From Myxocyprinus asiaticus (taxonomy: Eukaryota; Chordata; Actinopteri; Cypriniformes; Catostomidae), in NCBI RefSeq assembly GCF_019703515.2, contig NC_059385.1:34336001-34400000 (forward strand): 64,000 nucleotides of DNA, given 5' to 3'. Shown one piece after another: positions 1-64,000 of the stretch. The position numbers and the translations under genes were made by a program. Every line of letters starts with the position of its first letter. Position 1 is the first letter of the stretch. The notes beneath the pieces were generated by a model that did not search any database, had not been told where the DNA came from, and worked only from the letters and a program-made list of their open reading frames with translations.

Positions 1-238
1 CCACCCACGATGTGGCAGTCTCCACGGGTTACGAGGACAGGCCTCTTCCTCCCCCATCCCAGGCTGTTCCGGGGGTAGTCACAAGGAGCCAGGTAAGTGC
101 TTCGATGTCCCTAGACTCAGCACGGCCACGACATGGTGTGACGTTGTCCCCTTAGCCCACCTTGCGCGGAACTTGGACGCGTGGCTCGCGCTTTCCAATC
201 TGTCGTGATGGCTGATCCGGACCGTCCGGCTCGGCTAC

Positions 239-634
239 GTGATTCAGTTCGCCAGGCACCCGCCCAGGTTCAGCGGTACTCACTTCACCTTGGTCAAGAG
301 TGAAAACGCTCCTACCTTGCACGCGGAGATCGCTACCCTCCTACGGAAGGGTGCGATAGAACCTGTCCCTCCAGCCGAGATGAAGAAAGGGTTTTATATT
401 CATTTTACCGAAAAAGGCGGTGGGTTGCGGCCAATCTTGGACCTGCAAGTACTGAACCGGGCCTTACACAGACTCCCGTTCAAGATGCTGATGCAAAAAC
501 ACATTCTGGCGAGCGTCCGGCATCAAGATTGGTTCGCGGCGGTAGACCTGAAGGATGCGTACTTCCACGTCTCGATCCTTCTTCGACACAGACCCTTCCT
601 GTGGTTTGCATTCGAGGGTCAGGCGTATCAGTAA
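239..634 (+). pseudogene. DIRS-A reverse transcriptase, N-terminal fragment
   Basis: The 131-residue reading frame has the DIRS RT fingers (GGLRPILDLQVLNRAL) and motif A (VDLKDAYFHV, first catalytic Asp). It ends at 634, just after the FAFEGQAYQ stretch, where copy DIRS-D continues in another frame. Near 660-690 the sequence jumps from 'SLSSR' towards late RNase H sequence, so motif B, the catalytic YLDD box and most of RNase H are deleted. One residue block after KKGFY is also altered (IHFTEKGGG instead of the SPYFIVPKKGGG seen in DIRS-C and -D). It cannot encode an active enzyme. Confidence 0.88.
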
Positions 635-886
635 AAGTCCTCCCTTTCGGCCTGTCCCTGTCTTCACGAAGGTCGCAGAGGCAACACAGCAACGGTAGCA
701 TATGTCAACCGCCAAGGCGGTCTGCGCTCTCATTGTATATCACAACTCGCCCGCCGTCTCCTCCTCTGGAGTCAGCAGCACTTCAAGTCGCTGCGAGCCA
801 CTCACATCCCGGGCAACCTCAACATTACAGCGGACGCGCTGTCACGGCAGGTTACCCTCAGGGGAGAGTGGAGACTCCACCCTCAG

Positions 887-1195
887 GTGGTCCAGCTGAT
901 TTGGAGTCAATTCGGACAGGCACAGGTGGACCTGTTCGCCTCCCAAGAATCCTCCCACTGCCCGCTCTGGTACGCCCTCACCGAGGCTCCCTTCGGCATA
1001 GATGCGCTGGCACACAGCTGGCCCCCTGGCCTACGCAAATATGCGTTTCCCCCAGTGAGCCTGCTTGCACAAACCCTGTGCAAGGTCAGGGAGGACGAGG
1101 AGCAGGTCGTCCTGGTAGCACCCTACTGGCCCACCCAGACGTGGTTCTCGGACCTCAAGCTCCTCACGACAGCTCCCCCTGGCGAATTCCCCTGA
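887..1195 (+). pseudogene. DIRS-A methylase-like domain
   Basis: The frame encodes the block found between RNase H and the recombinase in DIRS elements: QVDLFASQESSHCPLW, then DALAHSWPPGLRKYAFPP, then LVAPYWPTQTW. Fish DIRS elements are described as carrying a domain related to phage N6-adenine methylases here; APYWP sits where a DPPY-like catalytic box would be expected (inference). The same block is seen in DIRS-D (minus, about 55700-56008). It should be continuous with pol but is separated from RT by the deletion near 680. Confidence 0.7.
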
Positions 1196-1261
1196 GGAAG
1201 GACCTTCTTTCTCAGTGACGAGGCACCCTCTGGCACCCGCGCCCAGACCTCTGGAATCTCC

Positions 1262-2250
1262 ATGTCTGGCCCCTGGACGGGATGCGGAAGACCTAAGCAG
1301 TCTGCGGTGGTAGACACGATCACTCAGGCTGGGGCCCCCTCTACGAGGCGCCTGTATGCCTTTAAGTGGCGTCTGTTCGCTAAGTGGTGTTCTTCCCGTC
1401 GGGAAGGCCCCCAGAGATGCACAGTCGGATCAGTGCTTTCCTTCCTGCAGGAGAGGTTGGAAGGGAGGCTGTCCCCTTCCACCTTGAAGGTGTACGTTGC
1501 CGCTATAGCAGCACACCACGACCTGATCATCAGATTCCTAAGAGGCACCAGGAGGCTGAATCCCTCCAGACCGTGCCTCGTTCCCTCATGGGACCTCTCT
1601 GTAGTTCTTCAGGGTCTACAGAGAGTCCCCTTTGAGCCTTTGCAGTCAGCTGAGCTTAAGGCACTTTCCTTGAAGACTGCCCTCCTGACTGTGCTCACTT
1701 CCATCAAGAGGGTAGGTGACCTGCAAGCGTTCTCTGTCAGCGAAACGTGCCTGGAGTTCGGTCCAGGTTACTCTCACGTGATCCTGAGGCCCCGACCGGG
1801 CTATGTGCCCAAGGTTCCCACAACCCCTTTTAGGGACCAGGTGGTGAAGCTGCAAGCACTGCCCCAGGAGGAGGCAGACCCAGCCCTGTCGTTGCTGTGT
1901 CTGGTGCGCGCTTTATGCATCTATTTGAATCACATGCAGAGCTTTAGGATCTCTGAGCAGCTCTTTGTCTGCTTTGGTGCACAGCGGAAAGGAAGCGCTG
2001 TCTCCAAGCAGAGGATCGCCCACTGGCTCATTGACGCCATAACTATGGCATATCTCGCCCAGGACATGCCGCCCCCGGTAGGGCTACAAGCCCATTCTAC
2101 CAGGGGTGTAGCGGCTGGGCAACACCCAACACCTTTGCAAGGTTCTACAACCTCCGGGTGGAACCAGTTTCGTCCCAGGTAGTGGCACGCAACACAAGTG
2201 GATATGCCCGGGATAGCGGCCAGGTGTATCGCTTGCACATAGCGCCTTCC
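1262..2250 (+). pseudogene. DIRS-A tyrosine recombinase
   Basis: The 306-residue frame has a phage-integrase-type core. The N-terminal SAM-like half begins near APSTRRLYAFKWRLFAKWC, the first catalytic Arg lies in TSIKRVGDLQAF, and the HxxR box is in QAHSTRGVAA. After HSTRGVAA, DIRS-D has SWALARGASLTDI; in DIRS-A this is deleted (near 2112) and the frame shifts, so the Tyr-bearing TFARFYNLR segment is only present out of frame at about 2125-2160. The recombinase is therefore dead. In an intact element it would insert the circular DNA intermediate. Confidence 0.88.
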
Positions 2251-2959
2251 ACCTTCTTTTGAGCTGAAGACATGCGCCATTAATTCCCAGTAGCATTCAC
2301 AAGTTTGTTCCCTGGTTGACTTCCTCCGAGCCCTGTGGCAGTCGAGTTTTCGGAGAGATTCACTGCCGGCCCAGTACACGTGCTAACTAAGAGTCCTGTT
2401 CTGGGGTAGGTGCTCCGCATGTGGCGGTTCCCTGTAAGGCTAACCCCATGCGATATATATCTTCCGCTAATTAATTTCCCTGTTGGCAAACTGCATCTTC
2501 CTTGGGCAGAGCCCCTCTGCCCCAGTCTCCATGTTTGTAGTAACTCCTCCCCCATTGGGCAGGATCTACCTCGAAGACTCTCCACATGGTTGGAAAGACC
2601 ATGATATGTATCCTTCCACTTAAATATCCCCCCCTCTCTTTGGGCGAAGTGTGGTCTCCGCTGTGTCTTCCCCTTGGGAGGGACACCCCCCGACTAGACC
2701 TGGTGGCCCAGTCAGATAATGCCCCTTCTTTTTTAGGGAGTGGAAAAAAGAGAAGGGGAAAAGAGGCCACGTCTGAGTTAAGCCTGTCTCTATCTCTTGG
2801 GTAGTCAACTTGTCCCCAAAAAGGGCCGTTCGACACTCATAACTATGTTGGGGGAGGTTATGTGTCAACCTGGTGTGCTGGCTATGAGGCACACAGTAGT
2901 CTGCCCACCACACACCACCAGTTCACATTACACAGTTCAGCCAATTGTGGCGTTTCGTA
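2251..2959 (+). mobile_element. DIRS-A 3' untranslated region
   Basis: This non-coding part lies between the recombinase and the terminal repeat. It contains the C-rich tract CCCCCCTCTCTTTGGGCG (about 2628) that reappears, inverted, at the truncated 3' edge of DIRS-D (54150-54185). The interval 2671-2960 is shared with DIRS-B after its deletion (29000-29270). No open frame with family similarity was seen. Confidence 0.7.
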
Positions 2960-3345
2960 TAGGGACCCCTAGTGTCACTACATCGACACAACGTCGAGTG
3001 AGTGACAGATAGGGAATGTCATGGTTACTTGTGTAACCTCCATTCCCTGATGGAGGGAACGAGACGTTGTGTCCCTCCTGCCACATTGCCGAACTACCCG
3101 CTGAAATGGCCGGACCTTATATCAGCTCCTCAGCATAAAACCTGAATGAGTGGTTGCATACCAGCTCCTTTTATACCCGTATGTTTGGGGGAGTGGCATG
3201 CAAATACCACTCGCCAATCTTCATTGGCCTTTTATCAAAGACCAGAAGTGTCTCGGGCTCCCAAGAGTGACCCCTAGTGTCACTACATCGACACAACGTC
3301 TCATTTCCCTCCATCAGGGAACGGAGGTTACACAAGTAACCATGA
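2960..3345 (+). repeat. DIRS-A right terminal inverted repeat with hairpins
   Basis: The core GTGTCACTACATCGACACAA occurs at about 2971 and 3277. The segment 3150-3300 is the inverted copy of the DIRS left terminal repeat (compare 25640-25810) and includes the octamer ATGCAAAT and the CCTTTTATA box in reverse. Two short palindromes, GGTTACttgtGTAACC (3023-3038) and TTCCCTgatggAGGGAA (3043-3059), recur inverted at 3305-3321 and 3326-3341. The last 385 bp could therefore fold into a stem of about 56 bp with a loop of about 210 bp. Confidence 0.82.
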
Positions 3346-4595
3346 CGTTTCACATCTTGCCATTGCAGTCTCTTGGCACAATCATGATTGATTTCAAGCT
3401 CGATTGCACTTCCTAGTGCTTGACCCATGCGCAGAGCGGTTTCTTAGGAATTGTAATCGAGGTTGAAATTATGTAGGGACATTTTACAAGAACATTTCAT
3501 ATTTTTATTTTTCATTTCATTACTCTACAAAAAGAATCAAATCTACTCAAATACTTTTAAGTGCCCACTCACTCTGTTGTTTGATATGCTGCTTCACTCA
3601 TGTGCCATTTACAGCCGAAAGCCATTCATCCAATGTGAGATATGCCTCTTACCATCATTCTTTTGTCTGTGAATTGTACTCATAGAATGAGGCATGAAGT
3701 CATTGATAACACATTTTAATATCATATTAGTGACATTAAAATTAGTTAAGGTTTTACATGTAGTCTTGTGTGTCTTCATATTTAAATAGTTCTTTAAACA
3801 CCTCTCCCAGCAGTGTTGCAGGTGTCCGGAAACTTTACTCAGCTCTTTCAAACTTCTTTTTGGTTTTGTGCAAAGAACGAAGAAGAAATTCGCCTTGAGT
3901 ATACCTTAAGTCTTAAGATGTTACATTTTCATTTTTTAGTTTTTACATCAACCTTTTAGTGACCGTGGTACATTTTAGAAGTATCCTAAAAAGAAAAAAG
4001 AAAAAAGAAAAAAATCTCAACCCAAGATTTCAAGATTTATAGTGAATAAGGACTTCAGTTGTATCACTTTCAGAAGACATGGATTAAACCACTTGAGTCG
4101 TATGGATTACTTTTATGCTGCCTTTATGTCCTTTTTGGAGCTTGAAATATTTGGACCCGATCAACACTGTATGGACAAAAACACCTCATACATCCCTTAA
4201 AATATCTTTGGTTGTATTCCTCAGAAGAAAGTCACACAAGTTAAAGATGACATGAGTAAGTAAATTCATTTTCGGGGGAACTATCCCTTTGTTTTCTTAA
4301 TTTAAAAAAATACTTATAATCATTTATTAGGTTTATAATGTGCAGTAATAGCCAAAAACCATAATGTTACTCCATTAAAACTGTGAATTCATATATACAC
4401 ATTTGTTGGAAAGCAGTGGCATAAGGTGTTGAACATTACTGAACATTACTGATCTGTTTGATGCTTCCTAACACAATTTCAATGAAACCCCATGTAATGT
4501 CAGCCAGTTAGGTAACATTACCTTGGTGGCATATTTAAATCAGCAGACAACAATAATGTTCAATGAGTCTGCAAGGCATAAAAAACATGTACATG
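3346..4595 (+). other. AT-rich intron sequence of the carbonic anhydrase gene
   Basis: No coding similarity or named repeat was recognised. The stretch is AT-rich with poly-A and poly-T runs and several short frames that look random. It is presumed to be the intron before the exon at 4896, because that exon starts with a splice acceptor and encodes the middle of a carbonic anhydrase domain. Confidence 0.5.
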
Positions 4596-4680
4596 TGGGT
4601 GTTAATGTTGAATCACTGTATATATGTTTTGTTTTTCTTTGTTTTGAAAATTAATACAAATGTTAATCACAAAAAAAAAA
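4596..4680 (+). mobile_element. Very short 5'-truncated LINE tail with target duplication
   Basis: About 75 bp ending in AATACAAATGTTAATCAC plus a poly-A run is flanked by the 16-bp direct repeat AAAAAACATGTACATG at 4580-4595 and again ending at 4695. The tail resembles the 3' ends of the Tx1 LINEs here (AATCAATAAAAATGTTAATTAC at 23214-23235). It looks like an extreme 5' truncation inserted by target-primed reverse transcription. Confidence 0.65.
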
Positions 4681-4895
4681 AAAAACATGTACATGATCAA
4701 CAAACGTAAGATGTTATGACAGTGCAGCCTGTCACACTGAAACACTCTCACATTAGCAATCGGGCCAGCAGTCCATCCTTATTGTTGAACCCTGTAATGC
4801 ATTCATTGTTTTACACTGAAAAGTGATTACATGCATTGCATGATGTGTCTCAGATTGCATAAATACATGCTACAACAATTTCCTTTTTTCTCCAG

Positions 4896-4988
4896 ATCCA
4901 TGTTGTTCATTATAATTCCAAATATGCTAATCTTTCTGAGGCTGCTAGTAAAGCAGATGGATTGGCTGTGTTAGGAGGATTTATAGGT
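4896..4988 (+). CDS. ca12: Carbonic anhydrase (CA12-like) exon with the third zinc-ligand His
   Basis: The exon follows a pyrimidine tract and CAG (ends 4895) and precedes the donor GTAAGT at 4989. It encodes IHVVHYNSKYANLSEAASKA followed by DGLAVLGGFIG. In alpha carbonic anhydrases the first His of the H-x-x-H-Y/W-N motif is the third zinc ligand (His119 in CA2 numbering), and GLAVLG is a conserved core strand. The exon is 93 nt, phase 0 at both ends, and joins in frame to 5117. The exons with the other two zinc ligands are upstream of the window. The protein hydrates CO2 to bicarbonate outside the cell. Confidence 0.85.
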
Positions 4989-5116
4989 GTAAGTAATTTT
5001 AACTTCCTGCTACTGTAAAGTGTTCCAAGAAACAGAATGTAGTTTGACCAATGCCAATGAAGTATTTGCAATGCATTTTTTTCGGTATCTATTTTCTTTT
5101 GGCTTTTTCTCAACAG

Positions 5117-5183
5117 GTTGGTCTTCATGAAAATGACAACTATGACAAGATCCTGTCTGCTTTAACAGACATCAGCACAGAGA
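5117..5183 (+). CDS. ca12: Carbonic anhydrase (CA12-like) exon, VGLHENDNYDKI segment
   Basis: The 67-nt exon follows CAACAG and precedes GTATGA. It encodes VGLHENDNYDKILSALTDIS and TE plus one extra base (phase 1). The position, length and Y-D-K-I pattern match the small exon that follows the GLAVLG exon in the CA12/CA14 group. The extra base completes an AAG codon with the next exon, which supports both splice sites. It belongs to the catalytic domain but has no metal ligand. Confidence 0.8.
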
Positions 5184-5332
5184 GTATGATCTTAGAACTA
5201 GTATTAACTGTCAACTAAGTTGCTGTAGTGCTAGCAGCCAAAACTTAAAGCATATCCCCTTCTTCCTGATGAATTCGTTTAGAGGTGAATTCGTTTAGAC
5301 TAGTTTAAACTGATCTCATGGTCTCTTTTCAG

Positions 5333-5490
5333 AGTCAAACACTGAGATTCCTGGTTTTGACATCCGACATCTTCTACCAAACAGCTTGGAGAGGTTTTAT
5401 AGGTATAACGGGTCCCTGACAACACCTCCGTGTTTCCAGACAGTCAGTTGGACACTGTTCAATGATACGATCACAGTGTCAAGAAGACAG
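5333..5490 (+). CDS. ca12: Carbonic anhydrase (CA12-like) exon with the GSLTTPPC motif
   Basis: The 158-nt exon begins after TTTTCAG and ends at the donor GTCAGG. It encodes SNTEIPGFDIRHLLPNSLER, then FYRYNGSLTTPPCFQTVSWT. The block Y-x-G-S-L-T-T-P-P-C is the family signature: the two Thr are the gatekeeper and active-site residues (199 and 200 in CA2 numbering), and the Cys is the disulfide partner typical of secreted and membrane-bound isozymes. The upstream LLP and VSWT-like strand match CA12/CA14/CA9 better than cytosolic forms. Phase 0 at the 3' end. Confidence 0.9.
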
Positions 5491-5586
5491 GTCAGGCTAG
5501 TCTCACAACCTTTTCTTGAACATCATAAACACACTGCAGAGCGTCATGTATCCAAATTAATGTGTTCCTGTCCTTACTTTCACCAG

Positions 5587-5713
5587 CTTGCAGCCTTGGA
5601 GGACACATTGAAAACAGAACACAACAAGCTCTTATCCAAAAATTTCAGAGTGCCACAACTTCTGCATGGAAGAAAAGTACTGAAATCTTTCCACACAGTA
5701 ACCACCACAGGAA
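5587..5713 (+). CDS. ca12: Carbonic anhydrase (CA12-like) exon, end of catalytic domain
   Basis: The 127-nt exon starts after CACCAG and ends before the donor GTATGT at 5714. It encodes LAALEDTLKTEHNKLLSKNF, then RVPQLLHGRKVLKSFHTVTT and TG. N-F-R-x-x-Q is the conserved C-terminal motif of alpha carbonic anhydrases, followed by the last strand and a Thr-rich stalk. It ends in phase 1, and the next supported exon (44389) supplies two bases, so the join is in frame across a 38.7-kb intron. A small intervening exon, as known for alternatively spliced human CA12, was not found but cannot be excluded. Confidence 0.85.
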
Positions 5714-6490
5714 GTATGTATAATACATATTAGTTCTTTTAAAACTGATTGTGTTGTGATTCAAGGTGGGCCAGAGAAATATTTGGACATACTGATCCAA
5801 ATATGATCCTGGTATGTCTGAATGTCATTGCATTACCTATAAAATATTAAAGCAACTGTCATCTGCAAACAAATAATTCTAGGGCTTGCCTCTGAACTAT
5901 CCTCATTTCACAAGTTTACTCAGGTGTCCAAGCAGAGTAACCACAGGTGTAGTTTTGTAGTTCACAATAACTATGAACACGTTTCATAATGTCTGACAAC
6001 CACAAAGTGTCCAAATACTTTTTATGTTCATTATGAATGAGCAGTTAGAGCAGTGGTTCTCAGCCTTTTTTGAGTAATGTTTTTTTAAACACCTTCATTT
6101 ACATTATATCACCATTTCAATATTTTAATTGCAATAAAATTACATTAATCACAAAAAAGACATTAACTTTCATTTAATTTCAAATTTTAACAAATAAATA
6201 TATTTCTGTAACAGAAAAGTATTATAACACTTAATTTCCAACCATTTGTCTTACATTTGTTGGTTAATTTGTTAAAAGGATCAAATTACACTGACCTTTA
6301 CATTTCTATTGTTACTGATCAGTATTTTAAAGTCAATAAACATTAACCTGACTTTTTTCGCTATTTTGGAAATAATATTACCATGTAAAAAAAATATAGG
6401 CCTACCTACTGTATTTTCTGGTACAAGATGCATTTATTTATTTATTTATTTTTCATCATCCTAATTTCCTAAAGGTCCTGTGACATACTT
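5714..6490 (+). other. Start of giant intron with a possible hAT end
   Basis: AT-rich intron sequence. CAGTGGTTCTCAGCC at about 6054 matches the terminal motif of hAT elements (compare the complete one at 48277), but no matching right end or 8-bp duplication was found. A short TTTA repeat lies at about 6432-6452. No coding signal was seen. Confidence 0.45.
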
Positions 6491-6644
6491 TTTTTTAATT
6501 AACAGTTTTTATTGATTCATACAATTGACAAAGAAAAGCAAAACATATATTCACAGAATCAACATTTAACCCCCACTAATACCCCTCCCAATCCCAATCC
6601 CCAACCTCACCCTGGCCCTCAACAAACATCCCTGTGGTCACACG

Positions 6645-6649
<5 letters not shown>

Positions 6650-6688
<39 letters not shown>
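6650..6688. repeat. (CA)n microsatellite
   Basis: About 19 CA units in the 3' UTR of Tx1-a. The equivalent place in Tx1-b carries TG/TA repeats (22870-23072), so this is an element-borne microsatellite. Confidence 0.95.
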
Positions 6689-6690
<2 letters not shown>

Positions 6691-7005
6691 TATATAGTAC
6701 TGTGCAAAAGTTTTAGGCACTTGTGAAAAATGTTGCATAGTGAGGATGTCTTCAAAAATAATGACATAAATAGTTTCCATTTATCAATTAACATCATACA
6801 AAGTCCAGTAAACATAAAAAAAAGCTAAATCAATATTTGGTGTGGCCACCTTTGCTTTTAAAACAGCACCAATTCTTATAGGTACACCTGGATACAGTTT
6901 TTCTTGGTTGTTGGCAGATAGGATGTACCAAGCGTCTTGGAGAATTCACCACAGTTCTTCAGAATCAGAATCAGAATCAGCTTTATTGCCAAGTATAAAG
7001 CCAAG

Positions 7006-7038
<33 letters not shown>

Positions 7039-7541
7039 ATTTCCCAGAGGAATGAAATGGCAGAAGAGGTTGGATGTGTTGGATAAATATAAAAAAGACT
7101 AAGCTGTGTATTTCACATAGTTATTGTTCAGTGGGACAATTTAACTGTTCATGAGATGGATAGCCTGAGGGAAAAAACTGTTCCTGTGCCTGACGGTTCT
7201 GGTGCTCAGAGCTCTGAAAGGTAATGGGCAAGGTGAGTGGGGTCCAGAGTGATTTTTCCAGCTTTTTTCCTCACTCTGGAAGTGGATAGTTCTTGAAGGG
7301 GGGGGGGGGGCAATGGGCAACCAATAATCCTCTCAGCAGTCCGAACTGTCCTTTATAGTCTTCTGATGTCTGATTTCGTAGCTGAACTAAACCAGACAGT
7401 TATTGAAGTGCAGAGGACAGACTCAATGACTACTGAGTAGAACTGTATCAGCAGCACCTGTGGCAGGTTGAACTTCCTCAACTGGCGAAGGAAGTACAAC
7501 CTCTGCTGGGCCTTTTTCACAATGGAGTCAATGTGTGTCTC

Positions 7542-8479
7542 TCACTTCAGGTCCTGTGAGATGGTAGTGCCCAGGAACCTGAATGACTCCACTGCTGCCA
7601 CAGTGCTGTTTAGAATGATGAGGGGGGTTAGTGTTGGGGTGTTCCTCCTAAAGTCCACAATCATCTCCACCGTTTTGAGCGTGTTCAGCTCAAAGTTGTT
7701 TTGACTGCACCAGACAGCCAGCTGTTCAACCTTCCTTCTGTGTGCAGACTCATCATCACCTCGGATGAGGCCGATGACAGTGGTGTAATCTGCAAACTTC
7801 AGGAGCTTGACAGAGGGGTCCTTGGTGATGCAGTCATTGGTGTAGAGGGAGAAGAGTAGTGGGGAGAGCACACATCCCTGGGGTCACCAGTGCTGATTGT
7901 ACAGGTGCTGGAAGTGAGTTTCCCCTCTCTCACAAGCTGCTGCCTGTCCGTCAGAAAGCTGGTAATCCACTGACAGATAGACATGGGAACAGAGAGTTGG
8001 TGTAATTTATTCTGGAGTATAGCTGGGATGATGGTGTTGAAAGCTGAACTAAAGTCCACAAAAAGGATCCTTGCATATGTCCCTGGTCTGTCCAGATGTT
8101 GCAGGATATGATGCAATCCCATGTTGACTGCATCATCCACAGACCTGTTTGCTCGATAAGCAAATTGAAGGGGATCTAGAAAGGGTCCAGTGATGTTCCT
8201 CAGGTGGGCCAACACCAGTCTCTCAAATGATTTAATGACCACAGATGTCAGGGCGACAGGTCTGTAGTCATTAAGTCCTGTAATTTTTGGTTTCTTTGGG
8301 ACAGGAATAATGATTGAGCGTTTGAAGCAGCATGGGACTTCACACTGCTCCAGTGATCTGTTGAAGATCTGTGTGAAAATGGGGGCCAGCTGGTTAGCAC
8401 AGGATCGAAGACATGCTGGTGAGACGCCATCTGGGCCTGAAGCTTTGCTCGTCTTTTGTTTCCGAAAGACCCAGCTCAC
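7542..8479 (-). pseudogene. Rex1-like LINE copy 1 reverse transcriptase
   Basis: Two overlapping minus frames carry the RT. 7799-8479 has TSKASGPDGVSPACLRSCAN, LNDYRPVALTSVV, and LFVDFSSAFNTI (motif A). 7542-7871 holds LSPLLFSLYTND (motif B), then KFADYTTVIGLI, where the usual F/Y-A-D-D box reads FADY, so the second catalytic Asp is lost. A one-base shift near 7880 joins the two frames. The copy is inactive. Confidence 0.85.
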
Positions 8480-8684
8480 ATCATCTTCACAGATCTTAAG
8501 TGTAGGTTGAGTAGCAGGAGGGGGGTTGCAGGAGGTGTTGGTGTTTGTGTGACGTGAAGGTCAGAGTGGGTGTGGGGTGTGAGATTGGGCCTTTCAAATC
8601 TGCAGTAGAACATTTTCAGGTCGTCAGCCAGTTGTTGGTCCACCACAGGGTTGGGGGTAGGAGTCCTGTAATTTGTGAGTTGTT

Positions 8685-9359
8685 TCATGCCACTCCACCC
8701 CTGTAAGCATCCACTTTGGCCTGACAAAGCTGACTGAGCTCTGCTGTAAACCACGGTTTGTCATTGTTGAACTTTAAATAAGTCCTAGTAGGAATGCACA
8801 TATCCTCACAGAAACTGATATATGATGTAACAGTATCTGTGAGCTCATCCAGGTCTGTGGCTGCAGCCTCAAAAACACTCCAATCCGTGCAATCGAAGGA
8901 GGCTTGTAGTTCACGCTCTGCTTCATTGGTCCATCTCTTTACAGTCCTTACTACTGGCTCGGTTGATTTTAATTTCTGCCTGTGGGTTGGAAGAAGATGA
9001 ACCAGACAGTGATCAGAGAGTCCCAAAGCTGCTCTAGGGACAGAGCAATATGCATCCTTTATTGTTGTGTAGCAATGATCCAGTATATTTCTGTCTCTGG
9101 TGGGGCATGTAATATGCTGTTTGTATTTGGGCAGTTCACGTGTGAGATTTGCTTTGTTAAAATCCCCAAGAATAATAATAACTGAGTCCGGGTATTGTTG
9201 TTCCGTGTCTGTGATTTGATCAGCCAGCTGTTGCAGTGCCGCATTCAAACACGCGTTTGGCGCGATATACACACTCACCACAATAAACGAGGAAAACTCC
9301 TGTGGCGAGTAGAAAGGCTTACAATTAATAAAGAGTGCTTCCAAATTAGGACAGCACAT
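8685..9359 (-). pseudogene. Rex1-like LINE copy 1 AP-endonuclease
   Basis: The 224-residue frame contains the end of an apurinic-type endonuclease: VSVYIAPNA, IILGDFNKANL (catalytic Asp and Asn) and [10 protein letters not shown] (SDH box). It is followed by the linker that precedes RT (PWFTAELSQLCQAK). The N-terminal motifs (N-x-R-S/G and E-T-W) are not in this frame and fall in the decayed region 9360-9700. This enzyme nicks DNA at the target before reverse transcription. Confidence 0.82.
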
Positions 9360-10209
9360 CCTCTTTTAACGTTGTTACATCTGTACACCAACTTTCATTG
9401 ATGTAAAAGCATGTTCCACCACCTCTCGTTTTCCCCGTTAACTCCGTGATGCGATCCGCTCTGAACAGCTAAAAGTCCAGCAGATGTAATGTGCTGTCCC
9501 AAATGGCTTCACTCAGCCAGGTTTCTGTGAAGCACAAGGCAGCAGAGGTTGAAAAGTCCTTGTTTGTGCTGGTGAGGAGATGTAGTTCGTCCATTTTGTT
9601 AGGAAGAGAGTGGAGATTCGCAAGATGAATGCTCGGCAGGGCTGTTCAAAAGCCACGCCGACGGAGTTTGACCAGCGCACCGGCTCGTCTCCCTCGCCTG
9701 CGTCTCCTAGCGCGTTTAAATAACACAGCCGCGCCTCCAACTAAAATGTCCAGCAAAACGTCTGAATATTCAAAAACCGGGAAAAGACTGTCTGGTATAA
9801 GCTGTCGAATGTTCAGCAGTTTGTCTCTGGTAAAACTGACTGGAAAAATATTACTAAACACAGGACAAACAAACAAAAACAACAGAACAATAGGAGAGCT
9901 CCACACCGAGGCGGCCATCCATGGCGCCATCATGATGTAATAATGATTCTTACATTATTACTTCTGTCTAGATCTTCTATCTATTTAGGCTGTCTCAATT
10001 GCTTCTGTCTCTCCATGTAATTCCAGACTGACACTATGTTCAGTGGGGGGCTCTGTGGGGGAAATGCCATCTCTTGCAGAGCACCCTGTTCTTCTATTCA
10101 AATCTTTTCGTTTTGCAAAAGTAATGTTTGGGAGTCTAAAATGTATTTTTCCTAATGACACACTAAAGCTGATATAAATATCTAAAGACCTAAAACTTTT
10201 GCACAGTAC

Positions 10210-10212
<3 letters not shown>

Positions 10213-10299
<87 letters not shown>
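10213..10299. repeat. (TA)n microsatellite
   Basis: About 40 TA units (10218-10297) edged by TGTG and ACAC. It is part of the Tx1-a 3' UTR and is split from the CA repeat at 6650 by the Tc1-like insertion. Confidence 0.95.
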
Positions 10300-10305
<6 letters not shown>

Positions 10306-10409
10306 TTTAAAACAATAATTCTCTCTCCACTGCCCCTCCCCAAGAGCCCTCCAAGAAGGCCAAATAGCTTCCCCATTTCCCATCAAATGAATCTAAGTTC
10401 CCCAGCCTT

Positions 10410-11450
10410 CTACACGACACCTCCCCAAATGCCACCACCCCCCCCATCTCCGTGCATCACTCCCGAAATGAGGGCGCTCCAGCCGACCTCCATCCCCCTA
10501 GAACAATTCGTCCGCCGATCATAACAGGACCCAACCCTTCCTGCATTCATCACCCACATCAATGACCGCCCCATTGCCCAAAATACAGAACCTGGGGCAA
10601 AACGAAATCTGGGTGCCCAACACGCCACACACAAAACCCCGAACCCTCAACCAAAAACCCAAAAATTGCACAAGACACAACCCTGCATCTCCAGATGTAG
10701 ACCCGATGCCCTCCAGAATCCTAGCACACACTCCCTCCCCCAACACCAAGCCCAAATCCCTCTCCCATAATCTCCTGTTAGAAGTTAAAGCTCCATCCCC
10801 CAGACTCAGAACCAGCAAGGAGCAACACACTAATGCCCCATGACCACCTCCAAAAGCAGTAATCACCACTCCCAGAGCATCTGCCACCCCAGGGGGGTGT
10901 ATGCCACTCCCAAAAATAGCACAGAGCACGTGGCGCAGCTGCAAACACCCAAAGAACTGAGATCTGGGAATCTCAAAATGTTGAACCACACCTTCAAAGG
11001 ATCTCAACACTCCACTCCCATAGAGGCCACCAAGCACATCAACCTCTCCCACAGTCCACTCTGATCAGCAGAAAGAGGACCCATCAACACACAATTCTGG
11101 GTTCAGCCATATGCTCGAGGCAACATCCAAATGTTTAAAACATCCAAATGTCCGAATTAAACACACCCCCGTCCACACCGAGTGCAAATGCGACCTCTCC
11201 GATTAGCTTGATAGGCTTTTCAATGGCGAAATAGGGGCAAGAATCCCCCGCTCAACACAACACCAGGCAGGGGCTCTCCCAGGCAGAAGTGACTAGTGAG
11301 CCAAATGTCCAAGACCGAACAAACAAAACACAACAACAAAACAAAATCCCAGGCAGGCATAGCCCACCCCTGCCAATCGGCCTATGCAACTCACTGAAAT
11401 ACAATCTGGGACATCCACCACTGCAAATGAAGGACCTCACCATGCCATCA
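10410..11450 (-). pseudogene. Tx1-a ORF2, C-terminal part
   Basis: The minus frame 10519-11052 aligns with Tx1-b 21995-22600: GVLRSFEGVVQHFEIPRSQF against GVLRSFENLVQHFGIPRSQF. About 45 residues of the zinc-knuckle-like segment (FKILHRFYWTPSRLYRLG onward in Tx1-b) are deleted. Replacements are mainly Lys/Glu to Gly, Tyr to Cys and Thr to Ala, as expected from A-to-G change in the sense strand. Confidence 0.8.
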
Positions 11451-12960
11451 AATCACCTGAAACAAGAGAGGGGGACATCCACAAGGAGAGACCGCAGCAG
11501 GCAGTTGAGCCTCGGAACACAACCCATTCCAACAACATCAACCTTCCCAATCATAGACAAATGCAATGAAGCCCACCCGCCCACATCACTCAAAAACCTC
11601 CCCATCAAAGGGTCAAAATCAACCCAAACAAATCACACAAATTTGGTGGGAACTAAATACCCAAACACTCAATGCCCCATTTGGGCCATCGGAAGGTGCC
11701 TGGCCAAAAAGCCGTCACAGGCAGCACACTGCCAGAGCCAAAGCCCCGGACCCAGACCAATTAACTCTGTATCCCGAGAACCTAGAAAAGGAATCAATAA
11801 TTCTGTGGAGGCAAGGCACAGATCCAGCAGGGCCGGAGACGAATAATAAAACATCATCTGCGCAAAGCAAAAGACCATGTGCCACACCTCCTGCCATCAC
11901 CCCTAGAAAACCAACCGTCTTTCCCACTGTGGCTGCCAGTGGCTCCAGGGCAAGACAGAACAACAATGGGGAAAGAGTGCAACCCTGCTGGGTGCCCCCA
12001 TCCAGAGCAAAACAACCTGAAATTAATCCATTCATTTGCACCGCCGCCACCGGGCATCCACAAAGCAACCCTATCCATCCAATGAAAGTATTCATGATCC
12101 CACACATTTCCAAAATCCCAAGAAGACAATCTCATTCCACCATATCAGACGTTAAGTGAGATGGCAGCGACCGGAGTCCGATCACCTACCACGGACCACA
12201 TGATATTGATGAAACGCCTAATGTTATCAGAAGAGCCACGGCCCTGAATAAACCCTATCTGATCAACACGTATAAGAGATGTCACAACTCCAACCAATTG
12301 GCTAGCCAAAATTGTTGACAATATTTTAATGGGAAACTGGACGGCAACTCCCACACCTGCCCAGATCCCCGTCCCCCCCAAGAATTAGACCAATCTGTGC
12401 TTGTCATGGTTGGCGGAAGTTTTCCATTCTTTAATGATTCCGTATAAACTTCTAGCAAAGGTGGAGCCAGACCTGTAGCATAAGATCTAAAAAATTCAGT
12501 GGCAAAGCTGTCCAGCCCTGTAGCCCTGCTCACAGGCAAGGCCCCAATCATCCCGCCAAGCTCCTCCAAGGCCATCTCAAAATCATGAGAATTCCTCCGC
12601 TCAGTCATCAGTCCAGGAAGTTCCAATGGTTCCACAAAGTTTCAAATATCATCATCAGTAGGTGAAGATGTGGAACTACAGAAATCAAGATGGAACTCCC
12701 TAAAAGCATCACTAACATCAATGGCTGAGGTAAATATTCCACCACCAGCAGACTGCACTGAGGGAATGGTAGAAAAAGACCCTCTCTGCCCCACATATCC
12801 AGCCAGAAGCTTCCCCGCCTTGTCCCCTGACCCAAAGCATGACTCTCTTGCAGGTCTTCCAACTTCTAGCAAAGGTGGAGCCAGATCTGTAGCATAAGAT
12901 CTAAAAAATAGCCAAATAGCCAGGCAATAGCCAAAACTCCACCCTCCGTGACAAAACAGC
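11451..12960 (-). pseudogene. Tx1-a ORF2 reverse transcriptase
   Basis: Minus frames 11715-12113 and 12282-12635 carry RT. EFFRSYATGLAPPLLEVYTE lies at the fingers and GGTQQGCTLSPLLFCLALEP is motif B. LLLCADDVLLF is the catalytic box, with Cys in place of the family Tyr (about 11853-11864). Motif A (SLDGEKAFDMVEW in Tx1-b) is disrupted near 12136-12160. Frames are broken by small indels, and a stretch near 12425-12500 is duplicated at 12865-12910. Confidence 0.82.
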
Positions 12961-14000
12961 ACTATATCTGTATTTCAATCGGGTCAATTCTACGAGGCCA
13001 CCAGACGACACCCGGTGCTCCAGCCCAACCTCGGCACCTCCAATACTCCCCTCCAACTCCATGAGTTCCCGTGCCCCGGATTTCCTGGTGAATGAGGCAC
13101 ACTGCACGATCCGGCCCCCAAGAATCGCCCCAAGTGCCTCCCAAGCCACGCCCACAGAGGACACTGAGACCAGCACAGACACTGACCTCAGCCCCCAGCA
13201 TCTGTTGGAATTCAGGATTTTGCAAAAGGGACACACAAAAGCACCAACTACATGATTTATTTTTCTCCATATGTGGCAACACCTCCAAACACACCAGGGT
13301 GCGATCCGAGACCAAAATGCCTCCAACCACAAGACAGACGAAATGAGGGACATAAAATAATCTATTCTAGAGTAAATCTTATGGACTTATGAATCTTATG
13401 AATCTTATGCTAGTCCCTAGCAGATGGACTAAAAGTCCTAGCAGAAAAGTCTCCAAACATCTGTAAGACCAAGATCTCCACACATCCTGCGAAGCGCCAC
13501 TGCCGCTCCAGGGGGCCTGCACACTCCTTCACTATGATCAAGGGCCGAGTCCATCAAAGATTAAAGTCTCCTCCCAATATTATATCATGAGGGGTACCAG
13601 CGGCCTGCAACATCCCCCCAAGTTCCACAAAAAAGCCCTGATCACCAACACCAGGTGCATAAATATTTGCCAAAATAAGACTTTGTCCCTGAATTTCAGC
13701 CAAAACAATAGTGACTCTTCCTAATTTCTCCTTACTCTGTTTGAGACATTTGAATTAAGTCATTTCCGTGGGGAAATGTGCACCTCCCGAAGAAGCACCA
13801 TACCATACCTCTCACGCCCAAGAAGAGAAACAACCCCCCTTCCCTCCATGGGGTGCCCCAACCCATCCACACTCCACGCGGAGGGAGACAATCCACCCAC
13901 ACCAACATTCGACATGCAAGAAAAAATAGATTGTGTGTCAAAAACAGGATCATAAATACCACATTCCAACACCAGTGCAACCATCAAACCCGGAACATTC
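12961..14000 (-). pseudogene. Tx1-a ORF2 AP-endonuclease
   Basis: The minus frame ending at 13760 begins MSNVGVGGLSPSAWSVDGLG, matching MSNVNMSGLSLSTWNVNGLG of Tx1-b (19061). The catalytic Asn motif WNVNG has become WSVDG and LQETH reads LREVH. Further upstream the frame 12962-13330 matches the end of the endonuclease domain (SDRTLVCLEVLPHMEKNKS against SDHALVSLEVLPHIEKKKS), with the SDH box lost. Confidence 0.8.
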
Positions 14001-14229
14001 CCCAGAACCAAATAAACAGAAAAAAGAAAAATTAACCCAGCGCACGACAGCGCCAACTGGCGTCTATCCCTCCAAACTCAAACAGTCTATGCACGTCCAT
14101 GAGAGCCCCCGCGACAACCCCGCCGTCAGACCGCTCAAGTCCGGTGCTTCTATACAAATTTTGAGAGACAGAATTACACAGCAAATGATAATCTACAAAA
14201 CTCCAGCCAATAGGCAGAACAAACACAAA

Positions 14230-14640
14230 GAGTGTGTAGCTTCATCAGTAAAACTGTCCTAAAGGTGTATTAGTCTACAAAATAAACTCCAGCCGCTAGA
14301 TGGAACCAGCACAAAAAGAATGCACAGACTCCTCAAACAGTCAAATGAATGTTCAGTGAGCCAGTGCATTCGGCTGCAACATGAGTGTAAGCAAATGACT
14401 TACACCAATGACTTTGCCAGAAATACTCCACAAAATAAACTCCAGCCAATAAACGGAGTAAGCACAAAGAGTGTGTAGACTCATCCACAAAACAGTCCCG
14501 AAAGTGTGCCGCTCCACAAAACAAACTCTAGCCGCCTGGCAGAACCAACACAAAAAAGTGCACAGAATCCTCAAACAGTCAAGCAAATGTTCAGTGAGCC
14601 AGTCCACTCGGCTGCAACGTGAGCACCACATGGTGACCCA
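14230..14640 (-). repeat. Tx1-a ORF1-ORF2 spacer repeats
   Basis: In minus orientation three or more imperfect copies of GGCTGGAGTTTGTTTTGTGG-type units lie here (for example ending at 14290, 14430 and 14525). They correspond to the repeats in Tx1-b (18160-18720) and Tx1-c (37131-37770). Confidence 0.65.
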
Positions 14641-15480
14641 CTAACTCCATTGACTTGTAAATGTTCCACGGCCATCCCCAGCATCCACTCCCAACTTGGC
14701 CGGGAAAAACAGTGCAAAAGCGACCCTCCGGCAATGCAAAAGCCTCCCGCACTCCCTGAATCGACCACGTTTCTCTCCTGTAGAGTTTGCAAAGTCCAGG
14801 AACAAGAAAATGCTGTGGTTCCTCTAAGAAAGCCTTCCCTCACTCCCCACCCCACGCAACACAAGATCCCAATTGGATGATCCCAGAAACTTGGCCAGAA
14901 TTGATCAGGGCCCGTCTCCCCCAGCAGATCGCCGAGCTGAAACCCTGTGAGCTCGCTCAACCCCCAGCGCATGGCCTGCCACATTGAGCAGACTCGGAAA
15001 GAGCCCATCCAAGAATTCCACCACATCCTGTCCCTCCACCCCCTCCGGGACTCCCACTATATGGACACCACTCCACCGGCCACGACCCTCCATGTCCTCC
15101 AACCTCTCCCAGACACATGCCAAATCCACCCCGGTCGCTAGTGGACCAGCAGACAATTCCCTCTCCGATGACTACAGACAATCGACCCGTCCCTCGACAT
15201 CCCCCACTCCTGCGACCACACCAGCAAACTTCGCCTCCATGGCAGTGATGATCGACGCATCACAGCAAGATCCTCCAAGTCAGCAACGACTCTCGTCAGC
15301 ATTGCCGGCATGCTCAACATCTCTCGCCGCATCTCCCGCACTTCCCCAACTAAATCGACTCCCGGGCTCGGGGCCTGCTTGTGAGCGCCAGCCCGAGCAT
15401 GCATGTGCCTTCCAATGTCTCCAGAGCCCGAGGACCCTGAACTCTTTGACACATTGTCCTCCTAGAACAGCCATGGATCA
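14641..15480 (-). pseudogene. Tx1-a ORF1 (L1 ORF1p-like)
   Basis: Minus frames 15138-15452 and 14905-15156 match Tx1-b ORF1: SSGSGDIGRHMHAR against SSGSGDIKRHLLDQ, VADLEDLAVMRRS against LADLEDLAVIRRS, and VHIVGVPEGVEGQDVVEFLD against VRIVGIPEHEEGRDMVKFLD. The family product is a coiled-coil RNA-binding chaperone of the LINE RNP. At the codon where Tx1-b and Tx1-c both read TGA (E-stop-AHR), Tx1-a reads CGA (about 14954), so it is ancestral there. Frameshifts split it. Confidence 0.78.
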
Positions 15481-15590
15481 GTGTGTATCAAATCTCACCG
15501 GTCCATGCCATAAAAGGTATCAAAACCAGCAAAGTGCGCAGAGCTCGCCGTTCACACATCCGATCCTCACATGGCATCATGTGACCTCAC

Positions 15591-16126
15591 CAAATCTACT
15601 TTTACATGATATGTATTGTAATTGATGTCAGCCGGTCAAACATGCTGCACACCACAACACATACATACAAACATTAAACATCAGTCATCGGGACAGTAGT
15701 GTTTTAAAGTAGCCTATTCAGAGTATTTTGCCTTTATAGAGTATTTTGCTGTCATTAAGTATTTATGCAAAATATTCTGTCCATCATAACAGTATTGTGT
15801 TAACAAACTCTAGCTGCTGACAAACGCAACTCCTCACATGCCCTCAAAATGACGTTTCATCGTAGTAAAAACATTCAGTCAGTGAACCGGATAATTAATG
15901 CTTAGCAAAGAGAGTTGCAAATATCAGAAATAATAACCACAGAAAGGCAGCCGCTAACATTAATGAAAGAATAGAATACAATAGGCATACTGTTTTATTC
16001 AGACTAAAAGCTGTTTATTTGTATACAGCATAAAGTTACATATAAACAGACGTGGCTTATTTGTCGCATTTTTTTTTCTTTAAACATGAACAGAATATGA
16101 AAAACTGTTACACATGTAACTGGTCC
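15591..16126. other. Unannotated AT-rich stretch
   Basis: No coding frame, terminal repeat or named element was recognised. It separates the 5' end of Tx1-a from the tRNA-like repeats at 16127. Confidence 0.4.
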
Positions 16127-16512
16127 TGCACAACCCGCTCCAAGCCGGATTCAAACCGGCATCTCCGGTAACTGGTCCTGCACAACACGCTCCGAGCCGG
16201 ATTCAAACCGGCATCTCCGGCATGGGAGGCAGGCGTGCTAATGAGGAGGCTAAAGGCTACAGCCTCTAGCATCAGTCTCTAGTGTGCCTTTTGAGGCCAG
16301 GGGAGTGAGGTTGACACATACTGCACAGTAATCACGTACCAGCTGGCTCCTGTTACACTCACCCCCCTAAACCTCACTCCCATCCAGGTCACGGCACCAC
16401 TGTAACCGGTCCTGCTCTACCCGCAATGAACGGGATTTGAATTGGTGTCTCTGGCGTGGGAGGCGGGCACATACCGCACAGCTATCACGTACCAGCTGGC
16501 TCCTGTTACACA
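16127..16512 (-). mobile_element. tRNA-derived SINE-like unit, internally duplicated
   Basis: In minus orientation the segment reads like a tRNA: GGTTTGAATCC fits a Pol III B box. The module around GGATTCAAACCGGCATCTCC occurs twice in tandem (16150 and 16200). A diverged third copy lies at 16403-16455. The sequence GTACCAGCTGGCTCCTGTTAC recurs at 16337 and 16487. It is not a functional tRNA gene, because no clover-leaf could be completed. Family unknown. Confidence 0.55.
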
Positions 16513-16855
16513 CACCATTACTTAAAGCAAATTCTCCCGATTAAATCAAGCCCCAGTGCACTGTGAAACGATATGTAGATGCTGAGGTAATCTTCACAGA
16601 GTGCGTCTTGACGTCTGATTCTGAGTGGCTGAAGTGAAGTCATGCAGGCGGCTGCTCCCGGGTCCTAATGCCTTCCATATACAACCTCTGTCAATGAGAC
16701 TTATACACAGATGTGACTTGTCTGTGTTTTATTCCTGTCTCTCTCAACAACGCGATTTTCAAATATATTTTAAATGATTCTACGGACCCCCTGTAATAAT
16801 GCCACGGATAACTAGGTGTCTGCGGACCCCCGGTTAAGAAATGCTGAATTAGAGA

Positions 16856-16887
<32 letters not shown>

Positions 16888-16964
16888 GGGGGAAAACACA
16901 GGCTAAGAAGTATAAGAAAATAAACTGCATAGGGTGACACTGTATTTAGGTTAATATGAGGAAG
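16513..16964. other. Unassigned stretch with (GA)n
   Basis: A (GA)n microsatellite lies at 16861-16887. Just before it, GCGGACCCCCGGTTAAGAAATGCTG (read at 16820) resembles the inner end of hAT elements such as that at 48960-49030, but no partner end was found. No coding signal. Confidence 0.4.
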
Positions 16965-17132
16965 CACAGAGTAGAACAGAATAGAATAGAATCTTTAGTT
17001 ATCCCTGAAGGAAAACTGGTTTTGCAGTGTAACCGTTGGCAATTCACAATACACTCACACAGCACGAGACAAACATTGTGACAACAATAAATTTAAGACA
17101 AATACTACATTAATAAAGAATTTACACAGTCA
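16965..17132 (-). mobile_element. Rex1-like LINE copy 2, 3' end
   Basis: The minus element's tail is GAATAGAATAGAATC (16978). The fragment continues to 17132, where Tx1-b is inserted, and resumes after 23254. The 18-bp sequence AAAGAATTTACACAGTCA (17115-17132 and 23237-23254) is the duplicated target. Confidence 0.75.
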
Positions 17133-17228
17133 GGGCAAAAATGGATGCCATGCAAGGAGCAGACGTTTGAGCGACGAGCTCTGCGCACTTTGCTGAATTT
17201 CTGATTATTCTCATGTTATAAACCATGC

Positions 17229-18079
17229 AAAACATGGCAAAGAAGTCAAAATCCTCGGGCTCTGGAGATATTAAAAGACACTTACTTGATCAGGATGAAA
17301 GCCCCGACAGGCCTACAGACCGGGGACTCGATTTGGATGGCGCGGAGAGAGAGGAGATCCAGCGTCAGTTGTCCAACATGTTGATGATGTTGACGAAGAT
17401 TCTTGCTGACTTGGAGGATCTCGCTGTAATACGTCGATCGATCACGGCGATGGAAATAAAATTCTCTGAGTTAGGTACAAGAGTGTCTGATGTTGAAAAA
17501 TGAATCGATTTTCTGGAATCTTCGGAGAGGGAATTATCCGCTAATCCGCCCGCGACCAAAGTTGATTTGGAACGTCTCCTTGAAAAGCTTGAAGATCTTG
17601 AAAATAGAAACCGCAGGAATAACGTTCGAATTGTTGGAATTCCTGAGCATGAGGAGGGCAGAGATATGGTGAAATTCCTGGACGAGCTTTTCCCGAGTCT
17701 GCTCGACATGACAGGCCACAAGCTGGAAATCGAGTGAGCTCACAGAGTGCCAGCTCACAGATCTGCTGAGGGAGATAGGCCCAGATCGATTCTGGCCAGA
17801 TTTCTGAGATCATCCGATAAAGATCTTGTGTTGCGCCAGGTGAGGAGCAAAGGGAAGCTTTCTTGGAAGAACCATAATGTTTTCTTTTTCCCGGACTTTG
17901 CGAGTTCGACAAGAGAGAAACGCGATCGGTTCAAGGAATGTAAGAAACTCTTACATCAGAAAAAGATATCGTTTGCTCTGATGTTTCCTGCCAAACTGAG
18001 AATAGAAACGAAGGTCGGTCGCAAATTATTCACATGTCCAAATCTGGCAATGTCTTTTATAGAATCGATGACTGAGTAA
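17229..18079 (+). pseudogene. Tx1-b ORF1 (L1 ORF1p-like RNA-binding protein)
   Basis: One reading frame runs from the ATG at 17229 to 18079 with two TGA stops, at 17501 and 17735. At the second, Tx1-a keeps CGA, so it is a CpG transition. The order is a basic Ser-rich start (KKSKSSGSGDIKRH), a heptad-rich coiled coil (EIQRQLSNMLMMLTKILADL), an RRM-like core (NRRNNVRIVGIPEHEEGRDM) and a C-terminal domain (PRSILARFLRSSDKDLVLRQ), as in L1 ORF1p. The intact protein would coat LINE RNA. Confidence 0.85.
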
Positions 18080-18119
18080 ACCATTGGATGTTTCTCATGT
18101 GAGTGGGCCTGACTCGGTG

Positions 18120-18930
18120 TATCTAACTCTTGAGGAAGCTGGATGAAATTTTTTTTTTTTTGCGTTGGCTCCGCCGTGCGGCTGGAGCTTGTTTTGTGAA
18201 TAACACTTTTCCTTAAAGAAACTTTTGCATTGATGGAAGATTACATTTGCATTGAAGTTCCCGGCCAGTTGAGAGTGGACACTACGGATGACCGCAAAAT
18301 ATTTACATGCTCACACAAAGGATGTCTTTTATAAAGCTGACGGATTATGTAAGTCATGGTATATATTTTTATGCAGCCTCCGAGTGAATTGACTCGATCA
18401 TCCGGGGAACCGGGATGCCGGTTTTGTTTCTTTTTGTATTGGTTCCGCCTAGTGGCTGGAGCATGTTCATGTTCACTCCTTTGGAACAGCTGTGGATTAA
18501 TCTGTTCGTTCTTCGTGCTTATTCCTCCAGCTGGCTGTAGTTTGTTTTGAGTTTTTTTTATTTATTTTTTTTTTACGGGACATTTGAATGATTACGTCAT
18601 CTGCTGAACTCATAACAGCCGGCTCACTGAACATTCGTTTGTCTGTCTGAGGAATCTGAACGGTTTTATATCAGCTGGAATTTGTTTTGTGGAAGATCAC
18701 ATCCTTGAGACAGTTCTGTGAATGAATCTATACATTTTTTGTGTTCATTCTTCCTATTAACTGGGTTTATTACACAAAGTATTTTCTGTTATGTAATTTT
18801 GCCTCACAAATTTGTGAGGCAAAATTGAGCAATCCGATGGCAAAGTTGTCGTGGGGACTCGTGGGCGTTCATGGACCTTTTGAGTTTAGAGGAATTGTCG
18901 CCGGTTGGCGCTGTCGTGCGCGGGGTTAAT
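18120..18930 (+). repeat. Tx1-b ORF1-ORF2 spacer with about four imperfect repeats
   Basis: The unit, best seen as TTGGTTCCGCCTAGTGGCTG followed by GAGTTTGTTTTGTGGAAT, occurs at about 18158, 18437, 18505 and 18670. Tx1-c has five. The function is unknown; the position between the two ORFs suggests an RNA element. Confidence 0.6.
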
Positions 18931-19060
18931 GCGCACGTTTTTCTTTTTTCTGCTTGTTTTGTTCTGGGTGATGTTCGGGGGTTGATTGTTTCACTAATGG
19001 GGAATATGGTCTTCATAATTTTGTTTTTCACACACAATTTTTTATTTTTATTATATCAAT

Positions 19061-20281
19061 ATGTCAAATGTTAATATGAGTGGATTGTCTCTCTCCACAT
19101 GGAATGTAAATGGGTTGGGGCACCCCATAAAAAGAAGGAAGGTTATTACTTTTCTTAAACGTAAGAAATATGATATAGTGTTTCTTCAAGAAACACATCT
19201 CTCCCTGCAGGAAGCTGAAAAATTTGGGAAGATATGGGGTGGACATGTTTTCTTTAGTGTTGGCTCAAGTAAGAGCAAGGGAGTCATTATATTGATTAAT
19301 AAACATTTACAATTCAAATTTCTCAAACAGATTAAAGATAAATTAGGAAGAGTAATTATTGTTTTAGCTGAAATTCAAGGGCAAAGTCTGATTTTGGCTA
19401 ATATTTACGCACCTAACGTTGATGATCAGGGCTTTTTTATAGATCTTGAAGGGATGTTGCAAACCGCTGGCACCCCTCATGATATAATATTGGGAGGAGA
19501 CTTTAATCTTTTGATGGATTCAGTCCTTGATCATAGTGAAGCTAAAGTGTGTAAACCTCCTAGAGCAACATTGATGCTTCACAGGATGTGTAAAAATCTT
19601 GGTCTTTCAGATATTTGGAGACTTTTGAACCCATCCGGTAGGGACTATACATTTTTTTCATCAGTCCATAAGATTTATTCTAGTATATACATATTTTTTA
19701 TATCCAAATCCCTTATTTCATCTGTTGTTGATTGCTCAATTGGAAACATTTTAGTCTCAGATCACGCCCTGGTGAGTTTAGAGGTGTTGCCACATATAGA
19801 GAAAAAGAAATCATATAGTTGGCGCCTTAATGTGTCCCTTTTACAAAATCCTGATTTCCAACAAATGTTAAAGACTGAAGTCAATGTTTATATGGAGACC
19901 AACTGGTCCTCAGTATCCTCTGTGGGCGTGGCTTGGGAGGCACTTAAGGCGGTTCTTAGGGGCCGGATCATACAGTATGCCTCATTCATCAAAAAATCCA
20001 AAGCACGAGAACTTGTGGAGTTGGAAGGAAATATTAAAAGTGCCAAGGCAGAGCTGAAGCGCCGAATGTCATCTGACGGCCTCAGAGAATTGACCCGATT
20101 GAAATATAGATATAATACTATTTTGTCGCAGAAAGTGGAGTTTTGGTTATTCAGGGCAAGACAGTCATACTTTGAGTTGGGTGACAAAGCAGGGAAGCTT
20201 TTGGCTAGATATATAAAGCAGAGAGAGTCTTTTTCTACCATTCCCTCAGTGAAATCTGCTGGTGGTGAAATATTTACCTAA
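19061..20281 (+). pseudogene. Tx1-b ORF2, AP-endonuclease half
   Basis: The frame starts at the ATG MSNVNMSGLSLSTWNVNGLG and encodes an L1-type endonuclease with all key residues: Asn in WNVNG, Glu in FLQETHL, Asp/Asn in LGGDFNLLMDS, and SDH in LVSDHALVSLEV. A linker with conserved RARQSYFELGDKAGKLLA follows. A TAA at 20279 stops it; Tx1-a reads a Ser codon there, and the same frame carries on from 20282 into RT, so this is a point nonsense change in a once single ORF2. Confidence 0.9.
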
Positions 20282-22123
20282 GCCATTGATATTAATAATG
20301 CCTTTAAAGAATTCTATATTGATCTTTATAGTTCCACGTCTTCATCTACTGATGAAGATATTACAAACTTTGTGGAACCATTAGATCTTCCTAAACTGAC
20401 AACTGAGCAAAAAAACTCTCTTGATTCTGAGATAACCTTGGAGGAGCTTAACGAAGTAATTAAGTCCCTACCTACTGGCAAGGCTCCGGGGTCAGATGGT
20501 TTTGCCGCAGAATTTTTTAGATCCTATGCTACAGAATTGGCCCCACTTTTGTTAGAAGTTTATACGGAATCATTAAAGAATGGAAAGCTTCCTCCAACCA
20601 TGATACAAGCCCGGATCAGTCTGATTCTTAAAAAGGACAATGATCCAAGCGAGTGTAAAAGTTACTGTCCAATCTCCCTGATCCAACTAGATGTAAAAAT
20701 ATTGTCAAAAATTTTGGCTAACCGATTAAGTAAGGTTATGACATCTCTTATACATATAGATCAGGTGGGATTTATTCGGGGCCGTAGCTCTTCTGATAAC
20801 ATCAGGCGTCTCATCAATATCATGTGGTCAGTGGTGAATGATCAATCCCCGGTCTCTGCCATCTCACTTGACGGCGAAAAGGCGTTTGATATGGTAGAAT
20901 GGGATTATCTTTTTAAGATTTTGGAAATGTATGGGTTCGGGAGTACATTTATTGGTTGGATTAAGTTACTTTATAAACACCCTGTAGCAGCGGTACAAAC
21001 AAATGGATTAATATCAGATTATTTTACTCTGGATAGGGGCACTCGACAGGGTTGCCCTCTTTCCCCATTATTGTTCTGTCTTGCCCTGGAACCATTAGCA
21101 GCTGCGATAAGAAAGGAGGATGATTTTCCAGGGGTGACAGCAGGAGGTGAGGCGCATAAGCTTCTGCTTTATGCAGATGACATTTTATTATTTGTCTCTG
21201 AACCTACTAGATCTATGCCTTGCCTCCACAGAATTATTAATTCCTTTTCCCAGTTCTCAGGATACAAAGTCAATTGGTCTAAATCCGAAGCTTTGGCGCT
21301 GACAGCATACTGCCCAGAAACGGCTTTCCAGCCGGGCGCTTTCCAGTGGCCCAAACAGGGCATTAAGTATTTGGGGATTTTATTCCCAGCAAATTTGTCT
21401 GATTTAGTTAGAGTTAATTTTGACCCTTTAATAAAAAGGTTTTCGAGCGATGTCAGCAGGTGGGCTTCATTACATTTATCGATGATTGGGAAGGTTAATG
21501 TTATTAAAATGAATTGTATTCCAAAATTCAACTACCTGCTTCAGTCTCTCCGTGTAGATGTCCCCCTCTCTTATTTCAAGCAATTTGATAGCATAGCGAA
21601 GTCCTTTATTTGGAATGGTAAGCGCCCCAGGTTAAATTTCAATAAGTTACATAGGCCAATTGACAGAGGAGGGCTAGGCCTACCCAACATTTTGTTTTAT
21701 TATTATGCGTTCGGTCTTAGACATTTGGCTCATTGGTCGCTTCCACCTGAGAGGGCCCCTCCCTGGTTTTGTATTGAAAAGGAAGTTCTTGCCCCTATCT
21801 CACCACTGCATAGCCTTTCGATTAAACTAGCCGGAGAGGTTAAGTCGCATCCCGCTATTTTGCATTTGCACTCGATATGGACAAAAGTGTCCAGAGTTTT
21901 TAATTCTGATATTTATTTAAATGTTGCCTCGAGCATATGGCAGAACCCTAAACTATGTATTAATAAGTCCCCTTTTTGTTGGTCAGATTGGATTGTGAGG
22001 GGGGTTTTGAGATCTTTCGAAAATTTGGTTCAACATTTTGGCATTCCCAGATCTCAGTTTTATAAGTATTTACAGCTTCGCCACCTACTCTGCACTATTT
22101 TTGGGAGTAGCACGCACCCCTAA
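20282..22123 (+). pseudogene. Tx1-b ORF2, reverse transcriptase half
   Basis: In the same frame as the endonuclease. The motifs are: fingers LPTGKAPGSDGFAAEFF, ISLDGEKAFDMVEWDYLF (motif A), RGTRQGCPLSPLLFCLALEP (motif B), LLLYADDILLF (catalytic YADD, 21170-21181) and KYLGILFPANL. The thumb and connection continue with GGLGLPNILFYYYAFGLRHL. A shortened C run at about 22120 (CACCCCTAAAG against six Cs in Tx1-c) shifts the frame. The enzyme is otherwise complete. Confidence 0.9.
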
Positions 22124-22149
22124 AGCAGCAGGTGCTTTGGGAGAGGTGA

Positions 22150-22843
22150 TTGCTGCTTTTGAAAAAAGGCCATGAGGCATCAGTGTATTACTCCCTACTA
22201 ATTCAGAGTCTGGGGGATGAAGCCTTGACTTCTCTCAAGAGAGTATGGGAAAAAGATTTGAATTTGGTACTGGAGGATGGAGTGTGGACTAAGATTCTTA
22301 AAAATGTCAAGTCTGTATCTAGAGATGCAAGGGTTTGCCTTATGCAATTTAAGATTTTACATAGATTTTATTGGACCCCCTCTAGATTATATAGGCTTGG
22401 TCTTAAAGACACACCCACTTGCTGGCGATGCCAGTCAGAAGTTGGAGACACTACCCATGTCTTTTGGGGGTGTGTTAAGATCCAGGAGTTTTGGTTGAGG
22501 GTTCAGAGGTATTTGTGCGACGTTTTGAACACTCAGGTTTTGCTTTGTCCCAGACTCTGTATTTTGGGTGATGGAGCAGTCATGCATTTAGGGGACAGTC
22601 ACATAAAAAATTGGGTTCTGACCCATCAGTCTCATGATCGGCAGGGAAGTAATTTTAAGGGGCTGGAAGTCAAGTGGAGCACCCTTTTTTTCGGAGTGGT
22701 GTGTGGAAATGGGGAGGGTAGCTGCATTTGAAGAGGCGGTAAGTAGAAGGCTGGGGTTGAGGGACTTATTTGCTAAAAAATGGGGCAAATATTTAGTTTT
22801 TTGGGGGGAATCTCAGGGAGGGGATGTGGAGAGTGTAGTTTAA
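22150..22843 (+). pseudogene. Tx1-b ORF2, C-terminal domain
   Basis: After the frameshift the frame 22150-22731 encodes the LINE C-terminal domain, with a CWRC...HVFWGC pattern (TCWRCQSEVGDTTHVFWGC) resembling the Cys/His knuckle of L1 ORF2p. A second frameshift near 22630 moves the end to another frame (to 22843). Tx1-c encodes the same segment (39050-39440). Confidence 0.82.
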
Positions 22844-22867
22844 TCATGTATGTTTATTATTTTATTT

Positions 22868-22997
22868 ATTTGTGTATGTGTGTGTATGTATGTATATATA
22901 TATATATATATAATATATTTTATTTTATGTAAGTGTATGTATGTGTATCTGTGTATGTATGTATATGTATGTGTGTGTGTATATGTGTGTATATATG

Positions 22998-23072
<75 letters not shown>
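22868..23072. repeat. (TG/TA)n microsatellites in Tx1-b 3' UTR
   Basis: Runs of TGTATG and TA up to about 34 units (23004-23072). Present at the same place in Tx1-a, so carried by the element. Confidence 0.92.
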
Positions 23073-23076
<4 letters not shown>

Positions 23077-23254
23077 TTTTTTGGATTGTGTGTGTTTTAT
23101 GTGGGACCACAGGGGTGTTCGTTAGGGGTCAGGGTGGGATTGTATTAGTAGGGTTTAAATGTAAAATGTTGATTCATTATATATGAGTTTTTTTTCATTG
23201 TCATATGCACATGAATCAATAAAAATGTTAATTACAAAAGAATTTACACAGTCA

Positions 23255-23651
23255 AAAAAAAAAAACCAAAAACAAAAGAGTAAATAAAACATTTGAAATA
23301 ATGGTCATAAGTTAAGCTAAATTCTACCTTACATTCTTTAGTAGCAAAATTACTGTTGGAATAAAAAGACTGCTTCATTCTATTTGTTTTGTATGTTGGA
23401 ATCAAATACCTTCTGCCCGAGGGAAATAGTACAAATTCTTCCCACAGGGGGTGCTTAGGATCACCTAAGTTTTTAGTTGCTTTATTCATTGCTCTAGCTT
23501 CATTAATATTTTTAAGACATAGAGCTTTTCCCCTTATTAGTTTATGCGCAGTGATGGTAATCCTTCTTAAACTGTTTTTATGTATTGTGTTTACATTTCC
23601 AAACCAACAGAAGATGCAGAAAGTTAGAACACATTCTACAAAAGATTTAAA
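23255..23651 (-). pseudogene. Rex1-like LINE copy 2, end of RT ORF
   Basis: The minus frame 23244-23702 covers the ORF2 C-terminus: SFVECVLTFCIFCWFGNVNT, then PKHPLWEEFVLFPSGRRYL, then TNRMKQSF. This pattern marks the end of RT ORFs in Rex1/CR1-group LINEs. The element continues beyond the hAT-like insertion at 25383. Confidence 0.78.
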
Positions 23652-25382
23652 CAGGGTTTCTGCAGGTCTTACAAAATTCTTAGTCTTAAATTGCCCTTTC
23701 ACAAATTAAGGCCATAAAAAGTTCTTAAATCAGAGCAACAAATCTTAAATTCATGAGGTCACGGTATTAAATGCTGCATGAGGATTGTGTTTTTCTTTTG
23801 TGATCAAATTTTTATTCACAACTGTCAAGTGTTAATATACAAACATGCCAAGAGGATTACAGTAAAAATTACACATTGGACAGTGTTTTTTCTTTGTTGA
23901 AACCCCACCCACCCTCCCCTGGCGACCATGTAACCCTCCCTCGCTCCCCATCCACTCTCTCTCTACTCCTTTAATGAGTGTTATAGTGAAAAGTGTGTAA
24001 CATAAAGGAATAACCCCACCATACACAAACTAATAAGAGTAAACAAAAATGACATAGGCATTTTACAGACCATTGCATATGAGACACTTAAGGTAATTAC
24101 ATCCCTTACAACAGTTCTTTAATTTGAGAGATGGCCCTTATCCATGCAATAATAGTCTTTTGGGTGGTTCCATGTATTCTTGCCACAGACAGTTCCATGT
24201 GCAGAAGGGAGTGTTTTTCGTTGCATTTAAGTCGTTTCAAAGTGAAGAATAATTTCTCGGCTCGAATTGCCCCCACACCAAATATGCGGTATCTAGGACA
24301 CACTCTATAGCACCACCACCATTTCAAAATTTTTATTTTATTTTGTGCTCATCTTTTGAATCATTTCTCTTAGAAACAAAATTATTTTTGCATATAATTA
24401 TGCTCCTCCTGATGATAAAAATGGGCCGCTTAAATTAAAACTCTGCCCATTACAGTGGCCGCCATCTTGGATTATGATGTTTATTGTTTATTCGCTACTA
24501 TTCCTTCAAACTTTGCCCGATTAAAATAACCTCCAGACTGACCTGCATAGAATGAGTAATACCTAATTTAGATTTTGTTACGTTAACACAAATTTAACGA
24601 GGTCGATGTAAAACAGGAAGTGAGGCTATATCTTGTCAACAGTTTGTCGTATTGAAACTAAACTTGGTTTGCTTCATCAGGAACATGATCTGAGGGTCTG
24701 TGCAAAATTTGGCATGTCTCTTTGCCGTTCTTGTATCATGTCAGCTAAGTGTCACAGTGTATACATTTCTGTAAATTTATATTTTATTGGTTAATCTAGG
24801 ACAAGGGATTTAGATTGCAGAATCATAGGGAGGTTCTTATAACAAAAGAAAAGAAAATCATATATGCTCCTTTTGTTGAGCTTCTAGATTAAATGACCAA
24901 AATGTTTTAAATAAAATCTTATTTTTACATGTTAGGTGGTGATAACTTATATTTTATTCCAAAGCTTTGAGGTATATTTTTGGGTGTTGTTTAAACACTA
25001 TTCAAGTGAAACAGCAGTGTCATAGAGGAATATATCTGATACAATGTGTCTGATCAGAAGACCAAATTTATTTAGCCATTTTGGTTGTTAGGGGCAGAGG
25101 TATTCAAGCCTTATTGTGTTATTTTTGTTCAAATGAATTAAAAAGTAATGGAGATCCGTTGTGTTTTTTAAACTTTGAAGTGTTACTACTGTATAAACAG
25201 TATATATATGACTGTTCTTGTGCTCCCTACGCATTTACATTTAGAGAACGATGTGATGATATATTGAATTTATATGTTCCCTTGAATTTATTACTTAAAT
25301 TTCATTTTGGTCTTCCTAGTTGGTCTTAAAAAGATCTTTAAAAAGTCTTAAATTTAGCTTCATAAAATCTGCAGAAAACCTT
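23652..25382. mobile_element. hAT-like non-autonomous DNA element
   Basis: The left end CAGGGTTTCTGCAGGTCTTA (23652) and right end TCTGCAGAAAACCTT (25368) are inverted, imperfect copies, and both continue into AGTCTTAAATT-type sequence. It splits the Rex1-like LINE. No transposase is visible. A truncated L1 tail lies inside (23795-24330). The duplication is unclear (both flanks contain TTTAAA). Confidence 0.6.
23795..24330 (-). mobile_element. 5'-truncated L1/Tx1-like LINE tail
   Basis: In minus orientation it starts inside ORF2 (frame 24106-24327: RYRIFGVGAIRAEKLFFTLK to ISQIKELL stop). A 3' UTR and the tail GTGAATAAAAATTTGATCAC plus A-rich end follow. The layout (truncated C-terminus, UTR, A-tail) fits an L1-clade insertion inside the hAT-like element. 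Confidence 0.55.
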
Positions 25383-25631
25383 TTAAAGAATAGGGTTAAG
25401 AATTTATTGTCAAAATTAAAAGTACTTATTCTTCTGAGAAAGTATAGACTCTGCTGTCCTTTTTTGACAATGTGCTCAACACTATAACTTACTGTCTAAC
25501 ACAATTCCCAGATATTTATGCTTTTCCACTGATTCTATAGTCTTTCCCTTAATAATGGTGCAGGATTCATTTTTTGTTTTCCTATAATCAATTGTCATTT
25601 ACTTTGTCTAATCTGTATTTCAAACCAAACA
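25383..25631 (-). mobile_element. Rex1-like LINE copy 2, middle fragment
   Basis: Minus-strand remnants match the RT thumb region (AGTATAGACTCTGCTGTCC corresponds to the FLRK/QQR-L block seen in copy 1 at 7485). It ends where DIRS-B begins. Copy 2 resumes at 29612, but the sequence around the RT catalytic box is missing, so DIRS-B's arrival was accompanied or followed by a deletion of several hundred bases. Confidence 0.6.
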
Positions 25632-25730
25632 GGAGTTCCCTATCTGTCACTCACTCGACATTATAGTGTCGATGTAGTGACACTAGGGGTCACTCTTGGG
25701 AGCCCGAGACACCTCTGGTCTTTGAAAAAA

Positions 25731-25793
25731 GGCCAATGAAAATTGGCGAGTGGTATTTGCATGCCACTCCCCCGGACATATGGGTATAAAAGG
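25731..25793 (+). promoter_or_regulatory. DIRS-B left-repeat promoter: CCAAT, octamer, TATA
   Basis: The left terminal repeat holds CCAAT (25733-25737), inverted CCAAT as ATTGG (25742-25746), octamer ATTTGCAT (25755-25762) and TATAAAAGG (25785-25793), within 61 bp and all inward-facing. The predicted start is about 25 bp downstream, near 25815. The arrangement is repeated in the other copies; DIRS-C keeps the octamer but has TAGAAAAGG. Confidence 0.65.
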
Positions 25794-26058
25794 AGCTGGT
25801 ATGCAACCACTCATTCAGATTTTCTCTTCGGAGCCGAACGGTCATGCTCACTGAGCTGAATTCCCACGACTGTTCATTCACCTCTGCTGGATCTGAGAGC
25901 GCATTTCAGCGGCTTCTCCCTCCTCTGCACTGATGCACTGCAGAGAATGCCCCTGGGTGCTTTGGCAGAAATAAGAGTATGTTTCTCTAAAAGAGTATAT
26001 TTCTCTTAAAGAGCGGCACACACGGAACGTCTTTTTAAAGACGCGTCTCTTTTTAAAG

Positions 26059-26960
26059 ATGCCTTTCCTTTGTGTGATATTCCTGGTTGCGCTCGTTATC
26101 TCTCACCTTCTGACGGTCACGATCACTGTCTTTCGTGTCTGGGCACTGCTCACGCGGAGACAGCGTTCGTGGATGGTCATGTACTCATTGCGAGAACATG
26201 TCCATGGCAACGATGCGGTCGCGGCTTACCTTCGTAAGAAAGCAAGCCACCCCAGAGGCTCCCCGCCTCGGTCCTTCTACCCATGGGTATGAGGCCAGCG
26301 CGGTTAGCACCGGGGGTTATTTGGGGACCCCAATGGGACCGCATCCACCGGATATCCCCCCGCGGACATCCCATTCCCCAGCACGCTCGTCTGCCCCGAT
26401 CGGGTTTTCGGATGAGTCTGCCGGCTCGTCTCATGCCGAGTTCGACCTCTTATTCAAAGCCCGCGGAAGTGATGAGCTCTCGAGCGCAGCATCGGAGAGT
26501 GGGCTCGTCCAGTCGGACGCGGAAGCCTCAGCTGGGCTCCTCCCTTCGGGTGTGGTTGCCCAGTCACAGGCTGACGCGGAGATGATGACATGCTTTCCCG
26601 GGCAGCCGCGAGCGTCAGGCTAGAGTGGAACCCTCCGCTCTCCCCTGAACCCTCGCGGCTCGATGATTGGTTCCTGGGCTCGCGGCGGTGCTCAAAGCCA
26701 CACCCCGCCCCCGTTCCTTTCTTCCCAGAAGTGCATGAAGAGCTGACAAGGTCGTGGGAGGCACTTTTTACTGCCCGGTCCTGATCTTTCAGCTTACCCA
26801 CCCTCACTACCCTCGATGGTGGGGCGGCCAAGGGCTATTTGGCAATCCCCCGGTGGATAAAGGCACTTGCGGTGCACCTATGCCCGCAGAGTGCCGCCAC
26901 CTGGCACGGGCACCCAAAGCTCCCATCCAAGGCCTGTAGGTTTACGTCATCTCTGATGGC
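26059..26960 (+). pseudogene. DIRS-B gag-like ORF, 5' part
   Basis: ATG at 26059 opens a hydrophobic start (MPFLCVIFLVALVISHLLTV) followed by RVWALLTRRQRSW. A frame change near 26240 leads to the frame 26135-26623 (Ser/Pro-rich, SAGSSHAEFDLLFKARGSDE), and another to FFPEVHEELTRSWEA (about 26727). All blocks are collinear with DIRS-D on the minus strand (59362 down to 58500). DIRS gag proteins package the element RNA. The frame changes make this copy defective. Confidence 0.72.
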
Positions 26961-29007
26961 CAAGGCCTCTGACTTTGCCCAGCAGTTCTCAGCGGTGAAG
27001 CAGCAGACAGAGGTTATCTGGCACAACCTGCCCCAGCGTGGTTCAAGATCCTGCACCCCGTCTGCTCGTCGCCAAGGGTGTCCCCCTGCGGTGACTACAC
27101 CAGCTCTGCTGCAGCCCGCCCCTGTGGCCCGGCCCCAGCGTGGAGCCCACCGCAGGAAGCAGACACCACCCGTCTCGTGGCCGCCAAGAACCCGCGAAAG
27201 GCTTCGAAGCACCCCTGAGACAGGTGACCCTGGGACGACGAAACCCGCTGCTTTGGAGCTGGTAAGCAGACCACTCCATCCCCCGGTCGAGGGCCGGGAG
27301 GAGAATCTTTTGTTACCTTTGCATTTAATTGTGCTGCATGCCCAAATGGCTGCAGTACCCAAGAGTTCAGCAAGAGCGGTTTCCTTGTTCCCTAGGTCAC
27401 ATATCTGGTGTGCACGGCCATCATCACGACCACTGTCCACCACTCTATTTGGCAGGTTTGGCACTCCAGCGGCACAAATCCGCCTCCGATGTGACAGTCT
27501 CCACGGATCACGAGGACAGGCCTCTTCCTCCCCCATCCCAGGCTGTTCCGGGGGTGGTCACAAGGAGCCAGGTAAGTACTTCAATGTCCCTGATCTCAGC
27601 ACGGCCATGACATGGTGTGGTATCTCGAGCTCCGCCCCGCCGCAAGGCTCCACCTGCCGGTACATCCGACGAGATTGTCCCTTTGGTCCCCCTCGTGCTG
27701 AGCTTGGGTGCGTGGCTTGCGCTTTCCAATCTGTCGCGATGGCTTATCCGGACCATCTGACTCGGCTACATGATTCAGTTCACCAGGCATCCGCCCAGGT
27801 TCAGCGGTATACACTTCACCTTGGTAAAGGACGAAAACGCTGCTACCTTGCGCGCGGAGATCGCCACCCTCCTATGGAAGGGTGCAATAGAACCTGTCCC
27901 TCCGGCCGAGATGAAGAAGGGGTTTTACAGCCCCTACTTCATCGTACCGAAAAAAGCGGTGGGTTGCGGCCAATCTTGGACCTGCGAGTACTGAACCGGG
28001 CTTTACACAGACTCCCGTTCAAGATGCTGACGCAAAAACGCATTCTGACGAGCGTCCGGCATCAAGATTGGTTTGCGGTGGTAGACCTGAAGGACGTGTA
28101 CTTTCACGTCTCGATTCTACCTCGACACAGACCCTTCTGGCACCATCTGACACCCGCGACCAGACCTCTGGAATCTCCATGTCTGGCCCCTGGATGGGAC
28201 ATGGAAAACCTAAGCGGCCTACCACCCGCGGTGGTAGACATGATCACTCAGGCTAGGGCCCCCTCTACGAGGCGCCTGTATGTCTTTAAGTGGCATCTGT
28301 TCGCTAAGTGGTGTTCTTCCCAATGGGAAGACACCCAGAGATGCGCAATCGGACCGGTGCTTTCCTTGCTGCAGGAGAGGTTGGAAGGGTGGCTGTCCCC
28401 TTCCACCTTGAAGGTGTACGTTGCTGCTATAGCAGCACACCATGACACAGTGGACAGTAAGTCCTTAGGGAAGCATGACCTGATCATCAGGTTTCTTAGA
28501 GGTGCCAGGAGGCTGAACCCCTCCAGACTGTGCCTCGTTCCCTCATGGGACCTCTCTGTAATTCTTCAGGGTCTACAGAGAGCCCCTTTTGAGCCTTTGC
28601 AGTCAGCTGAGCTTAAGGCACTCTCCTTGAAGACTGCTCTCCTGACTGCACTCACTTCCATCAAGAGGGTAGGAGACCTGCAAGCGTTCTCTGTCAGCGA
28701 AACGTGCCTGGAGTTTGGTCCAGGCTACTCTCACATGATCTTGAGACCCCGACCGGGCTATGTGCCCAAGGTTCCCACGACCCCTTTTAGGGACCAGGTG
28801 GTGAACCTGCGAGCGCTGCCCCAGGAGGAGGCAGACCCAGCCCTGTCGTTGCTGTGTCCGGTGCGCACTTTACGCATCTATTTGGATCGCATACAGAGCT
28901 TTAGGATCTCTGAGCAGCTCTTTGTCTGCTTTGGTGCACAGCGGAAAGGAAGTGCTGTCTCCAAGCAGAGGATCGCCCACTGGCTCATTGGGAGGGACAC
29001 CCCCTGA
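26839..29007 (+). pseudogene. DIRS-B 722-residue fused gag/RT/recombinase frame
   Basis: One uninterrupted frame spans a gag remnant (HLCPQSAATWHGHPKLPSKA, then SDFAQQFSAVKQQ), a Pro/Arg-rich stretch, the RT fingers and motif A (GGLRPILDLRVLNRAL, VDLKDVYFHV), and the recombinase N-terminal half (ARAPSTRRLYVFKWHLFAKW up to RIAHWLIG). RT motifs B and C, RNase H, methylase, and the recombinase HxxR and Tyr are absent. Part of it is out of the ancestral frame: the true RT start MIQFTRHPPRFSG (27770) is in another frame. The open length is therefore probably a by-product of deletions. Confidence 0.75.
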
Positions 29008-29269
29008 CTAGACCTGGTCGGCCCAGTTGGATAATCCCCCCTTTTTTTAGGGAGTGAAAAAAAGAAGGGGAAAAGAGGCCACGACTGGGCTAGCCTGTCT
29101 CTATCTTTTGGGTAGTCGACTTGTCCCCAAAGGGCCGTTCGACACTCATAGCTATGTTGGGGGAGGTTACATGTCAGCCTGGTGCGCTGGCTACGAGGCA
29201 CACAGTTGTCTGCCCGGCACACACCGCCAGTTCACGTAACACAGCTCAGCCAGTTGCGGCGTTTTGAAT

Positions 29270-29611
29270 AGGGACCCCTAGTGTCACTACATCGACACAA
29301 CATCGAGTGAGTGACAGATAGGGAACATCATGGTTACTTGTGTAACCTCCGTTCCCTGATGGAGGGAACGAGACGCTGTGTCCCTCCTGCCACAACGCTG
29401 AACTACCCGCTGAAATGGCCGGACCTTGTCTCAGCTCCTCAGCATAAAACTTGAATGAGTGGCTGCATACCAGCTCCTTTTATACCCGTATGTCCGGAGG
29501 AGTGGCATGCAAATACCACTCGCCAATTTTCATTGGCCTTTTATCAAAGACCAGAGGTGTCTCAGGCTCCCAAGAGTGACCCCTAGTGTCACTACATCGA
29601 CACAACGTCTC
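29270..29611 (+). repeat. DIRS-B right terminal repeat
   Basis: It contains GTGTCACTACATCGACACAA at 29281 and 29587, the palindromes GGTTACTTGTGTAACC (29334) and TTCCCTGATGGAGGGAA (29354), and the inverted promoter block (CCTTTTATA, ATGCAAAT, ATTGG). It ends at ACAACGTCTCGTT and lacks the outer hairpin copy that DIRS-A has at 3305-3341. Confidence 0.8.
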
Positions 29612-30040
29612 GTTCACATGTGTCTTGTGCTTCTCAAGGTGTGTATATATTAAATTCAACAAGGTTAAAACTGCATCATCAAGCCCCCTAAATTGTATCT
29701 TATCTAAAAGAGGCTTAAAGAACTTCAAAATATGTTGTTTAACTCTACTCTCAAAAATTTTCATTACAAGGGATGTCAGTACTATGGATCTAAAATCATT
29801 TCGATTGAGAGGTTTATGAACTTTATGAATGAGTGAAATAATAGAAGATTTCCAGAACAATGGCACAATACGCTGATCTAAAGAGGCCTGAAAGACAGGT
29901 GTGAAGGCAATGGCTAGTTGTTCTGCACATTATTTTAGTTCGCTGCCACAAATATTATCAGGGCCTGAACTTTTGCACACCTCACAAATCTTGTAAACCT
30001 CCTTAATTATAAGTTTATCTGACTCACCACCTGTCGTGGT
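29612..30040 (-). pseudogene. Rex1-like LINE copy 2, RT fingers fragment
   Basis: The minus frame (29480-29866) has MPLFWKSSIISLIHKVHKPL, NRNDFRSIVLTSLVMKIFES and DKIQFRGLDDAVLTLL, the RT 1-2a region of Rex1/CR1-group LINEs (compare LNDYRPVALTSVVIKSFERL in copy 1). Further upstream, AACTTTTGCACACCTC corresponds to the conserved fingers block around 29970. It is cut by DIRS-B at 29612. Confidence 0.75.
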
Positions 30041-30600
30041 CAATTAGCACCACCTATTGTATAGGCGTGAATGTCCTAATGGCTGTCATTCATGTCGCTT
30101 TCTATGTGCTAGGGCCATTCGTTGGTGATTTGCCTCTTATAATCACGTCGCCTCTGGTGTGAAAAGGCCTTTAGGCCTACACTTGCCACGCAATGTAATT
30201 TGTAACTGAAATTGTTGACCATATCGAGAAAGCATCAAATAGGCTCTACTACCTATCAGGGAAATTTAAACAAATATTACTGATAAAAATAGACCATGAT
30301 TGAAATTTTGCAACTGGGTCTGTCAGATATTTGTAGTGCAACCTCTGTATGTGACCTGTAAAGCTAACACTTGCGAGTCAATGGCAAAAAAGAAAAAAAA
30401 TCTGAAAATACTGTTCTAAATGTGACGAATACAAAACTGCAGTCAAAGGAGCATTTGTTATTAAATTTGATCTTCAGGGAAATACCTGGGCACCACAGGA
30501 GGACTAAAGTGTGTAGTGTACTATAAAAATTATTTTTAATTGCATCTGATCTTTTATGTTTTTATTTTATGATCATTATTAAACAAATCAATGTTTAATA
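30041..30600. other. Unassigned AT-rich intron stretch
   Basis: No repeat ends, frames or sites were recognised. Confidence 0.4.
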
Positions 30601-30890
30601 TCTTCCTGTTCCTGATTCTGATGGCATGCTACACGAGTGTTTGTGGCCTGCTAGCCTGCTTAGCATTGCTTATTTTTATTCTCATACATTCATCATTTTA
30701 TCATTTGTCATTTTACCACATGTTTTGGGTTTTTCTGTTTTTTCTGCTTTTTTTTTAGCATTGCTTATCTATCTGTTTTCAGCTTTTTATCCTTAACATC
30801 TGCCATTTTTCAGCACGCATCAGGTTTTCTCCCGCATTATTCTCTTATCGTGATTCAACTGCGTGCATTTTCTGCATGCATCCGCTTTCT

Positions 30891-31320
30891 TTTTTTGGGG
30901 GGATTTTTCCCCTTTTTCTCCCAATTTGGAATTGCCAATTCCCAATGTGCTTTTAAGTCCTCGTGGTCACGTAGTGATTCGCCTCAGTCCGGGTGGTGGA
31001 GGACAACCCGCGCATTTTATCACGTGGCTTGTTGAGTGCGTTGCCATGGAGACATAGCGTGTGTAAAGGCTTCACGCCACCCACCGCAGCATCCATGCTC
31101 AACTCACCACGCGCCCCACCGAGAACGAACCACATTATAGCGATCACGAGGAGGTTACCCCATGTGACTCTACCCTCCCTAGCAACCGGGCCAATTTGGT
31201 TGCTGAGGAGAACTGGCTGGAGTCACTCAGCACGACCTGGGATTGGAACTAGCGAACTAGCGAACTAGCAAACTCCAGGGGTAGTAGCCAGCATATTTTA
31301 CCACTGAGCTACCCAGGCCC
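30891..31320 (-). mobile_element. tRNA-derived SINE, copy 1
   Basis: In minus orientation it begins GGGCCTGGGTAGCTCAGTGG, a Pol III A-box-like tRNA start. A B-box-like GTTCCAATCCC lies downstream, followed by a 350-bp body. Flanks TCTGCATGCATCCGCTTTCT (30871-30890) and TCTGCGTGCCTCCGCTTTCT (31321-31340) look like a 20-bp target duplication with two changes, unless they are monomers of a LINE 5' UTR repeat. It is the same family as 48425-48828. Confidence 0.8.
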
Positions 31321-31587
31321 TCTGCGTGCCTCCGCTTTCTATTTTTATCACGATTAAACTGCGCGCATTTTACAGCACACACCTGTTTTTCTCCTCTGTG
31401 TTACACGGATTATTGCACCGATCTCAAAGCACCTCTTATCAAGAACAACCAAAACAACAAACAATTGCGTGAGGGATTCACATCAATCTCAAACCCTCAC
31501 CGCTCAGGAACAACCAACAACAACAACAAACAATTGTGGTAAGTCATGGCATCCGCTCATGTTCTTTCTTCCTGTATTGCATGATAC

Positions 31588-32423
31588 ATGTTTACTATAG
31601 CTTCTTCTGTCAGCAGTGAGGGATTCACATGTGATAAATGTAAGGAATTAGTCAGGCTGACGGAGAAGGTTAATGAATTAGAGACATGCATCCGAACGCT
31701 AGTGGAGGTCAGTGAGAAAGAAAAGCCGGTAGATACTGTTTCAGATGCAGGTAGTACAACGAGCAACACACACACTTTGGTTCCGGCTCTAGAGCCCCCG
31801 CAGCAGGGCGTTTGGGTGACGTCTCGGTGGCATACTCGCTCAGCAAAGCGACACCACTCTCTCTTTCCTGTTAGGGTTTCCAATCGATTCTCCCCACTCA
31901 GTGATGCACCCACTGAGAATCATGTTGAAAGAGCCCTATTAATTGGTGATTCTATTGTAAGGAACGTGGAAACAGAGACTCCAGCCACTGTTGTTAAATG
32001 CATTTCCAGGGCTCGAGCGTCTGACATCAGATCAAATTTACATGTGCTAGCTAATGCTAAGCGTAGATTTTCTAAAATTGTTATTCATGTCGGCACTAAT
32101 GATGTCCGGCTTCGCCAGTCGGAGATCACTAGAGATAATGTTAAAGAGGTGTGTGAACTTGCGAAAAAAAAATGTCAGACATTGTAATATGCTCTGGCCC
32201 CCTCCCTGCTCATCGTGATGACGAGGTTTATAGTAGATTAGTGTCACTGAATGGCTGGATGTCTGAGTGGTGTCCGGAGAATAGCATAGGATTTATAGAC
32301 AGTTGGAAGAGTTTTTGGGGTAGACCTGACCTGCTAAAGAGAGGTGGACTCCATCCCTCCAGGGAAGGTGCCGCTCTTCTCTCTAGTAATTTGGCTCATA
32401 GTCTTAATAATGATAGTATTTGA
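31588..32423 (+). pseudogene. L2/CR1-like LINE ORF1 with SGNH-esterase domain
   Basis: The frame 31588-32187 starts with a Cys-containing coiled-coil region (FTCDKCKELVRLTEKVNELE), then LLIGDSIVRNVE (block I, catalytic Ser) and VIHVGTNDVRL (block III). The final Asp/His block (DLLKRGGLHPSREG) follows in another frame (32172-32423). The break is at a run of nine A at about 32164-32172, a likely slippage error. Esterase-type ORF1 proteins are known from CR1/L2-clade LINEs. Confidence 0.82.
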
Positions 32424-32669
32424 CTAACTGGGGTCCAGGTCAGGAAGCAGACAAACTGGTTAATCTGAATGTTTGCTAGCTGCCTTGAGACGTCACACAG
32501 GTCACATAAACTACAACACATAGAGACTGTATCACCTAGATATCACATAGACTGTGTCTGGTCCCCAAACTACCAAACACAGGACTCTCACTAAATCATT
32601 TAGAAAAAAATTGATTAAGGTCAAACATGAAAAAAATAAATAAATTTAAAAAATAAAGATAAACATCAT

Positions 32670-33517
32670 ATGAAGGTAGGGCTACTAAACATTAGATCTC
32701 TTTCTACCAAAGCACTAATTGCAAATTAAATTATTACAGATCATAGTTTAGATTCGCTCTGTTTGACCGAAACCTGGCTTAATATATTAGTTTAAATGAA
32801 TCTACTCCCCCAGGTTATTGTTATAAACATGAGCCTCGTCTGAAGGGTCGAGGAGGAGGTGTTGCTACAATTTACAGTGACATTTTTGGTGTTACTCAGA
32901 GGACAGGATATAAGTTTAAGTCTTTTGAACTAATAATGCTTAATGTGACACCATCAGATATAAATAAAAAACTGTCGTCTTTTGCCCTTGCTACAGTATA
33001 TAGATCACCTGGGCCTTATTCTGATTTCCTTGGTGAATTTGTTAATTTTTTATCTGATCTTGTAGTTACTGTAGATAGGGCTTTAATTGTTGGTGAATTC
33101 AACATTCACATAGATAATGAAAATGACACATTGGGATTAGCATTTATCGATATTCTCAACTCTCTTGGTCCTGTTACATTTTGTCTTACTCCAACTCATT
33201 GCCATAATCATATGCTAGATTTAATTCTGTCATATGGAGTTGATGTTGATAATATAGAAATTCTGCCACAGAGCGATGACATCTCAGATCATTACCTCGT
33301 CTCTTCTATGCTGCGATCAGCTAATGTTACTCAATCTACACCATGCTATCATTCAGGTAGAACAATTCTTTCGACCATTAAAGATAACTTCATTAATAAT
33401 CTTCCAGATCTATCTCATACACTCAGTAAACCCCAAAGCCTAGAAGAACTTGATGAAATAACAAAAAATATAAATACAGTCTTCTCAAGAACTCTTGATA
33501 GTGTTGCCCCCATTTGA
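32670..33517 (+). pseudogene. L2/CR1-like LINE ORF2 endonuclease
   Basis: The ATG at 32670 opens MKVGLLNIRSLSTKALIAN, the N-terminal motif, followed by a TAA (near 32727). LCLTETWLN (Glu motif), YRSPGPYSDFLGEF, IVGEFNIHIDN (normally G-D-F-N; here Glu replaces the catalytic Asp) and ISDHYLV (SDH box) follow, in the frame from 32936. The stop and the GEFN change indicate a dead copy. Confidence 0.82.
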
Positions 33518-33917
33518 TTAAAGAAAATTAAAGAAAATGCCCTGCACCATGGTACAACGATCACACTCATGCTCTCAAGAGAGCAGCTCGGAAAATGGAG
33601 CGCAAGTGGAAGAATACAAAATTAGAGGTATTTCGCGATGCATGGAAGGATAGTGTCTGTAGCTACAGACAGGCACTAAAAGCTGCCAGGTCAGCATATT
33701 TTAGCAAACTCATAGAAAATAACCACAACAATCCTAGGTGTTTATTCAGTATTGTGGCTAAATTGGTTTGGAATAAAGCCTCAACTGGACCAGATATTCC
33801 GGCACTGCACAAGAGTAATGACTTCATGAATTTCTTTACTGATAAAATTGAAATAATCAGAAATAAAATTGGAATTATGCAATCATCTGTCACAGTACCT
33901 GGTCATCCTGGTTACTT
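33518..33917 (+). pseudogene. L2/CR1-like LINE ORF2, linker before RT
   Basis: The frame 33595-33917 encodes MERKWKNTKLEVFRDAWKDS, then AARSAYFSKLIENNHNNPRC and FFTDKIEIIRNKI, the conserved spacer between endonuclease and RT in these LINEs. The frame runs straight into the DIRS-C terminal repeat at 33918. Confidence 0.72.
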
Positions 33918-35758
33918 TCATAACCTCCGTTCCCTAATGGAGGGAACGAGACATTTTGTCGATGTAGTGACACTAGGGGTCACACTTGGAGTGACAAAAC
34001 ACCTCTGCTTTTTTGAAAAAAGGCCAATGAGAATTGGCAAATGGAATTTGCATGCCACTCCCCCGGACATACGGGTAGAAAAGGAGCTGGTATGCAACCA
34101 CTCATTCAGGTTTTGTGCTGAGGAGCCGAGACCAGGTCCCGGCCATTTCAGCAGGTAGTTCAGCATTGTGGCAAGAGGGGCACAACGTCTCGTTCCCTCC
34201 ACCAGGACGTTCCCTATCTGTCACTCACTCGAATTTGTGTCGATGTAGTGACACTAGGGGTCCCTATACAAAACGCCACAACTAGCTGAACTGTGTTGTG
34301 TGAACTGGCAGTGTGTGATGGGCAGACTGCTGTGTGCTTTGTAGCCAGCAAACCAGGCCATCACGTAACCTCACCCAACGCTCTTATGACCGTCGAACGG
34401 TCCATCAGGAACAAGTTGACTGCCCAACTATAGGGACAGGCTAGCCCAGCCGAGGCCTCTTTTCCCTCTTTGTTCTCCCCAAAAAGAGTGGAATTTTGTT
34501 AATGGACTGGGATCTGCGAGTGTCCACGTCGGGGGGGGTGGGGGTGTCACTTCCAAGGGGAAGACATTACCTGTTGTAACCACGACATGCCTGGAGACCT
34601 GCTCTAGGGGAACCCCTGCCCGTAGAAATGCCAGGTTGGTCCAAGGGCTGAAGAGGTGGTGACAGACCGGCATGATGGTCATGCGATGTGTCCCGCGGCG
34701 CCATGCCCATTTCGGGACTCGAGTCCGAAGCCAGTGCTGAAACAGTCTCATATGCATCAACCCGAGCGGTGTGGCCGCCGCTGAGGATGCCATATGCCCC
34801 AGGAGCCTCTGAAAGTGTTTCAGTGGAACCGCTGTTCTCCGTCTGAACACCTTCAGACAGTTCAGCACCGACTGTGCATGCTCGTTCGTGAGGCATGCTG
34901 TCATCGAGACTGAGTCCTACTCCAGACTGAGAAAAGAGATGCTCTGAACTGGGGAGAGCTTGCTCTTTTCCCAGGTGACCTGAAGCCCCATTCGGCTGAG
35001 GTGCCGGAGCACGAGGTCCCTGTGTGCGCATAGCAACTCTCGAGAGTGAGCTAAGATCAGCCAGTCGTTGAGATAGTTGAGAATACGGATGCCCACTTCC
35101 CTTAGCCGGGCAAGGGCTGCCTCCGCGAGCTTTGTGAAGACACGAGGGGACAAGGACAGGCCGAAGAGGAGGACCTTGTACTGGTACGCCTGGCCCCCGA
35201 AGGCAAACCGCAGGAAGGGTCTGTGTTGAGGTAGGACCGAGACGTGGAAGTACGTGTCCTTCAGGTCTACCACCGCGAACCAATCTAGATGTTGGACGCT
35301 CGCTAGAATGCGTGTTTGCATCAGCATCTTTAACCGGAGTCTGTGCAAAGCCTGGTTCAGTACTTGCAGGTTCAGGATTGGTCGCAACCCACCACCTTTC
35401 TTCGGTACGATGAAGTAAGGGCTGTAGAACCCTTTTTTCATCTTGGCTGGAGGGACAGGTTCTAAAGCGCCCTTGCGCAGAAGGGTAGAGATCTCTGCAC
35501 GCAAGGTAGCGGCATTCTCGCCCTTCACCAAGGTGAAGCGGACGCCGCTGAACCTGGGCGGGTGCCTGGTGAACTGAATCACGTAGCCGAGTCGGACGGT
35601 CCGGGTCAGCCATTGCGATGGGTTGGAAAGCGCGAGCTATGCGCCCAAACTCTGGGTGAGGGGGACCAAGGGAATGATCACGTAGGACATACCGGCGGGT
35701 GGGGCCTTGCAGCGGGGTGGAGTTTGAGGTGCCATATCGAGGGGACTTGAGCCCTGTG
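33918..35758 (-). mobile_element. DIRS-C: truncated DIRS retrotransposon
   Basis: Minus orientation. RT/RNase H (35613-34567) is followed almost directly by the terminal repeat (34260-33918). Gag, the left repeat, the methylase and the recombinase are absent. The terminal repeat keeps CCAAT/ATTGG and ATTTGCAT (34048) but TATA reads TAGAAAAGG. It replaces most of the RT of the surrounding L2/CR1-like LINE. Confidence 0.85.
34567..35613 (-). pseudogene. DIRS-C reverse transcriptase / RNase H fragment
   Basis: The best frame, 34917-35582, is long: MIQFTRHPPRFSGVRFTLVK, YFIVPKKGGGLRPILNLQVL, VVDLKDTYFHVSVLPQHRPF (motif A), LLFGLSLSPRVFTKLAEAAL (motif B) and ILNYLNDWLILAHS. The catalytic YLDD reads YLND, so one metal-binding Asp is gone. 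It continues, frame-shifted, through the connection domain (HFQRLLGHMASSA, 34780-34840) to RHVVVTTG (34570), where RNase H would begin. Confidence 0.86.
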
Positions 35759-36110
35759 GCCGCATGCTAATTCATGCATTCATGACCTCAAGACTAGATT
35801 ATTGTAATGCATTTCTGGGCGGATGTTCAGCAAGATCAATAAGTAAACTTCAATTGGTTCAAAATGCAGCAGCCAGAGTGCTGACTAGAACCAAGAAATA
35901 TGATCATTAGCCCCATTTTATCATCGTTACATTGGCTACCTGTTAAATTTCGTATTAAATTTAAAATTCTGTTTACTATGTACAAAGCTTTGAATGGTCT
36001 AGCTCCGCATTACTTTAGTGACCTTCTACCATGCTATATTCCATCATGTTCATAACAATCGCAAAATTCTGGCCTGTTAATAGTTCCTAGAATATCAAAA
36101 TCCACAAAAG
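35759..36110 (+). pseudogene. L2/CR1-like LINE ORF2, RT C-terminal fragment
   Basis: Translation with small shifts gives AFMTSRLDYCNAFLGGCSAR, LQLVQNAAARVLTRTKKYDH, and LHWLPVKFRIKFKILFTMYK, the conserved end region of L2/CR1 ORF2. The sequence AAATCCACAAAAG at 36098-36110 is the target duplicated by Tx1-c; the ORF resumes at 39655. Confidence 0.82.
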
Positions 36111-36249
36111 AGGGGAGTCGCGCGGCGCCATGCAAGGGTCGGATGTGTGAACGGCGAGCTCTGCGCACTTTGCTAGTTTTTAATAATTTTGTGTCATAAA
36201 CCAGTGAGATTCGATTCACCCTGTTCCATAACTGTTCTATGAAGTCAAT

Positions 36250-37050
36250 ATGTCAAAGAATTCAAAATCCTCGGGCTCTGGAGACATTAAAAGGGTCTCG
36301 GTTTGGATGGTGCTGCGGGAGAGATTCAGCGACAACTGTCGAGTATGTCGGCAATGCTGGCGAAAGGTTGTAGCAGACTTGGAGGATCTTGCTGTAATAC
36401 GTTGATTGATCATGGCCACGGAGACAAAATTTTCTGAGTTGGTTACAAGAATGGGGGACATCGAGAAACGGATCAATTATCTGGAGTCATCGGAGATGGA
36501 ATTAGCTGCTAACCCGCTAGTGACCCAGGCAGATTTGCAGCACGTCTGGGAAAAGTTGGACTTGGAGAATTGTAATTGGCGAAACAACTTCCGAATTGAT
36601 GGAAATCCTGAGAATGAAGAAGGCTGAGATATGATGAAATTCATAGATGAGCTCTTTCTGAGTCTGCTTGACATAACAGGCCATAAGCTGGAAATAGAGT
36701 GAGCTCACAGGGTCCCGGCTCAGAGATCCGTGGAGGGAAACAGGCCCTGATCAATTCTGGCCAAATTTCTGAGATCATCCGATAAAGATCTCGTGTTACG
36801 CGAGGTGAGGAGCAAAGGAAAGCTTTCTTGGAAGAACCACAACATTTTCTTTTTCCCAGACTTTGCAAATTCGAAAAGAGAGAAACGTGATTGATTCAAA
36901 AATGCAAGAAACTCTTATATCAACGGAAGGTCACTTTTGCACTGATGTTCCTGGCCAAATTGAGAATAGATACTAACAATAGATGGCCACAAAATATTTA
37001 CATGCCCACAGCGAGCATTGTCCTTCATAAAGTCAATGGACTGAGTAGGT
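36250..37050 (+). pseudogene. Tx1-c ORF1 relic
   Basis: Pieces match Tx1-b ORF1: MSKNSKSSGSGDIKR (36250), ITRMGDIEKRINYLESSEME-like sequence (36450), NWRNNFRIDGNPENEEG (36575) and a C-terminal stretch (36740-36960). Several stops and shifts break it, including TGA at the E-stop-AHR site shared with Tx1-b. Confidence 0.7.
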
Positions 37051-37099
37051 CATGGTGTGATTCTCACGTTGCAGCAAGTGAGCCTGACTTACTGAACAT

Positions 37100-37790
37100 T
37101 CACTTGACCATCCAAGGAAGCTGTTTCTTTGTTTCTTTTTGTGTTGGTTCCGCCTAGTGGCTGGAGTTTGTTTTGTGGAATAACACTCCAAGAAACATTT
37201 GCATCGATGGAGGGTCTGAAGTTCCCAGCCAGATTGAGAATAGATGCTAAGGATAGCTGCAAAGTATTTACTTGTCCCCAACAAGCAATGTCCTTCATAA
37301 AGTCAATGGAATGAGTAAGTCATTGTGTGGTATTCGATTTGCAGCCAAGTGGACCGCCTGAGGAAACTGGGTGCCTGTTTTGTTTCTTTTTGTGCTGGTT
37401 CTGCCTAGCGGCTGGAGTTTGTTTTGTGGAATAACACTGCTTGGGACTGTTTTGGATGAATTTGCATGTTCCTTGTGCTTATGCCTCCTATGGATGGAGT
37501 ATGTTTTGTGGAATATTTTTTGTAGGACATTGGAATGATTAGGTCATCTGCTGCACTCATGAAACAGCCGGCTCAATGAACATTCGTTTGACTGTCCGAG
37601 GAAACTGAAAGTTTTTTCTTTTTGTGTGTGCATGTGTGTGTGTGTGTGTGTGTGTGCTGGTTCCACTAGAGGCTGGAGTTTGTTTTGGGGAGGAACACAC
37701 CTTCGGGACAGTATGTGGATGAATATACACATTCTTTGTGTTTATTCTGCCTATTGGCTGGAGTTTGTTTTATAGATTTTATTCTGTTAT
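37100..37790 (+). repeat. Tx1-c ORF1-ORF2 spacer repeats and (TG)n
   Basis: Five imperfect units containing GGCTGGAGTTTGTTTTGTGG or close variants start at about 37131, 37380, 37466, 37655 and 37735. A (TG)n run lies at about 37632-37654. Confidence 0.65.
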
Positions 37791-38067
37791 GTAATTCTGT
37801 CTCACAAAATTTGTATAGAGGCATCGGACTTGAGCAATCCAATGGCAAAGTTGTCGCGGGGGATCTCGTGGGCATACATGGACTGTTTGGTTTGGAGGGA
37901 TGGACACCAGTTGGCGCTGTCATGCGTGAGGTTGATGTGTACGTTTATCTTTTTTCTGTTTGTTTGGTTTGGGGGGAAGTTCGGGGTTTACCTGTTGCAC
38001 TAATGTTGGAATGTGATCTTTATCATTTTATTTTTGACACACAATCTATTTTTTCTAATATGTCAAA

Positions 38068-39445
38068 ATGTCAAATGTGAATATGAGTGGATTGTCTCTT
38101 TCCACGTGGAATGTGAATAGGTTGGGGCACCCCATAAAAAGAAGGAAGGTTATTTCTTTTCTTAAACGAAATAAATATGATATAGTGTTTCTTCAAGAAA
38201 CGCATCTTTCCCTACAGGAAGCTGAAAAATTTGGGAGATTACATTTCAACAAGTTACATGGCCCCCATTGGCTGATTGACAAAGGTGGGCTAGGCCTACC
38301 CAAGATTTTGTTTTATTATTGTGCATTTGGTTTCAGACATTTGGCTCATTGGTCACTTCCTCCTGAGAGAGCCCCTCCTTGGTATTGAACAGGAAGTCCT
38401 TGCCCCTATTTTGCCATTGCAAAGCCTTTCTATCAAACTAACCGGAGAAGTTAAGTCACACCCTGTTATCTTGCATTTGCACGTGGTTTGGACAAAAGTG
38501 TCCAGAGTGTTTAATTCAGACATTTATTTAAATGTTGCCTCAAGCATATGGCTGAACCCTAAATTATGAATTAATAAGTAATTTCTGTTGGTCTGGGTGG
38601 ATTGGGAGGGGGGTTACTGTACTGGGTGACTTATATGAGAGTGGAGTGCTGAGATCTTTTGAAAATGGGTCAGCATTTTAAGATTCCTATATCTCAGTTC
38701 TTTAGGTATTTACAGCTGCACCACCTGTTCTGTACTATTTTTGGGAGTAGTATACACCCCCCTAAAGCGGCAGATACTCTGGAAGTGGTGATTGCTGCTT
38801 TTGGAAAAGGTCATGAGGCATCTGTGTATTACTCCCTGTTAATTCAGAGTATGGGGGACAGAGCTTCATCTTCTCAAGAGATTATGGGAGAAAGATTTAA
38901 ATTTGGTATTGGAGGAGGGAGTGTGGGCTAGGATTCTAAAAAGCATCAAGTCTACATCTAGAGATGCAAGGGTCCATCTGATGCCATTTAAGATTTTGCA
39001 TCGATTCTACTGGACCCCCTCTAGATTGTATAGGTTGGGTATTAAAGTCACACCCACCTACTGGTGGTGCCAATCAGAAGACGGGGACACAACACATGTT
39101 TTTTGGGGATGTGTTAAAATCCAAGAATTTTGGTTGGGGGTTCAGAGCTTTATATGTGAGGTATTGGACACTCAATTTTCATTTTGCCCCAGACTCTGTA
39201 TGCTGGGTTATGAGATGACTGTTAATATAGGGGACAGATATTTAAAAAGTTGGGTCCTAGCCGGAGTCATTATTGGCAGAAAAGTCATCTTAAGGGGATG
39301 GAAGTCGGCTGGGGCACCCTCGTTTAGGGAGTGGTGCGGGAAGATGGGCGAGGTGGCGGCATTTGAGGAGATGTTTTTTAGAAGTCTGGGGAAATGGGAT
39401 TTGTTTGTCAGGAAGTGGGGGGGTTATTTTTTTAATTTTTTTTAG
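38068..39445 (+). pseudogene. Tx1-c ORF2, deleted
   Basis: It begins MSNVNMSGLSLSTWNVNRLG (one change from Tx1-b) with FLQETHLSLQEAEKFG, then joins the late region (GPHWLIDKGGLGLPKILFYY). The remainder (EVLAPILPLQSLSIKLTGEV; HRFYWTPSRLYRLGIKVTPT; FWGCVKIQEFWLGVQ) follows the Tx1-b C-terminus in shifted frames. It keeps six Cs at 38757, where Tx1-b lost some. Confidence 0.82.
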
Positions 39446-39654
39446 GGTTCTCGGGGAGGGGCTGTGGAGAGGGATTTGTAGTTTAGTTGGGTTTGTGTAT
39501 TATTGATGTTGTTTGAATGTATATCTTGTTTTTTTTTATGTTATGTTTGGGGGGGGGGTGTTCGGGGGGAGGGTTGTAATGTGAATAATTGATTCCGTTT
39601 TTTTATGTTCTATGTTTTATGATTGGAATCAATAAAATTGTTAATAAAACAATT

Positions 39655-40819
39655 AAATCCACAAAAGGAGGTACATCCATTTCATATTTGGCTCCTAAAC
39701 TATGGTATAGTCTCCCTAACACTGTTTGAGATGCAGACACACTCACTCAGTTAAAGTCTAGACTAAAGACTCATCTATTTAGCCAGGCATACACCTAATT
39801 TATACTTCAACTCACAATTAGGCTGCTTTAGTTAGGTCTGCCAAAACCAGAAACAAGAAACATTGATCATGATCTATAACTCTGCAATAAATTGAATGGC
39901 ACCTATGCTAATATTATTCTATTTGTATCCCTGTCTCAACCTCGGGACTCCTATCCTAAGGTCACCAGAACCGGCTGGATCCAGCTCCATTCCTGCTTCG
40001 TGTTGGACTCCACTGCTATGTGTCTCTGAGTGATGACGACTAAATGCAACCGGTGCCCGCCAAACATCACTTCAGCCTATTACGATGGACTTCAGAGGAT
40101 GAACTGATGCCAACTCCAACTATAAGACATGGGATACATCGTATGCCATTGCCTGAACCTTGGACTTAGCCGAATTCACCGGCCGGTTGAACTGCGATGC
40201 ACCTCACTGATCTCTGCCTGCATCACCTCGGTCTAATGATGGACTAAACTCTTATAATGGAATACATAGAACTGCCAACAAAAGCCTTCATCAGCCAACA
40301 AACAAAGGACAGTGCATCTATATGAACTTCTGCAGTTAATCCTGGATGAACTTCAAAGACATTAGTCATAAATCTTACAGTTCTTACAAAATCTTTGTTT
40401 AAACACTGACCCTTAACACTTACTTAGTTGAATAATTTTAAACCATGACTTGCATTATACATAATTGAGTAATATTGGCATTATATTCATGATGTTAGCC
40501 AGAGGGGAACTGGCCCCACAGTGAGCCTGGTTTCTCCCAAGGTTATTTTTCTCCATTAACCAACATCTAATGGAGTTTTGTGTTCCTTGCCACAGTCGCC
40601 TTCGGCTTGCTCACTGGGTTTCTAAATACAATTATTATTTAATTACTTTTTTAAAAAACACAATTTACAATTGTATTTTATCAAACTACACAATGATGAC
40701 TCTAAGACATTATAGATATTACAGTTTCATTTTCTGTTTATGCATGATTTCCTGTAAAGCTCTTTTGAAACGATGTGTGTTGTGAAAGGCACTATCCAAA
40801 TAAATATGACTTGACTTGT
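39655..40819 (+). mobile_element. L2/CR1-like LINE, ORF2 end and 3' UTR
   Basis: The end of ORF2 reads ISYLAPKLWYSLPNTV, then TQLKSRLKTHLFSQAYT. The 3' UTR contains GTGAGCCTGGTTTCTCCCAA (40521) and CCACAGTCGCCTTCGGCTTG (40590), blocks shared by fish L2-type LINEs, and ends in ATAAATATGACTTGACTTG. Confidence 0.78.
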
Positions 40820-40859
40820 TACTATTCATTAAATGTATTAAATACATTGTGTGCAGTTT

Positions 40860-42960
40860 TGAAACCACATATCTTTGATGGTATTTAGGGAGGAACAGTG
40901 AGTCATTTACAGTAGATATTGAAAAAATGGGGACCAGATTTGTTTTAAAGATTTGTTTTTGTCTTTTATGAATGCAATTAGTTTTTCCAGATTGGAGTGT
41001 GTTGATAAGAAATTGAGCCAGTTAATTATTGAAAGTTTTCCTTTCTACTTAAGTAAAATGTTGTTTTTTGTTTTTGTTTAACAATTACATGAACAAAAAT
41101 TCTAGTCCTAGATGTTTGGAAATGTTTAATGTAGACACATCTATGGGACATGCTGGGATGCTGAGACCGAGAATGTGCTGCATACGGTGGCAAAGCCAGA
41201 ATGTATGGAAGTTAATCATCAATAGAAGGGCAGTATGGACAGGTGTTAATTTATGTGTAACTCATGAGGTAGAGTTTATAAGTAATGAAGTGTGTTCGAT
41301 GAATAATCTTGATCAGTTGAATTTTGGTTTTACAGTACATAGAGTATATGTTGTTACAAATTGTTTCCCAGTTGATGTTCTGGCCAGTGCCAATGTCTGT
41401 AGACCATTTTTGTGTTGGAACTATTATAGATTTGTCTGAGGCTTTTAGTTTTGGTATTTGTAATAGCAGTTTCTTTGGCTTTAGGGATGTAAAAGCTTGA
41501 TGGAGACGGGAGATTTTCTGAGTTCTGGAGCTGACTGCTTTTCTTATAACTTCTTTTATTATGTTAAAATTAGTCTGATTTGGTAAGTTTTATTTTGACT
41601 GAATAGGGTCGAAGATCATAAACAGGCCATCAGAGTATAGATGAACCAGGCTGTTTACTCCTCTGACTCCAAGTTGAAAAATGGATGGTTTTATTGTTGA
41701 TTAATAAATTGGGTTGTGCCATAGTGGTGTGTGATTTGATGAGCCAAGATTGTAATGTCATCCATCTTCTACCAGGCATTCAAGGTGCTATTAATGGTAA
41801 TATTGCCTTTGTAACTATAACAGGTTTTTATAGATTTGTCTACGAATGGGAGATGTAGGATTTATAATTGCTGAAACAGATCAACCAGATTCAATGTCTA
41901 CCCAGGGAGAGTTTGAGTTGCTGGCCAGAGATAAATAAAGATTAACTGTTGAGAAAGAAAATGGAAAGAGAGGTTGGGTGCTCCAAGTCCTCCATATTGT
42001 TTAGGCACATAATGTTATTTGGGGCTTTTTGTTCTTCAAAGAAAGCTTACAGGTTATACTGTTAAGAGAGGAGAACCAACCCAGGGCAGGGTGACAGAGA
42101 AGATGGGAGGGGGGGGAGTTTTTGGCAGATGTTAATTTTTATAGTTGATATGTGGCCAATTATGGATAAGGGTAGTTTATTATTTCCAGGGTGTTTTGCA
42201 TTTCTTGCAGTAGGGGGCCAAGGTTAAGCTTGAACGGAGATAGTTCTAGAAGTAGGTTAGGTGGGATTCTGAGGTCCCTTTTAACATATTACTAAAATAA
42301 TAAAGTACATGGATCTTAAGGTCCTTAAATTACTTTGGTATATATGGATACCAAGGTGTTTTATTGTTTTGGTTAGTATGCATATACAAATGTATTTTAG
42401 TGTTTTGGTTATGCGTTTAAATGGGCAGGTCTCGAACTCGGCATCCGAGTTCAATTTGGTGAGAGGCAGATTCTCAGATTTCGTGCTGTTGATGGAGAAG
42501 CCAGACAATGGGGTTCAATAAAAACTGCAAATAATAAAAGGGATAATGGGCATCCTTGTTGAGTACCTATTTTTTAATGAAATGGCTTTGATATAATTCC
42601 TGGTTATAACAAACTGTAGGTGAGTTGAAAAGTGTTTTAAACCATTTGTTGAATTATTATTTGAAACCAAAGTGATTGAGTGTGGAGAAGAAAGAAAAGA
42701 CCACTCCACCCTGTCAAAGGCATTTTCTGCATCGAGAGATGCAATTATAAATGCTGGTTTGTTTTTTATTGGAGTTGTTTTAATAATTAATATTGTTGAT
42801 TAAGCTTCTTGTTGATTATGGTTTCTAATCTAACTGACAATGCTTTGTTTATTATTTTTACATCAGTGTTGATTAGTGATATTTGTCAAAATTTGGAACA
42901 CTGGGTAAGATCTATGTTTAGTTTAAAGATGAGAGTGATATAAGCTGTGTTTGCTATTTT
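40860..42960 (-). mobile_element. Strongly decayed L1-clade LINE fragment
   Basis: Reading the minus strand near 42740-42515 gives ASRDAENAFDRVEWSFL-like sequence (motif A of L1-clade RT) and, further on, LKNRYSTRMPIIPFIICSF, a worn form of the R-Q-G-C-P-L-S-P-L-L-F motif B. The region near 41960-42040 fits the GGLGLPN thumb block. No frame is open and the ends are not defined. The A+T-rich background makes the exact borders uncertain. Confidence 0.55.
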
Positions 42961-43167
42961 TTGAAGAACCTAGAGAAGCGCCGATGCCTGGAATACAAGA
43001 TGCTGATGTAATAGAATCTAATGGAACTCACTGTAAGTATCATGAACGTACGTCATAGTTCTCAATATCATTAACAACAATCATGGCAGATATAAATCTT
43101 ATTAGAGAATGTAATATACTGTATGTTGCTAACACAATCTCATTTGATGTGGAAATATCTAAGGTAC

Positions 43168-44150
43168 AACCCAGTTTCAAAAAAGTTGGGACATTATGGA
43201 ATATGCTAATAAAAACAAAAAGTGATTTGCAAATTTTGTACACCCTGTGCTTTATTGAAAGCACTACAACAACGCATTATTTGACGTTTTACCTTGTGAA
43301 TTGAATTGTTTTTTGAAAGTATACACTAATTTCAAGTCAGATGATTGCAACACGCTCCAAAAAATTTGGGACAGTCTAGTGTTTACCACCGTGTTACATC
43401 ACCATTTCTTCTAATAACACTTATTGGGCATTTTGGCACTGAAGACACAAGTTTGTTAAGTTTAGCAAGCAGAATTTTCTTCCATTCATTCATTATGCAG
43501 GTCTTCAGCTGCACAATTTTACGGGGCCTTCGTTGCCATATTTTGCACTTCATAATGTACTGTCCTGAATTGGAGACAGGTCAGGACTGCAGAGGCCGGA
43601 CAATCCAGCACCTGCACTCTCAGCCATGCAATTGCAATCTGGGCAGTATGTGTTTAGCGTTATGAAGCGCACAATACGGCAATGAATGCCCTGTACATTT
43701 GAACAGGTGAAGACCTGCAAAATGGATGAATGGGGGAAAGTTCTGCTTGCTAAATTTAACAGACTTGTGTATTCAGTGCCCAAACACTTGAAAAATAGTG
43801 ATATTACACTCGACCCCATTCATCGGTTATGCAGGTGTTTAGCTGTGCAATTGTATGAGGCCTTCGTATTGTGCACTTCATAAAGCCAAACTACATACTG
43901 CCCGGATTACAATGACTGTGTAAGCAGAGAGTGCGGGTGCTAGAATGGCCTGCCAGCAGTCCTGGCCTGTCATGATTTTGAAGTGAGTGTATATTTAGAG
44001 ACAAAACAAAATAACTAGGTAAAACATCAAATAATGTGTTGTTGTAGTGCTTTGAATATAGCACAGGGTGAATAGAATTTACAAATCACTCCTTTTGTTT
44101 TTATTAGCATTTTCCATACTATCCCAACATTTTTGGAATTGGGGTTGTAC
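43168..44150. mobile_element. DNA transposon with about 200-bp inverted repeats
   Basis: The left end TACAACCCAGTTTCAAAAAA (43169) and right end TTGGAATTGGGGTTGTA (44132) are inverted copies, each with TA at the tip. Inversion continues about 200 bp inward (GAAAGCACTACAACAACGCA at 43257; its inverse at about 44040-44060). The centre has a CACTTCATAA-type block repeated three times. No transposase is visible, so it is non-autonomous. TA tips suggest a Tc1/mariner-type target, but the superfamily is uncertain. Confidence 0.7.
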
Positions 44151-44388
44151 TTTTTAACTTTTTTAAATTAAATTTCAATTAATTTATGCTATCATTGAAA
44201 TTAATTTATGCTATTTCATACTTGATATGATGATAAAGCAGCTTTTGAATGTGTATTTTCTTTCCTCTTCTTTATCTACTAAAACACTCTCAAAAGGTGT
44301 GCATGCCATCTTAAAAATAATTATGTCATAGTAAGAAATTAATGCATTAAGTTGTTCTGTTTCTAAACATAGATTTTGTATTTGGCAG

Positions 44389-44482
44389 GGTACATTGTAG
44401 CAATTATCTTTGGAGTTCTCTTTGGAGTCACATTGCTTGCCTTCTCCATATATGCATATCAACAGCGGAAAAAGTACTCAAA
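44389..44482 (+). CDS. ca12: Carbonic anhydrase (CA12-like) transmembrane exon
   Basis: The 94-nt exon lies between TTTGGCAG and the donor GTATGT. Joined to the phase-1 exon ending at 5713, it gives an R/G codon and then YIVAIIFGVLFGVTLLAFSI and YAYQQRKKYSK: a single hydrophobic helix of about 20 residues followed by basic residues, the stop-transfer signal of a type I membrane protein. The G-x-x-x-G-like spacing (FGVLFGV) could support helix pairing, as proposed for CA12 dimers (inference). It ends in phase 2, matching the last exon. Confidence 0.78.
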
Positions 44483-44602
44483 GTATGTGAATATATTAAT
44501 ATTTTTATATTTTTTTGATATTTTTTCATCTCTGGTTCTATGTGAAGTACAACCAGCAGAGATTAAAGTACGCATTTAAGTGTCATTTAAGTACTTTAAA
44601 GA
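44483..44602 (+). other. Last intron, first part
   Basis: Short AT-rich intron sequence without recognised elements; the intron continues through the MITEs listed next to 46841. Confidence 0.5.
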
Positions 44603-45596
44603 AGTATTCCGGGTTCAATAAATGGTACCGGCTCAATTGACAGCATTTGTGGCTAGGGTCGGCGCTAGGGTTGGGCTTACCAGGCTTAAGCCATGATGTT
44701 TCAGGAAATGCCCTGGATGTTTTTATAACAATATACTAATCACAGAGTTTTCATGTGCGCAGTAAAATAAAATCCTTTAGAATCGCTATTCTGCGCGCTG
44801 CGCATCAAACAGTATCTCTTTTACGTTCATTCACTCTTCACAAGAACCACCCACTCAGACAAGAAATACTGACATGTAAACTGGCTAATCGTCGATAAGA
44901 AGTTACAGTACATTCGATCCAGCCAATGAGATTTAAACTTTTGGATGTAATTACCTCGATTGCTTTACTTTAGACAGACGGTTCATAGGTGTGCACTTGT
45001 CTTGGTGAGGAGATTTATTAGAATATTGAAATGGACATTTTAAAAAACTGTAAAACAGCCTCAGCCGGCATCAGCACTTCAACAGTATGATGCGGCTGTT
45101 TCAGGTATGTGTAACTGCTGTAAAATTTTGATTGCTTTGTCAGATGAGGCTAACAGCCCTGTAACTGTTAAGTGACATATATAGATTTCATCATTATATT
45201 ATTTAAATTTTTGTGTCATTTAAAAAAAAAAAAAAATAGTTTCTCTGATTTCTATTTGTGGTAGATCTGAAAAGTTTTCAATCCAACTCATTTTATGCTC
45301 AGGCATAAATTTTGTTTTGAATTCTTTAACAAACAATATTGAAAGATTTACTTTTACACATTTTAAAAGTGTATCCTATATATAATGATGCATACAAGGA
45401 AAAAGGCAAAAATCTGGGTTACAAAAAATTCTGCCCTATTCACTTGAGTGAAAGCATTTGTAAGTGTACAATGGTGTGTCTCACTCTAACCTTGATTTTT
45501 GCTTTTTTTAAAGAAAAGAAGGGATGAGACAGTTAGTTTTTGTGGTAATTAACATTATGCCACAAATGCTGTCAATTGAGCTTAACTTGTATTCCA
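44603..45596. mobile_element. MITE with CAATTGACAGCATTTGTGGC inverted ends
   Basis: The left end (GTATTCCGGGTTCAAT..., with CAATTGACAGCATTTGTGGC at 44635) and the right end (GCCACAAATGCTGTCAATTG at about 45561, then AACTTGTATTCC) are inverted copies. A related copy is at 51848-52305. The left copy departs from the family right after the shared end, so a second sequence (44655 to about 45290) may be inserted. Confidence 0.6.
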
Positions 45597-45597
45597 C

Positions 45598-46296
45598 TGG
45601 CCATATTTTAAGAGCGCTAGCACCAAGCGCAGCGCTATGCTCTAAGTCATAAGCGCAAAATCAGTGGGCATGGCCATGAAATTTTGGGTATTTTTAAGGA
45701 TGTGCTAAGTCTAGGCACAAATGGGTTTGGCAACATTTCGCACACAACATGCTAATTAGCTGAGTCAAGGAATAATTGATGATGGGCCGTTAAATGATTG
45801 AAAAATAATGCACACCCAGAGGTGGTATTGTGGCCACAACATGCAGCGGGTTGTGTCAGCAGTAACATCGCTTGAAATTGCCAAGATGTTGGTTTAAGTA
45901 TACTTCTCAGCAGCAGCATGGTCGTGTTGCCGTTCTTGTAAATAGCTTTCCCGTTGCAAAACAACTGTTTACAACCCCACTGAGTCACAGGGGTGCACTG
46001 ACATGAAGGCTCTGTTTGTTTCTCGCGAGTATGTATGTGTTTGCATATATGTGTGTGTGTGTGTGTGTATGTGAGAGAGAGCAAAAGTGAGGGGGAGGAG
46101 GAGCGCGAGGGTGCCCTTCATAGACATTAACATTTATTTCAGATAATATAGGAACTGTTGTCTTGATCAAATTGCGGGGGTGCACTCACATCAAGGCTCT
46201 GTTTGTTGGTCGCAACTTGACTTTCTATATGTGAACTTTCTTTCACTGGATCCTTTTGCAGTAACTTAAAAATAACTCTACATAAATACAATTGTA

Positions 46297-46341
<45 letters not shown>

Positions 46342-46700
46342 TAATAATAATAATTGAAAAATAAACCATGACCTATAGATAGTTTAACACAAATCTCATA
46401 CATTTTTGATCATTAAAACTACGACAGTGATTGCCGTGACATCATTTGATGTTTCAAAATATTTTCAGAGTTTGGACATGAACTTTAATACCACCTGCTG
46501 GTGGAATCTCCAAACTGCAAATGTCGGAACTAAATTTAGACTTTGTACTGAAAACAGACCTGCTTCTCAGGAAAATAGCAAATTGCCTTTTGCACCACTT
46601 CATGTACATACAGCACACCCATAGTTTGCATGCATACACCCACAGATAATGCAAACACTTCCACCCATGCCCACTTGCGTATTGCGCTGGTACCAAAATA
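45598..46700. mobile_element. Probable non-autonomous DNA element with GCGC-rich ends
   Basis: The left part has AGCGCTAGCACCAAGCGCAG (45612). The right part (46670-46710) has TTGCGTATTGCGCTGGTACCAAAATAGAGC, a rough inverse of the left. Between them are a (TG)n run (46048-46068) and a (TAA)n run. No transposase and no certain target duplication. Confidence 0.4.
46297..46354. repeat. (TAA)n microsatellite
   Basis: About 18 ATA/TAA units in the last intron. Confidence 0.93.
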
Positions 46701-46841
46701 GAGCCGTTTAAGAACTTTTTATGACTAAGAACAGACTTGCGTCTACATTTGTTTTTATTTGAGTAACCTTTTATTGTTCTCTGCTTTCTGGAAAGCAGTG
46801 GCACAGGACAAAATATCTGATATGTTTCTCTTTCTCTACAG

Positions 46842-46902
46842 GTTTAAAAAAGACTCCAAGCAAAATGTTATTTATAAACCAGCTGCCACAGAAGAGGCAT
46901 AG
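46842..46902 (+). CDS. ca12: Carbonic anhydrase (CA12-like) last exon, cytoplasmic tail
   Basis: After TTTCTCTACAG the exon completes a Lys codon and encodes FKKDSKQNVIYKPAATEEA with the stop TAG at 46900. The basic stretch followed by V-I-Y-K-P-A near the C-terminus fits the CA12 tail rather than CA14 or CA9, and is the main reason for the symbol. The phase fits the preceding exon. A Tyr in the tail could be a phosphorylation site (inference). Confidence 0.78.
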
Positions 46903-47260
46903 ATCTAACCTTTTAAACTGTAACATGGAACATATTTATACTGAAACATTTCTGACTTGTTTGTATGTTGAGGAAAAAGAAAACTAATGTTTTACTTTGT
47001 GTGAATCTTCCCAGTGAGATTTGGGTACTAATTTCTACATTTTTCCAAAACAAAGTATTTGGTTGCATATTAATAGAAACATGTATTATACAATAGCACT
47101 TTTGTCTGTTTAGGGTTAGGGTTAGAAAAAAAGAGAACCATGAATATTTTGAAATTATGTTGTATATTTAGGCTGCATTCAGAAATGTTATATGCAACTA
47201 TGCTGAAATAACATCAACTACATAAAAGTGTCTGAAATAAACAAATTATTTTCTTTTTTA
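46903..47260 (+). promoter_or_regulatory. ca12: 3' UTR and poly(A) signal of the carbonic anhydrase gene
   Basis: The UTR follows the TAG. AATAAA lies at 47236-47241, followed by a T-rich stretch (TTATTTTCTTTTTTATCG), so cleavage is expected near 47255-47265. Confidence 0.65.
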
Positions 47261-47967
47261 TCGCTTCTTCAGCACGATATTGGAAATTTGGGTATTTTGA
47301 TTTTGGAAATTTAGAGTGTTGTAGGGGAGAGAGGGGCATGCTGTTACACACTTACACGGGGCAAGTTGTAACACTCATGGTTTAAATGTTTCCACACACA
47401 CACTGGTAAGACAAAACTTTTTTTTTTTTTAACTTGTTGCCATCTAAACACTGTGTACAAAAAACATTGTGGCAAAATTTTAAAAACTTTGGAAGATATT
47501 CCCAAAGTTCATTTTACAGTAGTAAAAGTAAAAATTCACACAAAAGTTCATTTTCATCTCTGTTTTTATTTAAAATTAGGCAAACTTGGTATAATTTTAA
47601 TCTCCAATCTGTTAGCTAGCATCTTGCATAGTCTTTCAATCCTTAGCTAGCCAGCAGAAGTGACTAGCCAGGTTTAAATCCCAGATGTGCTGACGGGGCA
47701 CATTGTAACTGTGTTACAACATGCCCCAATTAGAACAAACTAATTCCATGCATTCAGATATGTAAATGACATAATTCCCCTTTGTGTGTGTGTGTGTGTG
47801 TCATCAATCCATGCATTATTGCTGTGGCTTTGTTGTGGATTCATTGCCAAATGTCAAAATTATTGCTATATTAAATATGACAAAGTTAATAAATGGCTTT
47901 TATTGACATCATATTTTGGTTTATCTTCTATTTATTTTAATTAGATCAGATATAGTTGAGGCGGGAT
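47261..47967. other. Intergenic stretch with GGGGCA...GTTGTAAC motifs
   Basis: The motif GGGGCAAGTTGTAACAC or its inverse recurs at about 47335, 47355, 47695 and 47715, and again at 49827-49870. This suggests an outer repeat that later elements split, but clear ends were not found. No coding signal. Confidence 0.4.
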
Positions 47968-48276
47968 TTAAAGGTGGAGTAAATCATATTAATACAATAC
48001 ACTTTTTGTCAAATTCCGTGGACATCTTTTCATGGTCCTCTAGCTGTCCATTCTGTGTGTGTGCTGAAAAACAACCTGGTGTTTGTACACAGCTCTGGCT
48101 TTGTAAATAGGTATAAAACAAAGTGGATTGGACAGATTCACACAACACTATTGCGTGTGCATGAATTTGGGGGGGTGGGGGGGTGGGGGGGGCGGAGCTT
48201 CTGAAGGAGCACTGAAGGGAGGGTGTTTGGCAGTTGAGTTCAAATATCACCAGTCTTTCTCTGGAATTGCTTACTC

Positions 48277-49030
48277 CAGTGGTTCTCAAACTTTTTGACT
48301 CCAAGGCCCCCCATTGTCTGAGAAAATATTCGAAGGCCCCCCCATGTAGGCTATTAGATATTTATATTATAAGATATTTCCTTAAAACTTGTGATTCCAG
48401 AAATGTCTAGAACTGTATATTCTTTTTATTTTTTTATTTTCTCCCCTTTTTCTCCCCAATTTGGAATGCCCAATTCCCAATGCGCTCTAAGTTCTTGTGG
48501 TGGCATAGTGACTCACCTCAATCCAGGTGGCAGAGGATGAAGCTCAGTTGCCTCCACGTCTGAGACCGTCAGTCAGCGCATCTTATCACGTGGCTTGTTG
48601 AGTGCATCACCATGGAGACAAACTTCACACCACGTGTCCCACCGAGAGCGAACCACATTATAGCAACCACGAGGAGGTTACCCCATGTGACTCTACCCTA
48701 CCTAACAACTGGGCCAATTTGGTTGCTTAGGAGACCTGACTGGAGTCACTCAGCATGCCCTGGATTTGAGCTCGCGACTCCAGGGGTGAAAGTCAGCGTC
48801 TTTACTCACTGAGCTACCCAGGCCCCTGAGAATTGTATATTCTTCATAAAAAGCAAGCTGTTGAAGGGAGTTATTACATTTTTAGCATTTTCAGTAAGTT
48901 GAATTATAATAATTATATATAAATTATAATAATCTATCATATTTTAAATCATTTTAAGAGATCTTGAGGCCCCCCTGGAAGTGTGCTGAGGCCCCCTAGT
49001 TGGTCCCAACCCCCTGGTTGAGAACTACTG
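48277..49030. mobile_element. hAT non-autonomous element with 8-bp target duplication
   Basis: It begins CAGTGGTTCTCAAACTTTTT and ends GGTTGAGAACTACTG (inverted). GCTTACTC flanks both sides (48269-48276, 49031-49038), the 8-bp duplication expected of hAT. The interior has GGCCCCCC-type blocks near both ends and no transposase. Confidence 0.85.
48425..48828 (-). mobile_element. tRNA-derived SINE, copy 2
   Basis: In minus orientation it begins GGGGCCTGGGTAGCTCAGTG and ends in an A-rich tail (plus-strand TTTTTATTTTTTTATTTTCT). The flanks AGAACTGTATATTCTT (48409-48424) and AGAATTGTATATTCTT (48829-48844) are a 16-bp target duplication with one change. It is collinear with copy 1 (30891-31320) over its whole length; the B-box region reads GCGAGCTCAAATCC. 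Confidence 0.85.
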
Positions 49031-49043
49031 GCTTACTCCACCT

Positions 49044-49804
49044 TTAAAGTCGCCATGAAATCAAAATCAAAGTTTTGCTGCTTTTAGTCTATATTTATTT
49101 CCTTTAAGGTCATCAATATGCTAGTGTACTTCCAAATGTAGACAAAATTTGTTTTCAGAAGATATAAGCATTTAAAATCAGCAGTCACTCTCTTCCAGCT
49201 TGACAGACCGAGGCAGTCATGACGACACAAATGGCATGAGAAACTTTGTCCAATCAAATGCTTTCTAGAATGAGAACACTCCCTCCCCTAGCATGTCAGG
49301 CTGTGTTCTAACTGCCGCTGATCATGCCTTTGCAGGGTACTTCAAAAGGAGCACGATCCATGCTGTAGGGTCAGTTCCAAACAGATTTCACGATAAGAAT
49401 CGCTTAAAAATGAGTCACCTTTCAGCCTTCTGAAGCTCTCACAGTTCAGGGCAATTGTCTTTGTATGGAATAGGGCATAGGAATGATGACTTCTAAATAA
49501 GACACGCAGACAGAAACTCGCTGGAGTTTATTTCTATTTTTCTGCAGACGGAGATTATTTTTTTGGATATACTGCTCGAGTAAGTGTTCTTTATTCTTTA
49601 TGCTTAGTGTATTGTGATTCAAAACGTGGACAAATTAGCTTCTACTCGCTTGTTTCACATTCATTTGTATTTGCACAACAGCCTTGTCCTAACGTAAACC
49701 ATGTCCCTGCCCTATATTTTTTTCGTTCGAAAAGCCGTTTCTCGGAAATACATCACAATACAGTAATAAAGTCGGTCATTACTTCTGTTTCATGGCAACT
49801 TTAA
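49044..49804. mobile_element. Second TTAA-flanked MITE
   Basis: TTAA is followed by AGTCGCCATGAAATC; the right end is TTTCATGGCAACT, then TTAA (49801-49804). It shares its left TTAA with the right TTAA of the preceding MITE. The interior contains no recognised gene. Confidence 0.68.
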
Positions 49805-51200
49805 GCTGTCATTCGGTCATGTACCGACATGCCCCTCACCTGTTATAACATGCCCCACCTGTGGGTCACATTGTACCATTTCACTTTCCTTCTTTCGAGG
49901 AAGATGGCGAAAAAAAGAATATGCTGTATTCATGAAACAAGACCTCATATTGTACCAAACATGTGTAAGATTTATGTTAAAAAAGAAAAATACTTTTGAA
50001 CCTCAAATAAATGTACAAAAATTTAAGAAAACCATAAAGTGTTAGTGTGTGCCCTCTCCTACTGTTGCTAATAAAGTAAATAATACATTCATCCACCCAC
50101 AATGTTAATTTAAAGGCCAAAGTGTACTTCGGTTTTCCGTGTTCTGGATCGGATCGCGCACTGTATGCTTGATGCAAATTTCGTCATCAGCACAGTCTGT
50201 GCTAACTGTCCACGTGTGGCCCAGATTTTAGGCACATTTGAGATGAGAAGCACAGAACTGATCACCGGTGATCGCTGGCAGGTGCATGCAGGTTAAAAAA
50301 CTATCAGACTTGCTGTGATGTCATGGCGACATGTCAAAAATAAGGTGTGTTTGACTTGAACTGCATCTCAGTTTGCCAGCAGTGTTGCCAGATTGGGTGG
50401 GTTCCCGTCCAACTGGGCTACTTTCAATAGATTTGTGCAGGGGAAAATGTGCTTGGGCGGGTGGTCAAAATTTGAGCTGCTTTGGAATGATTGTGACAAG
50501 TTTTTAAAATAAAAATAAGAATTTCCATTGCCCATGCAACTAAAAGAAAATGTCTCCAAACATAATCATTCAATCAAATAGCCAGAACACTGATTGACAG
50601 AAAATGTGTTTAATCCTGTTCAGAGGAGCTACAAGTTGCCACACCCACCAGTAAATTAAGTTCTGAATATGCATGATCTGCAGGTGTTGCTCATTGATTT
50701 TTGTGATAGAAATTAGACAATCTTAACAATCACAAAGTGGTAAAAATGTAAGAGAACATATAGAAAATTGGGAAATTACCCTGATATCAAGTGGTGGTTA
50801 ATGCTAGGACTTATCTGTTGAGTTTTTCTTGGAGAAATTGCACCTTTGAGATTCTCCCATGACCAGGCCACTGATGCCTTTTGGCTAGAAGTTTAATGCT
50901 GTTGTGAACAATGCAGAATATATTGTGAAGTTGGCACTCATGGTGATCATAGTAGTATCATAAAATAACAACTTAAATGTGACTTTTGAATTTGCTGCTC
51001 TTCCTTGACTCATGGATGTGCGCACAGGAACACGGAATTATTGAAAATCAGCTGTGTTACGTCCACAATGACAGCTGTCTGGGAACTTTGACTGTTCTGC
51101 GTATTAGCGCATTCGCACTTAAATAATTACAAAGATTTACCGTTTTCTTGGAATTTGGAATGAGCCAGAACAGCATAAAAAAGGTAGGACAGATTATATA
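49805..51200. other. Intergenic stretch without recognised genes
   Basis: Contains the last GGGGCATGTTATAAC-type motif pair (49827-49870) and otherwise AT-rich sequence. Short frames look random. Confidence 0.4.
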
Positions 51201-51410
51201 CAGTTGTAGTCAGAAATTTACATGCACTTAGGTTGAAGTCATTAAAAAATCATTTTTAACCACTCCACAGATTTCATATTAGCAAACTATAGTTTTGGCA
51301 AGTCGTTTAGGTCATCTACTTTGTGCATGACACAAGTAATTTTTCCAACAATTGTTTACAGACAGATTGTTTCACTTTTAATTAACTATATCACTATATC
51401 ACAATATTAA
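51201..51410 (+). mobile_element. Sleeping Beauty-like Tc1 transposon end (solo)
   Basis: After TATA, CAGTTGTAGTCAGAAATTTA followed by CATGCACTTAGGTTGAAGTC closely resembles the long terminal repeat ends of salmonid/cyprinid Tc1 elements. The inner GTTTACAGACAGATTGTTTC (51353) corresponds to the second direct repeat of such ends. The transposase and the other end are absent. Confidence 0.75.
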
Positions 51411-51847
51411 TTTTAATGACTGGTTGCAATAATTCACTATACATTATGCCCACCTCTTCCGACGTTACAACACCACTGCATTAGAGCACCAGCCAGCTGC
51501 TCTCACTCTCAGGGTACTTTGATGGCATACGTAATGGTGACGAGGTGGTGGTGTCGGTTCAAGTTGGACAAAATTTCAAACCAAAATGCACTGCTTCAAG
51601 TCCAGCGCCGATCACATGAAGTCGAACACATCTACTTTATACTCTTGGCTTCCGCAGTTTTTAGAGCCAGTTGCTTTCTCCCAGCTGCACTAACTGCAAG
51701 CATGACAGGAAACGACACACCTTAATACTCATAGGCTTAAACATCCGTGATGTTTTGTTCTCTTCTAAATATTTGATTTTTTGATATTTTATAAAAAAAA
51801 TTGTATGTGTATAAATTATGTGTGAATATTCCCAACACTCTGACAGT

Positions 51848-52305
51848 GCAATCTCTGTGTGGAATATGTGATTGTTATCACAGCATTTGTGGCATTATGT
51901 TGATTACCACAAAAATATATTTCAACTTGTTCCTCCTTTTCTTTAAAAAAAGCAAAAATTGAGGTCACAGTTAGGCACTTACAATGGAAGTGAATGGGGG
52001 CCAATTTTTAAATTATAAAATACTCACTGTTTCAAAAGAATAGCCACAAGACATAAAGGATATGTGTGTAAACATGATTTTAGTGTGATAAAATCACTCT
52101 TTTCTGTGTAAAGTTTTAGCCAATTTTACAACTTTGTTACCACGACGATGTAATGTCAACAAACCCTAAAATGACAAAAAGGACAAACCCTTTAAAGAAA
52201 AGGAGGAACGAGTCAAAATAATTTTTTGTGGTAATCAACCTTATGCCACAAATGCTGTCGATTGAGATTAACTTGTATTGAACCCAGAACATTCCTTTAA
52301 ATTAC
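51848..52305. mobile_element. MITE, same family as 44603-45596
   Basis: CACAGCATTTGTGGCATTAT with GTTGATTACCACAAAAAT (51878) at the left is inverted at the right (ATTTTTTGTGGTAATCAAC and GCCACAAATGCTGTCGATTG, 52221-52262). The repeats extend about 100 bp and include GTTCCTCCTTTTCTTTAAA. Confidence 0.65.
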
Positions 52306-53970
52306 TTCCACTTCATCAGCAACAAAGCACAAATGCGAATTACGCAATATCTTCCTTTGATCTCGTAGGTGGCTGATCCACAACGAGAAGTGAGAACTGT
52401 CCAACTTGAAAGCACTTATTTCATTCCACCGCTGACTGCAGCTGCCTACTCTCGTCTACTTTCAAGGCAAGGCGTTTGGTATCTTAAACAAGCCTGCTCT
52501 TGGACAGTCCTTGGGTGCGTTCCATTCCGAAGTGCTCATACTCTAATCCCTTCAGAAGGTTTACCCTCCAGAGTGAGAGCTTCGGAAAGTTGAAGGGTGT
52601 AGGGCTCAAAAATATCAGTCATTCAAAACGCACTTCAATGTCATCTATCTGAGCCAAAGGAGCCACTGACATCACAGAAAGGCTGATGCTAATCATCACC
52701 TGCACCTATTCAGAAATATTTATACATGATTTTGCCTTACTATTAACTATTTTCAGAATGTAAACCGAAAGGAAATGGTTTAAAACTTTTAGACTTCATT
52801 AATAAATTTAGCCTTCATGTTGAAATATTTGTTTTATTCCTTTAAAAAATTTGAACCAAAAAATTAACCAGTATACAGATGTACAGTATATGTTCAATTA
52901 TTAAATAAATAAAATGCCACTTTGTATATTTCTTTTATTTGAACTCCTTTACTAGAAGAACATATCAAGTAAATTTTCAGGAAAATGACACAAGCAAAAG
53001 CCAGTTTCAAACAGGAAGCCAGGGGGTTAAATGTTTTAAAAAGTTCATTATAATTATTACCACAGACTTTTTGTTTATTGAAATAGAGTATTTTTATAGG
53101 TGCAGCTGTTTCAATTTACAACAAACCTGAAGATTTATGACATATGGTCCAGTTCCATTCCACTTGGCAGTGAAGTGTCCATCAGTTGAACCTTACGGAA
53201 ACACCCGTTTTAAAGATCCCTTCGAAGGAGCTATTGTTGTGGCTTCTGCCTCCTCTGTGAAAAATCACTCTCAAAGTCTTGGGGTTTTGATGCCAGAAGA
53301 TACATTTTATTATCAGAGATAAAAAAAAAGCTGAGTCGTCTGCAGAACAACTGACACATTTGGGTCCATACCCGCTTATATACACATGATCCACCAAGGC
53401 GTGACTAATACATTCCATACATGTCACCACCATTTGTCATTTTGTTCTGTGACTCCAGTCTGTTGTTTTTTAAGAAGTGGAAAGGAAACCTCTGTGAAGG
53501 GGCCTCACCATACATTTTCTCTAGTGTCAAAACAGGAGACTCAATTTACCATATGTGAGCAGTTTACCATATGTGAGCACATTCCATTCCCACACAGGCC
53601 TCTACACATACACACACAGTAAGATACATGCTTGACCATCAGAAATAATTGTAGGAAAAAAATGGCTATATTTACATTGATTATACTTGATTTATTTATT
53701 TTCAACTTTATAAAAATATTCCACATTATCACCCTTTTGGGACTTAAGTCTCACCTTCACTGTCTTTACCCAGAGTGCAGTTTCATAATTCAGTTGCCTC
53801 AGTTATGCTATCTAGTGACTAAATCAAGTCACACAGCTTCACTACCAATGACCAGATTATGCAACCTCACTTTTCAGAACTCAGAACCAAACATCTCCAT
53901 CAAAGTTTGATTAAGAATGGAGTAAAAGATTCTGTCTCCCTATACCTTCATTCAATAAATGAAACATATA
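52306..53970. other. Intergenic stretch without recognised genes
   Basis: AT-rich. A 19-bp tandem pair built on TTTACCATATGTGAGCA lies at 53543-53580. GTTCCATTCCGAAGTGC (52517) hints at another DNA-element end, without a partner. No conserved coding frame was seen. Confidence 0.4.
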
Positions 53971-54127
53971 CAGGTGCATCTCAATAAATTAGAATGTCGT
54001 GGAAAAGTTCATTTATTTCAGTAATTCAACTCAAATTGTGAAACTCGTGTATTAAATAAATTCAATGCACACAGACTGAAGTAGTTTAAGTCTTTGGTTC
54101 TTTTAATTGTGATGATTTTGGCTCACA
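53971..54127 (+). mobile_element. Tc1/mariner-like end, truncated by DIRS-D
   Basis: CAGGTGCATCTCAATAAATT after ATATA, followed by AGAATGTCGTGGAAAAGTTC, is the start of a common fish Tc1/mariner end of about 160 bp. It breaks off at AACAAAAACCCACC, where DIRS-D sequence begins. Confidence 0.68.
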
Positions 54128-54595
54128 TTTAACAAAAACCCACCTCATGATCCACACCTCGCCCCAAGAGAGGGGGGGATATTTAAGTGGAAGAATACAT
54201 CACATGGTCTTTCCAACCATGTGGAGAGCCTTCAAGGTAGATCCTGCCCAATGGGGGAGGAGTTACTACAACATGGAGACTGAGGGGCTCTGCCCAAGGA
54301 AGACGCAGTTTGCCAGTAGGGAAACGAACTAGCGGAAGATATAGATCGCATGGGGTTAGCCTTACAGGGAACCGCCACATGCAGAGCACCTACCCCAGAA
54401 CCGGGCTCTTGGTTAGCGCGTGTACTGGGCCGGCAGCGAGTCTCTCCGAAAACTCGACTGCCACAGGGCTCGGAGGAAGTCAACCAGGGAACAACTTTTG
54501 TGAACACTACTGGGAATTAACAGCGCACGTCTTCAGCTCAAAAGGAGGTGGAAGGCACTATGTGCAAGCGATACACCCGGCCGGCTATCCCGGGC

Positions 54596-55620
54596 TTATC
54601 CGCTTGTGTTGCGTGCCACTACCTGGGATGAAACCGGTTCCACCCGGAGGTTGTAGAACCTTGCAAAGGTGTTGGGTGTTGCCCAGCCCACTGCTCTGCA
54701 ATGTCTGTTAGAGAGGCACCTCTGGCCAGGGCCCAAGAAGCCGCTACACCACGGGTAGAATGGGCTCGTAGCCCTACCGGGGGCGGCATGTTTTGGGCGA
54801 GACATGCCATAGTTATGGCGTCAATGAGCCAGTGGGCGATCCTCTGCTTGGAGACAACGCTTCCTTTCCGCTGTGCACCAAAGCAGACAAAGAGCTGCTC
54901 AGAGATTCTAAAGCTCTGCGTGCGATCCAAATAGATGCGTAAAGCGCGCACCGGACACAGCAATGACAGGGCTGGGTCTGCCTCCTCCTGGGGCAGCGCT
55001 TGCAGGTTCACCACCTGGTCCCTAAAAGGAGTGGTGGGAACCTTGGGCACATAGCCCGGTCGGGGGTCTCAGGATCACGTGAGAATAGCCCGGACCGAAA
55101 TCCAGGCACGTTTCGCTGACAGAGAACGCTTGCAGGTCACCTACCCTCTTGATGGAAGTGAGCGCAGTCAGGAGGGCAGTCTTCAAGGAGAGTGCCTTAA
55201 GCCCGGCTGACTGCAAAACTCAAAGGGGGCTCTCTGTAGACCCTGAAAAACTACAGATGTCCGATGAGGGAACAAGGCGTGGCCTGGAGGGATTCAGCCT
55301 CCTGGCGCCTCTTAGGAACCTGATGATCAGATCATGCTTCCCTAAGGACTTACCATCGACTGCGTCATGGTGTGCTGCTATGGCAGCAACGTACACCTTC
55401 AAGGTGGAAGGGGACAGCCTCCCTTCCAACCTCTCTTGCAGGAAGGAAAGCACTGATCTGACTGCGCACCTCTGGGGGTCTTCCTGATGGGAAGAACACC
55501 ACTTAGCGAACAGACACCACTTAAAGGCATACAGGCGCCTCGTAGAGGGAGCCCTAGCCTGAGTGAACGTGTCTACCACCGCAGGTGGGAGACAGCTTAG
55601 GTCTTCCACGTCCCGTCCAG
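54596..55620 (-). pseudogene. DIRS-D tyrosine recombinase
   Basis: Reading leftward: APSTRRLYAFKWCLFAKWCS, then LQERLEGRLSPSTLKVYVAA, then TSIKRVGDLQAFSVSE (first Arg), HSTRGVAASWALARGASLTD (HxxR) and finally TPNTFARFYNLRVEP (Tyr nucleophile). The frame breaks at about 55060 (FRPGYS to CAQGSHHS), near 55220, and just after LTDIA (near 54690), which puts the Tyr in another frame. Otherwise complete. Confidence 0.88.
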
Positions 55621-55689
55621 GGGCCAGACATGGAGATTCCAGAGGTCTGGGCGTGGGTGCCGGATGGTGCCCCTTCCCTGAGAAAGAAG

Positions 55690-56008
55690 GGCCTTCCTCA
55701 GGGGAATTTGCCCGGGGGGAGCTGTCACGAGGAGCGTGAGGTCCGAGCACCACGTCTGGGCGGGCCAGTAGGGTGCTTACCAGGACGACCTTCTCCTCAT
55801 CCTCCCTGACCTTGCACAGTGTCTGTGTGAGCAGGCTCACTGGGGAAAACGCATATTTGCGAATGCCAGGGGACCAGCTGTGTGCCAGCGCGTCTATACC
55901 GAGGAAGTCCTCGGTGAGGGCGTACCAGAGCGGGCAGTGGGAGGATTCTTGGGAGGCGAACAGGTGCACCTGTGCCTGACTGAATCGACTCCAAATCAGC
56001 TGGACCAC
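55690..56008 (-). pseudogene. DIRS-D methylase-like domain
   Basis: The first part of the frame 55220-56008: LIWSRFSQAQVHLFASQESS, then GIDALAHSWSPGIRKYAFSP, then KVVLVSTLLARPDVVLGPH. The last block is frame-shifted relative to LVAPYWPTQTWF of DIRS-A. It is continuous with the recombinase frame downstream, as in a pol polyprotein. Confidence 0.7.
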
Positions 56009-56129
56009 CTGAAGGTGGAGTCTCCACTCTCCCTTGAGGGTAACCTGTTGTTACGGCGCGTCCGCCGGAGTGTTGAGGTTGCCCGGGATGTGAGTGGCTT
56101 GCAGCGACTTGGTGCTGCTAACTCTGTTG

Positions 56130-57605
56130 GAGGAGACGGTGGGCGAGTTATGACATACAGCGGGAGCGCAGACCGCCTTGGTGGTTGACATATGCTACCA
56201 CTGCCGTGCTGTCTGTCCGAACTAGCACGTGCTTGCCCTGGATCAACGGCCGGAACCTCCGCAGGGCGAGCAGAATTGCCAGTAACTCGAGGCAGTTGAT
56301 GTGCCAACGCAGCCGCGGACCCGTCTAGAGGCCGGCGGCTGCGTGCCCGTTGCCAACAGCGCACCAGCCTGTTTTGGAGGCATCTGTCGTGACCACGACG
56401 TGCCTGGAGACCAGTTCTAGCGGAACACCTGCTCGTGGAAACGAGAGGTCGGTCCAAGGGCTGAAAAGACAGTGACAGACCGATGTAATGGCCACTCGGT
56501 GTGTCCCGTGGCGCCATGCCCGTCTCGGGACTCGAGTCTGGAGCCAGTGCTGAAGCGGCCTCATATGCATCAACCCGAGCGGGGTGGCCACCGCCGAGGA
56601 TGCCATATGCCCCAGGAGCCTCTGAAAATGTTTCAGTGGAACCGCTGTTTTCTGTTTGAATGCCTTCAAACAGGCCAGCACCGACTGGGCGCGCTCATTC
56701 GTAAGGTGCGCCGTCAAGGAGACTGAGTCCAACTCCAAACCGAGAAAAGAGATGCTCTGAACCGGGAGGAGCTTGCTCTTTTCCCAGCTGACCCGAAGCC
56801 CTAGTCGGCTGAGGTGTGAGAGCACCAGGTCCCTGTGTGCGCATAACCCGTCTCGAGAGTGAGCTAGGATTAGCCAGTCGTCAAGATAGTTAAGAATGCG
56901 AATGCCCACCTCCCTTAACGGGGCAAGGGCAGCCTCTGCGATCTTCATAAAGATGCGAGGAGACAGGGACAGGCCGAAAGGGAGGACTTGTACCGATACG
57001 CCTGACCCTCGAACGCGAACCGCAGGAAGGGTCTGTGTCGAGGAAGGATCGAGACGTGAAAGTACGCATCCTTCGGGTCTACCGCCGCGAACCAATCTTG
57101 ATGCCTGACGCTCGCTAGAATGCGTCTTTGCGTAAGCATCTTGAACGGGAGTCTGTGTAAGGCCCGGTTCAGTACTCGCAGGTCCAAGATTGGCCGCAAC
57201 CCACCGCCTTTTTTCGGTACAATGAAGTAGGGGCTGTAAAACCCCTTCATCTGGGCTGGAGGGACAGGTTCTATCGCGTCCTTCCGTAGGAGGGTAGCGA
57301 TCTCCGCGCAAGGTAGCAGCGTTTCCGTCTTTCACCAAGGTGAAGTGGACACCGCTGGACCTGGGCGGATGTCCAGCGAAGTGAATCGTGCAGCCGAGTC
57401 GGACGGTCCGGACCAGCCCTCGTGACGGACTGGAAAGCGCAAGCCATGCATCCAAGTTCCGCGCAAGGGGGACCAAAGGGACAATGTCATCGGATGTACC
57501 GGCGGGTGGGGCCTCGCGGCGGGGCGGAGCTTGAGGTGCCACACCACATCGTGGCCGTGCTGAGTCCGAGGACATCGAAGCACTTACCTGGCTCCTTGTG
57601 ACCAA
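56130..57605 (-). pseudogene. DIRS-D reverse transcriptase and RNase H
   Basis: The pol frame opens at MVTRSQVSASMSSDSA (57605). RT reads GGLRPILDLRVLNRAL, AAVDPKDAYFHVS (motif A; Pro for Leu), VQVLPFGLSLSPRIF (motif B) and ILNYLDDWLILAHS (intact catalytic YLDD). The connection KHFQRLLGHMASSA and RNase H with VVTTDASKTGWCAV (first Asp), HINCLELLAILLAL (Glu) and LVRTDSTAVVAY-like sequence follow. Shifts occur at about 57305, near 56985, and after GHAAAGL (56325). Confidence 0.9.
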
Positions 57606-59362
57606 GGAAGAGGCCTGTCCTCATGACCCGTGGAGACTGTCACATCGGGGGTGGATTTTTGCCACAGCTGGGCGCTCAGGGCTGGAGACCGCCGCTGGAG
57701 CGCCAACCTACCAAATGGAGTGGTGGACGGTGGTCGTGATGCCAGCCGTACACACCGAATATGTGACCCAGGGAACAAGGAAACCACTCTTGCAGAGCTC
57801 TTGAGTACTGCAGCCACTTGGGCATGCAGCGCAATTAAATGCAAAAGGTAACAAAAAGATGAAGATCTGCTTACCAGCTCCAGAGCAGCGGGTTTCGTTG
57901 TCCCTGGGTCGCCCGTCTCAGGGGCGCTTCGAAGACCTCCGTGGGTTCTTCGGTGCCGGCTGTGAGACGGGTGGCGTCGGCTTCCTGCGGTGGGCTCCAC
58001 GCCGGGGCCGGGCCGGAGGGGCGGGCTGCGGCGGAGCCGGTGCAGTCACCGCAGCGGGACGCCCTCCGTGATAAGTAGATGGGGTGCGGGATCTTGAGCC
58101 ACGCCGGGGCAGGACAAGCCGGCTAGCATCCATCTACTGCTCTACCATCGAGAACTGCTGGGCAAAGTCCTCGACGGTGTCGCCGAATAGGCCCGCCTGG
58201 GAAATGGGGGCAGCAAGGAATCGTGTCCTGTCGGCCTCACCCATCTCGACCAGGTTGAGCCAAAGGTGGCGCTCCTGGACCACTAGTGTGGCCATCGTCC
58301 GCCCGAGAGACCGCGCCGTGACCTCCGTCGCTCGGAGAGCGAGGTCGGTCGCCGAGCGCAGTTCCTGCATCAATCCCGGGGTGGAACTACCCTCGTGCAG
58401 TTCCTTTAGCACCTTGGCGGACTTGCAGGAGAGCCATGGCGTGCAGGGCGGAGGCGGCTTGTCCAGCAGCGCCGTAGGCTTTGACCGTCAAAGACGACGT
58501 AAACCTACAGACCTTGGACGGGGGCTTTGGGCACCCGCACCAGGTGGCGGCGCTCTGCGGGCATAGGTGCACCGCGAGCGCCTTTATCCACCGGGGGATT
58601 GCCGAATAACCCTTGGCCGCCCCACCATCGAGGGTAGTGAGAGCGGGGAAGCTGAAAAGATCGGGACCGGGCAGTAAAAGGTGCCTCCCGTGACCTTGTC
58701 AGCTCTTCATGCACTTCCGGAAAGAAAGGAACGGGGCGGGGCGTGGCTTTGAGCGGCGCCGCGAGCCCAGGAACCAATCACAGAGCCGCGAGGGTTCAGG
58801 GAAGAGCGGTGAAATCCACTCTAACCGACGCTCGTGGCTGTCCGGGAAAGCATGTCGTCATCTCCACGTCAGCCTGTGACTGGGTGATCGACCCCGAAGG
58901 GAGGAGCCCAGCTGAGGCTTCCGACTGGACGAGCCCGCTCTCCGATGCTGCGCTCGAGAGCTCATCACTTTCGCGGGCTCTGAATAAGAGGTCGAACTCG
59001 CCGTGAGACGAGCCGGCGGACTCACCCGGAAGCCCGATCAGGACAGACGAGCGTGCTGGGGAATGGGAGGTCCGCGGGGGGATACCCGGCGGAAGCGGTC
59101 CCATTGGGGTCCCCAAATCGCCCCCAGTGCTAGCCGCGCTGGCCTCAAACCCATGGGTAAAAGGACCGAGGCGGGAGCCTCTGGGGTGGCTCGCTTGCTT
59201 ACGAAGGCGAGCCGCGACCGCAATGTTGCCATGGACACATTCTCGCAATGAGAATGTGACCATCCACGAATGCTGTCTCCGCGTGAGCAGTGCCCAGACA
59301 CGAAAGACAGTGATTGTGACCGTTAGAAGGCGAGAGATAACGAGCACAACCAGGAATAACAC
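57606..59362 (-). pseudogene. DIRS-D gag region
   Basis: From ATG 59362: MLFLVVLVISRLLTVTITVF (hydrophobic), RVWALLTRRQHSWM, then an acidic/Ser-rich part (SAGSSHGEFDLLFRARESDE), to 58796. The next blocks, in other frames, are FFPEVHEELTRSREAPFTAR (58730), PAERRHLVRVPKAP (58550), ELHEGSSTPGLMQELRSATD with RHLWLNLVEMGEADRTRFLA (58410-58200) and a Pro/Arg-rich tail. These are the fish DIRS gag blocks in order. DIRS-B has lost the part between 58490 and 58160. Confidence 0.8.
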
Positions 59363-59639
59363 ACAATCGGAAAAGCATCTTTAAAAAGACGCGTCTTTAA
59401 AAAGACGTTCCGTGTGTTCGCTCTTTTAGAGAAATATATACTCTTTTAGAGGGGAAAAATGCTCTTTCAGAAAATATACTCTCTAGTTTTTCTGCCGAAG
59501 CGCCCAGGGGCATTCTCTGCAGTGCACCAGTGCAGAGGAGGGAGAAGCCGCTGAAATGCGCCGTCAGATCCAGCAGGTGAATGAACAGTAGTATTCAGCT
59601 CAATGAGCATGACCGTTCGGCTCCGAAGAGAAAATCTGA

Positions 59640-59815
59640 ATGAGTGGTTGCATACCAGCTCCTTTTATACCCGTATGTTCGGGGGAGTGGCATGCAAATA
59701 CCACTCGCCAATTTTCATTGGCCTTTTATCAAAGACCAGAGGTGTCTCGGGCTCCCAAGAGTGACCCCTAGTGTCACTACATCGACACCAACGTCGAGTG
59801 AGTGACAGATAGGGA
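59640..59815 (-). repeat. DIRS-D left terminal repeat with promoter
   Basis: In minus orientation the CCAAT pair (GGCCAATGAAAATTGGCG, about 59706-59723), octamer ATTTGCAT (59692-59699) and TATAAAAGG (59661-59669) occur in the same order and spacing as in DIRS-B. The outer part has GTGTCACTACATCGACACCA and ends at AGTGACAGATAGGGAA (59800-59815). Confidence 0.78.
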
Positions 59816-60822
59816 ACTCTACTGAAGGTAACTCTATAGTTTGATTTTTACATTCTTCTGGATATATTTTCATTCCCTTTCTTAATCCTTGTGCTTGAAG
59901 TACTGGGGCTCTTACAGGTACATTTGATCGCCAAGTATTTGTTTTGTCTAAGTACCAAATAGTAGCACATCTTCCCTTGAATTCTCCCAAATCATGAGTT
60001 CCTTCAGACTTACTATAGCACTCATACTCTTGGCTATAATCTATGTTGTACCATTTTGGGATTTCTATCTTTCCTTCTTTTATTTTAATTTTTTTCTTTT
60101 ATATCCCAATATCTACACCAATCTCCCCAATGTGGTTTATTAAATTGATCCTTAAGGATAGAATTACCTGAAAAAGCCAAACACTCAGCTGAGCAGTAGG
60201 GTCTAAAATGCTTTTTTAGATGACAAAAGTTTCTATTAAATTCATCAAATTTTCGATAGTGGATTTGGAACTACTATTACCTTGTTTAAGGGTGATTTGG
60301 GCACAGTAGGCAATATTCCATACCTGTCTCTCTTGCTGTAAATGTTGCCCATTTGTACCATTCATTATTTTGCGCTGTTTCCCATAAAATATCTAATTCG
60401 TTAATTTTCTCATTACTATTGATATCATTATAAATGTTTCTACGTTGTTTTGATATCTTTTGTTCTTTATTCAATTCTTGTTCTGTTGGGGTTATTATTG
60501 AGTTGTTACTGGGTCTGACCGAGGGCTGAAAAATCAATTGTAGGGAAGTCTGGTTGAGATTTTGAGTAGTGATGTTGGCTGTAGCTTGAGCTTGTAGTAG
60601 AGAAGCTTGGGTGGTATTGATTGTGGCTTGAGCTTGTAGTATCAGATGCAGTAGGTATGTGATGATCATCAGATATGCTATTGGACTCATTCCTTCCACT
60701 CTCTTGATTCTCTCTGCTTTGCTCAGCTCCTTGTGTGTCTCTTTCTGAGCTTTTGACATTCTGCACCCTTTCATCCTGTGTCTCTGGTCTCTCCTCACTT
60801 TCTTCTGTATCGTCTGTTTCAA
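59816..60822 (-). pseudogene. Endogenous retrovirus env, 5' part, broken
   Basis: The frame from 60822 to 60286 begins with a basic leader and a hydrophobic segment (PIAYLMIITYLLHLILQAQA) that could be a long signal peptide. An Asn-rich part with many N-x-S/T sites follows. Later env sequence persists in other frames (59990-59816: RCATIWYLDKTNTW) and then runs into the DIRS-D terminal repeat. The membrane-spanning part is absent, so it cannot make a functional envelope. The start overlaps the pol end by about 310 nt. Confidence 0.7.
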
Positions 60823-61336
60823 GTCTCTCTCCTTCTCTTTCCTTCCTTACTCTGGGAACTCTTTTGCAGTGGTTTAGATGATACCAGGTGGTGCTTCCTT
60901 CCACTTGGACTGCTGTTGGAGTAGCTGTCACCACTTTGTAGGGTCCCTCTCTCCTGTGTTCATTCCACTTTCTCCTGAATACCCTCAGATATACTTGGTC
61001 ACCTGGGATGACTGGACAAGATATTTCTGTCTCCTCTCTGGGCTCCTTTCTCTTTTCCTGTAAATTGATAGCTTTGTGTATTGCAGTTAGTTTCTTCATA
61101 TAAGACCTATGTTCCATTTGCAATTGCTCTAAAGGGGGTCCTTTGTAGAGACCTCTGCAATATGGCACAGGCATGGGTCGACCCGTAAGCATCTCATGCG
61201 GTGTTAAGTGTGTGCTTCTGTTAGTTTGCATACGATAGCTCATTAGTGCAAGAGGTAAAGCATCAATCCAGTTAAGTTTAGTACTTTCACATATTTTAAG
61301 TTTGTCCTTGAGGGTACCATTTACCCTTTCTACCAT
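60506..61336 (-). pseudogene. Endogenous retrovirus integrase C-terminal part
   Basis: It begins MVERVNGTLKDKLK, where the Glu is the third member of the DDE triad. The frame continues with the retroviral integrase helices (DALPLALMSYRMQTN, TPHEMLTGRPMP) and a small beta-domain with REGPYKVVTATPTAVQVEG and TWYHLNHCKRVP, the GPY/F module that can bind chromatin proteins. A long polar Glu/Ser-rich tail follows, overlapping env. It is separated by a one-base shift near 61370 from the integrase core. Confidence 0.83.
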
Positions 61337-61365
61337 CCCTTGTGATTGTGGGTGATAAACACACC

Positions 61366-62049
61366 CTAGTCTGTTTTTATTCTCAATTGCTGCAAAACTT
61401 GTTTTACAGTTTTTTGAATGAATGCTGAGCCATTATCTGAACTTATTTCTGATGGTATTCCAAATCTAGGGATTACGTCTCTCGTTAGAAATTTAATTGC
61501 TGTTCCTGCCCCCTCATCTGCTGATGGTATTGCTTCTACCCATCTGCTAAATCTGTCTATTACCACAAGTATATACCTTTTGCCTTGTACTCGCTTTATC
61601 ATGTCCACATAATCCATCACCAGGTGCTTGAATGCTCCTTCTGGTACTGGTATGTGGCCTATTGGTGTCACTGTTCCTTTCCTAACATTGTTTTTGGCAC
61701 AAACTTCACATGTGGACAGAAAACCGTCTACCATTGCATGTAAGTATGGATACCAATATTCCTGCTGTTTAATTTTCCTTATCACTTCCCCCGTTGCGCA
61801 ATGGTCTAAACCATGTGCATCTGGAATGGGAATGTTTAAAATTGAGGTTGGTGCAATGATCTGTCCTTTCATGTGAATGCCAAATATCTTGTGTGTCTTT
61901 CTTGACTCCTCTTTGGTGCCACATGGAGTGTTCATAAGGACCCGCTTGTTGTTGAATTCAAATAATATCATCCAACTGAGGTTTGGTTCTATAAGAACTA
62001 CTGGAGCTAATACTGCTACCTGACATCCTGATGCTTTTTTAGCTTCCAA
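61366..62049 (-). pseudogene. Endogenous retrovirus integrase N-terminal and core domains
   Basis: The frame includes the zinc-binding HHCC domain (HGLDHCATGEVIRKI...CEVCAKN), then the RNase H-fold core with MDYVDMIKRVQGKRYILVVI (first Asp) and EISSDNGSAFI (second Asp). The Glu follows in the neighbouring frame at 61330. The upstream part (62049-61900) is the linker from RNase H. Integrase joins viral DNA to host DNA. Confidence 0.85.
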
Positions 62050-62054
62050 ATTTG

Positions 62055-62504
62055 CTATGTTGTTACCCTTAATGACAAAGTCATTTCCTTTTTATGAGCT
62101 TGACATTTGATGTCTGCTAATCGTTTTGGTAGCATCATAGCAGAAATTAATTGACCTATCTGTTCAGCATGTTGGATGGGAGTTCCATCACTCTTTTTGA
62201 AGCCTCTCTGTTTCCACACTGCTCCAATCAGATGACATGCAGCATAAACTGAATCAATGAAAATATTTGCTGTTTGTCCCTTTGCTAATTGACATGCTTT
62301 TAATTCTGCTAATTGAGCAGAGCAAGGCTGTACACAATGTTGGGATATTACAGGCACAAATTCCTCCATGTCTTTCTTTACTACTGAATATCCTGTAGGA
62401 TTTCCCAAATGATCTCTAAAACTAGAACCATCCACAAAGTAAGTGACTTCAGCCTCAGAGATTGGTGTAGACTCAAGATCTGGCTGTAACCTAGTGAATG
62501 CCAA
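62055..62504 (-). pseudogene. Endogenous retrovirus RNase H
   Basis: The frame has VTYFVDGSSFRDHLG (first Asp), AQLAELKACQLAKGQ (Glu), NIFIDSVYAACHL (second Asp) and IKCQAHKK (His region), the four-residue RNase H active site. It ends at 62055, a few bases before the integrase linker, by a frame change. Confidence 0.84.
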
Positions 62505-62583
62505 TTAATTAGCCACACAATCATGTGGCTCACCTTCATAAGCCAAAGGAATCAGTTCAGCTGGATTAACTGTATTACATCGC

Positions 62584-63531
62584 TTAATGGTAACATCTGG
62601 ATATGTAAGTAGTGATGAATATGTTAGAATGGGGGCTTGAGTCAGAATAAATTCCCACAATTTTGTGATGCGTATAAATGGTTACTGGGTACCCCATGAT
62701 TAATGTAGATGCTTTCTCATATGCATAATATACTGCTGCAAGGCCTTGTTGGTAACATGGTGGGTAACCTTGCGCTACATTGTCCAGCTTAGTGCTATAG
62801 TAAGCTATGGGTTGTTTTTTCCTACCACTGCAGGTCTCTTGCATCAATACAGCTGATGCATAGCCATCAGTTCTGTTTGCCACATACAGGTGGAACAGTA
62901 TAGTGTAGTTGGGATTACAGAGGGCAGATGCCCTTTTGTAGTTTTTCTCTATAGACTCAAATGCTAGCAATGCATCAGTATTCCATCTTAGTGGAGTACT
63001 TAAATTTTGCAGTCCTGCTTGTTTCAAGATTTCTCTTAGTGGAGCTGTTTTTACTGCATACTCTATCCAATCAGCACTGAAGCCAGTCATTCCTCGGAAA
63101 GTCATCATCTGTCCTACTGTTTGTGGCAATGGTGTTTTACTTATGCCTTCTAATTGATCTATAGCTTTTGTGCCATATGAGATCAATCGTCCTAAATATT
63201 CAACCTGCAGCTGGCAATATTGTAGTTTGGTTTTGGATGCCTTGTGACCTCCTTGAGCTAGTTTAGTAAGTACTTTAATAGAATCTCTAGGACATTGTTC
63301 CAATGATGTGGAACAAATCATCAAATCTTCTACATACTGCAGCAGAGTACTGTCTATCATTAGGTCTTCTAAATCAGCCTTGAGAACCTGATTAAATATA
63401 TGTGGTGAGTGTTTAAATCCCTGCAGCATTCTGGTATAGGTATACTGTTTAATAGCATATGTGAATGCAAACAAGTGTCTACTTTTCTCTGCCACCAGAA
63501 CACTGAAAAAGGCGGAGCATAAATCAATCAC
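62584..63531 (-). pseudogene. Endogenous retrovirus RT, palm to connection
   Basis: MIDLCSAFFSVLVAEKSRHL contains motif A (I-D-L-C-S-A-F-F). RMLQGFKHSPHIFNQVLKAD is motif B. LLQYVEDLMICS is motif C, where the family Y-V-D-D reads Y-V-E-D, so one catalytic Asp is replaced. The thumb (KLQYCQLQVEYLGRLIS) and the connection domain follow. The frame ends by shifting near 62640. Confidence 0.86.
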
Positions 63532-63613
63532 AGTAAAGTATTTGGCATCAGGAGGGACATTTGTCAGCAGCGTGTGCGGGTTTGGAACAACAGCTGGCCA
63601 ATCCTCTACTATA

Positions 63614-63952
63614 TCATTGATTGCTCGTAAGCCATTTAGATTTGTCTGCTTTGATCACAGGCAAAATTTGAGTATTACAGTAACTGTTTGTTTCCATTAA
63701 TACTCCTGCTTTCACTAGACCTTTAATAGTGTTTTTTATGTCTGTATCAGCCTCAGGCCGCAAAGGGTACTGCGATTTTCTGGGCAGGCTTGCGCCTGGT
63801 TTAAGTTGTATTCTTATTGGGCTGGCTGATTTGACCAGTCCTACATCTGTGTCATGCTGAGACCATAACTCAGTTGGTACCTGACACTCCACTTCCTTAA
63901 ACAGTTCAGCATCAATAGTCTCTACCAATTTGGGTGTTGTTATCATCTGCAT
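63614..63952 (-). pseudogene. Endogenous retrovirus RT, N-terminal fingers
   Basis: The frame contains IRIQLKPGASLPRKSQYPLR, then IKNTIKGLVKAGVLMETNSY and ILPVIKADKSKW, the start of retroviral RT. It is separated from 62584-63531 by a frameshift near 63600-63640 in which the L-x-x-L-N and D-Y-R-x-V-x-D-L segment is broken. The stretch 63953-64000 shows no further homology. Confidence 0.8.
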
Positions 63953-64000
63953 TTGTATTTATTTTTTTATTAATGACTACTTCCTGAGTACCACCCATCA

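Follow-up and report, generated by a model that had tools for sequence, protein, structure and literature searches.

The window examined here, the whole 64,000-nucleotide stretch of Myxocyprinus asiaticus DNA that was analysed, holds a broken LINE copy, Tx1-a, that carries G at very many positions where its relatives Tx1-b and Tx1-c carry A, which raises the question of how so one-sided a change became fixed in a genome. The original prediction was that Tx1-a bears strand-asymmetric A-to-G hypermutation, of the kind that ADAR-type editing of a LINE RNA or RNA/DNA hybrid would leave. Judged by their domains, these elements appear to be LINEs (non-LTR retrotransposons), the Tx1 label being that of the prediction: Tx1-b matches exonuclease/endonuclease (PF03372) and reverse transcriptase (PF00078) domains, with zf-RVT below the cut-off, and Tx1-a aligns along its own length to this bearer of the endonuclease and reverse transcriptase domains. 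Among 40 scored places, 39 other copies are 96-98% identical to Tx1-b. The region first delimited, 10410..15480, is indeed edited, and its edges proved to be slightly wider (about 15577 to 10310; Table 1).

Table 1. LINE copies of the window and features of Tx1-a (fractions are changed over family columns, sense strand)
Feature	Coordinates	Strand	Observation
Tx1-a, A-to-G hypermutated LINE copy	10310..15577	-	A>G 347/939 vs T>C 35/1142 (reference: 56 copies; positions 14400-10311); retains its 5' end and has lost the 3' end at a TA microsatellite
Tx1-a ORF1 part, edited	14640..15460	-	A>G 67/200 vs T>C 2/176 (reference: six unedited-looking copies and L063)
Tx1-a reverse transcriptase part, edited	11450..12850	-	A>G 136/348 vs T>C 8/410 (reference: 56 copies)
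Tx1-a 3' third, edited	10520..11400	-	A>G 68/169 vs T>C 2/216 (reference: six copies, one itself edited)
Catalytic YADD changed to CADD in Tx1-a	11853..11864	-	YADD in Tx1-b
Endonuclease motif WNVNG changed to WSVDG in Tx1-a	13862..13876	-	WNVNG in Tx1-b
Run of 24 unedited A columns within Tx1-a	12394..12462	-	Longest such run
Tx1-b, unedited relative	17133..23236	+	18-base target-site duplication at 17115-17132 and 23237-23254
Tx1-c, unedited relative, middle missing	36111..39654	+	13-base duplication at 36098-36110 and 39655-39667

Using 56 other family copies as the reference (a comparison that covers minus-strand positions 14400-10311 of Tx1-a), we found that 37% of the sense-strand columns where the family has A read G in Tx1-a, versus 3% for T-to-C. 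The other two transitions (G>A 6.2%; C>T 7.7%) are within the range of the other copies and show no sense-strand G-to-A excess of the APOBEC type, while the A-to-G level of the 56 copies themselves has a median of 0.9% and a maximum of 3.1%. A direct comparison from Tx1-b to Tx1-a along the entire element (4667 well-aligned columns) gave A>G 514/1278, T>C 113/1473, G>A 97/1087 and C>T 122/829. The asymmetry is therefore confirmed and stronger than originally described: the hand counts behind the prediction were reproduced at 11721-11885 (A>G 20, G>A 1, C>T 5, T>C 3) and 12421-12650 (A>G 22, G>A 5, C>T 8, T>C 6), the excess extends to the whole of 10410-15480 (A>G 531, G>A 113, C>T 133, T>C 121), and the predicted losses of the catalytic and endonuclease motifs were found in place. 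Tx1-a has also lost tyrosines that occur in 119 of 120 (Tx1-b position 333) and 118 of 118 (position 201) homologous proteins. Taking as the mark of such an excess that one transition reach double or more of each of the three others, as read off the table of repeat pairs, we observed it in 8/8 pairs including Tx1-a and in 0/18 other pairs of the window, so that it is not a regional property; base composition is normal again in the bins just outside Tx1-a, i.e., the A-to-G change ends at the element borders.

The changes are A-to-G on the Tx1-a branch, as was originally claimed, a direction given by the homologous proteins, the neutrality to codon position and the 56 other copies. At 76 of the 85 altered codons the homologous proteins side with the unedited residue and at 8 with the altered one, the count being 16 to 0 at the conserved positions among them, and 255 nonsynonymous A>G changes were counted where context alone predicts 264.8, showing the changes to be neutral to codon position. 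With Tx1-c as the third sequence, the Tx1-a branch received A>G 219/649 and T>C 41/855, whereas the Tx1-b (31/649 and 50/855) and Tx1-c (25/649 and 29/855) branches are about symmetric. Departures of the A>G type outnumber those of the G>A type by 31 to 7 in Tx1-a, versus 7 to 0 for the largest excess in a homologous protein (120 listed of the 1668 found); edited copies may be missing among these proteins because they come from open frames. When an edited piece of Tx1-a served as the protein query, two proteins were found, both nearer to Tx1-b than to Tx1-a, and a search of viral contigs returned no relative.

The neighbours of the changed bases are those that the original prediction expected of ADAR, namely a 5' U or A and not G. 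The edited fraction in Tx1-a is 0.56 (152/271) after T, 0.55 (206/376) after A, 0.32 (77/239) after C and 0.24 (76/314) after G, corresponding to odds of 6.2, 4.0 and 1.55 for T, A and C relative to a 5' G. The background A>G changes of the 56 copies show no 5' preference (T 139/12431; A 169/15308; C 138/10821; G 136/13047). On the 3' side of the edited base, T is disfavoured in Tx1-a (112/391), and G (140/280) and A (187/371) are equal, the value for C being 71/159.

As the original prediction suggested, we looked for more A-to-G clustered copies genome-wide, and found five among the 77 others examined: L035 (A>G 103/364), L055 (51/387), L037 (45/391), L063 (83/211) and L069 (53/186). Since these five copies show A-to-G blocks as well, the editing was not a single event. 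All five have the 5' preference of Tx1-a, being depleted in 5' G, and in each an unedited stretch adjoins the edited block. Each genome query gave 4,927 to 8,418 first-look candidates of the family; L071 (A>G 8/177, T>C 2/223) was left out of the edited set, and one bin of L063 upstream of the Tx1-a start (A>G 20/58, T>C 10/58) was judged badly aligned and excluded. None of the 35 copies fetched with Tx1-b or with a simulated edited query is edited, the simulated-edit query of Tx1-b having returned 40 places, with no edited copy among the six read. Common edited sites exceed the two-base-context expectation between Tx1-a and L035 (53 vs 39.6), Tx1-a and L063 (52 vs 38.1) and L055 and L037 (18 vs 9.9), and show no excess between L035 and L037 (17 vs 16.5); a longer context, the choice of query, or partial inheritance among edited copies may explain this sharing. 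Of the clear 3' context of Tx1-a, the other edited copies show little or nothing (p = 0.13 for L035, 0.05 for L055, 0.62 for L037 and 0.025 for L063).

The clustering of the changes is visible within and between copies. The untouched A-rich patch that had been pointed out in Tx1-a is real: a run of at least 24 unedited As arose in a fraction of 0.0008 of 5000 context-preserving shuffles, and edited and unedited sites form 527 runs vs 577.9 expected. Blocks are also seen in other copies, A>G passing from 5/446 before the block to 52/286 within it in L055, from 7/555 to 47/231 in L037, and from 0/58 to 53/124 in L069. A special local fold was rejected as the determinant of block location: in 300-base windows of Tx1-b, no consistent signal appeared over the block common to L055 and L037 (z from -1.8 to 1.4 with window starts at 20800-21600), lower values occurring elsewhere in Tx1-b (-4.1 at 18600, -2.6 at 20600, -2.5 at 20200). 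Regarding the order of events, the family CA sites of Tx1-a show C>T in 16/52 cases beside an edited G and in 5/125 beside A, as expected from CpG decay had editing come first; the test is weak, because TA is itself a favoured context, and it was not significant in L055 and L037 (p = 0.15 and 0.13).

Could the change have run the other way, the lineage of Tx1-b and Tx1-c having lost G to A in an APOBEC-like manner and Tx1-a retaining the old bases? Three sequences alone cannot give the direction and, so read, G>A is richer before G (108/280) than before A (25/163); however, such a following-G excess is also expected of A-to-G editing, since neighbouring As would be edited too. Looking for G-to-A on that branch, we did not find it: the proteins, the neutrality to codon position and the 56 other copies, which have A, all speak against it, as does the 5' context, which fits ADAR, and we rejected this reversal as next to impossible. 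It is very improbable that a strand-biased polymerase error was at work, be it misincorporation by the LINE reverse transcriptase or the action of an error-prone polymerase preferring A after A or T. The 5' A/T preference does fit the WA motif, which is known for polymerase eta, but the blocks have 30-40% of their As changed with the other changes at background, a level that far exceeds any polymerase error rate known to us, and the changes end at the element borders.

Slow drift in an old subfamily whose sense strand is rich in G and poor in A deserves hardly any credence, even though fish Tx1 elements vary in composition, with four GC-rich ones among AT-rich ones (PMC7140322). Tx1-a is only 2.3-3.0% distant by transversions from its 12 nearest copies, its branch has no excess of them (70 of 2685 columns, vs 105 for Tx1-b and 68 for Tx1-c), no close sister with the same changes occurs among the 40 places scored, and the other edited copies contain unedited stretches. 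The symmetric T-to-C of an old GC-rich subfamily was likewise sought and not found (3% vs 37% for A-to-G), and the transversion distance, the missing sister and the 56-copy comparison led us to reject this origin. That an ADAR-type enzyme deaminated DNA, either the second cDNA strand or the integrated sense strand paired with antisense RNA, predicts the same strand and context as observed, and ADAR activity on deoxyadenosine in model RNA/DNA hybrids is described in a review, which calls it unknown whether retrovirus DNA is edited in this way (PMC12925331). We nevertheless hold it to be unlikely, given that the composition shifts at the element borders and not beyond them, where editing of an RNA-paired chromosome need not stop. 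As for the first cDNA strand, its editing would yield sense-strand T-to-C, which is at background; of the ADAR-type editing originally proposed, that of RNA before reverse transcription thus fits, and that of first-strand cDNA in an RNA/DNA hybrid does not.

We therefore return to the editing of RNA. Because Tx1-a and five further copies show A-to-G blocks, mostly at ADAR-preferred sites, it is likely that LINE RNA, once edited, returned to the genome as a copy. We consider it highly probable that LINE sense RNA was hyper-edited, presumably by ADAR, and that reverse transcription brought it into the germ line on more than one occasion. Since ADARs need double-stranded RNA, we propose that the sense LINE RNA would pair with antisense LINE RNA; a germ-line ADAR would deaminate adenosine to inosine in stretches ranging from some hundred bases to the full RNA, inosine would be read as G by the LINE reverse transcriptase, and the product would be inserted by target-primed reverse transcription. 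As editing ruined the catalytic motif of Tx1-a, the enzyme that inserted it would have been translated before the RNA was edited, or supplied by another copy. The genome contains 57 matches to ADAR-type deaminase domains at 14 places. In zebrafish, the repeat data of PMC8096273 place the highest editing in ovary and testis, with an ADAR motif lacking G upstream and having some more G downstream.

Deaminase marks in genomes have so far been read mainly as APOBEC G-to-A footprints, and the counterpart of that record for ADAR would lie in A-to-G blocks fixed in LINE copies. It would tell how often transposon RNAs became double-stranded in germ cells, which ones did, and along how much of their length. 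It seems likely to us that single LINE RNA molecules, frozen after germ-line ADAR attack, make up a library in this genome, in which each copy would mark where one RNA was double-stranded, the block ends remaining visible, and an RNA encoding a dead enzyme would still be insertable, implying editing after translation or movement in trans. For LINE biology, this suggests that ruin of its message does not keep a LINE RNA from being inserted; for dating, an edited copy appears far older than its true age.

Our literature search listed no report of A-to-G hypermutation fixed in LINE copies, and the known systems compare as follows. The closest is the A-to-G hypermutation of Rous-associated virus 1, avian leukosis virus, HTLV-2 and STLV-3 (PMC12925331, PMC8586724), which, as in Tx1-a, affects the sense strand of a reverse-transcribed element, is attributed to ADAR and, in the avian cases, changes nearly half of the As; those cases come from infection or culture, whereas here several LINE copies are fixed in a genome, with up to the whole element changed. 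The APOBEC G-to-A marks of retrotransposons (PMC2873906) are likewise clustered, strand-specific deaminase footprints kept in genomic retroelements, but they differ in base, direction and neighbours, and the LINE change agrees with editing of RNA ahead of reverse transcription, not of the first cDNA strand. The A-to-I editing of zebrafish repeats (PMC8096273) shares the base change, the lack of an upstream G and the density of editing in repeats; there the genome is unchanged and the editing shows up in RNA reads, whereas here the change lies in the genome itself. Finally, ADAR1 suppresses LINE-1 retrotransposition, its editing activity being said not to be responsible for the inhibition (cited in PMC12925331); in both systems ADAR would act on the LINE ribonucleoprotein, with the difference that here the edited RNA was apparently inserted.

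The LINE copy Tx1-a was compared, column by column, with the base most frequent among 56 other copies of its family (55 loci plus Tx1-b, its relative in the window; about 4 kb), the loci of Tx1-a and Tx1-b (L001 and L031) having been removed beforehand. On the sense strand, Tx1-a reads G at 347/939 A columns versus C at 35/1142 T columns, as expected from the strand-asymmetric A-to-G hypermutation of the original prediction, the hand counts and altered motifs of which were closely reproduced on recount. G>A and C>T amount to 6.2% and 7.7%, and A>G in the 56 copies themselves has a median of 0.9% and a maximum of 3.1%. From Tx1-b to Tx1-a (4667 well-aligned columns), we counted A>G 514/1278, T>C 113/1473, G>A 97/1087 and C>T 122/829. 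Among the 26 repeat pairs of at least 250 columns in the window, one transition was, by our reading of the table, at least twice as frequent as each other one in 8/8 pairs with Tx1-a and 0/18 pairs without it.

Features of the window. The name Tx1 is a label taken over from the original prediction.
Feature	Position	Strand	Remarks
Tx1-a	~15577-10310	minus	edited LINE copy
49-base duplicate in Tx1-a	12447-12495 and 12861-12909		98% alike, spacing 414 bases; extra copy not in Tx1-b, retains A where the other reads G; could be template switching in reverse transcription
~238-base tandem duplicate in Tx1-a	14190-14630		A-to-G differences: 13 in first copy vs 2 in second
Tx1-b	17133-23236	plus	relative of Tx1-a
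Exact 18-base target-site duplication, Tx1-b	17115-17132 and 23237-23254
Tx1-c	~36111-39654	plus	relative of Tx1-a, middle missing
Exact 13-base target-site duplication, Tx1-c	36098-36110 and 39655-39667
TA-rich long microsatellites	22916-23130; 10220-10309		3' part of Tx1-b; broken 3' end of Tx1-a
Short repeats in direct orientation, 52 and 64 bases	16116-16516		between Tx1-a and Tx1-b; perhaps SINE pieces
GC-rich related repeats with open frames	1-3345, 25633-29615, 33906-35734, 54152-59819	both	78-92% alike, no strand bias
Marked AT skew	60001-64000	plus	-0.27 and -0.13

The exact duplications at both ends indicate that Tx1-b and Tx1-c are complete insertion events. Using Tx1-c as the third sequence, the changes on the Tx1-a, Tx1-b and Tx1-c branches were, respectively, A>G 219/649, 31/649 and 25/649; T>C 41/855, 50/855 and 29/855; G>A 40/741, 74/741 and 52/741; C>T 37/440, 39/440 and 35/440; and transversions 70, 105 and 68 of 2685, so that Tx1-a is in excess for A>G alone. 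Since three sequences cannot root the direction, we brought in homologous proteins (120 listed of 1668; the named homologues among the matches listed are mostly from teleost fish, which makes a fish the likely host). The predicted direction, A to G on Tx1-a, was confirmed: at the 85 codons differing by A>G only, the Tx1-b residue is the commoner one at 76 and the Tx1-a residue at eight, with one tie. The score is 16 to 0 at positions at least 80% conserved in these 120 proteins, and 77 to 6 when the 16 closest relatives among the proteins listed are used. The Tx1-b residue also prevails at codons with other kinds of change (49 to 11 among 62 mixed codons), as expected when Tx1-a is a broken copy. 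The A>G changes of Tx1-a are evenly spread over the codon positions (117/288, 126/287 and 117/240), and 255 are nonsynonymous versus 264.8 predicted from context.

The edited adenines of Tx1-a show the anticipated ADAR-like 5' preference (152/271 after T, 206/376 after A, 77/239 after C and 76/314 after G; p=7e-21), also at columns where Tx1-b and Tx1-c agree (90/141 after A, 42/65 after T, 21/84 after C and 27/136 after G). Excerpts of PMC8586724 and, for zebrafish, PMC8096273 give G as the weak 5' neighbour in the ADAR rule. Background A>G in the 56 other copies is indifferent to the 5' neighbour (139/12431 after T, 169/15308 after A, 138/10821 after C and 136/13047 after G). The second base upstream also matters in Tx1-a (p=9e-5, T highest). 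So does the 3' neighbour (p=3.5e-10), with T lowest at 112/391 against 187/371 for A, 140/280 for G and 71/159 for C; among the edited copies tested, this 3' preference is clear in Tx1-a alone.

Of the 40 places scored in the 2.34 Gb assembly for the Tx1-b segment, 39 lie outside Tx1-b itself and match at 96-98%. The nearest full matches listed for the Tx1-a reverse transcriptase segment are at 77-81% by letters, and by transversions the 12 nearest copies lie just 2.3-3.0% from it. Further copies with clustered A-to-G changes occur elsewhere in the genome, namely L035, L037, L055, L063 and L069. In the reverse transcriptase segment, A>G and T>C are 103/364 and 10/429 in L035, 51/387 and 9/451 in L055, and 45/391 and 11/451 in L037, with 9/84, 0/90 and 1/91 edited sites after G, respectively. 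L063 is edited in ORF1 (83/211 vs 1/176) and L069 has 53/186 vs 4/223. The changes form blocks: 52/286 in L055 within the stretch matching Tx1-b 20600-21800 and 5/446 before it; 47/231 in L037 within 20800-21800 and 7/555 before it; and 53/124 in L069 after 0/58 over the first 250 columns. The block in L063 stops close to the position corresponding to 14450 (bin at 13600, 0/85), and L035 is low over Tx1-b 19000-20000 and edited onward, save for a single low bin at 21000 (1/40). The position shared by L055 and L037 may be a query effect. Five of the 77 other copies examined are edited (5/42 from Tx1-a-piece queries, 0/35 from the Tx1-b or simulated query), which is not a frequency, because edited queries favour edited copies.

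In a tree with purines merged, four edited copies fall at separate places: L035 with L032 (0.90), L037 with L040 and L059 (1.0), L055 inside a 31-member clade that contains L002-L005 (0.985) and Tx1-a with L038, L039, L043 and L051 (0.75). Edited sites in common exceed the two-base-context expectation between Tx1-a and L035 (53 vs 39.6), L055 (30 vs 22.9), L037 (28 vs 21.9) and L063 (52 vs 38.1), and between L055 and L037 (18 vs 9.9); the excess is weak for L035 and L055 (23 vs 18.1) and absent for L035 and L037 (17 vs 16.5). Separately, L044 carries 10 T-to-C changes, mostly private, in 30 successive T columns matching window 22435-22539, along with other changes; this run may represent a short opposite-strand block.

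Base composition of the sense strand shifts at both limits of Tx1-a (200-base bins: G 63/A 45 at 15400 and G 35/A 69 next outward at 15600; G 89/A 32 at 10400 and G 39/A 70 at 10200, which includes the TA microsatellite), which fits a change made in the RNA or cDNA of the element. Had the first cDNA strand been edited, T-to-C changes would be expected, and these are at background. The A-to-G changes are established in their strand and direction, their neighbours, their arrangement in blocks, their limits and their recurrence. Beyond this, we propose a pathway in which sense and antisense LINE RNA would form a duplex, a germ-line ADAR would act on it, reverse transcriptase would read inosine as G, and target-primed insertion would place the edited product into the genome. 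As Tx1-a has lost its catalytic tyrosine, we infer that it was inserted by an enzyme made before editing or supplied by another copy. The A_deamin domain, also present in related deaminases, has 57 matches at 14 places in the genome. In zebrafish, the repeat editing index is highest in ovary (~2.4%) and testis (~1.99%), according to an excerpt of PMC8096273.

In our searches, confined to open-licence papers, no listed title or abstract deals with A-to-G blocks fixed in LINE copies; given that confinement, this is no proof of novelty. Mismatch clusters have been sought in sequencing traces (excerpt of PMC2873906), and reviews cover A-to-G hypermutation in viruses and APOBEC marks in retrotransposons.
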